Below are positions 1-64,000 of a stretch of 64,000 nt of DNA, in pieces. The stretch's first letter is position 1. Each line of letters begins with the position of its first letter. Origin of the DNA: Parapedobacter pyrenivorans (lineage in GTDB: Bacteria > Bacteroidota > Bacteroidia > Sphingobacteriales > Sphingobacteriaceae); NCBI RefSeq assembly GCF_014636865.1, contig NZ_BMER01000001.1, forward strand, positions 422,718 through 486,717, written 5' to 3'. The position numbers and the translations under genes are program-made. Below the pieces are notes generated by a model, which worked only from the letters and a program-made list of their open reading frames with translations, made no database searches and had not been told where the DNA came from.

Positions 1-671
1 TCCGAAAAGCGAATGCCATTAATAGCTTCTCCACCACAAATGGCCGAAGCACTTTTCGATGTATGTATACATAGCCCCAACTGTTCCAATTTCGACTGCA
101 ATATGCGAGAACCGGCATCATCGATCTGCCGGGGCATCAGTCGCGGAGCGAACTCGACGACATGGGTTTCTGTAATCCCCAAATCGAGCATCGCCTTCGC
201 TGCCTCCAATCCCAGCAACCCACCTCCGATGACAGCACCCGTCTTTGCATGCTTGGCATAATCGGTCATCAATTCCAGGTCCTCGATAGTCCGGTACACA
301 AACACCCCCTGCTTGTCGACACCCGGGATGGGCGGCACAAATGCCGATGAACCCGTTGCCAAGACGAGCACATCATAGTTATCTGTAGTTCCTTGGTGGG
401 TTGTGATACATTTATTTACCCGGTCTATCTTCACCACAAGCGCACCCGTGATTAAGCGGATTTGCTGCTCCGCGTACCATGATGCCGGTGCCATGGTTAG
501 GTCTTCAGCTGTTTTCCCCGAAAAATAAGCGCTCAGGTGCACGCGATCGTACGCAGGCCGCGTTTCTTCTCCGTACACCGTAATCTCGAACTGGCTATTA
601 CTTCCATTTTTACGTAGTTTTTCGCAAAAATTATAGCAAACCATGCCATTTCCTACCACAATTACCTTCAT
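1..671 (-). CDS. nirB: Nitrite reductase [NAD(P)H] large subunit, N-terminal part (cut by window start)
   Basis: Translating the minus strand from ATG at 671 gives an open frame that runs off the window edge, about 223 residues. It starts MKVIVVGNGMVCYNF, an FAD-binding Rossmann motif, followed by RPAYDRVHLS, typical of NirB-type reductases. ATGSSAFVPPIPG and a second nucleotide-binding motif, GGGLLGLEAAKAM, follow. These are the FAD and NAD(P)H domains of the assimilatory nitrite reductase large subunit; the siroheme/4Fe-4S part would lie outside. The first motif has Cys where many homologues have Gly (GNGMVG). Siroheme is the NirB cofactor, and the nearby uroporphyrinogen-III methyltransferase makes its precursor, which supports the call. 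A related NAD(P)H-dependent FAD oxidoreductase cannot be excluded without the C-terminus. Confidence 0.85.
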   Translation of the reverse strand, partial: MKVIVVGNGMVCYNFCEKLRKNGSNSQFEITVYGEETRPAYDRVHLSAYFSGKTAEDLTMAPASWYAEQQIRLITGALVVKIDRVNKCITTHQGTTDNYDVLVLATGSSAFVPPIPGVDKQGVFVYRTIEDLELMTDYAKHAKTGAVIGGGLLGLEAAKAMLDLGITETHVVEFAPRLMPRQIDDAGSRILQSKLEQLGLCIHTSKSASAICGGEAINGIRFS

Positions 672-683
672 ATTTTCGTGTAA

Positions 684-763
684 TTACGTAAATAAACTTA
701 TTTTGATTCAAAAAAACTACTTATTTTTCAAAAAAGCAAGTAAATATTAAAATAACTACGTAA
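684..763. promoter_or_regulatory. Candidate operator sites (TACGTA repeats) in the nirB divergent region
   Basis: The 115 bp AT-rich gap between nirB and the gene at 787 has TTACGTAA at 684-691 and CTACGTAA at 756-763, the second extended as TACGTAATT in inverted orientation to the first. A third TACGTA lies inside nirB at 611-616. Three copies of one palindromic hexamer in 150 bp suggest sites for a dimeric regulator controlling both directions. No regulator can be assigned from the sequence. Confidence 0.35.
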
Positions 764-786
764 TTTTACCTAAATATTTAATTGAA

Positions 787-1521
787 ATGCGATACTCCTT
801 ACTTAAAAACATGGGAAATGCCGATTATGCGACGATAAAGGCATTAAAAAGAATTCAATCCGGTGACATTATCTGGCCCGATGCGCATGTCGACCACACG
901 ATACTCCGGCACATAAAGGAAACATGCCGCATATGCAACAGCATGGAGGAAGTATTCCGACTATGCCGCCGCATGGACAAAAAAGATCTGCAGATCGTAC
1001 GGATGACGGAAGAGCGCGACAGCAGTAGTCTCAGGGAGCGGTTTGAATCGGCGGTATTCCAAGCCAGCGGATTCGACGTGGAAATCTTACCAGGCATCAG
1101 CAATATCAACCGCATCACGGCGACGGGTTCCTTCCCACTTACGGTACGGGGGCGCAATGAGAGCTTCTGGGTATGGGATGGTGCCCCCTTCTCTATGGGG
1201 AAAACGTTTGATGCCAGCCTATGGGAACAGGTTGCCGCTACCAACGCTACCATGGCTATCGTAAATCCGCCGGCTCGCCACTTGTTCAAGGGTCTCTGCG
1301 CCATAGCCACCCACCGCCATGCGCACACACCGGTTTTTTTCTGTAATAAGAATGGTCAATATACCGTGGTTTCCCTCGAACAGGTTGTGGCACTCGGCGC
1401 CTTCGATTGGTCAGCTTGCCACCTGCTTGTCGTCAACCCATCGCCCCGGTCGATCCCCCGAATGGAGTTAGCGCATTCAACTACCGCCATGGTGCCCGAG
1501 GAGCGCGGCATCGCTAGCTGA
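787..1521 (+). CDS. Degenerate SAM-dependent tetrapyrrole methylase-like protein (SUMT paralogue)
   Basis: A 244-residue protein whose middle, ERFESAVFQASGFDVEILPG followed by ISNINRI and FPLTVRG, resembles the core of uroporphyrinogen-III methyltransferases (the 'VEVIPGISS...PLTHRG' region). The usual N-terminal GxGPGDPxLLT motif and the VRLKGGDPFVFGRG motif are not recognisable; their places hold unrelated sequence (QIVRMTEERDSSSLRERF in the second). It is therefore probably not a normal SAM-binding enzyme and may be a pseudoenzyme or a diverged partner. It is divergent from nirB and its 3' end overlaps that of the true methyltransferase on the other strand by 45 bp. The start at 787 is the first ATG after the AT-rich intergenic region. 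The family is an inference from one domain segment; the function is unknown. Confidence 0.6.
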   Translation: MRYSLLKNMGNADYATIKALKRIQSGDIIWPDAHVDHTILRHIKETCRICNSMEEVFRLCRRMDKKDLQIVRMTEERDSSSLRERFESAVFQASGFDVEILPGISNINRITATGSFPLTVRGRNESFWVWDGAPFSMGKTFDASLWEQVAATNATMAIVNPPARHLFKGLCAIATHRHAHTPVFFCNKNGQYTVVSLEQVVALGAFDWSACHLLVVNPSPRSIPRMELAHSTTAMVPEERGIAS

Positions 1522-2289
1522 AGCGGCCCATGCCGCGATGTCTTGAGGACGCCGTGCCACCGCACTTCCAATGATAATCACCGCCGGTGCAGCCACCTGT
1601 TGGGTTTCTGCCGATGCCAATACCGTATCCACCTCGGCGATAAGCATCCGCTCATCGGGCGTGGAACCGTTCTGGATGATGGCAACGGGCGTTTTTCCCT
1701 TACCCTCACGCTGATAGCAATCCACAATCCCAGCAAGGTTATTGACTCCCATAAGGATAACTGCCGTGATGTCGTTTTGGGCTGCAATGGCCACATCGTC
1801 GGCTAACTGCCCGCTGCGCGTAGATCCGGTGATCACCCAGAAGCTGCCGGTCGTCCCGTCACCGGCAAGCGATATCCCATGGCCATCGGCCAGCCCCAAT
1901 GCACTTGATACCCCGGCCACCACCTCCACGGGTATCCCATGCCGTTCGGCGTGGCGCAACTCTTCGTTTCCCCTGCCGAAAACATACGGATCACCGCCCT
2001 TCAACCGCACGACATGTCCGTACTTCAAGGCGAAATCGACCAACAATTGGTTTATGTCTTCCTGTTTATAGGCATGATTGCCGGCGCGCTTACCTACGAA
2101 TACGCGCACCGCGCTTCTTGGTGCATAATCCAATAGATCCGTACTGACCAATGCATCGTAAAGCACCGCATCGGCCGTACGCAAGGCTTCGACCCCTTTC
2201 AGGCTTAACAGTTCCGGGTCGCCGGGCCCGGCGCCCACCAGCGTGATCCGGGCTTTTATGGGGGTTCCGTTTGACGGTGCGTTTTCCAT
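1477..2289 (-). CDS. cobA: Uroporphyrinogen-III C-methyltransferase
   Basis: Adds two methyl groups from SAM to uroporphyrinogen III, giving precorrin-2 for siroheme (used by NirB) or cobalamin. The sequence has all family landmarks: ITLVGAGPGDPELLSLKG near the N-terminus, VLYDALVS, VGKRAGNHAYKQEDIN, VRLKGGDPYVFGRGNEE, and VVAGVSSALG. About 270 residues is normal for the stand-alone enzyme, with no fused uroporphyrinogen synthase or dehydrogenase domain. I chose the ATG at 2289 because it is six codons closer to the conserved core than the ATG at 2307; both are in frame. It converges with the methylase-like gene to the left, their coding ends overlapping, and there is no obvious terminator between them. 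Confidence 0.92.
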   Translation of the reverse strand: MENAPSNGTPIKARITLVGAGPGDPELLSLKGVEALRTADAVLYDALVSTDLLDYAPRSAVRVFVGKRAGNHAYKQEDINQLLVDFALKYGHVVRLKGGDPYVFGRGNEELRHAERHGIPVEVVAGVSSALGLADGHGISLAGDGTTGSFWVITGSTRSGQLADDVAIAAQNDITAVILMGVNNLAGIVDCYQREGKGKTPVAIIQNGSTPDERMLIAEVDTVLASAETQQVAAPAVIIIGSAVARRPQDIAAWAASASDAALLGHHGGS

Positions 2290-2528
2290 ACAGCCAATAT
2301 ACAACAAGAATGTACGTTAGCCAACGGTGGTGCATTTTTTTTCGCGAAACATCTTTTTCCAGTGGGTTGTAGCATATCGAAGACATCGAACGTCTACCCC
2401 CAACATCAATTAACAAGACTGACGCAAAATCACGGGATCATTTCCCCTTCAGAAACATAATGCCCAGCATAGATGTTAATTATGTTTGTTAAATAGTGTT
2501 AACGGGTCAATTAATCGGATTATTTAAA

Positions 2529-2536
2529 TAACTTTG
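2529..2536 (+). promoter_or_regulatory. Candidate -7 promoter element for the FKBP-like gene pair
   Basis: TAACTTTG matches the Bacteroidota -7 consensus TAnnTTTG exactly and lies 29 bp upstream of the ATG at 2566. I see no clear TTG -33 element about 19 bp further upstream, so confidence is moderate. Confidence 0.5.
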
Positions 2537-2565
2537 CATCCCGCGAGGTTGAAAAAACAAAAACA

Positions 2566-3183
2566 ATGAAAAAAGCAAATTTACTTGTGTTGGGGTTGGT
2601 GGTAGCCATGGGGTTATCTTCTTGCATTAAGGAAGGTGATACGTTTGATCCTCAAGCGCAATATGAATTGGAAAAACCCGAAATCGAAGCGTATGCTGAG
2701 GCAAATTTGGTTAATCCCCAATTTGACGAAGAAACTGGTATATGGTATGAAATTACGTCAATGGGCGACCCTACATCTTTTGAGTATAAGGCCGTTCTTA
2801 GCCAAAGTGACAATCGCTATTATCCGGAAGCGCCAGATGTTTGGGTGAATTACACAGGCAAGCTGTTGAACGGAACAGTCTTTGACTCTAAAGACGAGGC
2901 CGCTGGTGTTAAAATGTCGTTCAATAATATCATCCAAGGATGGATTTACGTTTTTTTTCCCGAAAAAATACTAGTTGACAAAGATGGTGATCCATTGGAA
3001 AAGCCCCTCGATTTTGTTGGATTTACGTCTTCCGGCCTAAAAAAAGGAGCCACAGTACGTTTCGTCGTACCCTCTTATTTGGCTTACGGAAATGCTGCCA
3101 ACGGTAAAATACCAGCTAACTCTCCTCTTGATTTTGAGATCGAAGTAATTAATATTGCTTCTCCAAGTGGTTCTGGCAACTAA
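2566..3183 (+). CDS. FKBP-type peptidyl-prolyl cis-trans isomerase lipoprotein
   Basis: A 205-residue exported lipoprotein with signal MKKANLLVLGLVVAMGLSSC; the lipobox LSSC puts the lipidated Cys at residue 20. The C-terminal half is an FKBP domain: VWVNYTGKLLNGTVFDSK, NNIIQGW, a GLKKGATVRFVVPSYLAYG stretch and IPANSPLDFEIEVI, which line the usual active site. It would catalyse proline isomerisation during folding of exported proteins in the periplasm or at the outer membrane. There is an insertion between the IIQGW motif and the GLKKG loop compared with short FKBPs. It is followed after 26 bp by a second FKBP-like lipoprotein, so the two are probably co-transcribed from the TAACTTTG promoter upstream. 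Confidence 0.88.
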   Translation: MKKANLLVLGLVVAMGLSSCIKEGDTFDPQAQYELEKPEIEAYAEANLVNPQFDEETGIWYEITSMGDPTSFEYKAVLSQSDNRYYPEAPDVWVNYTGKLLNGTVFDSKDEAAGVKMSFNNIIQGWIYVFFPEKILVDKDGDPLEKPLDFVGFTSSGLKKGATVRFVVPSYLAYGNAANGKIPANSPLDFEIEVINIASPSGSGN

Positions 3184-3209
3184 TCTAGTTAAAAACTGCA
3201 CAAATTATA

Positions 3210-4127
3210 ATGATCAAATCGACTCCTTGTATTGTAGCTATCGGTATTGCGGCCATCGCGTTATCGATGGGTTGCCAGAAAAAAGAATATCAGTCTTTTG
3301 AAGAACTGGATAACGCGAACATCCGTGAATATATCCAGAAAAACAACCTCACGGTGCATCAATACAAGGAGACGGATTTATTTTACCAGGTGCTGGAAGA
3401 AGGTACGGGCGATCCGATTGACTATACGAAGACCTATCCCATCGTCTATACGGTAAAAAGCCTTGACGGCACCTATAATTCTGCGGACACATTGAGTGCG
3501 AATAATCGGTACGCAGCGTTTTTCGGTTATTTCCCTTTTGGATCTTCTGCGGCCGGAACACCTACCGTGGAACGTACAGGAGATTTTAAGGAAGTCATCC
3601 GTGAAGTATTGCAAAAGGCTAATGGTAAAGTCCGTATCATCGTGCCTTCGCGGCTGATGTATGGCCGGAATGGTGTACCTAGCCGCGGTATCCCGCCTAA
3701 TGCATCACTGGATTACGTGGTGACCGTACACAATAATTTTGCCGATTATGAAGACGGCGTCATCCATCAGATGATCGCCAGTGCGTCGCTGAACATCGAT
3801 GACTTTACCAAAACCGAAGACAATATTTATTACCACATCGTCGAGCAGGGCGATGGGGATGCCATCACGGCAGATTCAACCGTAACGGTTGCTTATACGC
3901 TAAAAAGCCCAAATGGCACCGTACTCGACTCCAACACGGATGCTGATTTCGATTTAGATGGGGGTGTGATATCCGCCTGGACCAAAATCGTGCCCTTGAT
4001 CAATAAAGGCGGCAAGATCCGGTTTTTCACGCCGAGCACGTCTGCCTACAGTAGAGCGGGAAGTTCTGACGGAAGAATCGCTCCGTTTCTATCGCTGGAC
4101 TTTGAAGTTGAAGTCAAAGACGAGTAA
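3210..4127 (+). CDS. Tandem FKBP-like lipoprotein
   Basis: A 305-residue lipoprotein (signal ending in LSMGC, Cys22) with two FKBP-like modules. The first, about residues 55-175, has YPIVYTVKSLDGT and VRIIVPSRLMYGRNG...IPPNASLDYVVTV; the second, about 200-305, has VTVAYTLKSPNGTVLDSNT and IRFFTPSTSAYS...LSLDFEVEV. Both keep the overall fold signature, but the substrate-pocket residues seen in the upstream paralogue (for example the IIQGW motif) are poorly conserved. It may work as a chaperone or scaffold rather than an efficient isomerase. It follows the first FKBP gene by 26 bp in the same orientation. Its end converges with gldB with only 9 bp between the coding regions. Confidence 0.72.
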   Translation: MIKSTPCIVAIGIAAIALSMGCQKKEYQSFEELDNANIREYIQKNNLTVHQYKETDLFYQVLEEGTGDPIDYTKTYPIVYTVKSLDGTYNSADTLSANNRYAAFFGYFPFGSSAAGTPTVERTGDFKEVIREVLQKANGKVRIIVPSRLMYGRNGVPSRGIPPNASLDYVVTVHNNFADYEDGVIHQMIASASLNIDDFTKTEDNIYYHIVEQGDGDAITADSTVTVAYTLKSPNGTVLDSNTDADFDLDGGVISAWTKIVPLINKGGKIRFFTPSTSAYSRAGSSDGRIAPFLSLDFEVEVKDE

Positions 4128-4136
4128 GCCTTCGCG

Positions 4137-5171
4137 TTATTTCCCTCGGTATCTCGCCCCATCCAATATCACTTGGGCATCCTTGATTTCCAATAATTCC
4201 TTTGGTGTCGTTTCGCGGTACCGGTCCATATATTGCCGTACGATGTTCCACCCGATGAAAACGCCGAGTTTCGGCGCCGACTCATTCTGTTCACCCAGTT
4301 CCGGTGTAAACGGCGCTTCGCTGAGGTATTTCTGTATCCGGTTATAATCCGATTCAAAGAGCAGGTTCTCCTGCAGAAACCACGCCCAGATATCCCGTTC
4401 GAAATGATTAGCCCACTCCCATTGCGATGCTGTATAACCGATTTTCAGGCTGTCTGCGACTTCCGGCATCACCTGATCCATGAGGTACAGTACCTTTCCT
4501 TGGTAAACCATATGCTGTAGCAACGTGACGTCCAACTCATCCTGCGGATACAGCTCTTCCCGGATATAACTCTCCGTTAGCCGCGGCACAATATTTTCCG
4601 GTGTGAAGCGTCGGGAAAGGTAGGCCGGTATACTTCCACGCAATGCGGGGTAAAACTTCGAATCAGCACCGAGAAACATGTCCAATCCAATGCCGATGTA
4701 ATCTGCACCGATTGGGGTCTGGACGGCGAAACCGGAAAAAAAAGCAATGACCCGCGGAATAGGAATCGCTGGGAAGTAGTATTTCAGGTGCTTGAAGGCA
4801 TCCGTCAGTCCGGCTTCTTGGATTGCCATGTCTGGGTAGGTTTCGTAAACACTGGCTTTCAACGCCTTAAAATCGTCCGTTGCAATTACTTGCGTTAATG
4901 ACGACGCCAGCTGCATACTGTCCAACGGGTTGCCCGCTTCCAGCATATACTGCATGTAATCTGCATAGAAGTACCCATAATGCTCGATCCACTCCCGATT
5001 TTTCTGCACGATGTTGTCCGGGTCGAGGCTATCCAACGCTTTGTCAAAACGCTCAATGGTAATATCAACGTCAACATCGCTTACATCTACACGCTCACGT
5101 CTGCCGCACGAAAACAGAACGATAATCAAAAAAAAGCAATAACTTTGGCCTGCGTAGATTTTGCGCATCAT
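4137..5171 (-). CDS. gldB: Gliding motility lipoprotein GldB-like
   Basis: A 344-residue lipoprotein: MMRKIYAG..., hydrophobic segment, then LFSC with Cys22. The mature part, with VDITIERFDKALDSLD near the N-terminus, IPIPRVIAFFSGFAVQTP, YIGIGLDMFLGADSKFYP, and the C-terminal KLGVFIGWNIVRQYM, matches the GldB family by my reading. GldB is required for gliding and type IX secretion-linked processes in flavobacteria, but homologues also occur in non-gliding Bacteroidota. The location supports the call, since gldB commonly neighbours nadE, which lies 0.8 kb away. It is divergent from the PorT-like gene. A possible -7 element (TAnnTTCG type, one mismatch) lies at 5192-5199 on the minus strand. 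Confidence 0.82.
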   Translation of the reverse strand: MMRKIYAGQSYCFFLIIVLFSCGRRERVDVSDVDVDITIERFDKALDSLDPDNIVQKNREWIEHYGYFYADYMQYMLEAGNPLDSMQLASSLTQVIATDDFKALKASVYETYPDMAIQEAGLTDAFKHLKYYFPAIPIPRVIAFFSGFAVQTPIGADYIGIGLDMFLGADSKFYPALRGSIPAYLSRRFTPENIVPRLTESYIREELYPQDELDVTLLQHMVYQGKVLYLMDQVMPEVADSLKIGYTASQWEWANHFERDIWAWFLQENLLFESDYNRIQKYLSEAPFTPELGEQNESAPKLGVFIGWNIVRQYMDRYRETTPKELLEIKDAQVILDGARYRGK

Positions 5172-5287
5172 TTTTGTTCATTAGTTGGCAACGAAGTTAC
5201 GGATTTTGGTGGAACGCGGAGATATCCGGCTACCGGGCGGATGGTTCGGGATGTCGCTATCGACCAAACAGCTTAACATTTTTAATT

Positions 5288-5929
5288 ATGTCAAAAAAAA
5301 CGATACTCTTCTCCTTTTTTGCTTTACTGCTTACGTGCTCCTTCCAGCGCAGCAATGCGCAGGACTATTACAGTTCCACCTATCAGTATAAACCCATCTC
5401 CCTGGGCATTACATTTTCTCCGAATATGAGCTGGCTGCGCTACGGCGATGCCGATGGATACAAAAGCACTCCAAAATTCGGCTACGCATACGGCTTACTG
5501 GCCGATTTTGCATTCACGGAAAATTACTACTTCGCTACGGGATTGCTTATCAATACGCTGAATAACGAATCGGAATATACAGACCTTACCCATAGCTACC
5601 GGCTTCAATACGCCGAAATCCCGATATCGCTCAAATTGAAAAGCACGATGCGCTACTTCCGCAGCTATTACGGTCAATTTGGCTTTACCGGTGGAGTTAA
5701 ACTCAACGCGAAGGAAAAAAAAACAGGAGATTCGTCGCGCAGTTCGATGGGCGACGATGCCGATTTCTTCCGATTGGCGCTGCAGATCGGCGGCGGTGTG
5801 GAATGGCAGCTTGACCACAACCTCTCGATGATGACCGGATTGAGTTTCAACAACGGCTTTACGCGGGTTATCAATAATGGCGAGCCCCGTAATTCATACG
5901 TAGCTTTCAATTTCGGGATATTCTTTTAA
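5288..5929 (+). CDS. PorT-like outer-membrane beta-barrel protein
   Basis: I start this at the ATG at 5288, which opens a clean signal peptide (MSKKTILFSFFALLLTCSF, cleavage near SNAQ); the in-frame ATG at 5174 adds a non-signal-like extension. The mature protein of about 190 residues alternates aromatic and hydrophobic residues as in small eight-strand barrels: LGITFSPNMSWLRYG, YYFATGLLINTL, LQYAEIPISLKLK, YGQFGFTGGVKL, GGGVEWQL, and a C-terminal aromatic FNFGIFF. This fits the PorT / OMP_b-brl_2 family. PorT proper is a type IX secretion component, but the family is large and the exact role is uncertain. It is followed by nadE after 26 bp and probably shares its transcript. Confidence 0.75.
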   Translation: MSKKTILFSFFALLLTCSFQRSNAQDYYSSTYQYKPISLGITFSPNMSWLRYGDADGYKSTPKFGYAYGLLADFAFTENYYFATGLLINTLNNESEYTDLTHSYRLQYAEIPISLKLKSTMRYFRSYYGQFGFTGGVKLNAKEKKTGDSSRSSMGDDADFFRLALQIGGGVEWQLDHNLSMMTGLSFNNGFTRVINNGEPRNSYVAFNFGIFF

Positions 5930-5955
5930 TCATTCACCAAAATAGTGCGTCTAGC

Positions 5956-7599
5956 ATGATTATCGCGTTAGCTCAGCTGAACTACCACATCGGGAATTTC
6001 GAACGCAATACCACCGCCATCACTTCGGCCATACAGGAAGCCAAAAACAAGGGTGCTGACATCGTGGTATTTGCCGAGCTGGCTATTGGCGGGTATCCCG
6101 CCAAGGACTTATTGCGCTCCCCGGCCTTTCTCGACGGATGCGAAAATTCGCTCGCTGAAATCGCATCCCAATGCCAGGGGATTGCCTGTATTATTGGAGC
6201 GCCGGTACGTAATACATCCGGGAAAGGCAAACCCCTGTATAATGCCGCCCTATTCATCGTCGACGGAAAGGTGCAGCAGGTCGTACACAAAGGTTTGCTT
6301 CCCGACTATGATGTGTTTGATGAGTACCGCTATTTCCAGCCGGCTGATGATTTTAAATGCATCACATACAAGGGCCGAAAAGTAGCACTCACCATCTGTG
6401 AGGACCTGTGGAATATTGCCGTACCGAAATTGTACCAACGGAGTCCGATGGATGTGCTGAAGGAGGAAAACCCGGACTTGATCATCAACATCGCTGCTTC
6501 TCCATTTTCGTATAATCAACTCCGGGAGCGGATGGAAGTGCTGCAGACACATGCTCAACAGGCCAATGTGCCGCTTTTATACCTCAACCAGATCGGCGCA
6601 CATGCCGACATCATTTTTGACGGCCGCTCCATCGCCATGGATGCTTCCGGCGAACTGGTGGACATGATGGCTTCCTTTGAAGAACAACTGAACTATTACG
6701 AACTGGGCAATCGGACTGTTTCTGCATGGCATGGCCCGGTGACGGTGCTACCTCCACTGGATACGCCACTGATTCACCAAGCCCTGCTATTGGGAATCCG
6801 TGATTATTTTGCCAAATCGGGCTTTAAAAAAGCCGTGGTCGGACTATCAGGTGGCATCGATTCCGCTGTGGTCGCTGCCCTTGCCTGCGAAGCCCTTGGC
6901 GCCGAAAATGTGATGGCCGTGTTGATGCCGTCGGTTTATTCCAGTGACCACTCTGTAACCGACGCCTTGGATTTGGTGCGAAACGCCGGTTGCCGCCACG
7001 AGATTATCCCAATCCAGCCCATGGCCGGCGAATTTGAGCAAAGCCTCGGAACAGCCTTCGATGGATTACTCCCCGATGTCACCGAAGAAAATATCCAGGC
7101 CCGTATCCGCGGGACGCTATTGATGTCATTCTCCAATAAATTGGGTTATATCCTCCTCAATACCTCCAACAAAAGCGAGGCTGCCGTGGGTTACGGCACG
7201 TTGTATGGCGATATGGCGGGGGCACTGGGCGTTATCGGTGACGTATACAAAACACAGGTTTACCATTTGGCCAGTTACATCAACCGCGAGCGCGAGATCA
7301 TCCCCCAGCATACCATTGTCAAACCGCCATCTGCGGAATTGCGCCCCGGACAAAAGGACAGCGATTCGCTACCGGACTATGAGCTACTGGATTCGGTACT
7401 CTTCCAATACATTGAGAACGAGAAAAGTGCGTTGCAAATCATTGCCCTGGGATTCGAAGAAACGTTGGTGCATCGGGTGCTCAATATGGTCGATCGAGCC
7501 GAATTCAAGCGTTTCCAATCCCCTCCGATACTACGCGTAAGCAGCAAAGCCTTTGGTGCGGGCAGGGCGATGCCTCTGGTGGCACGGTATCCGGCCTGA
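5956..7599 (+). CDS. nadE: Glutamine-dependent NAD+ synthetase
   Basis: A 547-residue two-domain enzyme for the last step of NAD+ biosynthesis: it amidates nicotinic acid adenine dinucleotide using glutamine-derived ammonia and ATP. The N-terminal nitrilase-type glutaminase domain (about 1-250) has the triad Glu41 (VVFAELAIGG), Lys112 (HKGLLPDYDVFDE) and Cys148 (LTICEDLWN). The C-terminal synthetase domain has the ATP-binding P-loop SGGIDS at residues 298-303, and downstream NTSNKSEAAVGYGTLYGD and KPPSAELRPGQKDSDSLPDY. Length and motif order are standard for the bacterial glutamine-dependent form. The protein should be cytoplasmic. Confidence 0.97.
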   Translation: MIIALAQLNYHIGNFERNTTAITSAIQEAKNKGADIVVFAELAIGGYPAKDLLRSPAFLDGCENSLAEIASQCQGIACIIGAPVRNTSGKGKPLYNAALFIVDGKVQQVVHKGLLPDYDVFDEYRYFQPADDFKCITYKGRKVALTICEDLWNIAVPKLYQRSPMDVLKEENPDLIINIAASPFSYNQLRERMEVLQTHAQQANVPLLYLNQIGAHADIIFDGRSIAMDASGELVDMMASFEEQLNYYELGNRTVSAWHGPVTVLPPLDTPLIHQALLLGIRDYFAKSGFKKAVVGLSGGIDSAVVAALACEALGAENVMAVLMPSVYSSDHSVTDALDLVRNAGCRHEIIPIQPMAGEFEQSLGTAFDGLLPDVTEENIQARIRGTLLMSFSNKLGYILLNTSNKSEAAVGYGTLYGDMAGALGVIGDVYKTQVYHLASYINREREIIPQHTIVKPPSAELRPGQKDSDSLPDYELLDSVLFQYIENEKSALQIIALGFEETLVHRVLNMVDRAEFKRFQSPPILRVSSKAFGAGRAMPLVARYPA

Positions 7600-7659
7600 T
7601 TAAACCATTGTAATCCTTCGTAGTCTAATCTCAGTAAACTAATTATTAGGAGCACGGCC

Positions 7660-8235
7660 ATGAAACGGTTCATATTATATTTCATTCCCTTGATGGTATT
7701 GGCGTCTTGTTCATCGTATAAATACCATACAACCAAAATACAAGGCACCGATTTTTCACAATATCACACCTACGGTTGGCTGCCACCTGTAGATTCGTTG
7801 TCCAAATCGTATTTTGACAATGACATTGCCAATGCCAATATCTTGGAGACGGCCAACCGGGAGCTGGAAGCCCGGGGCCTGACCTACTCCAAAGCGAATC
7901 CCGATTTGCTCTTCCGTTATGTGGCCATTGTGAACAACAAGAGTCGGCCCATATATGGTGGGCATCCTTACGGCCCTTGGGGCATGTGGGGCTATAACCC
8001 ATGGATGTGGGGCCCAGGATGGGGATTTGGTTATGGTTGGAACCGACCAGTGGGAAAAGAACGTTACCGCGCAGGCCATATCATCATCGAGGCGAGAGAT
8101 AGGCGGTCCAACACCGTTATCTGGCAGGCGCGCGGCTCAGGTGAGGTCAGGAATCCGGAGCAGGCCATCAATGACCTGCCTGAGGTGGTGGCCGGTGTAA
8201 TGGAGCAATTCCCTTTACGGGCGGTTGCTAAATAG
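7660..8235 (+). CDS. DUF4136-type lipoprotein
   Basis: A 191-residue lipoprotein: MKRFILYFIPLMVLASCSS, lipobox LASC with Cys17. The mature protein reads as DUF4136: TDFSQYHTYGWLPP near the start, NRELEARGLTYSKANPDLLFRY, and a C-terminal IIIEARDRRSNTVIWQARGSG...INDLPEVVAGVMEQFP. Between these lies a low-complexity Gly/Trp/Pro stretch (about residues 99-128), often seen as a surface loop in this family. Function is unknown; the family is a cell-envelope lipoprotein. An unusually clear AGGAG lies 9 nt before the ATG, rare in Bacteroidota. The coding end overlaps the convergent GntR gene by 8 bp. Confidence 0.8.
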   Translation: MKRFILYFIPLMVLASCSSYKYHTTKIQGTDFSQYHTYGWLPPVDSLSKSYFDNDIANANILETANRELEARGLTYSKANPDLLFRYVAIVNNKSRPIYGGHPYGPWGMWGYNPWMWGPGWGFGYGWNRPVGKERYRAGHIIIEARDRRSNTVIWQARGSGEVRNPEQAINDLPEVVAGVMEQFPLRAVAK

Positions 8236-9262
8236 AAGGCCGGAGTGTCAGGTAAAACGGCACTTCTTCATGGTTTTTCGAATTTTTCAGAATCAACTGG
8301 GCTGCGGCCTCGCCCATCTGTTTAAAATCAGTTGAGATGGTAGTGATTCCGTTGAGGATGAATTTCTTCAATGGCGTCTCATTGTACGAGATAATCCCCA
8401 CGTCCTTGCCAATTTGCAGTTTCAGGGAAATCACCCGGTCCAGCAATTTCACCAGGTCATCTTCCATGAGATTGATATACACCTCTCCCTGCGATATCGG
8501 CTCGTCCGAAATGTCACTCACCAGCAAATGATTGAATGCATACTGCTGACAGAATCGATAGAAACCTTTGATGATCCCTTTGGGAAAATAGCTCCGATCA
8601 GGGAAGATAAGTTTCAAGGTGTGGTATTTACTCAGGTGAGCTTTGGCTTGTTCCAATGCGTTGTAAATATCCTTTTCAAAATCCTCGTACACGGCGGCAT
8701 ATTCTCCATCCACTTCGGGAACCAACTTATCCAAAAGCACCAACTTATCTTTGGGGATGGTATTGATAATCTCAGCGGCCTTATCGCGTCCTTCGATAAA
8801 GTGCGGGATAATCACATAATGGGTATATTCCTGTTTGAGGTTCTGCAGCAACCTCCGGAATAATGACAGATCATTGTTGTAGATGTAGAAATCTACCGCC
8901 GCATCACTGCCTATCGCTTTTACAAACGAATCGTAAACGATCTTCTTGTGTGCGCTCAGCTTATTGAAAAACAAGACGATATGCAGCTTTTGCTTGAAAT
9001 CTGCATTGGCAATGTAGTAACCCTTGCCAGGAACCGACCCCAGCACCCCCAAATGCTTGAGGTGCTTGTATCCTTTTTCAGCCGTATCACGCGATATTTC
9101 AAGCACGTAGCTCAATTCATTAATGGAGGGGAGCATGTCATCCTTCTGGATCTTTCCTCCTTCAATCGCACTGATTACAGCATTGGCCAACTGCAGGTAC
9201 TTGGGTGTTGCGGAATATTCGTTGATATGGATGTGTTCGAACACGGATACGGGCTTCATCAT
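8228..9262 (-). CDS. GntR-family transcriptional regulator with sugar-binding-like C-terminal domain
   Basis: A 344-residue regulator. The N-terminal winged helix (about residues 17-90) shows the GntR pattern: PKYLQLANAVISAIEGGKIQ, LPSINELSYVLEISRDTAEKGY, LGVLGSVPGKGYYI. The rest (about 95-344) resembles a LacI-type periplasmic-binding fold: KLHIVLFFNKLSAHKKIVYDSF, HYVIIPHFI, DVGIISYNETPLKKFILNGITTI and QMGEAAAQLIL. This architecture is used by Bacteroidota sugar regulators such as the fucose regulator FucR. It lies 79 bp downstream of the GH106 gene in the same direction, at the end of PUL1, and most likely senses a sugar or intermediate from that locus; the ligand is unknown. Confidence 0.85.
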   Translation of the reverse strand: MMKPVSVFEHIHINEYSATPKYLQLANAVISAIEGGKIQKDDMLPSINELSYVLEISRDTAEKGYKHLKHLGVLGSVPGKGYYIANADFKQKLHIVLFFNKLSAHKKIVYDSFVKAIGSDAAVDFYIYNNDLSLFRRLLQNLKQEYTHYVIIPHFIEGRDKAAEIINTIPKDKLVLLDKLVPEVDGEYAAVYEDFEKDIYNALEQAKAHLSKYHTLKLIFPDRSYFPKGIIKGFYRFCQQYAFNHLLVSDISDEPISQGEVYINLMEDDLVKLLDRVISLKLQIGKDVGIISYNETPLKKFILNGITTISTDFKQMGEAAAQLILKNSKNHEEVPFYLTLRPSI

Positions 9263-9341
9263 GACTAACGCTTATCGGAAACAGGAGCTACTGTGCTTAT
9301 GCTTTCCAGCGCTAAAAATAAGAGGTAAAATCGACATTAAT

Positions 9342-12098
9342 TTAATTTTCTTCCACTTTATACTGCACAATGGTCACCGGTCCGGCCAGGCCGGATGGCT
9401 GTACCGTCCATTGCGACGCATCGAAAGGTACGTAATCGATGCTCACGAAATTGATTTCATGGTAACGCCGCCATTCTACGCCCTTCCTGTCCATATCACG
9501 GATACGATTCGCCATCAAATTGGCGATTTCGATGCGGATGGTGTTGGTTCCGGGCTTTAGGAAGTCACCGATTTGCAGGTGAAAAGGTATGCTCCACGCG
9601 ACTCCTGCATCCTGGTCATTGATATAAACGCGCGCACTTTCATAAACATTTTCCAACTCCAGGAGGTATATCACGTCATTTCGTTTATCGGCAAGTTCAA
9701 AAGACGTCTGGTATGTCGCTATCCCGCTAAAGGCGTGATACGTCGTATCGGTATACAACGTCCATGGAGCCAAGGTATCCTGGATAATGGGACTGGGCAG
9801 TTCAGGTCCGCCTTGTTTAAAGTCCAGTTTCCACCCCCTCGCAAGGGGCATTTCGCCAAGCCGCTTGCCAAGGTATCGCCAATCGGGCAACCGGTCTTCG
9901 ACATCAGCTGCAAACTTGACGATAACGGATTCCCCTGGTTGAAGTTGTATCCTGATTCCGTGTTGTCCATCCTTGACGGAACAGGTCACCTTTCCAAACT
10001 GCCCACTTTGGGGATTCAGCACGATTGCCCCGTATTTTCCTGCCGCCCGAAAAGGCGTCCAGGTATCGATAGCATTGGCGTTGTGGTTAACAATGAAATA
10101 GTAGGTGCCATCCGATGTGCTACGGCGGATAAACTTTAGCCCATCATGCACCATTTGTTCACCTGCGACGCCGCGCAGCTCCAAAGCCTTGACGATATCA
10201 GGCGAAAGCACCATCCTGCTCTCCTTCGCTTGTTCCAGTAGCGCATTAAACTTGGCATGCTTGGTTTCATAAGCCCCTAATCCGGGCACATCCCCCGGGA
10301 GGGCCTGCAACAGCACCGTTGCCCCTTGCCGGGCAAGTTCCAACAGCTTTTCCAATGTTTCGACCGGCATGCGTCGTGTAACGGGCACCACCAATGCCTT
10401 ATAGGGCGTATTGCCGGGAGCGGTGTGGATAAGCCCATCACGTACCTTCGCCTCTGCCAACAAGCCATCCGATATAAAATCCATCGAGTAACCCTGTTGC
10501 TGTAACTGCTTCACGGCTTCGTAGAAAGCGGTCGGATGTAACCAATCGTTGACGTTATGCACGGTGAATGGCATCATCCGCTCCTTGGGATTATCCCAAT
10601 TATCATAGACAGGCCAATACAGCAGCAATTCATTATCCGGTTTGCCTGCCTGCAGCACGGACTGCACCCGCGTTATATACCCGTTGAGGCCAACCAGATG
10701 TGGCCACCAGCTGTTGGCCGGCACGAAATTAACAGAAGCATAAAACAACCATCCGGGCCAAGCTACCTCTTCTGGCGAATAGGTGATACCGTGATAGAAA
10801 ACATGGTTTACACCGGAGAGAAAAGCCTGCTCGACTTCGGGTTTGCATTGCGACAGGGTAGTTTTGAAATGTTCTGTGAGCCAGGTAAACGTTTCGGACG
10901 ACACCAGTTTTTTCCCGGTAATATTGGCCGCCGAAGCGGCAAACTTCAACAGGACTGGATCGGGATCGACATTTCGGATATCGGCGGTATCGCGACGCAA
11001 GCCGGGAATAGAGAAAAAACTGGAGCCGAAGGTTTCCACTTCGGGGATATCCACCGCAGCATATAAATCAATCAAGTTGCCCGGCGATCCATGGGCTTGA
11101 TTTTTCGTCCTTGCCTTGTAACGATGAGCCCAATCCGTCCAAGGGTGCGTAAATTCTTCAAGCAACAATTCGGCAAATGTCTGCCGGTAATCGGACTTGA
11201 GTCTGCCCATGTATGCCGTGCTGTCTGCCGAAAGAAGTTCGCGGATGTGTAACCGCAGGTCGTACCCCCTTCGTCCTTGAAATTCTGCAAAGAAATCTTC
11301 CGTCCAGTCCGCACCATACACCTCATAGCTGTCATTATAGAATGCCCTCACACCCAATCGTCTCCGGCCAAACGCATCGTCAAAACGGGCGAGGTAGTGG
11401 TGAAGTGCCTTGCCAGAGAAAGGGTTGAGCGTAAACCCTTCACCACCAGGGGCAGCCCGCTTCACCTGTTGCCCTGTCTTGCCAGCAAACAGGGCGTACA
11501 GCTCCCAATTACCGTTATCTGGTATCCAATGCAACGTGCCATCGTCGGCCACGTTATCCGTCAATAGCAGTGGTTTTCCCACCTCGTCGTAGCCGGTAAG
11601 CGATTGCAGTACCGCCGATTGAAACTTCGGATCCTCGGGCGCGATCTTGCCTGCAAACGGTTGCCCGCCTTCTACGTGAAAAACACGGACGACGGCCCGG
11701 GTTGCTGCATCACTGACGCCCACCTGCGGTCCGCCGAAGGGCCATCCCGTACCCGTGGTGAGGTCGATACCCATATCCAGGCGATCAGCTTCATCAACGG
11801 TGTAACGGAATATATCCATCCACCTCGGCGATAGAAATGGAATGTACTTGTGCTCATAGTCCATCGCGCCATAAATCGGGGCTATTTCCATTCCGCCGAA
11901 CCCGGCATCGGCATAGTCTCGTATCACCTGCGATACATTGTGTTCGTCGACGGCGTTGCCCATCCACCACCACCGCGCCCAGGGTTTGGCTTCCCGCCGT
12001 ATTTCGGGCCATGGACCCGATTGTTGGGCCCAAAGCAGTTGCATTGCCCAGGATAGGACGAGAAAAGAAATCAGTAAAAATGCATGTTTCCCCATCAT
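9342..12098 (-). CDS. GH106-family alpha-L-rhamnosidase-like glycoside hydrolase
   Basis: A 918-residue secreted enzyme with a signal peptide ending near LLWAQQ. Family hallmarks are the N-terminal RREAKPWARWWWMGNAV, a TIM-barrel region with GFGGMEIAPIYG and LTTGTGWPFGGP, then FNDSYEVYGADWTEDFF-like acidic segments, KKLVSSETFTWL (a conserved Glu), and VFYHGITYSPEE with WPGWLFYASVNF. The C-terminus (about 790-918) is a galactose-binding-type beta sandwich: LLELENVYESARVYINDQDAG, and LKPGTNTIRIEIANLMANRI. GH106 members remove terminal alpha-L-rhamnose. It is followed by the GntR gene and preceded, 10 bp away, by rhamnose mutarotase, which agrees with rhamnose release. Subfamily and exact linkage cannot be read. 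Confidence 0.85.
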   Translation of the reverse strand: MMGKHAFLLISFLVLSWAMQLLWAQQSGPWPEIRREAKPWARWWWMGNAVDEHNVSQVIRDYADAGFGGMEIAPIYGAMDYEHKYIPFLSPRWMDIFRYTVDEADRLDMGIDLTTGTGWPFGGPQVGVSDAATRAVVRVFHVEGGQPFAGKIAPEDPKFQSAVLQSLTGYDEVGKPLLLTDNVADDGTLHWIPDNGNWELYALFAGKTGQQVKRAAPGGEGFTLNPFSGKALHHYLARFDDAFGRRRLGVRAFYNDSYEVYGADWTEDFFAEFQGRRGYDLRLHIRELLSADSTAYMGRLKSDYRQTFAELLLEEFTHPWTDWAHRYKARTKNQAHGSPGNLIDLYAAVDIPEVETFGSSFFSIPGLRRDTADIRNVDPDPVLLKFAASAANITGKKLVSSETFTWLTEHFKTTLSQCKPEVEQAFLSGVNHVFYHGITYSPEEVAWPGWLFYASVNFVPANSWWPHLVGLNGYITRVQSVLQAGKPDNELLLYWPVYDNWDNPKERMMPFTVHNVNDWLHPTAFYEAVKQLQQQGYSMDFISDGLLAEAKVRDGLIHTAPGNTPYKALVVPVTRRMPVETLEKLLELARQGATVLLQALPGDVPGLGAYETKHAKFNALLEQAKESRMVLSPDIVKALELRGVAGEQMVHDGLKFIRRSTSDGTYYFIVNHNANAIDTWTPFRAAGKYGAIVLNPQSGQFGKVTCSVKDGQHGIRIQLQPGESVIVKFAADVEDRLPDWRYLGKRLGEMPLARGWKLDFKQGGPELPSPIIQDTLAPWTLYTDTTYHAFSGIATYQTSFELADKRNDVIYLLELENVYESARVYINDQDAGVAWSIPFHLQIGDFLKPGTNTIRIEIANLMANRIRDMDRKGVEWRRYHEINFVSIDYVPFDASQWTVQPSGLAGPVTIVQYKVEEN

Positions 12099-12108
12099 CG
12101 CAGCTCCG

Positions 12109-12423
12109 TTACTCCATGTAAAACACGGTCGTAAGCGGGATGCTTACCGGAGAATTGTCAGCCCTTGTTTCCATGATATCCGCCATGTATGCCCACCATC
12201 TTTGCATAATCGGATTGCTTCCCAGATCCTGTGAAGACTGCCCTGCCGCCTGTTGTTGTATGGCGAACAGGGTATTGGTTTCTTCATCCAGGAAAATTGA
12301 ATAATCGCTAACGCCGTTTTCCTTCAATAAGTTAACCAATTCCGGCCAAATCGTATCATGTCGCCGTTTGTACTCTTCCTGGCATCCGGCCATCAGTTTC
12401 ATCTTGAATGCGATCCGCTGCAT
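12109..12423 (-). CDS. rhaM: L-rhamnose mutarotase
   Basis: A 104-residue cytoplasmic enzyme of normal family length that interconverts alpha and beta L-rhamnopyranose, so that rhamnose released by the rhamnosidases is in the right anomeric form for isomerisation. The family pattern is complete: [20 protein letters not shown] with the catalytic-region His at 22, [32 protein letters not shown], and the tryptophan pair in [13 protein letters not shown]. It sits inside PUL1 between the GH78 (13 bp) and GH106 (10 bp) genes, so it is almost certainly co-transcribed. No rhamnose isomerase, kinase or aldolase gene is in the window. Confidence 0.93.
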
Positions 12424-12436
12424 ACCGTGTATTTGT

Positions 12437-14176
12437 TTAGTGGGCGGATCCGTTGACGATGTTAACTTCCTTGGGTGCCTTGATCTCCGACTTTACTTGG
12501 CCATCGGATTGCTTGGTATGCTTCACATAGACCAGTCCGTAAGGCGTAGGAAAGGTTCCTTCGGCGTATTCCAAATCGCCCAGATGGGGAGTTATGGAAA
12601 TCTGCTTGCTTCCCGGTGCAGTCACTTTGATACCCAACACATGTTCGGTAAGCCACGCGGTAGGTCCAGACGCCCATCCGTGGCACAGGCTATGCCGGAA
12701 CCCGACGTAGCAATAGTCGCCATAATCACCATGGATATCTTTCTTTCCATCGGGCACCAACTCATCGATTCGCGATGCATTGGGTAGCCAATCCAGGTTA
12801 AAATCCTCCCAAAAAGTGGTAGCGCCCAGATCCAGCATTGCGCCCCAATAGCTCCGGATAACATCCAATGCCCCTTCGTAATTGCCCGCCTTCGCCATCG
12901 CCTGAAGCATATAGTAACCGTAGAACGTCGAGAAGTTTTTCGCTCCCGCTACAGCCAACACCTGCGTATTGGCTTGCGTTGCCGGCACCAAATCCGTCAA
13001 TGCCATCAATGCCGCAGCTTGCTTGGACTGGCCCATTTTGGGTATATATTTCTTCAGGTTACTAACCGCACGTTCAGCGATTTGCCGCGTTTCGTCATCG
13101 CCCATTATTTCGCTTAATGTCGCCGCTGTTGAGAGAGACCAAATAGCCATGGCCTGTAGGCCAGCATGAACAGCCTCCGGATCCTCGCTCGACGGCCAAT
13201 CGAGGAAGCGATTCCCATCCATCAGCTCCTTGCCGTCTGGTCCGATCTTGGCGGCAATCTGTTTTACCAGACCGGATAAGTAAGGTTGCTGCTGTTTAAG
13301 GTATTCCAGGTCGCCATGGTGCATATACCAGTCCTGATGCAGGATAATCCACCACATGGAATAGGTGCTGATACCGCTCATCCATCCCGGAAGGGGCGTT
13401 ACATCCCTGGCCAAATCCAAGCTCTTCGGCACCACTTCATTGTATCCGAAGACCGTATTTACGGTTGCCACTTCGGGATGGAGGTCGCCTACCCATACCA
13501 GGCGATCGCGCTTGATGCCATCCCAAAGGTACTCCTGCATATTGAGGTGTACGGTATACGCTCCGGTCTTCCATATCTCGTTTAGCCGCTCATCGCTGCT
13601 TTTAAAAGACCCGAGGTAAGGAATATCACGGTAAGTAAAAATTGCCCTTACCTCTTTCAGGTGCAGTTCCGCATCGGCATCCAATAGGTCGATGCGGACA
13701 AAACGGAAGCCGCTTTCGCCCACCTGTATTTTCCCCAACCAGGGAACCTGCATGTCAAAATCACGGATGGCATGGTCATTGGCGGCCCCTTTTTCGCCGA
13801 TTTCGGCCATTGCTTCACTCGCCGACTCCCCAAAGCGTACGCGGATATTCCGCGTGGTATTACCGGGCGACCACATGCCCGTGACAATTTCTAACCCACC
13901 GTGCAACTCCTTTCCAAAATCAAGCAATATACTCGCCGGCTTTCCGGTCTCATCATTTTTGAGCACGCAGATGCTTGCATTGGTCAGATCGGCCTGTCCA
14001 TTCCCAGCTTTAAGGAGTTGATCGGTATTTTCGACATTGCCTGACTGCCATAGTACGCGATGCGGAGAAATGTACTCACGCGTCAATTCGTTGTGTTGGA
14101 TAACCTCAACTTCTTGAGGGGATTGTGCATACCCATCGGCGGAAATGGCAACCAACAGCACTAGTAAAAGAAACAT
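12437..14176 (-). CDS. GH78-family alpha-L-rhamnosidase-like protein
   Basis: A 579-residue secreted protein (signal peptide ending near GYAQ). It has a beta-sandwich N-terminal part with [17 protein letters not shown] and [13 protein letters not shown], then an (alpha/alpha)6 barrel containing the acid-rich [17 protein letters not shown] (about residues 215-232) and [11 protein letters not shown] (about 455-465), which provide the general acid and base in GH78. The C-terminal strand domain has [14 protein letters not shown] and [10 protein letters not shown]. It is shorter than the 900-residue rhamnosidases in the same window because extra N-terminal domains are absent. It lies in PUL1 between DUF1080 (3 bp) and rhaM (13 bp). 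Confidence 0.82.
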
Positions 14177-14179
14177 TCG

Positions 14180-14968
14180 TTATAGGTTTTTTAATTTTAT
14201 GTTTCTGAAAGCAATTTTCATGGGTGGGCCCACATGAACCTGAAATCCAATCAAACCTTCGAGTTTGCGATTCTTTTCGTCGTCGTCCGTCACGTCGCTC
14301 ATTAGCACGCCGTTTATGTAATGCTGTAAACGATTGCCTTTGGCGACGACTCGGAGTTCATTCCAGTCGTCCTGCTTGATGTGTTGCTTTAACGAATCTC
14401 GATTTCCCAACGAATCGATTTTTTCCCTGGCCGTCCAAATATTGCCTATGGCATATTCACTGATCTCCCCGTCTACGGATGGAAGGCGTACCTGCTCACC
14501 CGGAAACGCCAAGATGGCACGACCGCGTTCTTCATAATTTTGGCCGGTATACGTATTGGCCGCATCGATATCGGCCTGGTATCCCCGCAAGGCAAGCGGA
14601 AGATCCGCCAATTCCTCGCTGCGATAATTAAAACCGCTGTTGCCCTGTCCGCTCATCCGATATTCTGCAATCAATTCGAAGTCTGCCGGCCGGCCGCCTT
14701 CCCAGATAATGAACGAGTTCCTTTCCAGTTCTTTGCCTGGCCGTATCTCGCCGACAATTGCCTTGTCTTCCACGCGCCATAGCGCGGTATCTCCCCGCCA
14801 GCCGGACAAGCTGGTTCCATCAAAGAGGTCTATAAAATCCGATTGTGATGCTTCGTTCGTTGTTTCCGTTTGACTTCCACCAGAAGTACAGGCGCTGTAC
14901 ACGGACGCGGCTAATATCAATCCTCCGGTAGTTAAATAGGTCCGGAAACCTTTTGACATTCTTAACAT
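14180..14968 (-). CDS. DUF1080 (3-keto-disaccharide hydrolase type) lipoprotein
   Basis: A 262-residue lipoprotein: signal followed by VYSACTSGG, Cys27. The rest is a single concanavalin-like DUF1080 domain: FIDLFDGTSLSGWRGD, LWRVEDKAIVGEI, DFELIAEYRMSGQGNSGFNYRSE, GYQADI, and WNELRVVAKGNRLQHYINGVLMSDVTD. DUF1080 proteins are linked to hydrolysis or elimination of glycosides first oxidised to 3-keto sugars. That fits its place directly behind a Gfo/Idh/MocA dehydrogenase (24 bp) and an epimerase-like TIM barrel. It should act in the periplasm or on the cell surface. The specific substrate is not readable. Confidence 0.85.
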   Translation of the reverse strand: MLRMSKGFRTYLTTGGLILAASVYSACTSGGSQTETTNEASQSDFIDLFDGTSLSGWRGDTALWRVEDKAIVGEIRPGKELERNSFIIWEGGRPADFELIAEYRMSGQGNSGFNYRSEELADLPLALRGYQADIDAANTYTGQNYEERGRAILAFPGEQVRLPSVDGEISEYAIGNIWTAREKIDSLGNRDSLKQHIKQDDWNELRVVAKGNRLQHYINGVLMSDVTDDDEKNRKLEGLIGFQVHVGPPMKIAFRNIKLKNL

Positions 14969-14992
14969 GTTATATTGATTATCATATAATTT

Positions 14993-16150
14993 CTAATCGA
15001 TCTCGACAGCGGTATCTTTCCAGCTGCGCGACTTGGCCGACTCGATAACTGCTTCACACACTTTTTGGGTCTCATATGCATTTTTGAAATCCGGCTGGCA
15101 CGATTCACCGGTTTCGAGGCTTTTCATAAAATCGGCCACTTGATGAACAAAACTATGCTCGTAGCCAATTCCCAAGCCGGGCACCCACCATTTATCCATA
15201 TAGGGATGATCACCATTCGTTACGTGGATAGAGCTCCACCCCTTCACATCCGAGTCTACGGCATTGTCAAAGTATTCCAATCGATTCAAGTCATGCAAAT
15301 CCCAACGGATAGACGCATGTTCACCGTTGATTTCAAAGGTATAGAGCGCTTTGTGTCCGCGCGCGTAACGCGTTGATTCAAACAACCCCAACGACCCATT
15401 CGAAAACCGGCAGTGGAAGATACATGCATCATCAATACCCACATCCTGCATTTTGCCGGTATCGAGGTGTACCCGTTGCTTTACAAATGTTTCGGTCATT
15501 GCCGACACTTCAGTAATGCCTCCGTTCAACCACATGGCGGTATCAATGCAATGGGCAAGCAAATCACCGGTGACGCCAGACCCCGCGACATCGACATCCA
15601 TCCGCCATGCAGCATCGCCACCTTGGGGTACATCGGCACTGATCGTCCAATCCTGCAGGAAATTTGCGCGGTAATGAAATATCTTACCCAATTTTCCCGA
15701 GGCCACAATCTTCTTAGCTAATGTAACAGCGGGCAGACGCCGGTAGTTGTACCACACGGTATTTGCAACGCCCGCCTTCGATACCGCATCAACCATCTGC
15801 TTTGCCTCCTCGAGGTTCCTCGCCAAGGGCTTTTCCGTGAGCACGATCTTGCCGGCCGCTGCAGCCGCAATCGCAATCTCCGCATGGAGGTGGTTGGGCG
15901 TACAGATGTCTACCGCATCAATATCATCGCGTGCGATCAGCTTACGCCAATCCGTTTCATAGGAAGCGAAGCCCCATTGTTCCGCAAACGCCTTCACTTT
16001 ATCCTCCCGGCGCGAACACACGGCCTGCAGAACCGGCTGATACTGCAAATCAGGAAAGAAATTGGGTACCCGGTTATATCCGTTGGAATGGGTGCGGCCC
16101 ATAAAACCGCAACCAATCAGTCCTATTCTCAATACTTTTTTATTACTCAT
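14993..16150 (-). CDS. Gfo/Idh/MocA-family NAD(P)-dependent sugar oxidoreductase
   Basis: A 385-residue dehydrogenase. The N-terminal Rossmann motif is [18 protein letters not shown] (residues 8-25), with a typical [21 protein letters not shown], then the family motif [14 protein letters not shown]. In the C-terminal domain [17 protein letters not shown] carries the conserved Asp/His region of the active site. No Tat or Sec signal is present, so it should be cytoplasmic, unlike many Bacteroidota relatives that have Tat signals. It lies between the TIM-barrel isomerase and DUF1080 and could oxidise a sugar at C3 (or reduce the keto product) as part of an oxidative glycoside-cleavage route. Family certain, substrate not. 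Confidence 0.9.
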
Positions 16151-16193
16151 CTGTTTTAGGATTTAATATCGTTGTTTTAGCTGTGTATTTCAA

Positions 16194-17228
16194 TTATGCG
16201 CTCCAGCCATGCGCTTCGCGGACGCTGATCAACGCCGCCAAAATATCGTTCCACGTCTCTTGTTTATGCAACACTTCATTAGGAAACATACAGCCGTCCC
16301 AGCAGATGTGCTTGAACGCTTTGGTCAATTGACCATCTTCACCGCGCAGCCAGTAACCGGCATCGTGTGCAATATTCAGCTTCCCATTCGGATCGTTCGG
16401 CAAGCAATGACGCCCGGTCTTGTCGTGCGAACCTGAGCCAAAGACCGTCCCGTCGTTCTGTGCCACGTGGAAATCGATTGTCCAAGGACGCAGCGCCTTG
16501 GTGAGTGTCTGTAGCCCCTCTTCCAACGCCTGGCGGTCACTCCACTCGAAATCTGCCGGCAAAATCCGGTCTTCGGGCTGATTATACCCCAGCAAATACA
16601 GGAACGTGTGTGACATATCCGCCTGGAAGCCCATATTGGGCCGGTCAACCGCCTCCAATGTATTCAACATGGTCCGCCAGCTGTGCATGCCTCCCCAACA
16701 GATTTCTCCCTCAGCCGCTAGCTTTTCGCCATAGTCTGCCGCCACGTCGCACGCCTCGCGGAACGTTTCCGCGATTACTTTGGTATTTCCGGCCGGATCT
16801 TTTGCCCAATCGGCCGGTGAGCTGGAGGAGTCTATACGGACCACACCGAAAGGGCGAATGCCCATCTCGCGCAACTGCTGTCCAAACTCACATGCCTTGC
16901 GTACCATATCTACAAATACCGCGCGGCTTTCTTTACTTCCCATAGCCGATCCCGCCCAAATGGGAGCCACCAGAGAGCCGATTTTCAGGCCGTGAGCCGA
17001 AACTTTATCGGCCAGCCGCCTTACTTCGTCTTTTCCGCCATTGATGTCCACGTGTGGTTCCAGCAATCCAATATCCACCCCGTCAAACTTCACTCCATTC
17101 ACTTCCGCTGCCGCCGTGTAGGCCAATAGGTCATCAAACGGAATCACAGGCTCGGAGCCTTCACCTTTACCCACGATTCCCGGCCACGTCGCATTGTATA
17201 GCTTCGGAAAATTGTTTTTTGTATCCAT
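16194..17228 (-). CDS. Sugar phosphate isomerase/epimerase (xylose-isomerase-like TIM barrel)
   Basis: A 344-residue protein of the AP_endonuc_2 / xylose-isomerase-like superfamily. Indicative segments are [18 protein letters not shown], the barrel strand [23 protein letters not shown], and [12 protein letters not shown] with a likely metal-ligand His. No signal peptide is visible, so it is probably cytoplasmic. It lies 43 bp upstream of the Gfo/Idh/MocA gene in the same transcript. Such pairs are common in loci handling keto sugars and inositol-like compounds, where the TIM barrel isomerises or epimerises the dehydrogenase product. The reaction is not determined by sequence alone. Confidence 0.82.
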
Positions 17229-17298
17229 AACTCTTTTTTATTGATCTCTCGTTCCTAAATACGTTTACTTTTTATTCGTCGATATACCACGGTATCGA

Positions 17299-18516
17299 TT
17301 AGGACAACACCAAGTCTGGATTCCCCGGACCAAAATGTTTCAACATGACGATTGGATCTGTTTTCGAGCGATTCACTATTTTCACTCCTGCCTGTGCTGC
17401 ACGTTCGCTCACGAAGTATTCGTCGTGCGTCAACTGGCCATAACGGATCAGCGCCGGCGTTTCGATGTCCCATACGCCCATGGTGCCATGTCCTTGCATC
17501 ATGATCATTCCATAAGCCGCGGCATCCCGGATGGTCACTGTTGCGCCCGGTAATACGGTCAATTCCTTCGCGCTGAACGCATCCGATTTATAGCATATCC
17601 ACTTTTCAACATAACCGGCATTGCGCATTTCCTCTTCATGCTGTACCGGAATCGGCGCCATAAACCGGTTCTGCATGGTATTTGGATCAAGATTCAGCTC
17701 CCAGTCCAGCACATCGATCAGTTCGTCAAAATCACCGATTTTATTTTTCGGTGTGCCATTCCACAGCAATTCTTCGGGGATGATGGCTTCGTTCACCAAG
17801 GATTGGTACATCGCAAACACATCGGACGCCTTTTGCGGTTCATAAGTACAGAGGCTTCCGGGTGCATGAAGCAACCCCGGAGGAACATCCCATCCCGTAC
17901 CCGGCTCAAGGCGGTACGCCTGTGAATAATTCGTGATCTTATTGTCGCCCTTCGTGAAGTTGACAAGACATTCGCGGATTTGATCCTTGGTTGTGCCCGG
18001 TGCCAAGCCTATAAACGTGTATGGATAATCACCTCCATGGTTATTCAATTGCGGCGGGAAGTAATAAGCCTCCGGTTTACCTTTTTGTCCGATGAGCGCA
18101 GCCTTTTCATCGTTATGGTGTACGTGATGAGGTAGAGGGCCCATGTTATCAAAAAACTTAGAATAAATCGGCCAACTTTGGTATTCATCCCAAAGACGGG
18201 AGCCAATCAGTTCGCCTTTCAACTCGTCAACTGCATCCTTCAATAGAAACTGCTGGGTGCGCCCGCCCTCTTCATAGACTACCGGACTAAGCCCTTCGTT
18301 TTCTCCCGTCAACGGACCATTTTTCGCCGGGGTTGTCGATGAAAACCAACGCTCATCTATGCCCCCACGTGCTCCACCGAGTACATAGTAATCGTCGGGA
18401 TGAAGCTTGATCCGGCGGCCCGGTACGCAGAACGACCGGGGTACCCACGTCGGAGCCAGGCGTAATATCCCTTCCCCCTGTTCCAATGAACTCTTCGCTA
18501 ACTTACTTGTTTCCAT
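17299..18516 (-). CDS. Cupin protein resembling type I phosphomannose isomerase
   Basis: A 405-residue cytoplasmic-looking protein. A metal-binding cupin is suggested by GPLPHHVHHND followed about 20 residues on by EAYYFPPQLNNHGG, then WDVPPGLLHAPGSLCTYEP, which together resemble the His/Glu/His ligand layout of type I phosphomannose isomerases. A second cupin-like half follows (FSAKELTVLPGATVTIRDAAAYGMIMMQG). It is the first gene after SusD in PUL1 (66 bp) and precedes the TIM-barrel enzyme by 70 bp. The likely role is aldose-ketose isomerisation of a sugar or sugar derivative, but this is inferred from fold only. The homology could also be to a non-enzymatic or lyase-type cupin. Confidence 0.6.
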   Translation of the reverse strand: METSKLAKSSLEQGEGILRLAPTWVPRSFCVPGRRIKLHPDDYYVLGGARGGIDERWFSSTTPAKNGPLTGENEGLSPVVYEEGGRTQQFLLKDAVDELKGELIGSRLWDEYQSWPIYSKFFDNMGPLPHHVHHNDEKAALIGQKGKPEAYYFPPQLNNHGGDYPYTFIGLAPGTTKDQIRECLVNFTKGDNKITNYSQAYRLEPGTGWDVPPGLLHAPGSLCTYEPQKASDVFAMYQSLVNEAIIPEELLWNGTPKNKIGDFDELIDVLDWELNLDPNTMQNRFMAPIPVQHEEEMRNAGYVEKWICYKSDAFSAKELTVLPGATVTIRDAAAYGMIMMQGHGTMGVWDIETPALIRYGQLTHDEYFVSERAAQAGVKIVNRSKTDPIVMLKHFGPGNPDLVLS

Positions 18517-18582
18517 TTGATTATTGATAATTTATGTTTAAATTTAACTATTATACGTTATAAACGGGAATCTTATTGCTCA

Positions 18583-20085
18583 TTAATACCCATCGTTTTG
18601 TATCAAATTTGTATTATTCCGTACCTCGCTGGTTGGTATGGGAAACAGCAATTCCCGCTCTTTCAAAACCGGCCCATATGAAAATTTATGCCCAACATAG
18701 TTGTCAAACTGTTTGGTTCCTACGTTGAAGGCTTTCCGTAAGCGGACCATGTCGAACCACGTCTTGTTTTCAAAGCACAGCTCGTACCAGCGTTCTTTCC
18801 AGATGGCTTCCCGTAATTGTTCCTTTGATAAGCCTTCGAGGTCATCCAATTCGGCCCGCGATCGGATGGCGTTGACCGCCTGGTAGGCATCGGCTGTCGG
18901 ACCATTTACCTCATTCGCCGCCTCGGCATACGTCAACAACACATTCGCATAGCGGATAACGGGCCAATTGAGATCACTGTTTCCCGAACTGGTTTGGGCA
19001 ACTTCATCGAAATGCTTCCAAATAAAATATCCACCAAGCTCCACCACTTCATCCCGTCGATCCTCGTGGGTAAATGTGGTATAGAAAAATTGTTTTTCTT
19101 TTGCACGCAGGTCGCCCGCCTCATAGGATCTCACAAAATTTGCCGTGGCATAGATACCTCCGGTTTCATCCGAATACTTGGAAATGTTCTTATTATAGGG
19201 GATGATGGAAACCTGCCAGTTGCCCGGAATCAATTGGGTTGCAAACTGGATCATGAAAATATTTTCCGCCATGTTTTTCGTGCTGGGATCATGCAGGTCA
19301 TCGTAGCTGCTAAACAGCTCAAATTCCTCGGAGTCCATCACCTCTTTAGCCTTTTCTGCGGCTAAGCCATAGTAGGCTTCGCCTTTCTGTAGCGGGTAAC
19401 CAGCCATGGTTAAGTACACTTCCGCCAACAGGGATTTGACGGCACCCAAGTTTACGCGACCCGAAGCGTCTGTCCAGGGCATTCCGGATGCCTCCGCCGT
19501 CGTAAGGTCCTGCACGATCAACTCGTAAACCGCTTCCGGATCGGCCTGCGATGGCCGAAGCTGCTCCGATTCCAGATTTACGGGTTCGGTAATCAGTGGA
19601 ATATGCCCAAACATCCGGATCAACTCAAAATAATACCACGCCCTCAAAAAATGGGCTTCACCCAGTAACCGTGTAGCCTCCGCCTCGTCCATGGTGATTT
19701 CGGGAATTTTGGCGATCGACAGATTGGCATTGGTAATGCCCCGGTAGTAACTTTGCCAATACGTTGCGCCATATCCGTTATCTGAAGTGTTGTTTAGGTC
19801 TTTGACAAAATAGCTATTCGCAGCCTGCCCGAGGTCGGTAGCGGCCAATCCGGTGGCAAACTCGGTCATCATCCACGCCCCGCCATTAAAACCACTGCCC
19901 AATGGATCGCGCATGCTTGCGTAAATGGCATTCACGGAGCTCCGGGCGTGCTCGGGCTTGGTGAAATATTGTTCAACGGTAAAATTAGTGGGATCCGCTT
20001 CGTTCAAGAATTCAGAACAGCCTCCCAATGCGAATGTTCCCATTCCGAGAGCCACCGCCATATATTTTAATGCTATTGTTTTCAT
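18583..20085 (-). CDS. SusD/RagB-family glycan-binding lipoprotein (PUL1)
   Basis: An outer-membrane surface lipoprotein that captures glycan for the partner SusC channel. I use the ATG at 20085, which opens MKTIALKYMAVALGMG with lipobox LGGC; the longer frame from 20115 overlaps the stop of susC. Family landmarks are the N-terminal FLNEADPTNFTVEQYFT, TPR-like helices with LLGEAHFLRAWYYFELIRMFG, ALLAEVYLTMAGYPL-like and NVLLTYAEAANEV segments, and a C-terminal ENKTWFDMVRLRKAF and LFPIPTSEV. Length (about 500 residues) is normal. It lies immediately downstream of susC, the usual order. Confidence 0.95.
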   Translation of the reverse strand: MKTIALKYMAVALGMGTFALGGCSEFLNEADPTNFTVEQYFTKPEHARSSVNAIYASMRDPLGSGFNGGAWMMTEFATGLAATDLGQAANSYFVKDLNNTSDNGYGATYWQSYYRGITNANLSIAKIPEITMDEAEATRLLGEAHFLRAWYYFELIRMFGHIPLITEPVNLESEQLRPSQADPEAVYELIVQDLTTAEASGMPWTDASGRVNLGAVKSLLAEVYLTMAGYPLQKGEAYYGLAAEKAKEVMDSEEFELFSSYDDLHDPSTKNMAENIFMIQFATQLIPGNWQVSIIPYNKNISKYSDETGGIYATANFVRSYEAGDLRAKEKQFFYTTFTHEDRRDEVVELGGYFIWKHFDEVAQTSSGNSDLNWPVIRYANVLLTYAEAANEVNGPTADAYQAVNAIRSRAELDDLEGLSKEQLREAIWKERWYELCFENKTWFDMVRLRKAFNVGTKQFDNYVGHKFSYGPVLKERELLFPIPTSEVRNNTNLIQNDGY

Positions 20086-20114
20086 CACTTTTTCGTTTTT
20101 AGTTGCCCAAGCCA

Positions 20115-23100
20115 TTACAAACCAATATTTAAACCCAACATGAATACCCGAGGACGGGGATAATCATACAATCCGTATCCCTGACCAAATGCGGAACTGG
20201 AATTGGATACCTCCGGATCGAAACCACTGTATTTGGTAGCAACGAAAAAGTTTTGAACCGATCCGAAGATTCGCAGTCGTTGCAGCTTCAACCGGGATGC
20301 AAATTGTGCGGGCACCACATACCCAAGCAGCAGGTTTCGACCCCGTATAAAAGAGGCATCGCTTACCTTGTGGCTATCGTCATACGTATCATAACCGGCC
20401 GGAATGGGCCGTATCTGTGCAATTGGGGTATTTTGATTCTCCTCTGTCCAAGCATTCAACACCGTTTTATAACTGTTTGCGATGCCCTGCCGGTCTTCTG
20501 CGGAGTGGATGCTCCGGTCGAGCACATCATTCCCATACATAAACTGTAAATCTATGGTCAATGACCAGGCTTTGTATCGGAATGTATTGAGGAGGGTCCC
20601 GAATCCATCCGGAACGCCTTTCCCGATAATGGTCCGGTCGTTGTCATTAACAGCACCATCGTTATTCAAGTCCAGAAACTTGACGTCGCCCGGCAATGCA
20701 TTATAGGTTGCCGCTTCTTCGGCTTCGGCTGTAGACCAAGTTCCCAGGTGCTTCCGCCCAAAAAACGATCCCACTGGCTCACCGACCCGGACAATGGTTG
20801 CCGCCCCGGGGAAAATGTCGCTGCCACCGGAAAGCTCCAGCACCTTATTTTTGTTGATGGATATATTGAATATCGTATTCCACGTAAAGTCATCCGACTG
20901 GATATTGGTGGTATTCAACCCGACTTCTATTCCCTTGTTTTCCATGCTGCCGATGTTGGTGAAGATACTGGAATACCCACTGGTTTGCGGTAGTGGTGCA
21001 TCCAACAACATGTCGTCGACCTTCCGGCGATAGAGGTCCACTTCGAGATTCACCCGATTGGAAAAGAGTCCCAATTCCAAACCGACATCCACTTGGTGGG
21101 TCTTTTCCCATCGCAGATCCGGGTTGGGCATCCGTCCGACACCGATGCCGATTTCGCGCGACCCGTCAAAAATAACCGGATAGTTATTCATGCCCGCAAG
21201 CGCCCGGTAGGCGGGAATTTCGGAATTGCCCGTAGCCCCGTAGCTTGCACGGATCTTAAGGTTGGAAATAGCGGGCATATCATCCATGAAGGATTCGTCG
21301 CTGACCCGCCATGCCAAAGCCGCCGAGGGGAAAAACGCATATTGGTTTTCCTCACCGAATTTGGACGACCCGTCTACCCGACCGGTAAATGTTACCAGGT
21401 ATTTGCCTTGCAGTGCGTAGTTTAACCGAGTAAAATAGGAATTGAGGCCGTATCCTTCTGCAACGGAGCGTGGCGCCAATGCCGTCGCTCCAGCCCCCAG
21501 GTTGTTGAACTGGAAGTAACTATCCGTAAATCCCTCTGCGCTGGCTTCGTTTTCGAATCGGCCAACGTGTTGCCAGGAAAGCCCCAACATGGCATTCAAA
21601 GAATGAATTTCATTGAATTCTTTATTGTAGGTCAGGTAGTTTTCAAACTGCCAGGAATTGAACCGATTGTTGATGACCGACGCGTTACCGTTGGTGGAGA
21701 TGTATTGCATCCCCGCCGCAGCAAAATAATCCCTGCGCTGATTGATGACGTTCGTACCAAGGGTAGATCGTAATTCCAGGTTTTCGGCCAACTGGATATT
21801 GGCGTACATGTTGCCCAACATGGTTTGCGTACGGAGGAAAAACAGCCGTTCATCGGCTACGCGAAGCGGGTTATCACCACCTTCCATACCCGGATAATCC
21901 CGGTTACTGGCCCACGAACCATCTGCATAATGTACGGGAATGATCGGCAAGGCCTCGAGAATCTGCCGCACCATCGTAATACCGCCCCCATCCAGCTGGT
22001 CGATTTGCTTTTCGTTCTGATCATTGTATCCCAATGTTCCCCCTACCTTCAACCATTCTTTGAGCTGCGTATCAAACACGAAGCGCCCGGCATACCGCTT
22101 CTGCCATGAACCTGTTATTATTCCATTTTCGTTACGGTAATTCAGAAATGCTCCATAACTTCCTGTTTCATTTCCGTTCGTAAATCCCAATTGATGATTT
22201 TGCGAAAAAGCTTCTTGGAATGCAACTTCCTGCCAATTGGTGTTATACAAGGGATTCCCTTGTTCATCAAAAAGCAGAGGGTTGGTCCGTTTGCTCCGCG
22301 GATCGTCATACTTCGTACCGGTTTCCCAGCCATCGGGATCAAATTTCGCAGCGTTGGCATAAGCGATTTCCTCCACCCGAAGAAACTCTTCGGAGCTCAG
22401 CATCGGCAACAGTTTGGGAGCCACACCGATGCTGAAATCCGAATCATAGGTTAGTCCACCGCCGCCGGACGTTCCCCGTTTAGTAGTTACCATGATCACC
22501 CCGTTGGCGCCACGTGCTCCATAGATAGCGGTAGAAGAAGCATCTTTCAGTACTTCAATGGACTCAATGTCATTCGGATTGAGGTAATCGATCGGTGTGC
22601 TGCCGTTCTGAAGTCCAGCTGTGGTTAAAATAACCCCATCGATCACATATAGTGGATTGTTGGATACGCTAATGGAGCTGGCGCCACGTATCCGGATATT
22701 GGTCCTCCCGCCGGGTCTGCCTGAGTTTGACGACACCGCTACCCCGGTTACCCGGCCGGCCAGGCTCTGATTGAGCGACGATGCCGGCCGTTCCTGCAAC
22801 GCGTCGGCCCGCACTGTACCCACCGCACCGGTCAGGTCGGACTTGCGTTGTGTGCCATATCCGATTACCACGACTTCATCCAAATCCGTTTGGCTCGATT
22901 CCAGCACGATGTCTAGCGCTGCGCCTTTAACGGCTTCCTCCCGGGATGTATAGCCCACTCCGGAAAAGACCAATACGGCTTCCTCACTTTGTTGTAGGAC
23001 AAGGGTGTACGTTCCCTGATCGTTTGTACTCGTGCTATTGTTGGTGCCTTTTTCAACGACCGTGACGCCATTGATCGGCCGATTTGATGCATCGGTCACC

Positions 23101-23261
23101 TTCCCGCTGATTGTTTGTTGTTGATAAGGTTCGGCCCATCCGGTCTGAATCACACCCGTAAAGAGCAGCATAAACACGTACGCTATGCTGCTTTGCCAGA
23201 TCGGCCGTTTTGACCGTAAACGACCGCTGTTACTGATTTGCCCTGTTTTACATGTTGTCAT
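20115..23261 (-). CDS. SusC/RagA-family TonB-linked outer-membrane receptor (PUL1)
   Basis: A 1048-residue TonB-dependent transporter for importing oligosaccharides with the SusD lid. After the signal region there is a carboxypeptidase-like beta-sandwich (about residues 50-125: ISGKVTDASNRPINGVTVVE), then the TonB-interacting segment LDEVVVIGYGTQRKSDLTGA, the plug domain (LAGRVTGVAVSSNSGRPGG, IRGASSISVSNNPLYVIDGV, YGARGANGVIMVTTKRG) and a beta-barrel ending in RVFMLGLNIGL. There is no N-terminal STN domain, so control by an ECF sigma/anti-sigma pair is unlikely; no such genes are near. The 353 bp upstream region holds a marked inverted repeat at 23333-23366. Confidence 0.96.
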   Translation of the reverse strand: MTTCKTGQISNSGRLRSKRPIWQSSIAYVFMLLFTGVIQTGWAEPYQQQTISGKVTDASNRPINGVTVVEKGTNNSTSTNDQGTYTLVLQQSEEAVLVFSGVGYTSREEAVKGAALDIVLESSQTDLDEVVVIGYGTQRKSDLTGAVGTVRADALQERPASSLNQSLAGRVTGVAVSSNSGRPGGRTNIRIRGASSISVSNNPLYVIDGVILTTAGLQNGSTPIDYLNPNDIESIEVLKDASSTAIYGARGANGVIMVTTKRGTSGGGGLTYDSDFSIGVAPKLLPMLSSEEFLRVEEIAYANAAKFDPDGWETGTKYDDPRSKRTNPLLFDEQGNPLYNTNWQEVAFQEAFSQNHQLGFTNGNETGSYGAFLNYRNENGIITGSWQKRYAGRFVFDTQLKEWLKVGGTLGYNDQNEKQIDQLDGGGITMVRQILEALPIIPVHYADGSWASNRDYPGMEGGDNPLRVADERLFFLRTQTMLGNMYANIQLAENLELRSTLGTNVINQRRDYFAAAGMQYISTNGNASVINNRFNSWQFENYLTYNKEFNEIHSLNAMLGLSWQHVGRFENEASAEGFTDSYFQFNNLGAGATALAPRSVAEGYGLNSYFTRLNYALQGKYLVTFTGRVDGSSKFGEENQYAFFPSAALAWRVSDESFMDDMPAISNLKIRASYGATGNSEIPAYRALAGMNNYPVIFDGSREIGIGVGRMPNPDLRWEKTHQVDVGLELGLFSNRVNLEVDLYRRKVDDMLLDAPLPQTSGYSSIFTNIGSMENKGIEVGLNTTNIQSDDFTWNTIFNISINKNKVLELSGGSDIFPGAATIVRVGEPVGSFFGRKHLGTWSTAEAEEAATYNALPGDVKFLDLNNDGAVNDNDRTIIGKGVPDGFGTLLNTFRYKAWSLTIDLQFMYGNDVLDRSIHSAEDRQGIANSYKTVLNAWTEENQNTPIAQIRPIPAGYDTYDDSHKVSDASFIRGRNLLLGYVVPAQFASRLKLQRLRIFGSVQNFFVATKYSGFDPEVSNSSSAFGQGYGLYDYPRPRVFMLGLNIGL

Positions 23262-23614
23262 AACTAGTTGGTTTATAAATTAACACTTCGATCAATTGTT
23301 ACATTGAGAACCTTTGATGCAGAGAAGAATGGGGGCGCTTATCGAAATAGTGTCCGATTCGCGCCCTTTAGTTATCAGCCATACGACCACCCAGCAACCT
23401 TTACCCCATTCCACCCCGCCTAAATCATATTTAGCGAACTGTTATTATATTAGTATCTGTTATAAACAAACGTTAGCAAAGCACAAGCATTCAATATCTT
23501 TTGAGCATTTATTTATCATTTTTTTAAACGTACTTATCCACTCCGGCATATTTTTGTATCAAAATAGCCGACCGATAGCGCCCTGGCTACCTAGTCAATA
23601 ATCAAAAGTTATCG
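23262..23614. other. Intergenic region between susC (PUL1) and the MFS gene
   Basis: I see no gene in these 353 bp. The region is AT-rich toward the MFS side. Reading toward susC, a near-match to the -7 element (TA, three bases, TTTG) is present but without a well-placed -33, so I do not call a promoter. The one clear structure is the interrupted inverted repeat at 23333-23366, described separately. Confidence 0.5.
23333..23366 (-). repeat. Hairpin-forming inverted repeat in the susC (PUL1) leader
   Basis: GGGCGC (23333-23338) pairs with GCGCCC (23361-23366), and ATCG (23341-23344) pairs with CGAT (23355-23358), leaving a symmetric 2x2 internal loop and a 10-nt apical loop. The repeat is 72 bp upstream of the susC ATG. 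No T-run follows on the susC strand, so it is not a standard terminator. It could be a structured leader or an operator. Confidence 0.5.
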
Positions 23615-24862
23615 CTAATGTATCGACTGTTGGGCTGCACCAGTTTGAGCAGTCTTTTCAGTTACCTTTTTTTGCCAAAAGAAGAATATGGTAAATAGCA
23701 CAATCAGAATAACGGGAAACGATAGCATGTTGACCAATGCATCTTGACCGGTTGCAAGCTCCAAAGCGGAACCTGTAAGTCCTTCAGCCGCATTTTCGGC
23801 TCTTGCCGTGTCAATCCAGCCGCCAATAAACGGCTGAAAAATTGCTGAGGAAAACATACCCGCACCACCGATGATGGACATACCCAACGCACCGCTCTTA
23901 GGCACCCGCTGCGCAGCCGCCCCTACCATTACCGGCCAGAAATAACATATGCCGATAGCGAAAATAACGGTAGCCACATAGGCGAGCGGCCCAGTGACCG
24001 TACTGAACATGTAGATACCGATAGCCGTTAAAATAGCGCCACCTAGAAGTACGCCGGTCTGTCCGAATGCTTTAACCACGGGTTCGGCAAAAAACCTTCC
24101 AACAGCCATCAACCCACTTGTCAGTGCCAGAATCAACATCGGCTCAGCGCCGCTGCTAGCCATGATTACGCTCACCCATTGATTGGGGCCGAATTCCGAT
24201 ATTGCCGTCAGGAACATACAGACAAACAAGAAGATAAACGTGGGTGTAACCATCGCCTTAAGGTTCTGTGCCAATGACGTGGCAGCCTCCACAAGCGGTT
24301 TTGGAAACGTCTTGCCGTAAAACAGTATGGCGTATATAATGGTCGGAACCATAGTAACCCACATCTGGACTTGCCAGGTGAAATCGATAGCCGTCATGGC
24401 TTGCGATAGTAAGGAGCCCAACAGGATGCCTCCGGGAAACCACATGTGGAACCTATTCAGCATCTTATCCATCTTCACACCCGAATACATGTCTGCAATC
24501 ATCGGATTACAGGCGGCCTCGGTACAGCCGTTACCGAAACCAATAAACAAGGTGGAAATCAACAATGTTGAATAACCGCCGGCATAGATGGTCATGATAA
24601 TACCAATAGTGTGCGCTAAAAAGGCAACGCGCATGATGTTTTGGGCACCGAAAGAATGGTAGATTAACCCGCCGATAATCATGGAAATCGGGAATCCAAA
24701 GAAGAACATGGAGTTAATAACCCCCAGTTGGGTTGCAGTCAAGCTGAATTCTTCGCCAAGTTGGGGAAGAATTCCCGCCCGGATTGAAAAGGTAAAAGCA
24801 GTTGTAATCAGGGCGAAACAAGATCCGTTGAATAAAGCACCCCTGTTAACGTTTTCGTTCAT
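23615..24862 (-). CDS. MFS sugar permease
   Basis: A 415-residue integral inner-membrane protein with about twelve hydrophobic segments and typical major-facilitator loops: SMFFFGFPISMIIGG after the second helix, GFGNGCTEAACNPMIADMY, and WFPGGILLGSLL. The central cytoplasmic loop is short (FYGKTFPKP...). It precedes the PUL1 susC gene by 353 bp in the same orientation and probably takes the sugar, or a keto/anhydro derivative, from periplasm to cytoplasm by proton symport. Specificity cannot be read, although GNGCTEAACNPMIAD-type segments are common in Bacteroidota sugar permeases. A 10-bp palindrome lies just upstream of the start. Confidence 0.88.
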   Translation of the reverse strand: MNENVNRGALFNGSCFALITTAFTFSIRAGILPQLGEEFSLTATQLGVINSMFFFGFPISMIIGGLIYHSFGAQNIMRVAFLAHTIGIIMTIYAGGYSTLLISTLFIGFGNGCTEAACNPMIADMYSGVKMDKMLNRFHMWFPGGILLGSLLSQAMTAIDFTWQVQMWVTMVPTIIYAILFYGKTFPKPLVEAATSLAQNLKAMVTPTFIFLFVCMFLTAISEFGPNQWVSVIMASSGAEPMLILALTSGLMAVGRFFAEPVVKAFGQTGVLLGGAILTAIGIYMFSTVTGPLAYVATVIFAIGICYFWPVMVGAAAQRVPKSGALGMSIIGGAGMFSSAIFQPFIGGWIDTARAENAAEGLTGSALELATGQDALVNMLSFPVILIVLFTIFFFWQKKVTEKTAQTGAAQQSIH

Positions 24863-25508
24863 GTTTAATTGTTTAATTGATTAATCATAATTAATTTTCC
24901 CTCTTTTGATTTACCACTCGATGCTTCGTCGAATAGCGCATCAAAATCTGCGCGGAAGATACCCATTAATCAGTAAAAAACGCACAACTTCTGCTTCTAC
25001 TTGCGTTTTAATGGAAATTCTTACTTTTTTGCTTATAACTGTGTCAAGAGAAGAGTCCATTTATCCGCCACTCTTTTAATCTGCCACACCCCTTTCTTTC
25101 AAACCAAAGTTAAAATTAGAAACTGACATTGCCGTCCTGAACTTTCCTGCTTTCATCTTTAAAAATTTACTCAGTGCAGCAAACAGCCGATTTTGTACAA
25201 ATCATAAAGCTATTTATCCAATTGCGCCATGAAGACAAGGATAGACCATGACAGTTATGATGAAAAAAAAACTTTATCTTCGTTTATCAGGAGTAGCATA
25301 CCATTATCGTTATAAACTTAGTTAAGAAATAGTACAATTTCGCGTGCTTCTAGTTACTCAGGTTTCATTCTTGCTGTGGTTTGCTTAATCGTTGAGGGTA
25401 ATGATTCCGGAAGATTTGTACTTAGGTGCTGGTACTGACCATTGAACGCTGACTCACGGAGCGAGCTCGTGTATCCTTGAAGGCAGAAATAAATAAATTA
25501 ATAGACGG
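24863..25508. other. Divergent intergenic region, no gene
   Basis: In these 646 bp between the MFS gene (leftward) and the cytochrome-propeller gene (rightward) I find no convincing coding frame or RNA gene. TGATTAATCA (24878-24887) is a perfect 10-bp palindrome 15 bp before the MFS start. TATCTTCG (25275-25282) is a one-mismatch -7 candidate for the rightward gene, without a clear -33. CACGGAGCGAGCTCGTG at 25455-25471 is an interrupted palindrome 37 bp before the rightward start. Each is only a candidate. Confidence 0.45.
25455..25471 (+). promoter_or_regulatory. Candidate operator palindrome upstream of the cytochrome-propeller gene
   Basis: CACG-G-AGC-GA-GCT-CGTG is an interrupted palindrome with seven paired bases per arm and one extra G, 37 bp upstream of the ATG at 25509. 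Its position suggests an operator near the transcription start. No matching second copy was noticed elsewhere. Confidence 0.25.
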
Positions 25509-28500
25509 ATGAAACAAACAAAAAAGGGAAGTGATGCTAATCGCACAGCTACGCTTCTTGTGGCAGTCGCAATCGCCGTGTGCCTACTTCAATGCACCGG
25601 CTCCAACTCGGCTGCGTTGAAACTCAAGAAAGGGGCACACATCATTTCAATCGGCAACAACCTCGGATCGCGGATGATGGATTTCGGTTACTTTGAAACG
25701 GAAATGCAACTCCGGTATCCGGATAGCCTGTTGTATATCCGCAACATGAGTGATGGCGGCAATACACCCGGATTCCGGCCCCATTCGGGCCGTAATTCAC
25801 CTTGGGCATTTCCGGGCGCTGAGCAGTTCCAGACGGAACTGACAAATGATCCGAATTTAGTGGGTCATTTTGAAACGCCTGACCAGTGGCTCACCCGCCA
25901 CAAGGCAGACATCATCGTTGCTTTTTTTGGCGCAGTGGAATCTTTCGATGGCGAAGCGGGGCTTCAACGCTATAAAAACGAACTCGATGCGTTTGTCAAG
26001 TACACCTTGCAGCAACAATACAACGGAGTGTCGGCTCCCCAACTTGCGCTCGTGTCACCTATCGCATTCGAGGATCTGTCGGATAAATACGACCTTCCTG
26101 ATGGTAAAACGGAAAACGAACACCTCTCGATGTACACCGAGGCCATGAAAGCTGTGGCAGATAGCAATCATGTGCTTTTCGTGGATATGTATACACCGTT
26201 TAAGAAGCTCTTTGATAAAGGTGACCGGCAATGGACCATCGACGGCCTGCAACTCAATGAAGAGGGGTACAAGAAGTTTTCCGTGCTCTTGGCAAACGCT
26301 GTCTTTGGCAACGAAAAAGTAAAAAGCAATGCCCATCGGGAATCCGTCCATGCCGCAGTAATGGAGAAAAACTGGATGTGGCATAAAGATTTTAAAATGC
26401 CCAACGGTGTTCAAGCATATGGTCGGCGGTACGATCCGTTTGGGCCGGACAACTATCCCGCTGAAATTGCCAAAATCAGGGAAATGACAGCGATCCGCGA
26501 TGAAGCAATCTGGAAAGCGGTCAAAGGAGAACGGTTTGATCTGGACAGCGCCGACGCGCTGACCACCAAACTTCCCGAAGTAAAAACAAACTACGTACCG
26601 AGCAACAATGGCGTTCCGAGGTACCTCTATGGTGAAGAGGCACTTGGTAAATTCAAGCTGGCACCCGGCTACAAAATCGAACTTTTTGCCTCCGAGGAAG
26701 AGTTTCCCGAACTTGAAAAGCCGATGCAAATGTCTTTTGATAATCAGGGGCGCCTTTGGGTAGCGATTATGCCTACCTATCCGCACTGGAAGCCGGGGGA
26801 CCCCAAGCCCAACGACAAGATCCTCATTTTTGAAGATACCAACAACGACGGCAAGGCCGACAAGCAAACGGTTTTTGCGGACAGTCTGCATCTGCCCGTA
26901 GGATTTGAGATCGCCCCGGAAGGTGTCTATGTTTCGCAGGGGACCGACTTTGTCCGGCTCAACGATACGGACGGGGACGGGAAAGCCGACAAAAAAGAAA
27001 TTCTGCTGAGTGGGTTCGACGACCACGACACCCACCACGCGCACCACGCCTATACCGTGGATCCCTCGGGTGCCATCTATATGGGGACGGGTGTATTCCT
27101 CGCCAGTGATATCGAAACTCCTTATGGTACCGTGCGTACCACCAACGGAGGCTTTTTCCGTTACGATCCCAACCGGCACAAACTGGAATTCGCCCAGCTT
27201 TCCGTTCCAAATCCATGGGGTATTGCCTTTGACGATTGGGGGCAGAATTTTTATGCCGAGACTTCGGGCCCCGCCGTAAGCTGGATGATGCCGGGTACCG
27301 TCAAACCGATCTATGGTATATTCACGCCCAAATCGAGGAACCTGGTGGAGGAAGCCCATCAGGTGCGCCCGACTTCGGGACTAGAATTCATTTCAAGTCG
27401 TCATTTTCCGGATGAGGTGCAGGGCGATTACCTGATCAACAACACGATCGGCTTTCTGGGCACGAAAGAGCACACGTTGGAAGACGACGGAACGGGATAT
27501 AAAAGTCGTCACAGACAAGATCTGCTACGCTCCGAGGACCCCAATTTCCGCCCGGTTGATCTCGAATTTGCACCCGACGGTTCGCTGTATATCATTGACT
27601 GGCATAATGTATTGATCGGACACATGCAACACAACCAACGAGATCCCCTGCGTGACCATACGCATGGACGTATTTATCGCGTTACCTACCCTTCGCGCCC
27701 ATTGGTCAAGCCCGCTTTAATCGCCGACGCACCTATCGATACCTTACTGGACAATCTGAAGTTGCCTGAATACCGATCCCGCTATCGTACGCGCCGCGAA
27801 CTCCGTGGACGTGATTCGTCCGAGGTATTGGCGCACCTTAGAACCTGGGTCAAGAACCTCGATAAAAATGATCCCCGTTACGAACATCATCTGCTGGAAG
27901 GGTTATGGGTAAGTTGGGGGCTTAATCGAGTGGATCAGTCGTTGCTTCGCCAACTACTGCATGCTGACGACTATCGGGTCCGCGCGGCAGCTGTACGTGT
28001 GTTACGTTACACAGGCCATCAGGTTGCCGATCAAGCCCAATTACTGAAGGAAGCTGCAAGTGACGAACATGGGCGAGTCCGTTTGGAAGCGCTGGTAGCG
28101 GCATCCTGGCTGGATAAAGAACCGGGGTTGGCCATTCTGGATGAGGCAGCGAAGAAACCACTCGATGATTGGATGACGGATGCCTATGGAGTCGCATTCG
28201 CTCGGTTGAATGGAGAAGTCCATGGGCCAACCAAAAAAGAGGAGACAGCGGCGACCGATTTAAAAGGAAAGGATCTGGAATCGTATAAAAAAGGCCATCT
28301 GCTCTACGCGCAAGACGGATTCTGCGAGACGTGCCATCAATCGGACGGGAAGGGGCTTCCCAGTTCGGGCTTCCCGCCGCTGGCCGGCAGCCCTTGGCTG
28401 GATAACGACGACCGCCTGATCAAACTGACCTTGAAAGGTATGCTGGGGCCCATGGAATTACTGGGCCACCAATATACCGGACAAGTGCCCATGACGCCAT

Positions 28501-28682
28501 TTGGAGGCCTGATGAACGATGAGGAAGTAGCTGCGGTGCTTACGTATGTGAAAAACTCCTTTGGCAATAAAGGCACTCCTGTAGACCCCGAAAAGGTGAA
28601 AGCCATACGCGCTGCGATTGCCGACAAGAAAGGCTTTTACCATCCCGAAGAACTGCTCAAAGCGCATCCGCTCTCGAAATGA
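25509..28682 (+). CDS. SGNH-like / beta-propeller / HEAT / cytochrome c fusion lipoprotein (PVC-type heme protein)
   Basis: A 1057-residue exported protein, probably a lipoprotein (Cys29 in CLLQC). Domains in order: SGNH-hydrolase-like (about 40-275) with block I HIISIGNNLGSRM, AFFGAVESFDGEAG and WTIDGLQLNEEGY; seven-bladed propeller (about 370-720) with FASEEEFPELEKPMQMSFD, LWVAIMPTYPHWKPGD, Ca-type DTNNDGKADK and NDTDGDGKADK repeats, and FAPDGSLYIIDWHN; HEAT-like repeats (about 780-900); and a C-terminal class I cytochrome c with FCETCHQSDGKG (CxxCH near residue 939) and a later distal Met (VPMTPFGGLM). The SGNH catalytic Ser and His are not at their usual places (GNN, and Gln for the final His). 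It probably oxidises or binds a sugar in the periplasm and passes electrons on. Confidence 0.85.
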   Translation: MKQTKKGSDANRTATLLVAVAIAVCLLQCTGSNSAALKLKKGAHIISIGNNLGSRMMDFGYFETEMQLRYPDSLLYIRNMSDGGNTPGFRPHSGRNSPWAFPGAEQFQTELTNDPNLVGHFETPDQWLTRHKADIIVAFFGAVESFDGEAGLQRYKNELDAFVKYTLQQQYNGVSAPQLALVSPIAFEDLSDKYDLPDGKTENEHLSMYTEAMKAVADSNHVLFVDMYTPFKKLFDKGDRQWTIDGLQLNEEGYKKFSVLLANAVFGNEKVKSNAHRESVHAAVMEKNWMWHKDFKMPNGVQAYGRRYDPFGPDNYPAEIAKIREMTAIRDEAIWKAVKGERFDLDSADALTTKLPEVKTNYVPSNNGVPRYLYGEEALGKFKLAPGYKIELFASEEEFPELEKPMQMSFDNQGRLWVAIMPTYPHWKPGDPKPNDKILIFEDTNNDGKADKQTVFADSLHLPVGFEIAPEGVYVSQGTDFVRLNDTDGDGKADKKEILLSGFDDHDTHHAHHAYTVDPSGAIYMGTGVFLASDIETPYGTVRTTNGGFFRYDPNRHKLEFAQLSVPNPWGIAFDDWGQNFYAETSGPAVSWMMPGTVKPIYGIFTPKSRNLVEEAHQVRPTSGLEFISSRHFPDEVQGDYLINNTIGFLGTKEHTLEDDGTGYKSRHRQDLLRSEDPNFRPVDLEFAPDGSLYIIDWHNVLIGHMQHNQRDPLRDHTHGRIYRVTYPSRPLVKPALIADAPIDTLLDNLKLPEYRSRYRTRRELRGRDSSEVLAHLRTWVKNLDKNDPRYEHHLLEGLWVSWGLNRVDQSLLRQLLHADDYRVRAAAVRVLRYTGHQVADQAQLLKEAASDEHGRVRLEALVAASWLDKEPGLAILDEAAKKPLDDWMTDAYGVAFARLNGEVHGPTKKEETAATDLKGKDLESYKKGHLLYAQDGFCETCHQSDGKGLPSSGFPPLAGSPWLDNDDRLIKLTLKGMLGPMELLGHQYTGQVPMTPFGGLMNDEEVAAVLTYVKNSFGNKGTPVDPEKVKAIRAAIADKKGFYHPEELLKAHPLSK

Positions 28683-28703
28683 CGAATTGGAAAATAGCGC
28701 AAT

Positions 28704-28739
28704 AAAAAAAGGGGCAACGATTACGTTGCCCCTTTTTTT
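28704..28739. terminator. Bidirectional intrinsic terminator
   Basis: A perfect 9-bp stem, GGGGCAACG (28711-28719) and CGTTGCCCC (28724-28732), with loop ATTA, is flanked by seven A on the left and seven T on the right, so it works in both directions. It ends the rightward cytochrome-propeller gene (stop at 28682) and the leftward PUL2 operon (last stop at 28750). It is the only classical terminator I see in the window. Confidence 0.95.
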
Positions 28740-28749
28740 ATCGGAAATA

Positions 28750-29601
28750 CTATGCACCAAAGTGCGACCTCAAAAACGAGATTCCCTGAACGGCTATGGC
28801 CTCGCGGGAAGGCTCGAAGTTCCGCCAGATGGACGCTGCTTTGGCGATTACTTTAACTGCTGGTGTAAACGATTCGATGACCAGGCTACCTGTGTAATCA
28901 ACTTCTTTCAATGCATCTCGAATGCCCACCCAATCGATGTGGTCGTTTCCGGGCGCTCCCCGGTCGCAACCACACGCATGCACATGCAACAGGTGTTTCC
29001 CTGCCTTTCGGATTGCTGCCGCCGAATCTTTCTCCTCAATATTCATGTGATACGTATCCAACAGGAGGCCCACCGCCGGATGATCCACAGCGTTTGCCAG
29101 TTTCAGCGCTTGCTCACAGGTATTGATAAAATCGGTTTCGTACCGATTTAAGGGCTCAATTGCCAATTTCTTCCCCAAGTCACCAGCACGGGATGCCAAT
29201 GTTTTCAAATGCTTCACGACAATATCCCACTGCGCCTTATAATCGTCTTCCGTCGTTTGCTCCGCCCGACCCACGGTAGAATAAAGTGGCCCCACCATTA
29301 CCGGGCAGTCCAATACGCTCATCACATCCAGCACCTGAGTGATGTAGTCGATGGAATTCTGCTGTTCTTCTTTGGTACCACGCAGATCCCGACCGGGGCC
29401 CATCGCGGCGCAGATGGAAGAGCAGCGCAGACCGTTGTCGTCCAATGCCCGCTTGATCAGATGAGGATCTATATGGGAAGCATCCTCGAGCGCGATTTCG
29501 ATCGCATCGCTGCCCCAGTCCTTAAATTGCCGGATAATATCGATGCTTTCATTCGTAAAGGGCGAGGTCAGTAAAAAAGTATTGACGCCAATTGGTAACA
29601 T
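28750..29601 (-). CDS. D-tagatose/D-psicose 3-epimerase-like enzyme
   Basis: A 283-residue cytoplasmic TIM-barrel enzyme with the full metal-ligand set of ketose 3-epimerases: Glu149 (LAIEPLNRYETDFINT), Asp182 (LLLDTYHMNIEE), His208 (LLHVHACGCDRGAPG) and Glu243 (LVIESF). GAPGNDHIDW is also typical of this family. It would epimerise a ketose, or a related keto sugar, at C3 using Mn or Co. It is the last gene of PUL2, 24 bp after the ThuA-domain gene and just before the shared terminator. With the AraA-like isomerase at the operon head it could form an isomerase-epimerase pair for an uncommon sugar; the substrate is not known. Confidence 0.88.
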   Translation of the reverse strand: MLPIGVNTFLLTSPFTNESIDIIRQFKDWGSDAIEIALEDASHIDPHLIKRALDDNGLRCSSICAAMGPGRDLRGTKEEQQNSIDYITQVLDVMSVLDCPVMVGPLYSTVGRAEQTTEDDYKAQWDIVVKHLKTLASRAGDLGKKLAIEPLNRYETDFINTCEQALKLANAVDHPAVGLLLDTYHMNIEEKDSAAAIRKAGKHLLHVHACGCDRGAPGNDHIDWVGIRDALKEVDYTGSLVIESFTPAVKVIAKAASIWRNFEPSREAIAVQGISFLRSHFGA

Positions 29602-29625
29602 GTTGTCTTGATTAGATGAAATAAT

Positions 29626-30654
29626 TTATTTGTAGTCTGCGGGTGACTTGCCTTTTTTGAAACTGTCAAAGCCAAACATCGTCGGTTGATAGGAAGAAAC
29701 GAATGCCACATCTGCTTTTTCCGGGATTGGTTGATCAACTGCCCAAAAACAAGCATTGACGAGTAATCTTCGCAAATCTTCATTTAACAGATCGATCGAC
29801 GCCCCCATGGTTGTCGTGAACGCTTTCCCTTCTTTCCCGCCTTCGATCGTGTAGTTCCTCGTCCAAGCAACGGGCAATGCCGCTTTATCTTTGTTGATGG
29901 GTGCATCCGCTGTCATTCCGCTGGTAGACTGTCCGTAAACCAACACATCAGCATCTTCCAACGGCCCGACGGTATAAACATCCGTGGGCACCCAGATATC
30001 GGCGACACCATTCAGTATCGGATTGGCCGCGGCGGCCTCATTATTTAAGCCCCGTGTACCCTCTTTGCCATGGTCGCCATGATGGCTTACCCAAGTTTCT
30101 CCCAAAACGATCTTGCCAAATCCCTGTTCCCAACCTGGTGCGGTACTTTGGAAATCATATTTTGCATACGGATCACCGGGGTTCTTTGCATAATGAAATG
30201 CATGCGTGGACGTGCGCAAGCCGACTACCGGCTTCCCTGCTTTGAGATATGCGTCAATATACCGCATTTGATCCGGAGGCAATTCACGGAAACGGGTAAA
30301 AATCACCATCAGATCGGCGGACTCCAAACTAGCGAGTCCGGGAATATTGGACTGCTCATTTGCATCGATTTCTCCGGTTAACGAATCCACCGAAAACAAC
30401 ACGGTGCATGTAAAGCCAAATCGCTTAGCCAATAACTGAGCTAACATAGGCAACGCTTCTTCCGATCGATATTCTTCGTCCCCGCTGATCAAAACGATCC
30501 TTTTACCCTTTCCAGGACCGTCGTCGCCCTGGTAAGTAACCCATTGTTCTGCATCGGGTTGCGGCTCCTGCGTAGCGGTGCTGTTTGAACAACCGGCTAA
30601 ACCACCCATCGTGATTAGCAAAATGAGTGATACTATTTTCCTTACTGTGTTCAT
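29626..30654 (-). CDS. ThuA-domain lipoprotein
   Basis: I start at the ATG at 30654 (MNTVRKIVSLILLITMGGLAGC), which gives a normal lipoprotein signal with lipobox LAGC; the frame is open 40 codons further upstream, but that part is not signal-like. The mature protein (about 320 residues) has a ThuA/GATase-like fold: KRIVLISGDEEYRSEEALPM, LASLESADLMVIFTRFRELP, and GKPVVGLRTSTHAFHYA, where ThuA proteins have a conserved His region. ThuA was named from trehalose utilisation in rhizobia, where it works with the dehydrogenase ThuB in 3-keto-sugar breakdown. Here it is periplasmic or on the outer membrane, between the DUF4432 gene (85 bp) and the epimerase. Confidence 0.85.
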   Translation of the reverse strand: MNTVRKIVSLILLITMGGLAGCSNSTATQEPQPDAEQWVTYQGDDGPGKGKRIVLISGDEEYRSEEALPMLAQLLAKRFGFTCTVLFSVDSLTGEIDANEQSNIPGLASLESADLMVIFTRFRELPPDQMRYIDAYLKAGKPVVGLRTSTHAFHYAKNPGDPYAKYDFQSTAPGWEQGFGKIVLGETWVSHHGDHGKEGTRGLNNEAAAANPILNGVADIWVPTDVYTVGPLEDADVLVYGQSTSGMTADAPINKDKAALPVAWTRNYTIEGGKEGKAFTTTMGASIDLLNEDLRRLLVNACFWAVDQPIPEKADVAFVSSYQPTMFGFDSFKKGKSPADYK

Positions 30655-30739
30655 GAATATAATTGATAATGGGGTTATTACAATGGTTCTAAGATAACGA
30701 ATTACGTACTGAAACACCGTATCTGAATCAACATTTACA

Positions 30740-31801
30740 CTAGTTGCTTGTTGTGCGTTGTAAAAAACCGGCAATATCAGCCGCTTGGTCCACGATTCGG
30801 ACCGTTACCTCATATTCCCTACGTTCGCGTGGTTCCAGCAAAATAAGCGAACCGTTCTCCCGGGCTTTTGCCTGGCCAATGGGCGGATGGGTGCCCGGCT
30901 CCAACCCCACCACACACTCTCCCGGCCCCCAATGCTGCCAGTTGGTCAGCCAGGGCAACTGGGCTTTTTTGAATTCGATGGACAATGCGATACCGATATG
31001 TGGATTATGGATTCCACAACAGCATATTCCGTCATCATCCGCTTCCACATCAATAAAAGCCGCTTCCTCGCCACTTCCCATGTGATCTTTCAATGGCGGG
31101 CTCCCCTTTCGGAAAGGTTGCCCAGCTTGAAAAATCTTCGCCTTACCGGCACCTTCGCGTGACTCCCAAGGGCCGCGCCAGCAGATATCCACACCTTCAT
31201 CAACCAATGGCCAGCCCAAGTTCATGTGATAAAGCAGCATGTGTGGCGCGGGCGTATTGCCGTGGTTAATAACCTCATCATGGATATAGATAGCGGGATC
31301 ACCCAGTCTACCGGAGATGGTGCGCCGTAGCACGAGCTGCATACCCAATGGCCGGGATTGCTTAACAATACCCGTGATACTCATGTCTAACTGCCCCGCA
31401 GCCGGATCGGGCTGGATAATGGATTCGATGGTAGCGGGCAAGCCACTAAATTGACTGTGAAGCCCCCGCTCCCCAAATTCGTCCGATTCCGGTCCGCCCA
31501 CATGATCCAACCCACAGGTGGTGAGCAAGCCGCCACCGAATGCGTTGAGCCACTCGATACCCCGATATCCACTGGGATTGGGTGCCACCACCCCTACATG
31601 GCTCAACCAAACCAAGCTATGGGAATTATAGCACGCATCGGCGATATCCAAACCCCGGTCAATGACAACTTTGTACCGCAGGCCGGTTCCTGTATTGATC
31701 CAAGCAATACGTGTTCCCCTGCCAGGTCCATTATCTAAAATCGCGGTTTCTATCCCACCCACCTGCAGGTGGTTCGATATCTTATCGCTCCATCCAGCCA
31801 T
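30740..31801 (-). CDS. DUF4432-family aldose 1-epimerase-like protein
   Basis: The ATG at 31801 begins MAGWSDKISNHLQVGGIET and lies 4 bp after the upstream stop; a longer frame from 31843 overlaps the upstream gene. The 353-residue protein resembles galactose-mutarotase-like DUF4432: RYKVVIDRGLDIADACYNSHSL, FGGGLLTTCGLDHVGGP, GLHSQFSGLPA, YHMNLGWPLVDEG with a likely active-site His, and LEPGTHPP near the C-terminus carrying the probable catalytic Glu. No signal peptide is visible. It probably interconverts anomers of a sugar made by PUL2, the job RhaM does in PUL1. Confidence 0.83.
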   Translation of the reverse strand: MAGWSDKISNHLQVGGIETAILDNGPGRGTRIAWINTGTGLRYKVVIDRGLDIADACYNSHSLVWLSHVGVVAPNPSGYRGIEWLNAFGGGLLTTCGLDHVGGPESDEFGERGLHSQFSGLPATIESIIQPDPAAGQLDMSITGIVKQSRPLGMQLVLRRTISGRLGDPAIYIHDEVINHGNTPAPHMLLYHMNLGWPLVDEGVDICWRGPWESREGAGKAKIFQAGQPFRKGSPPLKDHMGSGEEAAFIDVEADDDGICCCGIHNPHIGIALSIEFKKAQLPWLTNWQHWGPGECVVGLEPGTHPPIGQAKARENGSLILLEPRERREYEVTVRIVDQAADIAGFLQRTTSN

Positions 31802-31805
31802 TTTT

Positions 31806-34490
31806 TTACTTATCTTGATAAACGGGATTATTTTCGTTTCCACCAGCCATCAGGTAGGCTATCAAATCTTTCAACTCTTCTTCATTAAGCACGTTCAATG
31901 ATCCTGGAGGCATGGTAGAAACTTTTGCTACCCGTATTTCAGTCACATCGCTTTTGGGTATCTCTTTCAATACCTGTGGCGCATATGGATTCTGCGACAC
32001 CGAATACACATCCCCTTCTTCGCTGATTAACCGACCCAATACTGATGATCCGTCTTTCAATACCAATACTTTAGACTCGTACTGATCAGAAATGACTTTG
32101 TTGGGTTCAATAATGGCTTCCAGCATATCATGAACAGAAAAACGTGTTCCCAACTGCGTAAGATCCGGGCCGATTGCACCTCCCTCTCCGCCCATCATGT
32201 GACAGGAGGCACAACGCACGGCTGCAAACAGAGACTTACCCTGTTCATAATTTCTTTTGCCTTTATCTCCTTCTACCGCTTTCTGCGCCTCGTCTACTTT
32301 CCAGGCTTTTCCAGGCCCTTTGGGTGGCACAATGTTTTCAAGCAAATCCTTGCCGGACGCTGCGAGAAGCGAATCTCCGGATATGGTGTTGTAATGGTCA
32401 AATTGATCTTCCGGCACGTTTTTCAATGCCAATTTACGGGCTGCATCAATGAAACCGATGTAGCTATTGCCGCCTTTGTAGCCAAAAGCATCATAAAACC
32501 ATTTAAAATAATGCTCGTATGATTCAGGGGTCCATCCCGTATCGGCCTTACTGAGTGCCGTGGCCAGGTAAATCTGCTGCATAGGCGGCGTCTTGGCCAA
32601 CATACCGGCGATGTCCATCCCGTATTGCGGATTCCGTAATATTAAATCAGAAGAGCTTGTTAAGGTTGCCATCATCGTTGTGGAATCGTCTTTAGCACTA
32701 TCCAGCAATGAAAGCGTTCTTTCCACCGCATAAGGAGCTCCAATCTGGATCAAAAGTTTGCTGAATTCCCGATTAAGCGCATTATCGGTCGTTGGATAAG
32801 CATCCGAAAAATAAGCGGCCATGCGGTTGGTTAGATCAGGTTCAGGATTGCCCATTCGATACAGTATGACCTCAAATGCCCGTAGCAAACCTAGTTTGTT
32901 GTCTTTGGATATCCGATTGATATCAATAGTCATCAACTTACGCAGCATGATTGACTGCAATTGGGGGTAACCTGACCTCGCCATTGCAGTCATTGCGTTT
33001 GTTACTGTCCGGATATTCCGCTCACGGAACACCCGTTTGCCCCATAGCTTGATTGGCTGGTGTCTCAACGCAATGGTCGCTGCGTAGCGGATGTGCCGAT
33101 CGTCGTGATTCAGATAAGGCCAAACTTCAGCAACGATATTCGTATCGGGGCCCTTTTCAAAATAGCCTTCAATCCGTCTGCGTAATACGATTTCCTCGGT
33201 GAGGTCATTTTCCCGTTGCGGTTTCTCTTTTACCTTGTCTTGATCTTTATAAGACACTCGATACAAATCGGACTCCAGTCTCCGCCCTCCAGTAAGGAAA
33301 TAGAGTGCACCGTCCGGACCGATTTCACCATCGGTAAGCGGCAGTGGGGTACCGGAAAGGAACTCTTCTGCCTTCGCCCGATACGTCGCTCCATCCGCTT
33401 CCAATTGCACGGCATATACAATACCAAAACTCCAATCAAAAGCCAGCAGGCTATTGCGGTATTTGTCGGGAAACCTAGCGTTGCCAGTATATACTAAATT
33501 CGTAGGAGATCCCTGTCCGATATTGAGTAAAGACGGCAGCTCGTCTGGATAATAAGTAGGCCATTTGCTATTGCCTGTCCGCCAACCAAAATCCGCTCCT
33601 TTTGCTACGTGCAAGAGCCGCGTTGGCCGGTACCAAGGCATTCCGAAGTCCCATTCCATATCTGAATCATAGGCAAATAATTCTCCATCGTCATTAAATG
33701 CGATGTCAAATGTATTCCGCAACCCTGCCGCTACCAGTTGCCAATGCTGCCCCAATGAATCGGTATGGGCGATCCATCCTCCGGGTGCCATACGGTCGTT
33801 GGCGTGACCCCTCGGATCTGTAATCAATTGGAAAATATTGTCTTCATCCCAGTTAGCAGGCAACAAATAACTATCCATTTCAGGCACGTCGGTATGGTTA
33901 CCTAACACGAGGTAGATCGACTGTCCATCCGGAGCCAGGATGATACTGTGCGGTCCGTGTTCACCTTCCCCGTCAAAAGACTTCAACAGCTTAATCTCAT
34001 CAAACTGATCGTCGTTGTCTGTATCCTTTAGCCGGTAAAGGCCACTGCTCTTTTCAAACTTTTCATCTCCCCGATGATTCACCATCACATACAGACTGTT
34101 GAATGCCCAAAGCAGTCCCTGCGCATAACCCATCCCTACTTTGGTCTGCGTGGTGTCGTCCTTCCATTCATCCCCCGGAATTGTCAGGCGCTCGGGCTCG
34201 GCTGTCAGCGTATCCGCTCCGATTTCCGGAACATTGATCCGGTATAAGGAACCATATTGATCTGACGTGATCATCCGTCCCTTGTCATCAAACGTCATCG
34301 CCACCCACGACCCTTTCTTATTTTCGGAGGGGCTGTAGAGGTGCTCCACCACAAAGTCCGGAGCGACATTGATTTTCTCGACCTTAGGTTTTAGTTCTAC
34401 CTGTTCAGTATCCTGCTTCTCTTGGGTCTGGCAAGCCGAGACCAGCATCAGCACGGCAAGGGTAAATGCCAAACAGGGATTCTTTTTCAT
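31806..34490 (-). CDS. Beta-propeller / HEAT / cytochrome c lipoprotein (PVC-type heme protein)
   Basis: I place the start at MKKNPCLAFTLAVLMLVSAC (34490), a clear lipoprotein signal; upstream in-frame ATGs give no signal peptide. The domains are a PQQ-sugar-dehydrogenase-like propeller (about 35-440) with WVAMTFDDKGRMITSDQYG, GPHSIILAPDGQSIYLVLGNH, AAGLRNTFDIAFNDDGELF and GEIGPDGALYFLTGGR; helical repeats (about 460-700); and a C-terminal heme domain with AAVRCASCHMMGGEGG (CxxCH near residue 760), then GPDLTQLGTRF, typical of PVC-type heme proteins. It resembles the gene at 25509 but lacks the SGNH part. In PUL2 it lies between GH78 and DUF4432 and may be a periplasmic sugar dehydrogenase. 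Confidence 0.85.
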   Translation of the reverse strand: MKKNPCLAFTLAVLMLVSACQTQEKQDTEQVELKPKVEKINVAPDFVVEHLYSPSENKKGSWVAMTFDDKGRMITSDQYGSLYRINVPEIGADTLTAEPERLTIPGDEWKDDTTQTKVGMGYAQGLLWAFNSLYVMVNHRGDEKFEKSSGLYRLKDTDNDDQFDEIKLLKSFDGEGEHGPHSIILAPDGQSIYLVLGNHTDVPEMDSYLLPANWDEDNIFQLITDPRGHANDRMAPGGWIAHTDSLGQHWQLVAAGLRNTFDIAFNDDGELFAYDSDMEWDFGMPWYRPTRLLHVAKGADFGWRTGNSKWPTYYPDELPSLLNIGQGSPTNLVYTGNARFPDKYRNSLLAFDWSFGIVYAVQLEADGATYRAKAEEFLSGTPLPLTDGEIGPDGALYFLTGGRRLESDLYRVSYKDQDKVKEKPQRENDLTEEIVLRRRIEGYFEKGPDTNIVAEVWPYLNHDDRHIRYAATIALRHQPIKLWGKRVFRERNIRTVTNAMTAMARSGYPQLQSIMLRKLMTIDINRISKDNKLGLLRAFEVILYRMGNPEPDLTNRMAAYFSDAYPTTDNALNREFSKLLIQIGAPYAVERTLSLLDSAKDDSTTMMATLTSSSDLILRNPQYGMDIAGMLAKTPPMQQIYLATALSKADTGWTPESYEHYFKWFYDAFGYKGGNSYIGFIDAARKLALKNVPEDQFDHYNTISGDSLLAASGKDLLENIVPPKGPGKAWKVDEAQKAVEGDKGKRNYEQGKSLFAAVRCASCHMMGGEGGAIGPDLTQLGTRFSVHDMLEAIIEPNKVISDQYESKVLVLKDGSSVLGRLISEEGDVYSVSQNPYAPQVLKEIPKSDVTEIRVAKVSTMPPGSLNVLNEEELKDLIAYLMAGGNENNPVYQDK

Positions 34491-34617
34491 GAGTTTTTGC
34501 ATATGTGGTAATACGGTAATTAATGAAGAAGTCAAGTGGTTTATAATCCGCATGCAAGATAGCGTAAATAATAAAACCAAGTGTCCTGCACTTACCTGAA
34601 TGCTCAAACGGGGCAAT

Positions 34618-37380
34618 TCAATCCATAGGCACGTTGAATGTATACGCTCCCGACCCTACTTTCAACATTGTATAGCCACTATCCTGTCCTACAACCTCGA
34701 CATCCTGATGTTGCTTCACGTCTACGCCGCTTTCCCGTATCTGGCCATTCTCGTAGCGAGGCAAGTAAACTACTGCTGTGGTATTGGGCGGTATTTCCAC
34801 TCGGACCCCCAGCACATTTTCCGCTTTTTCCCAAGCCACACCAATCGGCCCATAAGGCGATTGGTAATTGCCGCTGGCGGACTCCATACCTGCAATGATG
34901 GCCGGCTTTATTGTTATCGATTTGAACGCGATACTCCCTGTCGCTGATCGTATACCCAATAATCCGCTATAAAACCACTCCATCAAATGGCCCAACATCA
35001 TGTGATTATTTGAGACGTATTTCAGTGCTGCCCATGATTCGGTGAGGGCTGTGGCACCATTTCGGATCTGGTAACCATATCCAGGCACATCATCACGGTT
35101 GTTCATTTCGTAAATCAGTTGGGAGGCCCCCGCAGTTTCCAAGGCACGCAACAGGTAGCGATACCCCACGTCGCCGGCCGTAAGTGCCCGGTCATTGCCG
35201 ATGATGCTATCAACAAGATTACCTTCTACCCGTTTCCGCACGCTGTCATCGACCATATCCATATACAGCGGCATGGCGAACGATGTCTGGCTACCTGTGG
35301 AATAAACCGCCCTCTTCGCGTCAAAATAAGTGCCATTGAACGCCTGTCTGATGCGATCGGCAAGCGCACCGTATTGCTTGCTATCGCCTTCATGCCCAAG
35401 CAACGACGCCACCTGCGCCAGCAGTTTAGCGTCATAGAAGTAAATGGCGGAGGCAGTGAGGCCGATCGGTGTGAGCTGAGACACCCCCGGATCGTCTGGC
35501 CCCAGGTCAAACCAGTCACCCAGTCCATGATCGAGCAGGTCGTTTTCCGACTTGCGCTGCAGGTACGCCATATACCGGGTCATCATTGGGTAAGTCCGTT
35601 CCAATACGGACCGATCGCCATACCATTGATACAGGTACCATGGAATGATGATGGCTGCGCTTCCCCACTCCGGCGAATCCCTGAACCCTCCCTCAAAAGG
35701 CACATATTCAGGCACGATATCCGGCACCAATCCGTTCGCCAACTGGCCGGCTATCATATCGTCTACGATTTTATGATAGAGGTTATATATGTCGAAATTA
35801 TACCTCATGGAGGCGCCGATCAAATATGTCTGTTCAAGCCACCCCAGCTTTTCACGGTGTGGACAATCGGTAGCCACACTGGCTAAATTGCTTTTTATGC
35901 CCCATCGGATCAACTCGTTTATCTGATTGAAAAGCAGATTGGAACAAGTAAATGAACCCACGTCGGGCGCGCTGTTGCGGGTATGAAGCATGGTCAGCTG
36001 GATATTGCTTTCCTCCATCGGCAAGGCACTTTCAACGGTCACCAACGCATACCTGAAGCCATAGTAGGTAAACGAAGGTTGCCAACATTCGCTTTCCTCG
36101 CCGCGCAACACATATTCGAAATAATAAGGAGCGCCTGATGCTTTTTGGTAAGGTAGTCCGCCATTATCCAACACTTCCGCCGGAAAAATCCTGATTTTAT
36201 CCCCCTTGCTCCCACTTACCTCCAGTCTGACAATACCGGAAGCATTCTGACCGAAGTCGATAAGCAGGGAGTCTTTTCCAATGCGCGTAGTGTGTTGAGC
36301 TTCGAACGCTTCCATGACCTTCAGTGGATAATCCGTTTGCGGCGACATTTCGCCCTGTGGCCCGTCTACCAGGATCACGTTCTTCCAATGGGAAGCATCA
36401 AAGCCTGTATTGTGCCAGCCTACCTGTTCTAACCCAGCGTCATAGTCCTCACCACCGTAAATACTGCTGAACGTCACAGGCGATGGATCCGTATGCCAAG
36501 TGCTGTCGGTGCTTATCGTTTCGACGGATCCGTCCTCATATCGGATAAGCAGTTTCGCGCGCAGCATCGGATAAGCCTCCGCCCTGACGAGTTTCCGATA
36601 TCGTTCGCGGTTTATATAGCGGAATCCCGTACCCACAATAGCGCCAATTACATTTTCACCCCGTTGCAGCTTATCTTTTACTGCATAGGTATTGTACAGG
36701 CAACGTTTTTCATAAGCCGTCCACCCGGGGGCCAGGAAATCATCGCTTGCCCCTTCGCCATTGAGGTAAGCTTCATAGTGCCCTAACCCCGAGATAAACA
36801 GATAAGCCTCTTCAATCGATTTGGAAATCGTAAAGGATTTACGGAAAAGCGGGATGATTGCACGCTTCACGGCCTTCTCGCCCAGGTGGTCGCCTCCGCC
36901 ATGCACACCAGGCAGCACCCTAAGCGCATCGGGCAACGCTTCATAAGCAATCCAGTTGCTGTCTTCCCATTCGGCGGTATGGATGATACCGGTTACGAAA
37001 GAAGCGGTGGCACTCCAAGCGGACATGTTGCCCGATTGATCCCAAACACGTACTTTCCAAAAATACCGCTGACCGGAAGACAGCGGGGCGCCCCGGTAAT
37101 CGATGAAATGCTGTTCATCGGACCATACTTTACCGGGGTTCCATATCAACGCCGCTTCCTTTTCCAATCCTTCTTCAGTTGCTGCAAGTTTTATTTGCCA
37201 GGCACGCTGCATTGTACCACGTCGGGAAGACTGCACCACCCACTCAAAATGGAGCTGTTCCATGGTAATACCCAACGGCTCAGCCCGTTTGTCGACACGC
37301 AAATCCACCGGCACCGGGCTTGCGAGCCCATTGCCCATTGTCAGCACTAATAAACACAGGAAGGAAAACCGTATACCCAT
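34618..37380 (-). CDS. GH78-family alpha-L-rhamnosidase (PUL2)
   Basis: A 920-residue secreted enzyme with a signal peptide ending near GNGLAS. It has the multidomain layout of long GH78 enzymes: an N-terminal Ig-like domain (VDLRVDKRAEPLGI, ISSGQRYFWKVRVWD-like), a carbohydrate-binding beta domain (FRKSFTISKSIEEAYLFISGLG, YEAYLNGEG), then LLIDFGQNASGIVRLEVSG, and the catalytic (alpha/alpha)6 barrel with SVATDCPHREKLGWLEQTYL near residues 505-520 and DHGLGDWFDLGPDDPG. The C-terminal strand domain contains ITIKPAI and SPYGPIGVAWEK. It would release terminal alpha-L-rhamnose from an oligosaccharide in the periplasm. It follows SusD by 16 bp. Confidence 0.92.
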   Translation of the reverse strand: MGIRFSFLCLLVLTMGNGLASPVPVDLRVDKRAEPLGITMEQLHFEWVVQSSRRGTMQRAWQIKLAATEEGLEKEAALIWNPGKVWSDEQHFIDYRGAPLSSGQRYFWKVRVWDQSGNMSAWSATASFVTGIIHTAEWEDSNWIAYEALPDALRVLPGVHGGGDHLGEKAVKRAIIPLFRKSFTISKSIEEAYLFISGLGHYEAYLNGEGASDDFLAPGWTAYEKRCLYNTYAVKDKLQRGENVIGAIVGTGFRYINRERYRKLVRAEAYPMLRAKLLIRYEDGSVETISTDSTWHTDPSPVTFSSIYGGEDYDAGLEQVGWHNTGFDASHWKNVILVDGPQGEMSPQTDYPLKVMEAFEAQHTTRIGKDSLLIDFGQNASGIVRLEVSGSKGDKIRIFPAEVLDNGGLPYQKASGAPYYFEYVLRGEESECWQPSFTYYGFRYALVTVESALPMEESNIQLTMLHTRNSAPDVGSFTCSNLLFNQINELIRWGIKSNLASVATDCPHREKLGWLEQTYLIGASMRYNFDIYNLYHKIVDDMIAGQLANGLVPDIVPEYVPFEGGFRDSPEWGSAAIIIPWYLYQWYGDRSVLERTYPMMTRYMAYLQRKSENDLLDHGLGDWFDLGPDDPGVSQLTPIGLTASAIYFYDAKLLAQVASLLGHEGDSKQYGALADRIRQAFNGTYFDAKRAVYSTGSQTSFAMPLYMDMVDDSVRKRVEGNLVDSIIGNDRALTAGDVGYRYLLRALETAGASQLIYEMNNRDDVPGYGYQIRNGATALTESWAALKYVSNNHMMLGHLMEWFYSGLLGIRSATGSIAFKSITIKPAIIAGMESASGNYQSPYGPIGVAWEKAENVLGVRVEIPPNTTAVVYLPRYENGQIRESGVDVKQHQDVEVVGQDSGYTMLKVGSGAYTFNVPMD

Positions 37381-37396
37381 TAGTATTAAGCTTTTA

Positions 37397-38941
37397 TTAT
37401 TGATACCCTGGATTTTGCTCCAATTGGTCGTTTAACTGCATTTCCAAATATGGAATGGGGAAAATCAACCGCTCGGGAGTAACCTGGTAGGCGTTGTCTA
37501 CGATGTAGTTATATTGATTCTTGATGCGCTCCCCGTGTGCATTCATGACATCGATGGCCTGTCCGGTACGGACCAGGTCGTGCCAGCGGTGATTCTCAAA
37601 AGCGAGCTCCACGCGTCGCTCCTGTGCGATGACCGCCTTCAATTCTTCATACCCGGTTGCGTTAACCGAAGGCAAGGCAGCACCTGCACGTTTCCTAACC
37701 TGGTTGATCAACTCGGGTGCATCGGCAGATTTGCCATTTTCATTTAAGCACTCCGCCAACAACAGTAACACGTCCGAATAACGGTATACCGGCCAATTGT
37801 CGTCGGTATTGCGCTCCCTGTTGTGCGGGTTCATGTATTTTTTGATGAAGGGCTTGGCCACCTTGCCCGTTGGTACTGTGTAATCCACGCTGCTTTCCAC
37901 TGATTCGATGACAAAACTACCATCGCCGGCGATGACACCCTCTGCCATCGCAATAGAGGCGTCTTTGCGGGTGTCGCCTTCCTCATACGCTTCCATCATG
38001 TCGGTGGTGGGGACGTTCCAGCCACCATAATTGAGCGTATTGGATGTAACTCCGGTAATCAATTCCACGTTGGTGGTCTTCGGCGCAAACCAGTAAATAA
38101 ACATGCTTTGCTGCCCTTGGTCACCCATCAGGAATTGAATTTCAAACACCGATTCCCGGCTGTTTTTGTTTGCCGTGCGGAATACATCCGCATAATTCGG
38201 CAACAGTCCGTACCCCATGGCCGTCACATTCCGCAATAGGGGTTCGGCAGCCTCGAAATCCTGCAAGGTCATGTAAACCTCGGCCAACAGCACAGAGGCG
38301 GAACCTTTATTGGCCCGGCCATTTTGCGGAAATGACGGAGCAGGCAATTTGGCAACGGCCTCGCTTGCGTCGGCAATGACTACATCATATACCTCCTCGG
38401 CACTGCTACGCGGTAAAAAAGCGTCTTCTTCTTTGAGCACTTCTTTCAGAAACAACGGCACTCCGCCAAAATAACGCACGAGGTTGAAATAATAATATGC
38501 CCTTAAGAATTTTGCTTCGCCGACAATCAAATCCTTGGCTTCCTGGCTGAAATCCGCTTGTTCTATCCGATCCAATATCGTGTTGATCCGAGCGATCCCG
38601 ACATAACTGTTGTCGAAATAGCCATTTGACCATTGGTTTTGCGAGTCATCGAGGAAATCGTCGATATTTTCCCGCCTGATGATGTGGATGCCCCGATCCG
38701 GCGCATAGTAATCGTAATGCGTATTATCCGACCGCATTTCACCCATTAGGTATCCACTTTCGCCCACCAGCGCCCGTAGCGGCTGATAGGCACCATTGAG
38801 GGCCTGCTCGAATTGTTCTTCTGTTTCATAAAAATCATTCGCATTGGGTTCTGAATCGGGTGTGAGGTCGAGAAACGCCGAGTTGCACCCTTGAAATCCG
38901 ATACCGAACGCGAGGAAAATGACGATGATTAGCTTGTTCAT
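37397..38941 (-). CDS. SusD/RagB-family glycan-binding lipoprotein (PUL2)
   Basis: A 514-residue surface lipoprotein (MNKLIIVIFLAFGIGFQGC, Cys19) and partner of the SusC 11 bp upstream. Family motifs are AFLDLTPDSEPNANDFY at the mature N-terminus, FEQALNGAYQPLRALVG, LIVGEAKFLRAYYYFNLVRYFG, ASVLLAEVYMTLQDFEAA, DVLLLLAECLNENG, and the C-terminal FENHRWHDLVRTG and RLIFPIPYLEM. It is similar in layout to the PUL1 SusD but clearly different in sequence, which suggests the two loci bind different glycans. Confidence 0.96.
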   Translation of the reverse strand: MNKLIIVIFLAFGIGFQGCNSAFLDLTPDSEPNANDFYETEEQFEQALNGAYQPLRALVGESGYLMGEMRSDNTHYDYYAPDRGIHIIRRENIDDFLDDSQNQWSNGYFDNSYVGIARINTILDRIEQADFSQEAKDLIVGEAKFLRAYYYFNLVRYFGGVPLFLKEVLKEEDAFLPRSSAEEVYDVVIADASEAVAKLPAPSFPQNGRANKGSASVLLAEVYMTLQDFEAAEPLLRNVTAMGYGLLPNYADVFRTANKNSRESVFEIQFLMGDQGQQSMFIYWFAPKTTNVELITGVTSNTLNYGGWNVPTTDMMEAYEEGDTRKDASIAMAEGVIAGDGSFVIESVESSVDYTVPTGKVAKPFIKKYMNPHNRERNTDDNWPVYRYSDVLLLLAECLNENGKSADAPELINQVRKRAGAALPSVNATGYEELKAVIAQERRVELAFENHRWHDLVRTGQAIDVMNAHGERIKNQYNYIVDNAYQVTPERLIFPIPYLEMQLNDQLEQNPGYQ

Positions 38942-38952
38942 GGTTTCTTGAT

Positions 38953-41900
38953 TTAAAAATTTACATTCAGTCCAAAAGTAAAGGTCCGCGGTACGGGATA
39001 CGCCGTCTGGTCTACGCTAAGCCGTAGCGGGTCCGCGCCGCTGATGCTAACCTCGGGATTCAAGCCCGGATATTTCGTCAGCATCAGTGCTTCCTGGACG
39101 CTCACATACAACCTCACATCCCTTAAGTACGGACGTTGGAACTTCAGTGTATGACCAAGCGTAATATTTCGTAATGACGCATAGGTGGAATTATACACCC
39201 AGCGGGAATTCGTAAACCGGAATAGCGCTGTAGTGCCCGTCAACGTACGCGGCACTTCCCCGTTTCCGGGGTCTTCCGGCGACCGCCATCCGTCCATTAC
39301 CACCTTGCGTACGTTGAATACGCCATCGAGGTTTTCGGTATTTTCATAGGTCGCATCCATGGTTTTTCCACCCACAGATCCTGCAAAAAGAAAGCTTAGG
39401 TCCCAGTTCTTATAGCTGAAGCTATTATTAAATCCGAAGACGAATTTTGGGTTGGGGTCGCCAATAAACGTGCGGTCTTCATTGGTTATCACGTTGTCAC
39501 CGTTGAGGTCTTTCATTCGGACCGTGCCGATCTGCGAGGAAGCATGTTTCGGTTGTGCATCAAATTCCGCTTGGGTCATGTACACGCCATCAAAAACATA
39601 TCCGTAGAATTGACCGATAGGGTAGCCCACCGCCGTACGATTGAAATCGCCCTGATCTCCATATCCTCCAATCGGTGTATTATTCGTACCCAGTTTCAGC
39701 ACTTCATTCCGGTTGAATGTAACATTCAAGTCCGAATTCCAGATTAACTCACCGTTGATGTTTTTGGTGCTGATCCCGATTTCGTGCCCCCAGAATTTGA
39801 AGGTACCCACATTGGTCCAAACCGAGCTAAACCCGGATGCCCGTGGCAACTCAACCGGATAAAGCATGCCGTCCGTTACTTTTCGGTAATAATCATAAAC
39901 CAGGTTAATCCGGTCATTGAACAGCCCGATCTCAACCCCAACATCAAGCTGATCTGTTGTCTCCCATCCCAGTAAAGGGTTGCCCAGCGACGTGATAGAA
40001 AGCCCTTGCACCAACGATGAGTTGAGTACGTAGTTTGTCGGTCCCATCATCGCTATCGACCGGTAATTTCCGATATTGTTATTCCCTACCAGGCCGTAGC
40101 TGGCCCTGACCTTCAGGAATGAAAGGTATTCGTTGTCTTGCAGAAAATCCTCTTCGCTGGCTATCCACCCTACCGAAACAGAAGGAAAGGAGCCCCACTT
40201 CCGGTCTGACCCAAAACGCGAAGACCCATCCCGCCGAATCGCGCCCGACAGCAAATACCTTCCTTTGAAGCTGTAATTCAGGCGGCCGATGACAGACTGC
40301 AAGGACCAAGCCGCTGTGCTGCTACCTGCCCCGGTGACGGTAGCCCCTGCGTTCAACCAGGGTATATCATCACTTGGAAAGTCCGTTTTATTGATATTGC
40401 TGTTTTCCTCCCGGAATTTCTGTGCGGTATACCCGAGCAATACATCAAAATTATGGTCACCGAAGGTCTTTTCATAAGTGAGTAAATTTTCGTTGAGCCA
40501 CGAATAGTAACTCCGGGTATTATATGCGCCTGTTGCCGGTTGCGGTGGGGCTACAAACAAACCACCCCCAGAGGTCGATGAAGCAAAATTGTGCTGTGTC
40601 CGTGATTCCAGATCAAAATCTGCCCGCGTCTTGAATTTCAATCCCTCCACAATCATCACTTCGCCGAATACATTCCCCAATGCCCTCGTGCGTTTGAAAT
40701 CATCGAGCTTCTCTTGCAATACGTGGTACCAATTCGGGTTGGGAAACATGCCGAATGTATTGGTGGTAATGGGCAATGAACCATCGGGATTGATGGCCGG
40801 AGAAATCGGGCTGGTAATGAACGCGCCATCGATTACCTGGCGCTGACCATCGGTATTCGTTAGCGTATTATGATCCAATTGCAAGGTCGGTGCGATGTTA
40901 AACCCGAGTGTAATCCGTTCGTGCGGCCTGAATTCGTTGTTTGCCCGGAAAGAGAACCGTTGATACCCGGTATTGAGCAACACCCCTTGCTGATTGAAAT
41001 ACCCCGCTGTCACCGCCGTACTGTATTTTTCACTGTTTGAAGTAACGGATAGGGAATAATTCTGGATAGGTGCTCCCTGCCGCAACAGGATACTATACCA
41101 GTCGGTTCCTTCGCCATACTGTTCGGGGTTGCTGTAATCTTCCGGAATCTCGGCCAATCCCGTGGCGGGATTTACCCAATTTTCATACCTGATTTTATCT
41201 TCGTAGAAATTCTTTTGCCACTGGGCAAACTCCCTGGCATTCATCACATCAGGGCGTCCACGCTGCGGTACGTGCTGGAGACCGCCGTAGGTCGATAGGC
41301 TGACGGTCACTCCTTCTGTACCCTTCCCGCTCTTGGTGGTAACCAATATTACCCCATTTGCCGCACGTGAGCCGTACAAAACCGTAGCGGATGCATCTTT
41401 CAGGACAGAGAAGCTCTCGATTTCGTCGGGATTGATGTTGTTGATGTCTCCGGTAATCGGCTGCCCATCCACGACATAAAGCGGGCTGTTACCTGCATTC
41501 ATGGATGCTGCACCCCGTATGCGTACGGCCATTCCTTGCCCCGGCCGTCCGGTAGTTTGGCTGATCTGCACGCCGGCAATGCGCCCCTGTAGTTTTTGTG
41601 AAAACTGGCCGACAGGCACGTCTTTAAGTACGCCTGCATCTACATTGGAAATGGATCCGGTAATGGCACGGCGCTGCTGCGTTCCATACCCGATGACAAC
41701 CACCTCATCCAAATCGCTCGTTGTTGGTTCCATCATCACGTTGAATGAAGATCGCGCATCGATAGCGATTTCCTGAGCGCTATACCCGATTAAGGAAAAA
41801 ACCAATGTTTCCCCTTGTTCTGCAGCAATGGAAAATGTGCCCTCGTCGTCGGTATAGGTTGCTTCATTCGTCTCTTTAACCGTAACGGTGACACCTGGCA

Positions 41901-42033
41901 AGGGGCCGGCGGCATCGGCTACCGTGCCCGTAATTGTTCGCTGTTCCTGTCCGTGCAGCACGGCGGGCCAAATCAAAATAACTGACAGGTACCGTGCCAA
42001 AATGCCCCAATAAGAAATCCGTGATCGTTTCAT
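38953..42033 (-). CDS. SusC/RagA-family TonB-linked outer-membrane receptor (PUL2)
   Basis: A 1026-residue TonB-dependent transporter. After the signal peptide (ending near AVLHGQ) it has the carboxypeptidase-like domain TITGTVADAAGPLPGVTVTV, the TonB-contact segment SDLDEVVVIGYGTQQRRAIT, plug domain (LQGRIAGVQISQTTGRPGQG, IRGAASMNAGNSPLYVVDG, YGSRAANGVILVTTKSG), and a barrel ending in RTFTFGLNVNF. No STN domain is present. It lies 30 bp behind the GH106-like gene and 11 bp before susD in the long PUL2 operon; here susC is the third gene, not the first, which is less common for PULs. Confidence 0.96.
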   Translation of the reverse strand: MKRSRISYWGILARYLSVILIWPAVLHGQEQRTITGTVADAAGPLPGVTVTVKETNEATYTDDEGTFSIAAEQGETLVFSLIGYSAQEIAIDARSSFNVMMEPTTSDLDEVVVIGYGTQQRRAITGSISNVDAGVLKDVPVGQFSQKLQGRIAGVQISQTTGRPGQGMAVRIRGAASMNAGNSPLYVVDGQPITGDINNINPDEIESFSVLKDASATVLYGSRAANGVILVTTKSGKGTEGVTVSLSTYGGLQHVPQRGRPDVMNAREFAQWQKNFYEDKIRYENWVNPATGLAEIPEDYSNPEQYGEGTDWYSILLRQGAPIQNYSLSVTSNSEKYSTAVTAGYFNQQGVLLNTGYQRFSFRANNEFRPHERITLGFNIAPTLQLDHNTLTNTDGQRQVIDGAFITSPISPAINPDGSLPITTNTFGMFPNPNWYHVLQEKLDDFKRTRALGNVFGEVMIVEGLKFKTRADFDLESRTQHNFASSTSGGGLFVAPPQPATGAYNTRSYYSWLNENLLTYEKTFGDHNFDVLLGYTAQKFREENSNINKTDFPSDDIPWLNAGATVTGAGSSTAAWSLQSVIGRLNYSFKGRYLLSGAIRRDGSSRFGSDRKWGSFPSVSVGWIASEEDFLQDNEYLSFLKVRASYGLVGNNNIGNYRSIAMMGPTNYVLNSSLVQGLSITSLGNPLLGWETTDQLDVGVEIGLFNDRINLVYDYYRKVTDGMLYPVELPRASGFSSVWTNVGTFKFWGHEIGISTKNINGELIWNSDLNVTFNRNEVLKLGTNNTPIGGYGDQGDFNRTAVGYPIGQFYGYVFDGVYMTQAEFDAQPKHASSQIGTVRMKDLNGDNVITNEDRTFIGDPNPKFVFGFNNSFSYKNWDLSFLFAGSVGGKTMDATYENTENLDGVFNVRKVVMDGWRSPEDPGNGEVPRTLTGTTALFRFTNSRWVYNSTYASLRNITLGHTLKFQRPYLRDVRLYVSVQEALMLTKYPGLNPEVSISGADPLRLSVDQTAYPVPRTFTFGLNVNF

Positions 42034-42063
42034 AAGCGTATACTGTATTGATTAATAATTTGT

Positions 42064-45000
42064 TTATATCGGTTTTTGTCCATCAGGAGATTGGGGGATA
42101 CGAAGTATGTCAAAATCTTCCATAAGCCCATAGTCATAGGTATCATAGGCTGCTCCGGGGGGATAGCCCGCTACCCGCCGCCAGTGCCATGGTGATACCA
42201 TTCCGGGCCGTGGGTTGCCGTGATGCGGGCCAAGCGTGTTTTTTAAACTGCCTATTATTTTGATTTCCACTTCATTATGACCATCCACCACGCCTTCATC
42301 CAATTCCAGCTCGTAGGGTGGATAATGGATATATCCCGCTTCTTTTCCATTGACCGTCACGATTGCAGCCGTTCCTTTCCAATCATTCAGCTTCACCAAG
42401 TAACGTTGCCCGGCATTGCCTTCAAACGACTTGATATAGGCCACTTCATGCCCATAGAAGGGCATTCCTTGGTCCTTCCAACTGCCCAGCGACAGGGGTG
42501 TGCTTGCCTTAATCTCCCATCCTTTGGCCAACGTGCGAAGCCCGAAATCACCCAATAGGTATACCGGTTCAATCTCCGCATACACACTCATCCGGTGGGC
42601 CCGTATTTCGAGTGTATTACTTCCGGGACGGCAATACTGACCGATTGCAAACACTGCAAAATCGCGATCCAACCACCACTGGCCTGGCTTGGGTGCAAGT
42701 GCATGGCCATTCACGGATACCTGCCAAAGGCCGGGTTGCTCAACCACGGCCTCCAAGTCCGCCATTGCTACCCCAGAAGCAACCTGAAAATGATAACTCG
42801 CGGTAAAGCCAGTTCCCTGCGCAAAGGTGTCCCTGCTGATGGTTTGGTCTTTGTATTGGACGGATGTGTTCCAAGGGTTGCCATCTGCGAAACCGTAGTG
42901 TTTGAAAACCGTATCTGTTGCATAGAAGGTATTTAAATCTTTCAGTAAGGTATCGCCAATAGCCACATCGCAAAAGTCGATGGTGAGCACATTACGCTGA
43001 AGACGTTTCGCCCGACTTTGCCCAGTGACCAATTCCTGCCCCGTCGATGCCAGCGCCCGCCAAAGCGGATATCCATCGTGGGCTTCCTTTGCAATAAAGA
43101 ACAGTGCGCTCCCAGCGGCTGGCAGCGTATATTGCAGCGATTGGTATGGGCCCGACGTGGTTGATGGAAAATGAAAGACATCCCCAGTTTTCGTATCCAA
43201 GTAAAGTGCTTGCTTACCTCGTACATCCACCGTAACCGTTTTGGACTGCTCCAAACTTGAATTGACCAAAAACACCAACTGTCCGTCTTGCAGCACCCGG
43301 CGGTGATGGTAGAGCTGGGGGTGTATCAGGCTGTCACCCTTGAATACGATATCGTCGTTTAAAAAATAATCCCGCATTATGCGTTCGTCCAGGGCATCAA
43401 AAGTCCTTACACTGCTGTTTGCCTGCAGACGAGCGATATCCGCATCCGCGACCTCGCCGTCTATAAAATTCACGTCTTCAAAAAGCAGCAGGCGACCACC
43501 CTGCTCGATATATTGCACGATCAATTCAAAGGTTGTCCGATCGATGTTTTCCATGCCCGGCGGGATTACCACTGTGTGGTATTCACGCATACCTACCACA
43601 AACCGGCCATCACGGGTACTGCCATGGTCTTTGATGATATTTTCAGACCCCAGGTCATACTCCGATTGCGCGCGCTCCAAGGTAGTCACGAAGGTCTGGA
43701 ACTGCCTCCCGATCGAATCCCGACGGGGATTGGCTGACTGAAATGTGGAATACATCCAAGCGGAAGTGGTAGGCTCGAGGATGAGGATATCATTAACCTG
43801 AAACCCTGTGGAGAGCGCCAGGGACAACCTGGCGAAATACCGATTTTGTGAACCGTAGTAGGGCCACCATGGATTATGGTAGGAAAATGACTGCGGATAG
43901 TCGTACTTACGTGCGCCTTGCAAGGTCATGTCTGCGAGATGCTGGTTGAGCGTATTGACACCTAAAACGAACTCCCAATCACCCAAACGTTTCATATCTG
44001 CCATGGTTAATTCCCAACCCCCGCCGCCATACGTTTCGCTCAACGTCCGTTTCCTGCCCAATTGATTAGCCACACTGGACAGCTCTTTTACCGCCCTGAT
44101 GTTTCCGAATTGAGCATTGGGGCTCTCCTCATCAAACTGGTTGAATAACATATCGATAGCCGGCCGTTGATGCCAGGCATACATCGCCATATTGTCACCG
44201 CCATGGTTGGGGTTAGGCCAGCCGTGCTCCCAGTAATGCCCTGTCCATTCCAAGCTTTTTTCTTCTGTATAGGCATACCAGGGCTTGGCCCATCGGTCGA
44301 CAAACAACTGGAGTAACACTTGGTAGTAGTTATGCCTTATTTTGCGCCATTCACCCACTTCTTCATAAAGCGAAGGTAAGTGTGGTATCAAATCGTACCC
44401 CCAACGCTCGGTAAACCGATCAAATAAATCGGGCGTCCAACGGATATTATTTTCACCCTGTACTTCGATATTCGGTTCATCGGTAAATACGCCAGGTATC
44501 GTATGGCCAAACTCGCTTCCCAGGTGTTTTTCATAACCCTGCATGGTCACCTCGATGAACTTCTCCGTGACTCCTTTAGCCAATAAGTCGACATAAGAGA
44601 AACCTGCATACCATGGAGACTTACCATAAAACGCCTTTTTAAACAAGTAGAAGCTCCCTATTCGGTCTGCCGGCTGGATGGTGGTATTTGAAACATTTAC
44701 ATAACCTTCACCCTTCCTGTGCAATATAATGGCGTAAGGCGTTGTATCCTCCGGCAACGTGTCGGTTTTGGTCAGGTTGAGCATTTGCCCCTGATTGTAG
44801 GACTCGGGCATGGCGGCTGGTACATGCCCCCCTGCAAAACCACTTGGATAAGAATTCTCGTCATAAATCCATACGTCTAATCCCAGCTCCTTCCCCTTCG
44901 CGACGCTATGCTTATAGCGGCTATGCCATTCCTCAGACAGGTATGGGGTGATTAAACCCGGTCTGGGATGGATAAATACACCGCCGAATCCCTTGTCCTT

Positions 45001-45225
45001 GAAATCCGCCATCGCGCTATCAATGATGGCATCGGTCACTTTGGTATGCCAGACCCAAAGCGGTGCACTTCCATAGGAACGATCGGGCTCTTCGAGGGCC
45101 TTCGCCAATTGCGAAAACGAGGTGTTATCCGCCTTTCGCTGTGCCATCCCCCCAGTTGCGCACAAGGCCATCATACTTAACAGTAAGTATCCTTGCCAAG
45201 TTGAATGTATACGCTCTTTCATCAT
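42064..45225 (-). CDS. Large GH106-related glycoside hydrolase (PUL2)
   Basis: A 1053-residue secreted protein with a signal peptide ending near GGMAQ. The catalytic part resembles the GH106 clan: SAPLWVWHTKVTDAIID, GFGGVFIHPRPGLITPYLSE, LDVWIYDENSYPSGFAGG, VFTDEPNIEVQG, KRTLSETYGGGGWELTMAD (probable catalytic Glu region), and NPWWPYYGSQNRYFARLSLAL. The C-terminal part has galactose-binding-like modules (WQVSVNGHALAPKPGQWWLDRDF, LDEGVVDGHNEVEIKIIGSLKN). It belongs to the wider set of 'glycosyl hydrolase' proteins related to rhamnosidase GH106, so rhamnosidase activity is likely but not certain. The gene follows the isomerase after one base and starts at either of two adjacent ATGs. Confidence 0.78.
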   Translation of the reverse strand: MMKERIHSTWQGYLLLSMMALCATGGMAQRKADNTSFSQLAKALEEPDRSYGSAPLWVWHTKVTDAIIDSAMADFKDKGFGGVFIHPRPGLITPYLSEEWHSRYKHSVAKGKELGLDVWIYDENSYPSGFAGGHVPAAMPESYNQGQMLNLTKTDTLPEDTTPYAIILHRKGEGYVNVSNTTIQPADRIGSFYLFKKAFYGKSPWYAGFSYVDLLAKGVTEKFIEVTMQGYEKHLGSEFGHTIPGVFTDEPNIEVQGENNIRWTPDLFDRFTERWGYDLIPHLPSLYEEVGEWRKIRHNYYQVLLQLFVDRWAKPWYAYTEEKSLEWTGHYWEHGWPNPNHGGDNMAMYAWHQRPAIDMLFNQFDEESPNAQFGNIRAVKELSSVANQLGRKRTLSETYGGGGWELTMADMKRLGDWEFVLGVNTLNQHLADMTLQGARKYDYPQSFSYHNPWWPYYGSQNRYFARLSLALSTGFQVNDILILEPTTSAWMYSTFQSANPRRDSIGRQFQTFVTTLERAQSEYDLGSENIIKDHGSTRDGRFVVGMREYHTVVIPPGMENIDRTTFELIVQYIEQGGRLLLFEDVNFIDGEVADADIARLQANSSVRTFDALDERIMRDYFLNDDIVFKGDSLIHPQLYHHRRVLQDGQLVFLVNSSLEQSKTVTVDVRGKQALYLDTKTGDVFHFPSTTSGPYQSLQYTLPAAGSALFFIAKEAHDGYPLWRALASTGQELVTGQSRAKRLQRNVLTIDFCDVAIGDTLLKDLNTFYATDTVFKHYGFADGNPWNTSVQYKDQTISRDTFAQGTGFTASYHFQVASGVAMADLEAVVEQPGLWQVSVNGHALAPKPGQWWLDRDFAVFAIGQYCRPGSNTLEIRAHRMSVYAEIEPVYLLGDFGLRTLAKGWEIKASTPLSLGSWKDQGMPFYGHEVAYIKSFEGNAGQRYLVKLNDWKGTAAIVTVNGKEAGYIHYPPYELELDEGVVDGHNEVEIKIIGSLKNTLGPHHGNPRPGMVSPWHWRRVAGYPPGAAYDTYDYGLMEDFDILRIPQSPDGQKPI

Positions 45226-45226
45226 A

Positions 45227-46657
45227 TCAACATATCTTTATGGTTTGTATATTCAGCAGCTTACCCAGCTTTTCAATCTTCCGGGCGATATGCCCCATAC
45301 CCACAGCGCAATGGTGAGCGGGGCCATGGTTGTTCCAATCTTCTACGAATCGGCGGGCTCCTACCGGAAAACGGTACCGGCTGTTGGTATTTCCGATCTC
45401 AAGGATCGGTCCCTCCTCAGAGATCCCCTCGGCCATCAGCAGCAATAAAGTGCCGTTTGCACCTTCTACAACGGACAGCAAGGTTACGGGGCCATACTTC
45501 ACCGACATTTCCACAGCCAGACCGTTTCCCACTTTACCGTGGTATACCTGTAATGGCTTGACCTTAATCTTTCCTTCAGCGATTTGATAATGCCCGGGCC
45601 CATCATGCCCCATAAGAACGATATCGTCGTCAAAGTCCATGGCATAATATTCCGTAAATGACCCCCCTGCACCAAAGCCATCAAGTATCTTCATCGCCTG
45701 CGCGTTCTTGATTTCATACTCACCTGCCACCGGTACGCTGTTGGCCGTCAGATACGTGCTACCCAGAATAATGGAACTCATGGTGTCTTCGTTTTCTACG
45801 ATGCCCCTACCCTTGTAATAGTAAGCCAGCGAGCCCAGCTTGTAGTTGGCTACCAAGCGGTCCAATGCCAACGAAGTGCGGGCCGCGCGCTCCAATTCAT
45901 GTTGGCTACAATCGGGTTGAACGTCAAATGCAGCTTCGAAATCGGCTACCCGTGCTGTTACCTGCTGTTGCGTCACCGCCTTTCGCAATGCCGATAACTC
46001 ATCGACTTCCAAATGCTCAATATGACCTCCGAAGGTTGCTAACTGCAACGTCATATCGGTATAGATATCCAACATCCCTGAATAATAGGTACCCATCACA
46101 CCCAATCTGTTGTGTGCCATCATATTCGCTACTTTTGCGGCTTCTATCCACTCCGAAACCTCTGCCCAGCAGCGGTCATCTTCATTCAACAAACCCGTTA
46201 CCTGATGGCATCGTATTCCTGACCGTTTGAACACATTGACCAGTTCGGGCACCGGACAGGCGGAACAATAGGCCAGCCATTCGCCTGTCATGCGGTGCCG
46301 GCTCCCTAATCCATTAAAATAATCGTAATCAATAGCCGCCTTCGGTGCAAGATTCAATATAATGACGGGAATCCTGGCACGTTGCACCAGCGGAAGCACC
46401 GTGGCGGATAATGCATAGGTGGTTACATGCAGAAAAATGATATCTACATCTGCCCGACGAAAGCTATGCCCCGCATCCATGGCCTTATCCACGGAATCAA
46501 TAAGGCCCAAATTAATGACGTCAATGCCATCGCCCTCCAGCTGATGATGTACCTGCTGCAAATAGGACGACAAACGGTCTTTTAATCCTTCAAACTGGCT
46601 CCAGTAAACATCAAGCCCTATTCCGAATAAGCCGATTTTTAACGTCATCAATGGCAT
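45227..46657 (-). CDS. L-arabinose/L-fucose isomerase-family protein
   Basis: A 476-residue cytoplasmic enzyme of the AraA/FucI fold. It begins KIGLFGIGLDVYWSQF, typical of this family, with VDIIFLHVTTYALSATVLPL, and in the C-terminal catalytic domain GAGGSFTEYYAMDFDDDIVLMGHDGPGH, which overlays the AraA metal-ligand region (Glu, then His), and GPAHHCAVGMGH near the end as the last His ligand. It should convert an aldose to a ketose, but it is far enough from true AraA that the substrate cannot be named. It is the first gene of PUL2, one base ahead of the GH106-like gene, with a matching -7 promoter upstream and a divergent AraC regulator. Confidence 0.85.
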   Translation of the reverse strand: MPLMTLKIGLFGIGLDVYWSQFEGLKDRLSSYLQQVHHQLEGDGIDVINLGLIDSVDKAMDAGHSFRRADVDIIFLHVTTYALSATVLPLVQRARIPVIILNLAPKAAIDYDYFNGLGSRHRMTGEWLAYCSACPVPELVNVFKRSGIRCHQVTGLLNEDDRCWAEVSEWIEAAKVANMMAHNRLGVMGTYYSGMLDIYTDMTLQLATFGGHIEHLEVDELSALRKAVTQQQVTARVADFEAAFDVQPDCSQHELERAARTSLALDRLVANYKLGSLAYYYKGRGIVENEDTMSSIILGSTYLTANSVPVAGEYEIKNAQAMKILDGFGAGGSFTEYYAMDFDDDIVLMGHDGPGHYQIAEGKIKVKPLQVYHGKVGNGLAVEMSVKYGPVTLLSVVEGANGTLLLLMAEGISEEGPILEIGNTNSRYRFPVGARRFVEDWNNHGPAHHCAVGMGHIARKIEKLGKLLNIQTIKIC

Positions 46658-46668
46658 TGCTTTATATT

Positions 46669-46701
46669 GGTTATCATGTTACAAATGGTTACCCAAAATT
46701 A
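46669..46701 (-). promoter_or_regulatory. Candidate PUL2 promoter with GGTTAYC repeats
   Basis: On the minus strand TAATTTTG (plus positions 46694-46701) matches the -7 consensus exactly, 36 bp upstream of the isomerase ATG at 46657. No clear -33 TTG is present, which suits an activated promoter. On the plus strand GGTTATC (46669-46675) and GGTTACC (46687-46693) form direct repeats 18 bp apart beside it, possible half-sites for the divergent AraC regulator. Confidence 0.45.
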
Positions 46702-46774
46702 TTTTTATTAACTTGCCCATCCATATACGATTTGATATTACGGATATACATTTTGTCCGCCGGGAGACGTTCGT

Positions 46775-47671
46775 ATGAAAACATACCATAAATACCTACC
46801 AGTCAGTGCTGAGGATGAGAAATGGGGGTTATATATGCTGAACGCCGGAATTGGGCATATTCCGTTGTCTTCAAACTATCCCAGCACGGACCATCCATCT
46901 ACCTACTACTTCAATTGGAAAAATGGTCGTATTTTGAGTGAGTACCAGCTGATTTACATCACGCATGGCGAAGGGTCGTTCGAATCACGGACCGGAGGGA
47001 TCAAAAAGATCAAAGCGGGCTCCATTGTGATGCTGTTTCCCGATGAATGGCACCGTTATAAACCCAATGAACGCACCGGATGGACCGAATACTGGGTCGG
47101 TTTCAAAGGACCAATTGCAGACCAGCTCATTAGGAATAATTTTTTCAGCCTTCGGAAACCAATTATGCACATCGGGTTCCAAGAAGAGGTCATCGCATTT
47201 TTCAATGATATCTATGAACGTACAAAGACAGAAATGACCGGTTACCAACCCCTCATTTCTGGTGAGATATTGCATCTCTTGGGTTTCGTCTACGCGATTG
47301 GCAAGGAGAAGGCTTTTCGTCGCAACAACAACGACATGGAACAGCTTGTAAGCCAGGCAAGAATAGTTTTTCGCGAAAACACCGAAACGACCATAACAGC
47401 CGAACAGGTTGCCGACACATTAGGCATCAGTTATTCACTTTTCCGGAAAATATTCAAACAATATACGGGCATTGCCCCAGGTCAATACTTGATCCAGCTA
47501 AAGATTGAAAAGGCAAAACGACTCCTGACGCTTCCCGATAAACTCATCAAGGAAGTGGCCTATGATCTGGGATTCGACTCGTGTTTTTACTTCTCGAAAT
47601 TATTCAAGGAAAAAACGGGGTTTTCTCCCGCAAGCTACCGCAATCGGTACATGAGCTACTTCAGGTCCTAA
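46775..47671 (+). CDS. AraC-family transcriptional regulator
   Basis: A 298-residue regulator, divergent from PUL2 and so its likely activator. The N-terminal half is an AraC-type cupin sensor: LIYITHGEGSFESRTGG, KAGSIVMLFPDEWHRYKPN, GWTEYWVGFKG. The C-terminal ~100 residues hold two helix-turn-helix motifs: TAEQVADTLGISYSLFRKIF followed by KQYTGIAPGQYLIQLKIEKA, and LIKEVAYDLGFDSCFYFSKL then FKEKTGFSPASYRNRY. This is the RhaS/XylS arrangement, and the sensed molecule is probably a PUL2 sugar. Its 3' end overlaps eboF on the other strand by 11 bp. Confidence 0.93.
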   Translation: MKTYHKYLPVSAEDEKWGLYMLNAGIGHIPLSSNYPSTDHPSTYYFNWKNGRILSEYQLIYITHGEGSFESRTGGIKKIKAGSIVMLFPDEWHRYKPNERTGWTEYWVGFKGPIADQLIRNNFFSLRKPIMHIGFQEEVIAFFNDIYERTKTEMTGYQPLISGEILHLLGFVYAIGKEKAFRRNNNDMEQLVSQARIVFRENTETTITAEQVADTLGISYSLFRKIFKQYTGIAPGQYLIQLKIEKAKRLLTLPDKLIKEVAYDLGFDSCFYFSKLFKEKTGFSPASYRNRYMSYFRS

Positions 47672-49013
47672 GGCTGTCGAGTATGACATCCCTGATCGCC
47701 GTAGGCTCCAGCTCATCCTCCCACCGTTTGTGTTTGGTGATCAGCAGGGGATAATATTCCCTGGGGATGTTGATTGCGCCATGAGCGCCCTTTACCCGTG
47801 TAGCGTCAAGCGGAATTACGTCCATTACGTACCGAAATCCCAGCTTCTTCCGTAGCAGTTTGTATCCGGCCCGAAGTTTGGAAGTCATGAACATTTCTAC
47901 AGGATCGTATCCCGGTTTCTTGTGGATATCCACCACCCGGGCGTAGTCGGGTGCCACCCGGTCATCGAGCCAAAAATAATAGGTGAACCAGCTATCCGGT
48001 TTGGATACGGCCACAACATCGCCCGCCCGCTCATGGTCAAGATGATATTGCTTTTTTCCAGCGTCGTCAAGTAACAAGTCGATTCCCACCTCTCCTTCCA
48101 GCAATCTCATCACTTGTTCTTTGGTAGCTTGGTCTTTCGTATAAATGTGGGCTATTTGGTGGTCTGCTACTGCAAATGCTGCAGAAGCACCGGCATCAAG
48201 TAGCTCCAGCCCACGCTCGGTACGGATACCCAGTAAGCCCGCTTCGCGAAGGATGCGATTGATATGTATGGGCTTTGATACGGGTACAATACCATATTCC
48301 GATAATAAAATCACTTGTACCGCTTTGCGTTCATAGAAGCCCACCAGCTTTTCCAAGAGGCTATCAATTTCCCGCAATTCCTTACCGATCCCAACGGGAT
48401 CGGGCCCAAATTTCTGCTGGCAGTAGTCCAAATGGGGTAGGTATACCAAACTCAGTGTGGGATGATGCTTGTCTTCGACGTACATGGCTGCGTTGGCAAT
48501 CCATTCGGAAGATGCAATATTGGCCCCTGGGCCCCAGAAACTAAATAGCGGGAACTGCCCGAATTTTGTTTGAAGCTCATCCCGGAGGGAAGTTGGGTGG
48601 GAATAGCAATCGGGCATTTTCCGGCCATCCGCCAAGTAATTGGGCCGTGGGGTAACGGAAAAATCCGCTCCCGTATACATATTGTACCACCAAAACAGTT
48701 GAGCACAGGTAAAGCCGGGATCCATACGCTTAGCGCTATCCCACAGCGCTTCGCCCTGAACCAATTTATGGGATTGCTTCCAGAATTTTATTTCGCAATC
48801 CGTCCGGTCATACCAGCCGTTTCCAACAATGCCATGCTGCGATGGCCAAAGGCCGGTGAGGTAGGTCGTCTGCATGGATGTGGTCACTGCTGGTAGGTGA
48901 GGCTTTATCCGGCTCACGTGCGCATTTTCCATGTAGTTCTTCAAAAATGGGGTGTGTTCGCCGATTACGGCGGATGACAACCCGACAATATCGATGACAA
49001 CAGTCCTTTGCAT
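47661..49013 (-). CDS. eboF: EboF: alkaline-phosphatase-superfamily phosphodiesterase-like protein
   Basis: Last gene of the ebo operon; about 450 residues. It belongs to the type I phosphodiesterase/nucleotide pyrophosphatase group: VVIDIVGLSS at the N-terminus (metal Asp), AVTTSMQTTYLTG with the nucleophile Thr, SQHGIVGNGWYDR, LVYLPHLDYCQQKFGP (metal Asp), and KGAHGAINI (metal His). The usual SDHG motif reads SEYG here (VILLSEYGIVPV), which may be normal for EboF but departs from standard enzymes. No signal peptide, so probably cytoplasmic. I start at the ATG at 49013, directly after the eboE stop (TGATATG); an ATG at 49028 is also in frame. Substrate unknown. Confidence 0.88.
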   Translation of the reverse strand: MQRTVVIDIVGLSSAVIGEHTPFLKNYMENAHVSRIKPHLPAVTTSMQTTYLTGLWPSQHGIVGNGWYDRTDCEIKFWKQSHKLVQGEALWDSAKRMDPGFTCAQLFWWYNMYTGADFSVTPRPNYLADGRKMPDCYSHPTSLRDELQTKFGQFPLFSFWGPGANIASSEWIANAAMYVEDKHHPTLSLVYLPHLDYCQQKFGPDPVGIGKELREIDSLLEKLVGFYERKAVQVILLSEYGIVPVSKPIHINRILREAGLLGIRTERGLELLDAGASAAFAVADHQIAHIYTKDQATKEQVMRLLEGEVGIDLLLDDAGKKQYHLDHERAGDVVAVSKPDSWFTYYFWLDDRVAPDYARVVDIHKKPGYDPVEMFMTSKLRAGYKLLRKKLGFRYVMDVIPLDATRVKGAHGAINIPREYYPLLITKHKRWEDELEPTAIRDVILDSLRT

Positions 49014-49014
49014 A

Positions 49015-50235
49015 TCAGTGATGGTCAATAAATTGATGAAGAACCCAGTTTAGCTCGCGTGAAATGGATTCGGCGATCGGGCGTTGCACTTGTTCGGGCA
49101 ACACACCCCAGGTATAGGTTTCCACTTCGAGGTGATTGCTCCGACGGCTGTGTTTATGAATATCCAGTACCTGTAAGATATCCGACTGGGTCGATTTCAG
49201 CGTTCCCAGATCTTCCAGGAAGATCGGAACATGGAAATGCGAGCGCCATTCCGTGACCTGCTCTTCAAAAAGCCCCGTTTGTGCCTCCGGAAGGTCCCTG
49301 AAACGGACCAACAGACCATCGCTATGCTTTGCAATGACCTGATGCAGGTAGGTTGGCTCATCAAATGCCATAAAAGCGTCGCCGAGTACCTTTCGCGCTC
49401 GCTTATCCGCCGGCATTGCGGCTTTGATCGCTGCGCTGATCTGAAACTTCCCGATCTGGATGCCCTGCTGAGCCAACGCCTCGACCACCACGTGATGATC
49501 CTCATAGCCGAGGGCAAAATGGCAAACGTCGTAGCAAAGCCTGATGTGATGCTTAATCGCCTGTTCGGCCTCCGCGCGTGTAATGCCCAGCTGGTTTGAT
49601 AATAGCTGCATACCCTCCGGCACCAATTCGTTTACATACCACGCGATAAACTCCTCGCCCGTCTCCAGCACACCATCCGGCTCCGGTTCAATATCCAAGT
49701 GCAGATCTTTCCCTTGTTCCTGCCTTATTTGGTAAAGGTAAGCTGCTACCTCAACGATGTGCCGGGTCGCCTGTTGTCGCATACCCTGCCGCGTTGCCCC
49801 ATCATCGGCATACTGATATCGGTATCCAAGCGGTGAGGTAGAGATTCCGCCATCCATACCATCGGGCAATAGCTCCGCTAGAATAACAAAGAGCCGCTTG
49901 GTATAGTGCAGACGCGCTGTAGTAGTCCAGTCTGGCGTATGGACATGCTCCTTTACTACCGTACCGTGGAATGCACCAAAGGGAAAACCATTCATTGTAA
50001 AGACATAGCCCCCAACATCCCCCAGCCAATCCATGAATTCGGCAAGCCGCGCGGGTTCTGTTAATGTGCGACTGGCTCTATCGGCCAGTCTCAGGCCAAT
50101 GCCCATGGGCTGGCTAGGCGATACCGCCTGCTTGATGACGGGAAAATGGGTCTTTAGCGATTCGAAATGCTCGTCCCACGCTTCACCACCATGAATATTC
50201 GTACAATAGGTCAGTTGCCCGTATTCCGTGATCAT
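49015..50235 (-). CDS. eboE: EboE: TIM-barrel metabolite-traffic protein
   Basis: A 406-residue protein of the EboE family, related to xylose-isomerase-like TIM barrels. Characteristic are the N-terminal LTYCTNIHGGEAWDEHFESL, MGIGLRLADRASRTL, FTMNGFPFGAFHGTVVKEHVH, DWTTTARLHYTKRL, DLHLDIEPEPDGVLE and LCYDVCHFALGYED (possible metal ligands), and a C-terminal VETYTWGVLPE. No signal peptide is present. In cyanobacteria the ebo genes are needed for export of the scytonemin monomer, and the family carries the name 'metabolite traffic protein', but no reaction is established for EboE. It lies one base after eboD and abuts eboF, so it is surely co-transcribed. Confidence 0.93.
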   Translation of the reverse strand: MITEYGQLTYCTNIHGGEAWDEHFESLKTHFPVIKQAVSPSQPMGIGLRLADRASRTLTEPARLAEFMDWLGDVGGYVFTMNGFPFGAFHGTVVKEHVHTPDWTTTARLHYTKRLFVILAELLPDGMDGGISTSPLGYRYQYADDGATRQGMRQQATRHIVEVAAYLYQIRQEQGKDLHLDIEPEPDGVLETGEEFIAWYVNELVPEGMQLLSNQLGITRAEAEQAIKHHIRLCYDVCHFALGYEDHHVVVEALAQQGIQIGKFQISAAIKAAMPADKRARKVLGDAFMAFDEPTYLHQVIAKHSDGLLVRFRDLPEAQTGLFEEQVTEWRSHFHVPIFLEDLGTLKSTQSDILQVLDIHKHSRRSNHLEVETYTWGVLPEQVQRPIAESISRELNWVLHQFIDHH

Positions 50236-50236
50236 A

Positions 50237-51397
50237 TCAACTTACTAAGTTAACACCTTCCTGCAATGCCGCAGCCGCTCGCAATACCCGCTCTTTGTCT
50301 AACTCGTGGACCTCTACGCCCCGCCCGATTCCCTGCAGCAGCATGATGGTAAGTCGACCACCAAGATGCTCCCGGAATTCCTCCAGGCCGGTTAGCAACG
50401 GATGGGTCGTACCATTTCCTTCCAGCAAGGGATGGAAAATCGGCAACCCAAGTTTCTGGAATAACGTCAGCACCCGCTGCGCATCTCCGGGGTGCAGCCT
50501 ATCCGTGATCGCCGAATATACGGTATCCAGCGCGATACCGATTGCCACAGCTTCTCCATGCAACACTTCGAAACCAGAAAGCTGCTCCAATTTATGTGCG
50601 CTCCAGTGGCCAAAGTCCAACGGTCTGGAAGAACCGAACTCAAAGGGGTCTGCTCCCGCAATGTGCTGGAGGTGCAATTCGGCACACCGGAAAATGAGGT
50701 AGTCCATGACATCGCTATCCCGCCTACGCAAACGATCGGCATGTGCTTCGATCCATTCGAAAAATGCCGCATCCTTGATCAGTGCTACTTTTACCGCTTC
50801 AGAAATTCCGGAGGCCCAAGCGCGATCGTTGAGTGTCAGCAAAAACAGGTTATCGTTAAAGACAGCCACTGGCGGGCTGAACGTGCCAACAAAGTTCTTC
50901 TTCCCGCTGTAATTAATTCCATTCTTTACACCCATCCCCGAGTCGTTTTGGGCAAGTACCGTAGTAGGTACACGGATGTGCCTGATGCCACGGTGGGCTA
51001 TTGCCGATGCATAGCCCACTGCATCAAGTACCGCGCCGCCACCAATAGCCATGATATACGAATGACGGTCTATGCCATGGCGGTCTACGGCTTCGATGAT
51101 GCGATCTACGTTTTCCCGACTGTTTTTGATAAGCTCTCCGCCCGGAACAATCATAATCTCTCCAATCAGGTCCACAGCGGGCTTATCGCGAAAATAATCA
51201 TGTATGCGCTCTGCCAGTATGGGATGGTGCTTTGCCACCCCTTCGTCCAGCACCACGAGAAGCTTTGGTACTGCGTCTTCCAGGCGCTCTGAAAAAAAAC
51301 GGCCGAGTAATGGATTTTCCGGTGTAAATAACCCGGCCGTAAAATGGATATCATATCGGTAAGTAACCGAAAATTGCTGTTTAATAATAGGCTTCAT
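50237..51397 (-). CDS. eboD: EboD: 3-dehydroquinate-synthase-like sugar phosphate cyclase
   Basis: 386 residues from the ATG at 51397 (MKPIIKQQFSVTYRYDIHFT); the frame is open further up but overlaps eboC. The NAD site reads IMAIGGGAVLDAVGYASA and IRVPTTVLAQNDSGMGVKNG. The three zinc ligands are kept: Glu200 (SGISEAVKV), His263 (LDFGHWSAH) and His279 (VLHGEAVAIG). Around the second, dehydroquinate synthase has LNxGHTFGH, while this protein has LDFGHWSAH, with Asp for Asn, Trp for Thr and the expected Arg shifted by one. It is thus a cyclase-family enzyme with a changed substrate pocket, not AroB. It lies 7 bp after eboC. Confidence 0.93.
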   Translation of the reverse strand: MKPIIKQQFSVTYRYDIHFTAGLFTPENPLLGRFFSERLEDAVPKLLVVLDEGVAKHHPILAERIHDYFRDKPAVDLIGEIMIVPGGELIKNSRENVDRIIEAVDRHGIDRHSYIMAIGGGAVLDAVGYASAIAHRGIRHIRVPTTVLAQNDSGMGVKNGINYSGKKNFVGTFSPPVAVFNDNLFLLTLNDRAWASGISEAVKVALIKDAAFFEWIEAHADRLRRRDSDVMDYLIFRCAELHLQHIAGADPFEFGSSRPLDFGHWSAHKLEQLSGFEVLHGEAVAIGIALDTVYSAITDRLHPGDAQRVLTLFQKLGLPIFHPLLEGNGTTHPLLTGLEEFREHLGGRLTIMLLQGIGRGVEVHELDKERVLRAAAALQEGVNLVS

Positions 51398-51404
51398 AGA
51401 CTCA

Positions 51405-52292
51405 CTAAGTAACTGCAAACAACTTGGCCATCCAACTAGATAGCGGGAACAGCAGTAACGTGGCAAATGCCAACGGCCACATACCTGCTGCCGCCGCCCA
51501 AGCTGCATTCAAAAAAATCAATCCGATCACGCCGTGCTTGACCGACTTCCGGATGTCACCGGATTTTAGCGTTTGCATGGCCTTCACCAGTGGCGGAAAT
51601 ACAAAACACACAAATGGCAGCAACATGCCAGCACCCCACACACCACCGTGGTAATACAGGCCAAATGCTGCAACGCATCCCACCACGATGGCGTACAACG
51701 TAGCCGAAAAAAGCAACGGCATCCGCTGCCCGCCATGCACTTCACCACGACTTATCGTTGTCACGGCTGCAATATAAATTACGGGAACGCCGGCCAAGAA
51801 CCAAACCTGATCCAAAGCCATGAGCGAGTAGCTCATCCCAAGTAGCAGATTCAGCCCCCGGCACAATCCCATCGCCAACGGACCGGTAAGGGAGTGGTGT
51901 TTGGCCCATCGGTCATAGATCAAGCACATCAGCACAATGGCCATTGCAATCAATACCGCTGATAGGCCGACACACCAAGCTGCGACCATTCCCACAAGAA
52001 ACAACGCCGCCCCTAGTCCTACGGCTCCTCGCATAGAAGCCCGGCCACTTGGGAGTGGTCGTTCGGGCCGCTCGCTCGCATCGAGGTCGGCGTCAAACAC
52101 ATCATTGAACACCACGCCGCCGCCGTATAGCCCAACCGTGGACACCATCAGCGCTAGCAGTGCAGGCCAATCAACGGTTGCCGACACCGGAACAAACAGC
52201 AAAGCGATGGCTACGCCGGCTAAGATATCCGATACGGCGGTGACGATATTCGCCGGTCGCATCAGTTGTAAATACGCCTTTATGCTTCCCAT
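51405..52292 (-). CDS. eboC: EboC: UbiA-like membrane prenyltransferase
   Basis: A 295-residue integral membrane protein with eight or nine hydrophobic segments. The first Asp-rich motif, VVFNDVFDADLDASE (NDxxDxxxD, residues 63-71), followed by RPERPLPSGR, is diagnostic for UbiA prenyltransferases and binds Mg-diphosphate. The second conserved loop, YDRWAKHHSLTGPLAMGLCRG, is shorter and less acidic than in MenA/UbiA. The enzyme should attach a prenyl group to a polar acceptor at the inner membrane; the acceptor is not known and could be a product of the cyclase EboD. It lies 6 bp after eboB and 7 bp before eboD. Context makes the ebo assignment more likely than a quinone or heme-O role. Confidence 0.93.
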   Translation of the reverse strand: MGSIKAYLQLMRPANIVTAVSDILAGVAIALLFVPVSATVDWPALLALMVSTVGLYGGGVVFNDVFDADLDASERPERPLPSGRASMRGAVGLGAALFLVGMVAAWCVGLSAVLIAMAIVLMCLIYDRWAKHHSLTGPLAMGLCRGLNLLLGMSYSLMALDQVWFLAGVPVIYIAAVTTISRGEVHGGQRMPLLFSATLYAIVVGCVAAFGLYYHGGVWGAGMLLPFVCFVFPPLVKAMQTLKSGDIRKSVKHGVIGLIFLNAAWAAAAGMWPLAFATLLLFPLSSWMAKLFAVT

Positions 52293-52298
52293 CGGAGC

Positions 52299-53279
52299 TT
52301 AGGAAATGATAATGGACCCGGTATCCCTGCGCGGCTGCTGACCACCGCGCAATATGGAATTGCCCTCAAACTTCTGCCCTTGGTCGACGTCGATTTTTTC
52401 ATTTAACAGGCCTTCGTCCAACTGGCCGCTTTGTGCAAATGCTGTAATCGCATTTTTATAACAGACCAATTCGATAGCTACTTTGGAAATCCCACTCTTG
52501 ACCATCAACGCAGCAGTTTTGGGCACGGCCAACGGGTCACTGATCCCCCAATCGGCAGCGGAATTTACCATGATGCGTTCGGGGCCGTACTCCTTGACAA
52601 TTTGCACCATACGCTCGTTACCCATTTTGGTGAAGGGATAGATGGTGAAGGCAGCCCAAAATCCCTTGTCAAGCACCTCCTTTACCGTCTCCTCCGTATT
52701 ATGGTCAATGATGACCATGCCCGGATCGAGCCCATGTTCAAGTGCAATATCCATGCTACGGGAAGTACCCCGGGTTTTGTCTCGATGCGGCGTATGCACC
52801 TGTACCGGAAGACCGGCTTCCTTTGCCAGCTCAAGTTGTAGGCGATAATACTTTTCTTCAGCCGCTGTTTGGTCGTCAAACCCGATTTCACCAACGCCGA
52901 CCACCCCTTCCTTATAGATATAGAACGGCAGCAGCTCCATCACTGCTTCAGCCAACGCTTCATTGTTTGCCTCCCGCGAATTCAGGCCGATGGTACAAAA
53001 GTGACGAATCCCGAACTGGGATGCTCTAAAACGCTCCCATCCAACAAGACTGCTGTAATAGTCGCGGAACGTATCGATGCCAGTACGGGGCTGCCCCAGC
53101 CAAAACGCGGGTTCGATCAAACCGACAATACCCGCATCAGCCATCGACTGGTAGTCATCGGTAGTCCGCGACACCATGTGGATATGCGGATCAAAAAACC
53201 TCAACCCTTTAACTAATTCTAAATCCAACGCGATGCGCTGCCCCATAGACGCGCGATCCTGCTCATGATAACTGCACAT
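52299..53279 (-). CDS. eboB: EboB: TatD-family metal-dependent hydrolase
   Basis: A 326-residue amidohydrolase-superfamily protein with a complete metal site: His32 and His34 (FFDPHIHM), Glu131 (GVGEIGFD), His162 (PVQVHTPH), His193 (IIDHNTEETV) and Asp243 (NSAADWGISDP). This is the TatD pattern, so a hydrolytic activity on a small phosphorylated or ester substrate is likely. The start may also be the in-frame ATG twelve codons in (MGQRIALDL). It follows eboA by 42 bp and precedes eboC by 6 bp. In the known ebo clusters this is the second gene, as here. No signal peptide, so cytoplasmic. Confidence 0.93.
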   Translation of the reverse strand: MCSYHEQDRASMGQRIALDLELVKGLRFFDPHIHMVSRTTDDYQSMADAGIVGLIEPAFWLGQPRTGIDTFRDYYSSLVGWERFRASQFGIRHFCTIGLNSREANNEALAEAVMELLPFYIYKEGVVGVGEIGFDDQTAAEEKYYRLQLELAKEAGLPVQVHTPHRDKTRGTSRSMDIALEHGLDPGMVIIDHNTEETVKEVLDKGFWAAFTIYPFTKMGNERMVQIVKEYGPERIMVNSAADWGISDPLAVPKTAALMVKSGISKVAIELVCYKNAITAFAQSGQLDEGLLNEKIDVDQGQKFEGNSILRGGQQPRRDTGSIIIS

Positions 53280-53321
53280 TACTTTTAATTATATCTCCGT
53301 TTGCTGTTGTATCCATCTCCA

Positions 53322-54197
53322 TTAATATTCCCATGCTTCCCACGGCGTTCCGCTATCATCCGATAACGAAATGAACCGATCATTTTTTGCGCAGTATTCA
53401 CGTGCGATATCGTAATTGCTATGCTTAAATGCGTAAGCGATCGCTCGTTGTTCGAGCGGTATTTGGCTTTCAATAATAATGCGTTCCATCAAATCAAAGG
53501 CTCTTTCATCCAGGTAAGGACCCACCAATATCCATAGCATGGGATTGATTTCCCGTTTTGCCGCGTAACGCTCATATGCGTAATCCGTTAATGCCTGTGC
53601 CAAATTCGGGTTATTACGTTGGTTTAATCCAATGATATTCGGAATATCTTCGTCCGTAAAAAAGGCTTTCAGCACGAGTTGATTCCACGCCTTCTCGTCT
53701 TCCAAAAATCGACTTGGATAATGATTAAATACCATAATGGCTTTTCTTACCGGTCCGATATTACTCCTTATCCCTTCGATACACCGCTGTTGCCAGGCTT
53801 TTGGATACCGATATATGGGCAAAGCAGCATATAGCGAAACCGACTCTTCCATGTCACTGTATTTAAACAGCCGATCAATCAGAGCTACGTAAGCCTCTTG
53901 TCCCAAGTCGGGTATTTGTGACAAGAACCAAACTCTTAGCAATTGTACTACAGACCAATCCCTCACGATCACCGGCACTGGATTCGGTCCAAGCCCTTCG
54001 ACTTCACCAAAAGAGATACGTAGTTGCTGAGCGGATGGTTTGACATTTCTGGGAATGGCTGTAAAAACCTGAGCCACCAAACCCGGTTGCGGAGACCTCG
54101 CAATCTCGCTTAGTTTTTCTTTCAAGCCTTCCCATTGATTGTCTTTGATGTATCCGGCCACTTGGTCTGCGACCCACCCTGCATTCACACCATTCAT
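53322..54197 (-). CDS. eboA: EboA-domain protein
   Basis: First gene of the ebo operon: 291 residues with no transmembrane segment or catalytic motif that I recognise, rich in helices and aromatic residues (RDWSVVQLLRVWFLSQIPD, KAIMVFNHYPSRFLEDEKAW, ERAFDLMERIIIESQIP-like). The repeated helix pairs look like a helical-repeat scaffold. The 'FNHYPSRFLEDEKAWNQLVL' region and its place ahead of a TatD-like, UbiA-like and cyclase-like set identify it as EboA, whose function is unknown. A consensus promoter lies about 90 bp upstream. Identification depends partly on context. Confidence 0.88.
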   Translation of the reverse strand: MNGVNAGWVADQVAGYIKDNQWEGLKEKLSEIARSPQPGLVAQVFTAIPRNVKPSAQQLRISFGEVEGLGPNPVPVIVRDWSVVQLLRVWFLSQIPDLGQEAYVALIDRLFKYSDMEESVSLYAALPIYRYPKAWQQRCIEGIRSNIGPVRKAIMVFNHYPSRFLEDEKAWNQLVLKAFFTDEDIPNIIGLNQRNNPNLAQALTDYAYERYAAKREINPMLWILVGPYLDERAFDLMERIIIESQIPLEQRAIAYAFKHSNYDIAREYCAKNDRFISLSDDSGTPWEAWEY

Positions 54198-54287
54198 GCG
54201 CTATAAATCTCCCGTATAAAAAGACTGCCTAATCGTATTCTTTGACGTCTTTTGCGTTCTTCTTTACCCAAACGCTCAAAGAACCTT

Positions 54288-54317
54288 CAAATTTACAATT
54301 TTTATACGTATTAGCAA
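54288..54317 (-). promoter_or_regulatory. Consensus promoter of the ebo operon
   Basis: On the minus strand TTG (plus 54315-54317), a 19-nt spacer, then TAAATTTG (plus 54288-54295) match the Bacteroidota TTG-N19-TAnnTTTG consensus exactly. Transcription would start near 54281, giving a leader of about 84 nt before the eboA ATG. It is the best promoter match I found and shows that the ebo genes can be expressed independently of the GH78 gene upstream. Confidence 0.75.
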
Positions 54318-54327
54318 CATGCCTGTC

Positions 54328-57138
54328 TTATAGCCCATTCAATCGGTAGGTACCTGCCGGAAGTTCATAACGGAGAAAACCATGCGCCTCACCCAGCTCG
54401 GTAATCGTTGGGTACTGCTGGATAGCTACTGCTTCCTCCGGCAACACGTGCAACACGGCCACCGTGTTCGGAGGTACCGTCAATGCTAATTCCAGCTGGC
54501 CGCCTTCCCGTTTCCACTTCGATCTTATTTCACCAGCGGGTGATTCAAAAACGGCCTCTGCCCAACTGACCGATGTAGCACCAGGTACAGGCGGCCGAAT
54601 GATGAACCGCTGGAAACCGGGGTGCTGAGGGTCGCGTTTGATACCAGCCAGTCCATCGATATACCAAGCCCCCGGATAGAGGTATGAACTATGCAGCAGG
54701 GAATGTCCCGGCAGGTCTTTCTCCCACATCTCCCAAATCGTCGTTGCACCGTTGTCTTTCATATAGCCCCAACTTGGATAAGTGGTTTTTGACAGCATGC
54801 TGAAAATCAAGTCATCCCGACCTTCATCACGAAGGAATTTAAACAGCAGCGCCCCACCAGTAATGCCCGCATGGATATGGCCACCCCGTACATCGAGTAT
54901 CTCCTTTTCCAGCCTGTCCACTACCTGTTCTCGCAGCGAGGAGGGAGGTATTTCAGCCAGTAACGCCGCTGCCAGGTTTGCCATTGAACCATTCGCATAA
55001 CTATCATCCGTTTCATTGAAAAAACGCGCATGTACTGCTTTTGCCGACACATCGGCTTGCCGCCCCCATTGGTCCGCCTCTGCCTTTCGGCCCAGCACTT
55101 CGGCTATCTTAGCTGCGGTGCGCAGGTTGAATACATAATAGGAATTATTCAGGCAAAGCGTTTCTGGTTTATCGTTGTTCATGCCCTCGGCTGTAGCATT
55201 AGGCCAAAGCCAATCACCCAGAAAATCCCATTGCCCGCCGAAGCGCTGCAAGATGTCATCCTTCGTATGGGAGCCCAAAAAACCCAGCCATCGGTCGATA
55301 AGCTCAAAATTCTCTTCTAACACCCGTTTATCGCCATAGTGCTGGTACATAAACCAGGGTAGACTAACTACGATACCACCCCACGCTGGACCTCCCCCGC
55401 CCCAATAGGTAGGTGCGGTATGTGGGAGCACACCATTATTCAATATCCGACCACTCGTCATTGCTTTTCGTGCATAATTGGTATCGAGCATATTACCCAC
55501 CATGGGTTCTGTACCTTGTACATCCCGCCAGTCTTGCATCCATTTGGTATAGAAAGCGCCCAACTGATAATTGAACATTCCGGTTTCACTGGTAGCATGC
55601 GCGTCCCCACCGTACCCCATGCGCTCGCGCTGGGGGCAATCGACGATAAAACCGCCTAGTGAAAGGTTTTCAAAAGTCCACCGTACACGATCATAAATCC
55701 AATTCTGCAGTATATCCGAACATTCAAATCGCGCAGCATCGCGGTAGTCTGTTCTTACCATCCATCCGCTGATATCATTGATCGCGGGGGCTTTGTCCAA
55801 TCCCCGTATGGTAATCCACCGCCCCGAGCTGTAATTGAAGCGGTTGCGGAACGTTCCTTTTCCACCTGCACCAATCACGTAAGCACTATGGAGATTAAAG
55901 GTCATGGCGTCCTGCTCCCGCTCGGAGTACTGAAATCGGATGGTGTCGCCCTCTTTTCCGTTTACATGGACTTCCGTCCAGCCGGCAAAGTTGACACCCA
56001 TGTCCACCCGGTATGAGCCATCGGGTTGCGCTACTATGCCGACGGGCTGAATTTCGTCAACCAGACGATTGCCGCTCACCAGTTGAGCTGATAGCGTCAG
56101 TTTGGTGGGGTACTCAGTTGCCGCCCGCCATGCCGTTTCATCACAGGTTTCCACGTTCCAATCCGGTATTTCCCGCCGCGCATCCCATATTTCACCCCCC
56201 ATATTCCGAAAATCCCATTTGCCAAGCAATCGATTAGGGCTGGGATGGGTTTTCCAGGAAGCATCCGTCACAACCGTGGCCAACGGCTTGGCATCACCCT
56301 GAGGCGATTCTTCCTCGAATATGGCTCCCTGGGCCGTTACGATCGGAGTCAGTGGTCGGTCCTCATGGAGGATATACCCCGGAAAAATCGACCACGATGT
56401 ACCCAGCCAGATGGCGATCACGTTGGTGCCCTGCCGGAGGTTGGCAGCGATGTCGTATGCTACATAGCTAGCCCGCTTGGTGTGGTCGGCCACTGCAGGC
56501 GCCAGCACCTCATCACCAATCCGTTCTCCATTCACATACAATTCATGATAACCCACGGAAGCGACGAATAACGTGGCTTTCCCTGGCTTGGTGCTAAGCT
56601 CCACGGTCTTTCGGAGCCAAGGGTCTGTAATATTATTATCGCTTGCAGCGGGATTGTATAGCTCGTCGCTGCCGATCCACTTGCCTTTCCATTCACCGGA
56701 ATCGAACAATCCAGTCGTCCAAAAAGCGGGTTTACTCCATGCCGATACCGTACCTCGCTCATCCTTGACCTGTACCTTCCAATGACAGGTACGGTCGGAT
56801 TGCAATTCCCGGCCTTTGTAGGGAACGTGTTGCATTTCATCCGATACGATCCATCCGCTATCCCATACATCCCCCTTTTCTTTGGCCAATAGCCGGGCTG
56901 TTGACGCCACCAATACGCGGTAAGCTGTTTGCCGTTGCCCGAAAGCACCTGCATCTGTGGCGTCCAGCAGCCATCCCAATCGCGGCCGGGATACGTCCAA
57001 TCCTTTAGGATTTTCGAGGTACTCACAACGGAGGCTTACCGGAAGGATCGAACTCCGAGGTTTAGCGGAAGCCGTCTCTGAGAAAAAGAAGCCAACCCCT
57101 CCTAGTAGAAAGAGCACTAATAAATATCGATTCATCAT
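54328..57138 (-). CDS. GH78-family alpha-L-rhamnosidase
   Basis: 936 residues from the ATG at 57138 (MMNRYLLVLFLLGGVGFFFSETASA, a signal peptide); the upstream 43 codons in frame look non-coding and include the promoter. The order of domains is that of large GH78 enzymes: ILPVSLRCEYLENPKGLDVSRPRLGW, Ig-like domain, KPGKATLFVASVGYHELYVNGERIGDEVL (carbohydrate-binding domain), then the barrel with FIVDCPQRERMGYGGDAHAT near residue 500 and GDWLWPNATAEG, and a C-terminal beta domain. It has a good match to the -7 element (TATCTTTG, plus positions 57167-57174 on the minus strand). It should act on exported or periplasmic rhamnosides. Confidence 0.93.
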   Translation of the reverse strand: MMNRYLLVLFLLGGVGFFFSETASAKPRSSILPVSLRCEYLENPKGLDVSRPRLGWLLDATDAGAFGQRQTAYRVLVASTARLLAKEKGDVWDSGWIVSDEMQHVPYKGRELQSDRTCHWKVQVKDERGTVSAWSKPAFWTTGLFDSGEWKGKWIGSDELYNPAASDNNITDPWLRKTVELSTKPGKATLFVASVGYHELYVNGERIGDEVLAPAVADHTKRASYVAYDIAANLRQGTNVIAIWLGTSWSIFPGYILHEDRPLTPIVTAQGAIFEEESPQGDAKPLATVVTDASWKTHPSPNRLLGKWDFRNMGGEIWDARREIPDWNVETCDETAWRAATEYPTKLTLSAQLVSGNRLVDEIQPVGIVAQPDGSYRVDMGVNFAGWTEVHVNGKEGDTIRFQYSEREQDAMTFNLHSAYVIGAGGKGTFRNRFNYSSGRWITIRGLDKAPAINDISGWMVRTDYRDAARFECSDILQNWIYDRVRWTFENLSLGGFIVDCPQRERMGYGGDAHATSETGMFNYQLGAFYTKWMQDWRDVQGTEPMVGNMLDTNYARKAMTSGRILNNGVLPHTAPTYWGGGGPAWGGIVVSLPWFMYQHYGDKRVLEENFELIDRWLGFLGSHTKDDILQRFGGQWDFLGDWLWPNATAEGMNNDKPETLCLNNSYYVFNLRTAAKIAEVLGRKAEADQWGRQADVSAKAVHARFFNETDDSYANGSMANLAAALLAEIPPSSLREQVVDRLEKEILDVRGGHIHAGITGGALLFKFLRDEGRDDLIFSMLSKTTYPSWGYMKDNGATTIWEMWEKDLPGHSLLHSSYLYPGAWYIDGLAGIKRDPQHPGFQRFIIRPPVPGATSVSWAEAVFESPAGEIRSKWKREGGQLELALTVPPNTVAVLHVLPEEAVAIQQYPTITELGEAHGFLRYELPAGTYRLNGL

Positions 57139-57166
57139 ATGAAATTTATCAACATTGGTAAAGTGG

Positions 57167-57174
57167 CAAAGATA
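57167..57174 (-). promoter_or_regulatory. Candidate -7 element for the GH78 gene
   Basis: TATCTTTG on the minus strand matches TAnnTTTG exactly, 28 bp upstream of the ATG at 57138. A TTG lies only 13 bp upstream of it, closer than the usual 19, so the -33 element is unclear. Confidence 0.45.
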
Positions 57175-57330
57175 GTCAGAAAAGAGGCAAGTGACCGCAC
57201 GCTTCTGCACACGTGTAAGCGTATTATGTAGTTCATTTGGCGTTGTTGACGGATGGCTTTCTTTCAAATCCGTATAGGACTGGATTCCACGTCGGGTTAC
57301 CGCCCCGTGTACTGCAGCGTCGGTAGATCA

Positions 57331-58487
57331 TTAATGGCTTTGAAGTAGTGTTAGCAGCTTCCGGTCCAGCTGATGGCCATTCCAATCCTCATACGCAACG
57401 TCTTTTCTGCCTGAGTCTAGCAGTCCGAAGGCACCCCGGAAATTCCAAAGCCCCCACCCGATTCCATTGGAGGTGAAAATATCCAACTGGTCGCCGAACC
57501 ACGCCAAGAATACGTCATGCGGGGTTTCGTTGTAGCATCCGCATTCGCCGCAATGCACGCCTACGCCCCGCTTCACTAAATCGATCCAGGGCTGGTAAAA
57601 TGTTTCTAGCGACTGGCGGTCGAACTTCCTGCCGTCGATCACTCCAGGCCATACGGGCAAGGGTGCATCATCGGGTTCTTTCCACACCCACCCCGCACGG
57701 TAATGTGACACGTAATGCGGGTAATACCCTCTGCAACTCTGGCCAATGGGCAAATCGGCCAACTCAGGGATAACAAGTGCACCGCCGTGGTTCCCATCAG
57801 CAACCACCAACCGTTTAGCTTCTTGGCGATGTATCACTTCGAGGCACCCTTTGGCCACCTTGCGATAAATGTCGCCGGGTATTGGCTTTGTTGACGCATA
57901 TTGGTCGTTCATATCTTCTTTAAAACAGGGTTCATTGACCAAGTCGAAACTGAGAAGCTCGGGCGCATAATGCTTTAGACGTTTTGCCCACATCGCCCAA
58001 TGCGTATAGAATGCTTCTTGGGCATCATTATCTTTCCATAGGTTGAAGGGTTCGCGAAAGCCGGCGTTGATGCAGAAACCAGGAGCGCGGTGCAGATTTA
58101 AGCTCACGTGTAGGCCGTGCCTATTCGCCAGTTGAACGGTTTCCTCGACAGCGTCCACAGCCGCCTCCCGGAAAACCACTGTTTCTTCCGTTGTTATGGG
58201 TATACCCTTAGACGCATCGTATTCCAAATAACAGGGGTACGACATGGGAAATCTTATGAAATTGAAACCCCAGTCGGCCATCCATTGGAAGTCACGGTCC
58301 AGGGCAGCGCGGCGTTCGGGGGTAGCATGATATTGCGGGGGCCGATAAAACTCCTGGATATTAAACCCCCGCCATCGCGGTAGGCCGTTGACAGGCACGG
58401 TTACCGGCTGCCCAAGCAGCCCCTTCGGCAAGGAGGCCGTAGCAACCCCTGTTGCTGCGGTGGTTAAAAATTTCGTCTGTTCATCAT
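57331..58487 (-). pseudogene. GH5 endoglycanase, Tat signal split off by a one-base frameshift
   Basis: The catalytic frame has no nearby ATG: its open start is a TTG at 58431 (MPKGLLGQPV...). GH5 features are clear: FNFIRFPMSYPCYLEYD, SFDLVNEPCF (acid Glu167, numbered from the TTG) and GVHCGECGCYN (nucleophile Glu296), ending near 366 residues. Just upstream, from ATG at 58487, another frame reads MMNRRNF then stops at once. If one T were added to the T-run (minus strand, plus positions 58466-58470, five A's) the joined reading is MMNRRNFLTTAATGVATASL followed by PKGLLGQ, a typical twin-arginine signal fused to the enzyme. The gene is therefore either truly frameshifted or carries a sequencing error. 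It follows GH88 by 38 bp. Confidence 0.8.
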
Positions 58488-58525
58488 GTTTATACGGTTA
58501 TAAGGTATTACCACCTGCTTGATAT

Positions 58526-59749
58526 TTACTCATTGGTGGTTAAAAAACCCATTGTTTGTCCAAAACGGATGAGCGCCTCCACGTAATAGTAGTCTGCATA
58601 GGACAGTGGCACATCAATCTCCGTCCCGCCGGGGAAATTTCCCACGGAGTGTTTCAACAAAAACCCACCGGCCTCTCCCGGCTTTGCGCGATACGGCGCT
58701 TTCCCTAAATTAAACAGTATAGCTTCCGCAGTGTTCATGTAGCGTGCACGGCGGCCAGCATCGACAAACGCACTCAGTTCGATCAATGCCGAGGCATTCA
58801 ATGCTGCGGCAGACACGTCCCTGCATGTGCCGGGCGTACCGGCCAGGTCGAAATCCCAATAGGGGATCAGGTCATCCGGCAAACCCGGATGTTCAAGAAG
58901 GTAGGTGGCGACTTTTACCGCCTGATCGAGATACACGGAATCGCGGGTGTCGCGAAACATCATGGTATACCCATATAATGCCCACGATTGGCCACGTGCC
59001 CATGCCGACTCGTCTGCTATCCCCTGGTATGTGAGGTGTTGTACGGCCTCACCGGAAACCGTGTCATAATCTACCACGTGGTAGGTACTGTGGTCAGGCC
59101 GGAAATGATTGGCCAGTGTCTTGTCTGCATGGCTCTTCGATAGCTCTTGGTAACGTTCCTCTCCCGACATCCGGCTGGCCCAATTCAATAGTTCAAGGTT
59201 CATCATATTGTCGATGATCACAGGGAACTGCCATCGGTTCTGACCAAAATCCCAGGAACGGATACATCCCACCGTTTCATTGAAGCGGCTGGCTAACGCA
59301 TTGGCTCCAGCCATTAAAACCTCAGCATCGTGCGGTTTTTTGGCTATACGCCATGCGTTGCCAAAGCTACAGTACAACATGAATCCCAAATCATGCGTGC
59401 TGCGGTTATTCTTTTCTTTTTCCAGTACGCCAAGTTTTCGGCGTCCTTCCTCCTTTAATTCCGTATCGTCGGTATATTCATAGAGGTACCACAACGTACC
59501 CGGGTAAAAACCAGATGTCCACGATCGGCTGTCGGAGAAAAAAGGCTTCCCGTGCTCAAACGTAGTGGGAAAGCTGTCCGGAGGTGTCGCGCGGATCAAG
59601 GTTTTAATCTGTTCGGCGGCTGCCGATAGCTCCCGTTCGATATAGGTTTCATCCAAGACACTGGTGTCTGTACGATTATCGGGACTACCAGCATTCGCCA
59701 ATAGTGTTGTTGCAGTAGTTGCCAGCACTTTCCAAAGTAATGTCTTCAT
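58526..59749 (-). CDS. GH88-family unsaturated glucuronyl hydrolase
   Basis: A 407-residue secreted (alpha/alpha)6-barrel enzyme (signal peptide ending near LLANAG). The two catalytic-region Asp residues of GH88 are present with family spacing: Asp120 (RSTHDLGFMLYCSFG) and Asp180 (PVIIDNMMNLELL). Other landmarks are SDSRSWTSGFYPGTLWYLYE, ADESAWARGQSWALYGY and SYADYYYVEALIRF. GH88 enzymes hydrate and remove delta-4,5-unsaturated uronic acid from oligosaccharides made by polysaccharide lyases. This suggests a lyase-made uronate substrate, possibly from the beta-helix protein upstream. It follows the YdjC-esterase gene by 6 bp. Confidence 0.92.
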   Translation of the reverse strand: MKTLLWKVLATTATTLLANAGSPDNRTDTSVLDETYIERELSAAAEQIKTLIRATPPDSFPTTFEHGKPFFSDSRSWTSGFYPGTLWYLYEYTDDTELKEEGRRKLGVLEKEKNNRSTHDLGFMLYCSFGNAWRIAKKPHDAEVLMAGANALASRFNETVGCIRSWDFGQNRWQFPVIIDNMMNLELLNWASRMSGEERYQELSKSHADKTLANHFRPDHSTYHVVDYDTVSGEAVQHLTYQGIADESAWARGQSWALYGYTMMFRDTRDSVYLDQAVKVATYLLEHPGLPDDLIPYWDFDLAGTPGTCRDVSAAALNASALIELSAFVDAGRRARYMNTAEAILFNLGKAPYRAKPGEAGGFLLKHSVGNFPGGTEIDVPLSYADYYYVEALIRFGQTMGFLTTNE

Positions 59750-59755
59750 AGTGTT

Positions 59756-61351
59756 TCAGAAATCGATATGACGGGCCACAAAAGCTAGCAGTTCCGGAAG
59801 GGAACGATCGAAATAATGACCCAGGTTATGCGCGGTATCGTCCAGGACACGAAGTTGATGGTCGATCCCGGCTGAAGTTAACATCTCCGCAAACTCTTTG
59901 AAGGCTTGTGGACGATCTTTATCCCCGTTTACAAGAAAAAAACCGACGTCTCGTTGTTTCCACACATGAACTGATGTTTCAACCTGCTTTCTCAACTCCT
60001 CATTCTCCAGTCGGATACCGCCGCCCATACTAGCAGCAGCGCTAAACAGCTCTGGATATACCGTCGCCAAATAAACAGACCCCGCACCGCCCATTGAGAA
60101 ACCCACTAGTCCCCGAGATTCTGCGTTCGAAAGCGTACGGAACTGCGTATCGACCTGTGAGATTAATTCGCCGACGATCATCTTTTCTACGGTTCCACGG
60201 TAGCCGCTACGCCCTCCATTGGGAAAAACACAAATGACCGGCGAGAGGTCTCCTCGCTCGATTGCCGCGGCTAACCGCGACGAAAAGCCCGCCGCATCTG
60301 AAGTCTCATTCCCTCCTATGCCGTGCAGAAAGTAGATAACCGGGAATCGCTGCTCCGTTTCCTCTTGGTACACATCGGGCGTCCAAACGACAAATCCGAC
60401 ATCATGACCCATCGCTTTGCTTTTTAGAATATGGTGACTTAGTCCGCTCATTTGCGGAATTTCCGGGTTCACCCACGACACAGGCGGACGCGTGTCTGCC
60501 CGTGACCGGCTTCTGAAATCACGGTACGACTCCAGTTGAATCCCCCGCCTAGCGACAATCTCCTTTACTTTTGGATCGGTAAACGCTTTCAAAACGCCGG
60601 CGCGATCTTCCGCAACGTTCTCATATCCCACGTGTCCCAAGCCTTGGGTTTCCCGGTCGTCATACGCCGGATGTTCCACCAACAAGTAATCGCCGGCAGG
60701 TAGCTGCTCGAGCTGGGCACGTAAATTCTCAACCTTCATTGAGGCAGGGATTTCACTTCCGCTCCATTGTGGAAATCGGGACACGTGAGAAAGGTCTACC
60801 GACAGGTTATACTCCATAGCCAGCGTTTCCAGCAGCTTTTTGGCTTCTTCCGAAAAACTTAAACAACCCATATGTTCCGAGAGGTGTGTCACCTGCGGAA
60901 TTCGCTTTATGCCGAGTTCAATCTGTGCGCGCAGCTCGCGCTCTATTTCTCCGATATCCCACGAAACACCGGTGAGATACGGCGACTCGGGCGACTTGTC
61001 GTTTTTCCAAACAAAAGGAAAAAAGTAGCCATCGGCATCGGTGATGCTCGGGCATTGGGTAATTGGACGCCATTTTATGCCGGACCATTCGCTGGTCAGG
61101 GTCAGGTGAATGCCGACATCCAGATCGGGACGGTCGCGCAGGAGCGCCGCTGCGTCTTCAAACCACGGACCGGGAACGATGACTTCTACGGACCGGACAA
61201 TTCCTTTTTCGTAGGATTCGATGGCCGCAAAATTCACGGATCGGGATGCCCCCATATCGTCGGCCCGAACCAATATATTGACGGAGGTATCCTGTGCGAT
61301 CGACCGGAAACCTGTCAAAAAAATCAAGATCAAAATATGCAGTTTTTTCAT
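59756..61351 (-). CDS. YdjC/ChbG-type deacetylase fused to an esterase
   Basis: A 531-residue secreted two-domain protein (signal MKKLHILILIFLTGFRSIAQ). The N-terminal half (about 24-290) is YdjC/ChbG-like: LVRADDMGASRSVNFA with the metal Asp pair, VGIHLTLTSEW, and THLSEHMGCL with further His. The C-terminal half (about 296-531) is an alpha/beta-hydrolase of the esterase D / feruloyl type: FPVIYFLHGIGGNETSD (oxyanion region), LVGFSMGGAGS with nucleophile Ser419, NGDKDRP with Asp477 and DDTAHNLGH with His508. Both active sites look intact. The linker is short, so it is one frame without sign of assembly error. It may strip acetyl or other ester groups so that the lyase, GH88 and GH5 can act. 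Confidence 0.88.
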   Translation of the reverse strand: MKKLHILILIFLTGFRSIAQDTSVNILVRADDMGASRSVNFAAIESYEKGIVRSVEVIVPGPWFEDAAALLRDRPDLDVGIHLTLTSEWSGIKWRPITQCPSITDADGYFFPFVWKNDKSPESPYLTGVSWDIGEIERELRAQIELGIKRIPQVTHLSEHMGCLSFSEEAKKLLETLAMEYNLSVDLSHVSRFPQWSGSEIPASMKVENLRAQLEQLPAGDYLLVEHPAYDDRETQGLGHVGYENVAEDRAGVLKAFTDPKVKEIVARRGIQLESYRDFRSRSRADTRPPVSWVNPEIPQMSGLSHHILKSKAMGHDVGFVVWTPDVYQEETEQRFPVIYFLHGIGGNETSDAAGFSSRLAAAIERGDLSPVICVFPNGGRSGYRGTVEKMIVGELISQVDTQFRTLSNAESRGLVGFSMGGAGSVYLATVYPELFSAAASMGGGIRLENEELRKQVETSVHVWKQRDVGFFLVNGDKDRPQAFKEFAEMLTSAGIDHQLRVLDDTAHNLGHYFDRSLPELLAFVARHIDF

Positions 61352-61401
61352 TCGTTTAAATTTGCTTGCTATCTTCGCCTTACTTTGTAATCGACACCCG
61401 G

Positions 61402-62913
61402 CTACCTCAAATCCAAATGGGGCGCAACCATTTCGTGAACGTATTCCGTCATCGTGACGTCCATCTCCATCTGTTCTTTGATGTTATCTTCGTAAGGCCA
61501 GGGCCACAACGGTGTGGTTGTGAGCACACCATCCACATACCGATACTTTAGCTTTTCAGCATCAATCGTGTTCTGACGTATGGCCATTGGCGCGCCGATC
61601 AACGCCCTTTCCGGAAGATCCACCTTACCGCTTGAGGTAACCTGAATGCGATAGTTATGAACATTTTTCCAGATGACGATGTCTTCCAGCTTGCCATTCC
61701 ATTTGCTCATCACATGGACCGCCGGATTGGACCGCGGTATATCGTCCCGCCAGTTCCCATTATCCAGATCAAAACACCCTAAAACATAATTGTATCCGCG
61801 ATCGTAGTGATCGTCGAAGACCATGCCCCCCATTACCAATCCCCATGGGTTATCAGGGGCCTGATTCGATTCGGGATGGAAGCGGGTTTCAAAGGCAATA
61901 CAGTTTTCAGCGATACTGTTGTTGCAATTGTAAAGGTTAAACCCCGAATGCGGCCCACGGTCACTTCCAAATCCCAATTTCGGCGCTGTCGGACGGAAAA
62001 CACCTCTTCTTAGCACACTGTTTTTACATTCGTAGTAAAGAAATACGTACCTGCCCGTCCCCCATCCCCACACATCTTCAGCAAGAATATGCTCGGATTC
62101 GTTAAAGGCAAATACATGGCAGTTGTCTGCGTAGGTGTTTAATACATTGCCATCTGACAAAACCTCATACCCGGCATTAAAGCCCGAGCACCTCCGGTAC
62201 GTCAGGTTTTTGCTAAACTCGGTCACCCACACGGAGTGGAGGGCATTACCCGCTTTGATACCCTCGAAGTTGATATATTCACAACGCCTGATCTCAATCA
62301 CATGGTTAATTTTTACTTGACCGTCAAAAAACGCCTTGCCTATATTTTCAGCCCGTATCGTGATGTTTTGTTCGGCCGTACCTTTTAGGGCTTCGATTTT
62401 CATATTCGTGTAAGTACCTTCAAGCAACACCACCGTGTCTCCCGGCTGTACATCACCGATGATAGCGGCCAATGAACCGGGCGTATTCCTTCGCCAGCCG
62501 GTGCCATTGCCGTCCGGCGATACCCATAATTTCTTTGACTGCGGGTACACTTCTCCGTCATCGGGTACGCCTTCAACGGTAATCGTCACTTGGGCTTTTT
62601 GTTGCGTTTCGGTATCTTTTACATGGATGGTGGCGGTGCCGCCTGATTTGCCCGTTATCGTGATCCGGTTTCCGTCCAAGTCGGCGGCTGCCACCGCTTC
62701 ATTGTCAACACTTACCGCATAACTTCCGCTACCTGCAGTGATGCTTATCACGTGGCTTTCACCCGTCATTATATCGACTCCTGTCTGACTAAGTACCAGA
62801 TCGTTGTGTATCGGATTTTCCGAAACCTTATCTTTACAGGCTCCTAGCAGCACCATTAAAAATAGGGCTACTATACCTGAAAACTTCGTTTTTTTTTCGA
62901 AAATCGCTTTCAT
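61402..62913 (-). CDS. Secreted parallel beta-helix lipoprotein with N-terminal BIG-like domain, possible polysaccharide lyase
   Basis: A 503-residue lipoprotein with Cys26 in VLLGAC. Residues about 40-117 form an immunoglobulin-like bacterial BIG2 module (LSQTGVDIMTGESHVISI, TITGKSGGTATIHVKD). From about 128 a right-handed beta-helix begins, KLWVSPDGNGTGWRRNTPGS, with coil repeats such as VIEIRRCEYINFEGIKAG, KNLTYRRCSGFNAGYEV, HILAEDVWGWGTGRYVFLYY and NNSIAENCIAFETRF; the C-terminus has LWPWPYEDNI, often seen in Bacteroidota helix proteins. This fold is shared by pectate and other lyases, but I cannot point to a catalytic set, so activity is inferred. GH88 two genes later makes a lyase role plausible. 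It overlaps the upstream gene by 4 bp. Confidence 0.75.
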   Translation of the reverse strand: MKAIFEKKTKFSGIVALFLMVLLGACKDKVSENPIHNDLVLSQTGVDIMTGESHVISITAGSGSYAVSVDNEAVAAADLDGNRITITGKSGGTATIHVKDTETQQKAQVTITVEGVPDDGEVYPQSKKLWVSPDGNGTGWRRNTPGSLAAIIGDVQPGDTVVLLEGTYTNMKIEALKGTAEQNITIRAENIGKAFFDGQVKINHVIEIRRCEYINFEGIKAGNALHSVWVTEFSKNLTYRRCSGFNAGYEVLSDGNVLNTYADNCHVFAFNESEHILAEDVWGWGTGRYVFLYYECKNSVLRRGVFRPTAPKLGFGSDRGPHSGFNLYNCNNSIAENCIAFETRFHPESNQAPDNPWGLVMGGMVFDDHYDRGYNYVLGCFDLDNGNWRDDIPRSNPAVHVMSKWNGKLEDIVIWKNVHNYRIQVTSSGKVDLPERALIGAPMAIRQNTIDAEKLKYRYVDGVLTTTPLWPWPYEDNIKEQMEMDVTMTEYVHEMVAPHLDLR

Positions 62914-64000
62914 AAATCATCCTCATTAACATTAGTGATCCTTCCCACATGCGCTGGTGGCCAAGTTCCCGGTTCTTTCCAAATCGTCATATCTTCATAT
63001 ATTTCATGGTCCTCTAATTTCCGGGTGGGTTTTCCAATTCCCGCTTTAACAAATTCCGAGGCAAGGTTATTTAACGCCGGAAAGTCACTGCCGTAAAAAA
63101 CATTGTTGACGATTTTCCAGTATCCACTTAATGCGCGAACAGATTTTTCCCATGATTTGGCGTCCTGCCTGCTAACTTCGGCGGCCATATCCAAACAAAT
63201 TGCGAGATAGGCGCCCCGTGCCTGCAGACGCCGGTCGGTGCTGCTGATATTTTCTATTACTTCCTCGCGTAAATCGTCGACTAGCGTCTGATACTGCGCC
63301 TCGTTATCGTGCAATCTGGCCACCGGTTCAGGCCTTTCGGTGGGGATACGGTACGAGAGAATACCCCCGGCCCGGAATCTCGTCCCTCCATTATGCTCGT
63401 TGACTGTTTCGAAAAGATCCATCAACCGATCGGCAAAACTGGTCATCGTTTCGTCCATCAGCATATGTTCACGTGTGGTGTTCGCATAGCGATCCACAAT
63501 TTGCCACCCTTGGCTCATCATCCACCGATATCCTTTCACCGCTCCCAATATGGTTCCGGCTGTCGCCGCGTTGCAGTCGGCATCCCATCCAAAATTGAAC
63601 GCGTATTCGATGGTCTTTGCAAAATCACCATTGCCATATAGCAATGCCGCAACGACAGCGGCAGCATTAAGACCGTACCCATTATACGATTCGATCCACG
63701 TATCCTGTTTATATTTTTCGTGAATCAATTCCCATGTCTTCGGCCAATCATCGGGGTGCTGTCGCTGCCAGTCGCCCACATCTCGGGCTATGTCACGGAT
63801 GATACTTTTTTCATCCAGAGCAGCAATGCCCCATTGGATGATTTCCCGGATATCATCTTCAATAAATGCCGCGGCAATCATTGAACAGAAAAACTGCGTG
63901 GCTTGGGCCGATTCCTGACCGATGGCTACCTGTGTGTAATGCAGCCCTATCTTAGATGCTGTCTGGGGCATTCCTGGGGCTAACAAGGCAAATGTTTCAC
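62910..64000 (-). CDS. ADP-ribosylglycohydrolase-fold protein (5' end outside the window)
   Basis: The frame stays open to the window edge on the minus strand, so the gene is truncated here (about 363 residues visible). ETFALLAPGMPQTASKIG and VAIGQESAQATQFFCSMIAAAF precede a clear ADP-ribosylglycohydrolase-fold segment, YGLNAAAVVAALLYGNGDFA then AFNFGWDADCNAATAGTILG, which resembles the metal-binding DxD region of the family. The C-terminal ~150 residues have no family I recognise. Members of this fold act on ADP-ribose links, but in glycan loci they may act on sugar bonds. The four-base overlap with the next gene suggests translational coupling. Confidence 0.78.
   Translation of the reverse strand, partial: ETFALLAPGMPQTASKIGLHYTQVAIGQESAQATQFFCSMIAAAFIEDDIREIIQWGIAALDEKSIIRDIARDVGDWQRQHPDDWPKTWELIHEKYKQDTWIESYNGYGLNAAAVVAALLYGNGDFAKTIEYAFNFGWDADCNAATAGTILGAVKGYRWMMSQGWQIVDRYANTTREHMLMDETMTSFADRLMDLFETVNEHNGGTRFRAGGILSYRIPTERPEPVARLHDNEAQYQTLVDDLREEVIENISSTDRRLQARGAYLAICLDMAAEVSRQDAKSWEKSVRALSGYWKIVNNVFYGSDFPALNNLASEFVKAGIGKPTRKLEDHEIYEDMTIWKEPGTWPPAHVGRITNVNEDDL

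Follow-up and report, generated by a model that had tools for sequence, protein, structure and literature searches.

Why should a heme-c propeller protein, a DUF4432 protein, a ThuA lipoprotein and an epimerase-like TIM barrel be encoded in a row at the tail of PUL2, a plant-glycan locus? A sequence-only reading of this DNA had answered that the propeller protein oxidises the sugar in the periplasm and that ThuA processes the keto product, in an electron-transfer-linked version of the 3-keto route. Having analysed the window (the whole stretch of 64,000 nucleotides) together with loci of other Bacteroidota, we favor, with a probability of roughly 0.55, a wider answer: the tail of PUL2 would belong to a module, conserved in Bacteroidota, that cleaves glycosides by the 3-keto route and is coupled to electron transfer. 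If this is true, the family of the propeller protein, hereafter PROP, receives a testable role in a respiratory-chain-linked opening of glycosidic bonds, and ThuA, DUF4432 and a phosphomannose-isomerase-like (PMI-like) protein lacking a Pfam family gain a common pathway.

The gene row and its neighborhood

The four genes were indeed found in the place described, all on the - strand, and profile searches confirmed SusCD and GH78 ahead of them (Table 1). Other genomes of the family encode counterparts of PROP, DUF4432 and ThuA at 46-88% identity, so the ORFs are not a product of chance; the DUF4432 protein also matches PDB 3ty1 (E 4.3e-19). PROP had rightly been described as a secreted propeller-cytochrome c. 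Its ORF spans 31806-34616 with a likely start at 34502, which yields a lipoprotein N-terminus (...LVSAC); the protein carries a CASCH motif, passes TIGR02603 (PVC-type heme-binding domain; 99.2 bits, cut-off 68.15) and is a propeller by fold. An N-terminal hydrophobic stretch is present in 80/81 PROP proteins.

That PUL2 contains no Gfo/Idh gene is correct for PUL2 itself, but one lies in the adjoining PUL1 and shares a gene run with these genes in relatives. The other half of the module (Gfo/Idh, DUF1080 and others) is thus found 12 kb from the genes at the PROP end. We rejected the idea that PROP, DUF4432, ThuA and TIM2 form a self-contained unit in the window, because the gene runs of relatives are wider. 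The hairpin between TIM2 and PVC5 has the longest stem among the sites listed; over the region 28500-47000 there is no excess of terminator-like sites (20 versus 19.0 in shuffles) or of promoter-like sites (22 versus a shuffle mean of 24.8). The range first considered, 28750-34490, ends just short of PVC5.

Table 1. Features of PUL2, PUL1 and the DNA between them, in window coordinates.
Feature	Position	Strand	Remarks
DUF1080 / 3-keto-disaccharide hydrolase	14180..14968	-	signal-like N-terminus
Gfo/Idh, PUL1	14993..16150	-	lacks a signal peptide; levoglucosan dehydrogenase is the closest NCBIfam model
TIM1, second AP_endonuc_2 TIM barrel	16194..17228	-	
PMI-like cupin	17299..18516	-	no Pfam or NCBIfam family
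MFS transporter-like	23615..24862	-	
PVC5, second propeller-cytochrome protein	25509..28682	+	SGNH-like domain, DUF7133 propeller, HEAT, cytochrome c
Terminator-like hairpin	28700..28743	-	20 pairs; between TIM2 and convergent PVC5
TIM2, ketose-3-epimerase-like TIM barrel	28750..29601	-	AP_endonuc_2 E 1.6e-41
ThuA-domain lipoprotein	29626..30654	-	divergent; 40.3 bits, cut-off 33.4
DUF4432, mutarotase-like	30740..31801	-	no signal peptide seen; profile E 1.6e-86
PROP, heme-c beta-propeller lipoprotein	31806..34502	-	propeller, helical middle, C-terminal heme-c domain (CASCH)
GH78 alpha-L-rhamnosidase	34618..37380	-	profile search
SusD	37397..38941	-	
SusC	38953..42033	-	
GH106-like protein	42064..45225	-	same gene run as SusCD/GH78/PROP
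Arabinose/fucose-isomerase-like protein	45227..46657	-	gene run begins here
AraC-type regulator	46775..47671	+	divergent

Fold and candidate active site of PROP

PROP is the only protein of its kind in its genome. Its propeller is hardly visible by sequence: no Pfam GSDH (PF07995) row appears up to E 1, and when the PROP alignment was compared with PDB sequences, the matches fell on its heme and repeat regions and not on the propeller itself. Profile comparison with GSDH gives a probability of 96.6 (E 6.5e-10) and the fold search is clear, the best 16 rows all being PQQ-family sugar dehydrogenases (Z 25.5-28.4, rmsd 2.9-3.8, 283-315 residues aligned) and the next row having a Z of 23.6. HHIP, which is not known to be catalytic, shares the fold class with a Z of about 23. 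As to PVC-type heme-binding proteins, PVC5 passes TIGR02604 (240.4 bits) and DUF7133 (259.5 bits), whereas PROP falls under both cut-offs (67.6 bits versus 122.2, and 22.1 versus 27) and is tied to SusCD and the 3-keto module.

In PQQ sugar dehydrogenases such as GSDH, a His and an Arg-Asn pair have catalytic roles, and an Arg-x-Arg has a PQQ-binding role. H182, R262 and N263 of PROP align with GSDH H110, R177 and N178 and are invariant in 82/82 sequences of the PROP alignment, as are C764, C767, H768 and M864, the last being the candidate axial Met of the heme c. Together with the fold and the heme, these residues speak for the proposal that PROP oxidises a sugar in the periplasm. Against it stands the lack of the Arg-x-Arg, since the positions of R301 and R303 fall on a P-L-T390 stretch of PROP (T390 is kept in 82/82); the genome has no PqqE over cut-off (best 46.8 bits versus 381.35).

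This likeness also feeds an alternative that we consider unlikely, namely that PROP oxidises the anomeric C1 of freed sugars to lactones and is linked to 3-keto chemistry only through shared sugar catabolism. sGDH, Asd and AA12 pyranose dehydrogenase oxidise C1 to lactones, AA12 enzymes carry a cytochrome too, and these are the families whose fold, His and Arg-Asn PROP shares. A GntP-type permease (gluconate permease family, identified from one member) occurs at 6/80 PROP loci, but in two of them (L158 and L161) oppositely oriented TPR and gyrase genes lie between it and PROP, and a 3-keto-disaccharide hydrolase gene lies less than 400 bp from PROP in 35/80 loci.

A proposed 3-keto module across Bacteroidota

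The 80 loci were located through PROP itself, hence its presence in all of them, and because they are related their counts are not independent. DUF1080 is found at 53 of them, the cupin at 52, DUF4432 at 52, TIM1 at 47 and Gfo/Idh at 46, with all five complete in 39/80; SusC and SusD are each found at 37/80. Whenever DUF1080 is present it is encoded on the strand of PROP (53/53). There is no DUF1080 within the stretch covered at 27/80 loci, and none of the five partners at 18/80, including Dyadobacter and Emticicia loci. In three loci of other bacteria (L132, L149 and L156) PROP, DUF4432, the cupin, PVC5, ThuA, a TIM2-like protein, TIM1, Gfo/Idh and DUF1080 form a nine-gene run on a single strand with gaps of at most 49 bp, while a locus of the same genus (L042) has a nine-gene run with an MFS gene, in one run with ThuA and Gfo/Idh. 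Orthologues of the window Gfo/Idh and DUF1080 genes lie in ThuA-containing runs in these four loci and in L125 and L150.

The gene content, order and conservation, the fold, the heme motif and the fusions described below are direct observations, from which we infer the oxidase activity of PROP, its cofactor, the C3 position, the order of steps, the import, the substrate and the reaction of ThuA. In the route that we propose, SusCD would import an oligosaccharide or glycoside, and PROP, as an envelope lipoprotein, would oxidise a hydroxyl group of the sugar ring, that at C3 being the most likely one, and its own heme c would carry the electrons away. Outside the cytosol the DUF1080 protein would then cut the 3-keto glycoside, and the 3-keto sugar would enter through an inner-membrane importer, MFS here and possibly ABC in some other loci, where ABC genes are found. 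Cytosolic reduction and isomerisation to an ordinary hexose may fall to Gfo/Idh, DUF4432, the PMI-like cupin and the TIM barrels, and PVC5 would tie ThuA and TIM2 to the module.

Several properties of the partners are consistent with such a division of labor. An N-terminal hydrophobic stretch is present in 44/53 DUF1080 proteins and in 0/46 core Gfo/Idh proteins at PROP loci. A DUF1080 hydrolase and a Gfo/Idh of C3 type occur together, the type being assigned by the nearest model, levoglucosan dehydrogenase, at a score below its cut-off (346.3 bits versus 650). TIM2 falls under the equivalog cut-off of the D-psicose 3-epimerase model NF051856 (166 bits versus 300), and its candidate metal ligands E149, D182, H208 and E243 align with solved epimerases and are invariant in 13/13 sequences picked at a minimum identity of 55%; E, D, H, E is the metal-ligand set of ketose 3-epimerases. 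The cupin has counterparts of 75-85% identity at 21 loci in other Bacteroidota. The ten best Foldseek rows for its model are all mannose-6-phosphate isomerases, a claim limited to fold class because of the low mean pLDDT (62.6).

A 3-keto route linked to electron transfer has been described before; the novelty here lies in the candidate oxidase, the heme-propeller family. The LacABC cluster of Caulobacter crescentus combines 3-oxidation of lactose in the envelope and a proposed periplasmic cleavage by DUF1080 with a transporter, two epimerases and a reductase (PMC9007349). The module here would follow the same plan, with PROP in place of the LacABC oxidase, and adds SusCD, DUF4432, the PMI-like cupin and sometimes ThuA. 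We rejected a concealed LacA, as the six GMC proteins of the genome have no match longer than 200 aa at any of the 80 loci; six GMC / Gluconate_2-dh3 pairs are found elsewhere in the genome. A 2024 Nature paper reportedly describes an alternative glycan breakdown pathway. The sequence-only reading is supported in part: the heme propeller and a 3-keto hydrolase on the same strand speak for its electron-transfer-linked 3-keto route, but its premise of a route lacking Gfo/Idh misleads.

It is distinctly improbable, in our view, that a NAD-dependent Gfo/Idh forms the 3-keto sugar, with the TIM barrels eliminating and hydrating as LgdB1/LgdB2 do and PROP being accessory or substrate-binding. The model nearest to the window Gfo/Idh speaks for it, and so does the levoglucosan pathway, which in the accessible portion of its description consists of oxidation by LgdA, two isomerase-annotated enzymes (B1 and B2) and a Gfo/Idh reductase (LgdC), resembling our Gfo/Idh and two isomerase-like TIM barrels (PMC7676230). 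That pathway is NAD-dependent, however, and the same portion names no heme propeller, DUF1080 or SusCD for it (PMC7676230). Another Gfo/Idh, whose N-terminus is twin-arginine-like, occurs at 4/80 PROP loci and several family loci. Sugar oxidation outside the cytosol could be its task, which leaves PROP as one of the possible envelope oxidases and not the sole one, but the scanned window genes include no second Gfo/Idh. Like the 46 core proteins, the window Gfo/Idh lacks the signal-like stretch that most DUF1080 proteins carry, and mere binding by PROP needs no heme c with invariant ligands.

Rhamnose, despite the rhamnosidases beside the module in the window, was rejected as its general substrate, because an ORF matching the window GH78 or GH106 (E 1e-5) occurs at 5/80 PROP loci only. 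The genome has 25 DUF1080 and 19 DUF7133 matches, and with a single PROP most DUF1080 proteins must work without it.

ThuA and the other heme proteins

The window ThuA scores above the gathering cut-off of PF06283 and is absent from the listing of the whole-genome family search; a PDB search with it alone gave no match. Because it lies behind PROP in four loci, where DUF1080 sits in 35, it probably acts in the envelope on the oxidised product; that it processes the keto product is suggested by gene position. The four loci (L133, L141, L158 and L169) have PROP, then ThuA, then a TIM barrel, with gaps of 3-146 bp and the five other partners absent. Fusions also join ThuA to propellers and electron carriers within its own genome, and to propellers elsewhere. 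In a phylum sample, 14/44 ThuA matches lie in frames of at least 900 aa, and nine of the long frames, each truncated where the locus ends, were scanned (eight with GSDH, one with HEAT only).

These rows and fusions bear out the proposed pairing of PROP and ThuA in part, and the four families do co-occur in a single run in L132, L149 and L156, but ThuA is found at only 12/80 PROP loci, a count that depends on the method (3/80 by tblastn at 40% identity, 5 for one cluster, 4 for another). In the family survey, 23 of 30 ThuA places, the window being left out, are near PVC5 and 7 near PROP, the identity threshold being 35% for PVC5 but as low as 25% for the TIM barrel. PVC5 is thus a frequent neighbor of ThuA, the alignment of which holds 30 sequences. 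At five further ThuA places PROP is on the same contig, 10.8-14.0 kb off, and among 151 family genomes 24 have both ThuA and PROP, one ThuA only, three PROP only and 123 neither.

We give very little credence to the original version, in which PROP oxidises the sugar and ThuA and the TIM barrel process the keto product with no Gfo/Idh, for although the four loci and the ThuA-propeller fusions elsewhere fit it, the window has a Gfo/Idh and a DUF1080 gene at that 12 kb distance with orthologues sharing ThuA runs in six loci, and BLAST at 1e-5 could miss distant Gfo/Idh relatives in the four.

The rhizobial ThuAB genes are trehalose genes. There as here a ThuA domain and a Gfo/Idh share one module, but ThuA here is an envelope lipoprotein accompanying heme propellers and the Gfo/Idh scores weakly on the disaccharide 3-dehydrogenase model (30.1 bits, cut-off 650). 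Among the papers listed by literature searches for ThuA with cytochromes, PULs or propellers, none makes that link in its title or the start of its abstract. We regard as doubtful the larger claim that PROP proteins constitute a new class of sugar 3-dehydrogenases of the envelope and that ThuA generally performs the second step after electron-transfer sugar oxidases. Its first half would describe a catalytic His kept with the Arg-x-Arg gone, in a genome in which no PqqE was found, and glycan cleavage wired to cytochrome c; the second draws on the fusion of ThuA to propellers or propeller-cupredoxin chains and on its place behind PROP instead of DUF1080. Around the unfused ThuA genes at 20 loci in the phylum sample, no CxxCH-bearing ORF piece was seen within ~1.5 kb, stretches short enough to miss one; L002 is counted among them, though its neighbor has a heme motif further out.

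PVC-type heme proteins are numerous here, and the operon sets one branch of them between SusCD and a 3-keto-glycoside hydrolase. The functions of PSCyt proteins are said to be wholly unknown in a genome study (PMC5615132). PSCyt heme proteins occur at some PROP loci: with one member of each scanned, PSCyt1-DUF1549-DUF1553 genes were found at 17/80 and DUF1501 genes at 18/80.

Gene order and partners of the propeller

Two glycan loci, PUL1 and PUL2, lie side by side on the minus strand of the window. PUL2 begins with an isomerase-like and a GH106-like gene, followed by SusC, SusD, GH78, PROP (the heme-c beta-propeller lipoprotein), DUF4432, ThuA and TIM2 (a ketose-3-epimerase-like TIM barrel); on the assumption of likely internal starts, neighbouring genes are 1 to 115 bp apart. 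PUL1 contains a GH106, a GH78-like protein, DUF1080 (a 3-keto-disaccharide hydrolase), Gfo/Idh, TIM1 (a second TIM barrel), a 405-aa protein without Pfam family, SusD and SusC, and an MFS transporter-like gene sits just outside it. The module is divided here: PROP, DUF4432, ThuA and TIM2 belong to PUL2 and the remainder to PUL1, about 12 kb off. PVC5, a second propeller-cytochrome protein, is on the opposite strand, past the terminator-like hairpin after TIM2. The window also carries an ebo-type metabolite-traffic cluster, with EboE (485.9 bits) and EboC (363.5 bits) both over their cut-offs, an EboA domain (142.4 bits) and 3-dehydroquinate synthase-like, TatD and phosphodiesterase genes.

Features of the window and of loci elsewhere in its genome (own genome) or in other genomes
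Feature	Locus	Coordinates
405-aa protein	window	17299-18516
Terminator-like hairpin, 20 pairs, after TIM2	window	28743-28700
AraC-type regulator, divergent from PUL2	window	46775-47671
Ebo-type cluster	window	47661-54197
ThuA-DUF7133-HEAT with terminal plastocyanin/azurin-type copper domain in place of cytochrome c	L069	5141-8665
Same architecture	L070	7630-11043
Third own-genome ThuA fusion: GSDH, PKD, cytochrome c	L066	7954-11070
ThuA-GSDH pieces	L217, L219, L220, L223, L225, L231, L240, L241	
Second Gfo/Idh, twin-arginine-like N-terminus, beside PVC5 or ThuA	L047	5109-6224
Same	L098	19042-20157
Same	L043	6728-7996
DUF1501 / PSCyt1-DUF1549-DUF1553 genes, examples	L104	6026-9832
Same	L158, L161	

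When the window proteins were searched by tblastn against ThuA loci of the same family, PROP, DUF4432, the 405-aa protein, TIM1 and Gfo/Idh were found to travel together. At L042, from the same genus, DUF1080, Gfo/Idh, MFS, TIM2, ThuA, TIM1, the 405-aa protein, DUF4432 and PROP follow each other on a single strand, with 17 to 128 bp between alignment ends. Seven of the eight loci L071-L078 read SusC, SusD, PROP, DUF4432, 405-aa protein, TIM1, Gfo/Idh, DUF1080; at L075 no SusCD match was found. Three metagenome-assembled genomes (L132, L149 and L156: an uncultured Bacteroidetes bacterium, a Chitinophagaceae bacterium and Sediminibacterium) hold PROP, DUF4432, 405-aa protein, PVC5, ThuA, TIM2-like, TIM1, Gfo/Idh and DUF1080 with gaps of 49 bp or less, and L125 and L150 read PROP, DUF1080, DUF4432, 405-aa protein, TIM1, Gfo/Idh, ThuA, PVC5.

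A GTDB genome scan gave at least 588 confirmed relatives of PROP, and we surveyed the best 80 loci, from genera that include Chitinophaga, Dyadobacter, Spirosoma, Algoriphagus, Maribacter and Sphingobacterium; since some stretches end at contig ends, the partner counts at these best 80 are lower bounds. DUF1080 is present in 53, on the same strand in all 53 and less than 400 bp from PROP in 35. As a scale for chance, DUF1080 has 25 matches across the 5.9 Mb of the own genome, and a same-strand DUF1080 within such a stretch is estimated for about 5% of cases. The 405-aa protein and DUF4432 are each found in 52 of these best 80 loci, TIM1 in 47, Gfo/Idh in 46, and SusC and SusD in 37 each (SusD less than 400 bp away in 29). 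The complete set of five non-Sus partners occurs in 39, and not one of them in 18. ABC importer genes (binding protein, permease and ATPase, one member of each scanned) occur in 6/80. PSCyt1-DUF1549-DUF1553 genes occur in 17/80 and DUF1501 genes in 18/80 of these Bacteroidota loci, always on PROP's strand; a passage of PMC5615132 describes the function of PSCyt heme proteins as unknown.

The sequence-only reading had suggested a look for PROP, DUF4432, ThuA and the epimerase together in other SusCD loci. PROP, ThuA and a TIM barrel stand in sequence, 3 to 146 bp apart, in four of the best 80 loci (L133, L141, L158 and L169, from Emticicia and Dyadobacter; ThuA of L158 at E 3.8e-35 in a domain scan), where ThuA occupies the position after PROP that DUF1080 usually takes and where no match was found to DUF1080, DUF4432, the cupin (the 405-aa protein), TIM1 or Gfo/Idh. 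Across 151 family genomes, PROP is found in 27, DUF4432 in 26, and the 405-aa protein and ThuA in 25 each; 24 genomes have both ThuA and PROP, one has ThuA without PROP, three have PROP without ThuA and 123 have neither. Since the species are related, the Fisher value for these counts cannot be read as an independent probability. ThuA was seen in only 12 of the best 80 PROP loci.

ThuA and its propeller partners

In a family survey of 30 ThuA places (thresholds of at least 35% identity for PVC5 and 25% for a TIM2-related TIM barrel), PVC5 is near ThuA in 23, within 5 kb in 22, the TIM barrel in 20 and PROP in 7; in five more genomes (G098, G103, G108, G113 and G138) PROP is 10.8 to 14.0 kb from ThuA on the same contig. 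Of the seven places without PVC5, five have a directly adjoining quinoprotein of PF01011 type that carries its own cytochrome c, as assigned by Pfam scan on two of the five; in another it is 7.6 kb away, and in the last, on a short contig, it is not visible. Near ThuA at L059-L063, in family genomes, a third type of propeller partner is seen, a PF01011 quinoprotein fused to a cytochrome c, with SusC also near. The N-terminal SGNH-like domain of PVC5 (window 25509-28682) has IGNN at the place of the expected GDS block, which we take to be catalytic, and may be inactive.

The own genome has two fusions of ThuA, DUF7133 and HEAT with a plastocyanin/azurin-type domain; Gfo/Idh and a TIM barrel come next in both cases, at L070 with an extra ThuA gene between. 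That one propeller family bears two unrelated electron carriers argues for these propellers having a redox role. In a phylum sample, ThuA was found at E 1e-15 or better in 27 of 99 genomes; 14 of 44 matches lie within frames of at least 900 aa, and of nine of these 14 that were scanned, eight are ThuA-GSDH fusions, seen as pieces. ThuA fused to a GSDH propeller is a recurrent architecture in Bacteroidota. No CxxCH piece was seen within roughly 1.5 kb at any of the 20 unfused ThuA loci of the phylum sample, which counts against a general ThuA-heme rule. Among the residues kept in an alignment of 30 ThuA sequences are R187, T188, T190, H191, W228 and H231 (numbering from 30774).

PROP as a candidate oxidase outside the cytosol

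An AlphaFold2 model of PROP from 15 orthologues has a mean pLDDT of 73.8, with the propeller at about residues 41 to 425 (numbering from a start at 34502). PQQ-family sugar dehydrogenases fill the propeller's top 16 PDB rows (Z 28.4 for AA12, 28.2 for 3a9g, 27.3 for Asd and 26.9 for sGDH), and the next fold falls to 23.6. Profile comparison with GSDH proteins, mostly from the same bacterial family, gave a probability of 96.6 (E 6.5e-10, 297 columns). The invariant GSDH H110, R177 and N178, of which the histidine is presumably the catalytic base, align with H182, R262 and N263, identical in 82/82 PROP sequences (81 from the best 80 loci and that of the window). The nearly invariant R301 and R303, which we take to be PQQ-holding, are without counterparts in this profile alignment, PROP having P, L and T there and then D391. 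In the heme domain, C764, C767, H768 and M864 are invariant. The own genome has four PF07995 sugar dehydrogenase matches although no PqqE over the cut-off was found, so PQQ may be scavenged, or the cofactor may be a different one.

Judged by a crude rule, most PROP (80/81), DUF1080 (44/53), PVC5 (20/21) and ThuA (3/5) proteins have an N-terminal hydrophobic stretch, as against 0/46 Gfo/Idh, 0/52 cupin-like, 1/52 DUF4432, 1/47 TIM1 and 0/8 TIM2-like proteins; a lipobox-like motif is seen in 26/81 PROP and 19/53 DUF1080 proteins. With this distribution, a glycoside imported by SusCD would reach DUF1080 ahead of this Gfo/Idh, and because DUF1080 should require a 3-keto substrate, the oxidase would be outside the cytosol. 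PROP is the neighbour that would fit, and from this gene content we infer, as the core of our reading, that PROP would be that oxidase.

Another candidate oxidase, PVC5, is present in 21 of the best 80 of at least 588 PROP loci. Four of these 80 (L095, L098, L099, L155) hold a second Gfo/Idh whose N-terminus is twin-arginine-like, possibly an exported sugar dehydrogenase, and so do loci of the family, among them L047 and L043. GMC and Gluconate_2-dh3 genes, which we take to be the LacA and LacC families, form six pairs elsewhere in the own genome; at the 80 PROP loci, its six GMC proteins have no match longer than 200 aa.

The 3-keto route has a known precedent in which the oxidase is membrane-bound: PMC9007349 describes, for Caulobacter, LacABC together with DUF1080, a transporter, two epimerases and one reductase, and for Pedobacter a putative lactose dehydrogenase. 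The module found here shares the plan of the LacABC system, but with a different candidate oxidase; its parts are conserved, and the proposed key activity of PROP lends itself to a simple test.

Probable cytosolic enzymes

The nearest model to Gfo/Idh is levoglucosan dehydrogenase (346.3 bits, under the cut-off of 650), an enzyme that, according to PMC7676230, oxidises C3; the same paper assigns beta-elimination and hydration of the 3-keto sugar in the levoglucosan pathway to two proteins that carry sugar phosphate isomerase annotations. By analogy, TIM1 and TIM2 could work in this manner. All four metal-ligand residues of ketose 3-epimerases are retained in TIM2, which scores below the D-psicose 3-epimerase cut-off. 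The 405-aa protein has no Pfam or NCBIfam match, and the ten best rows for its low-confidence model are all mannose-6-phosphate isomerases. This PMI-like cupin, as its fold suggests, is 75-85% identical across Bacteroidota.
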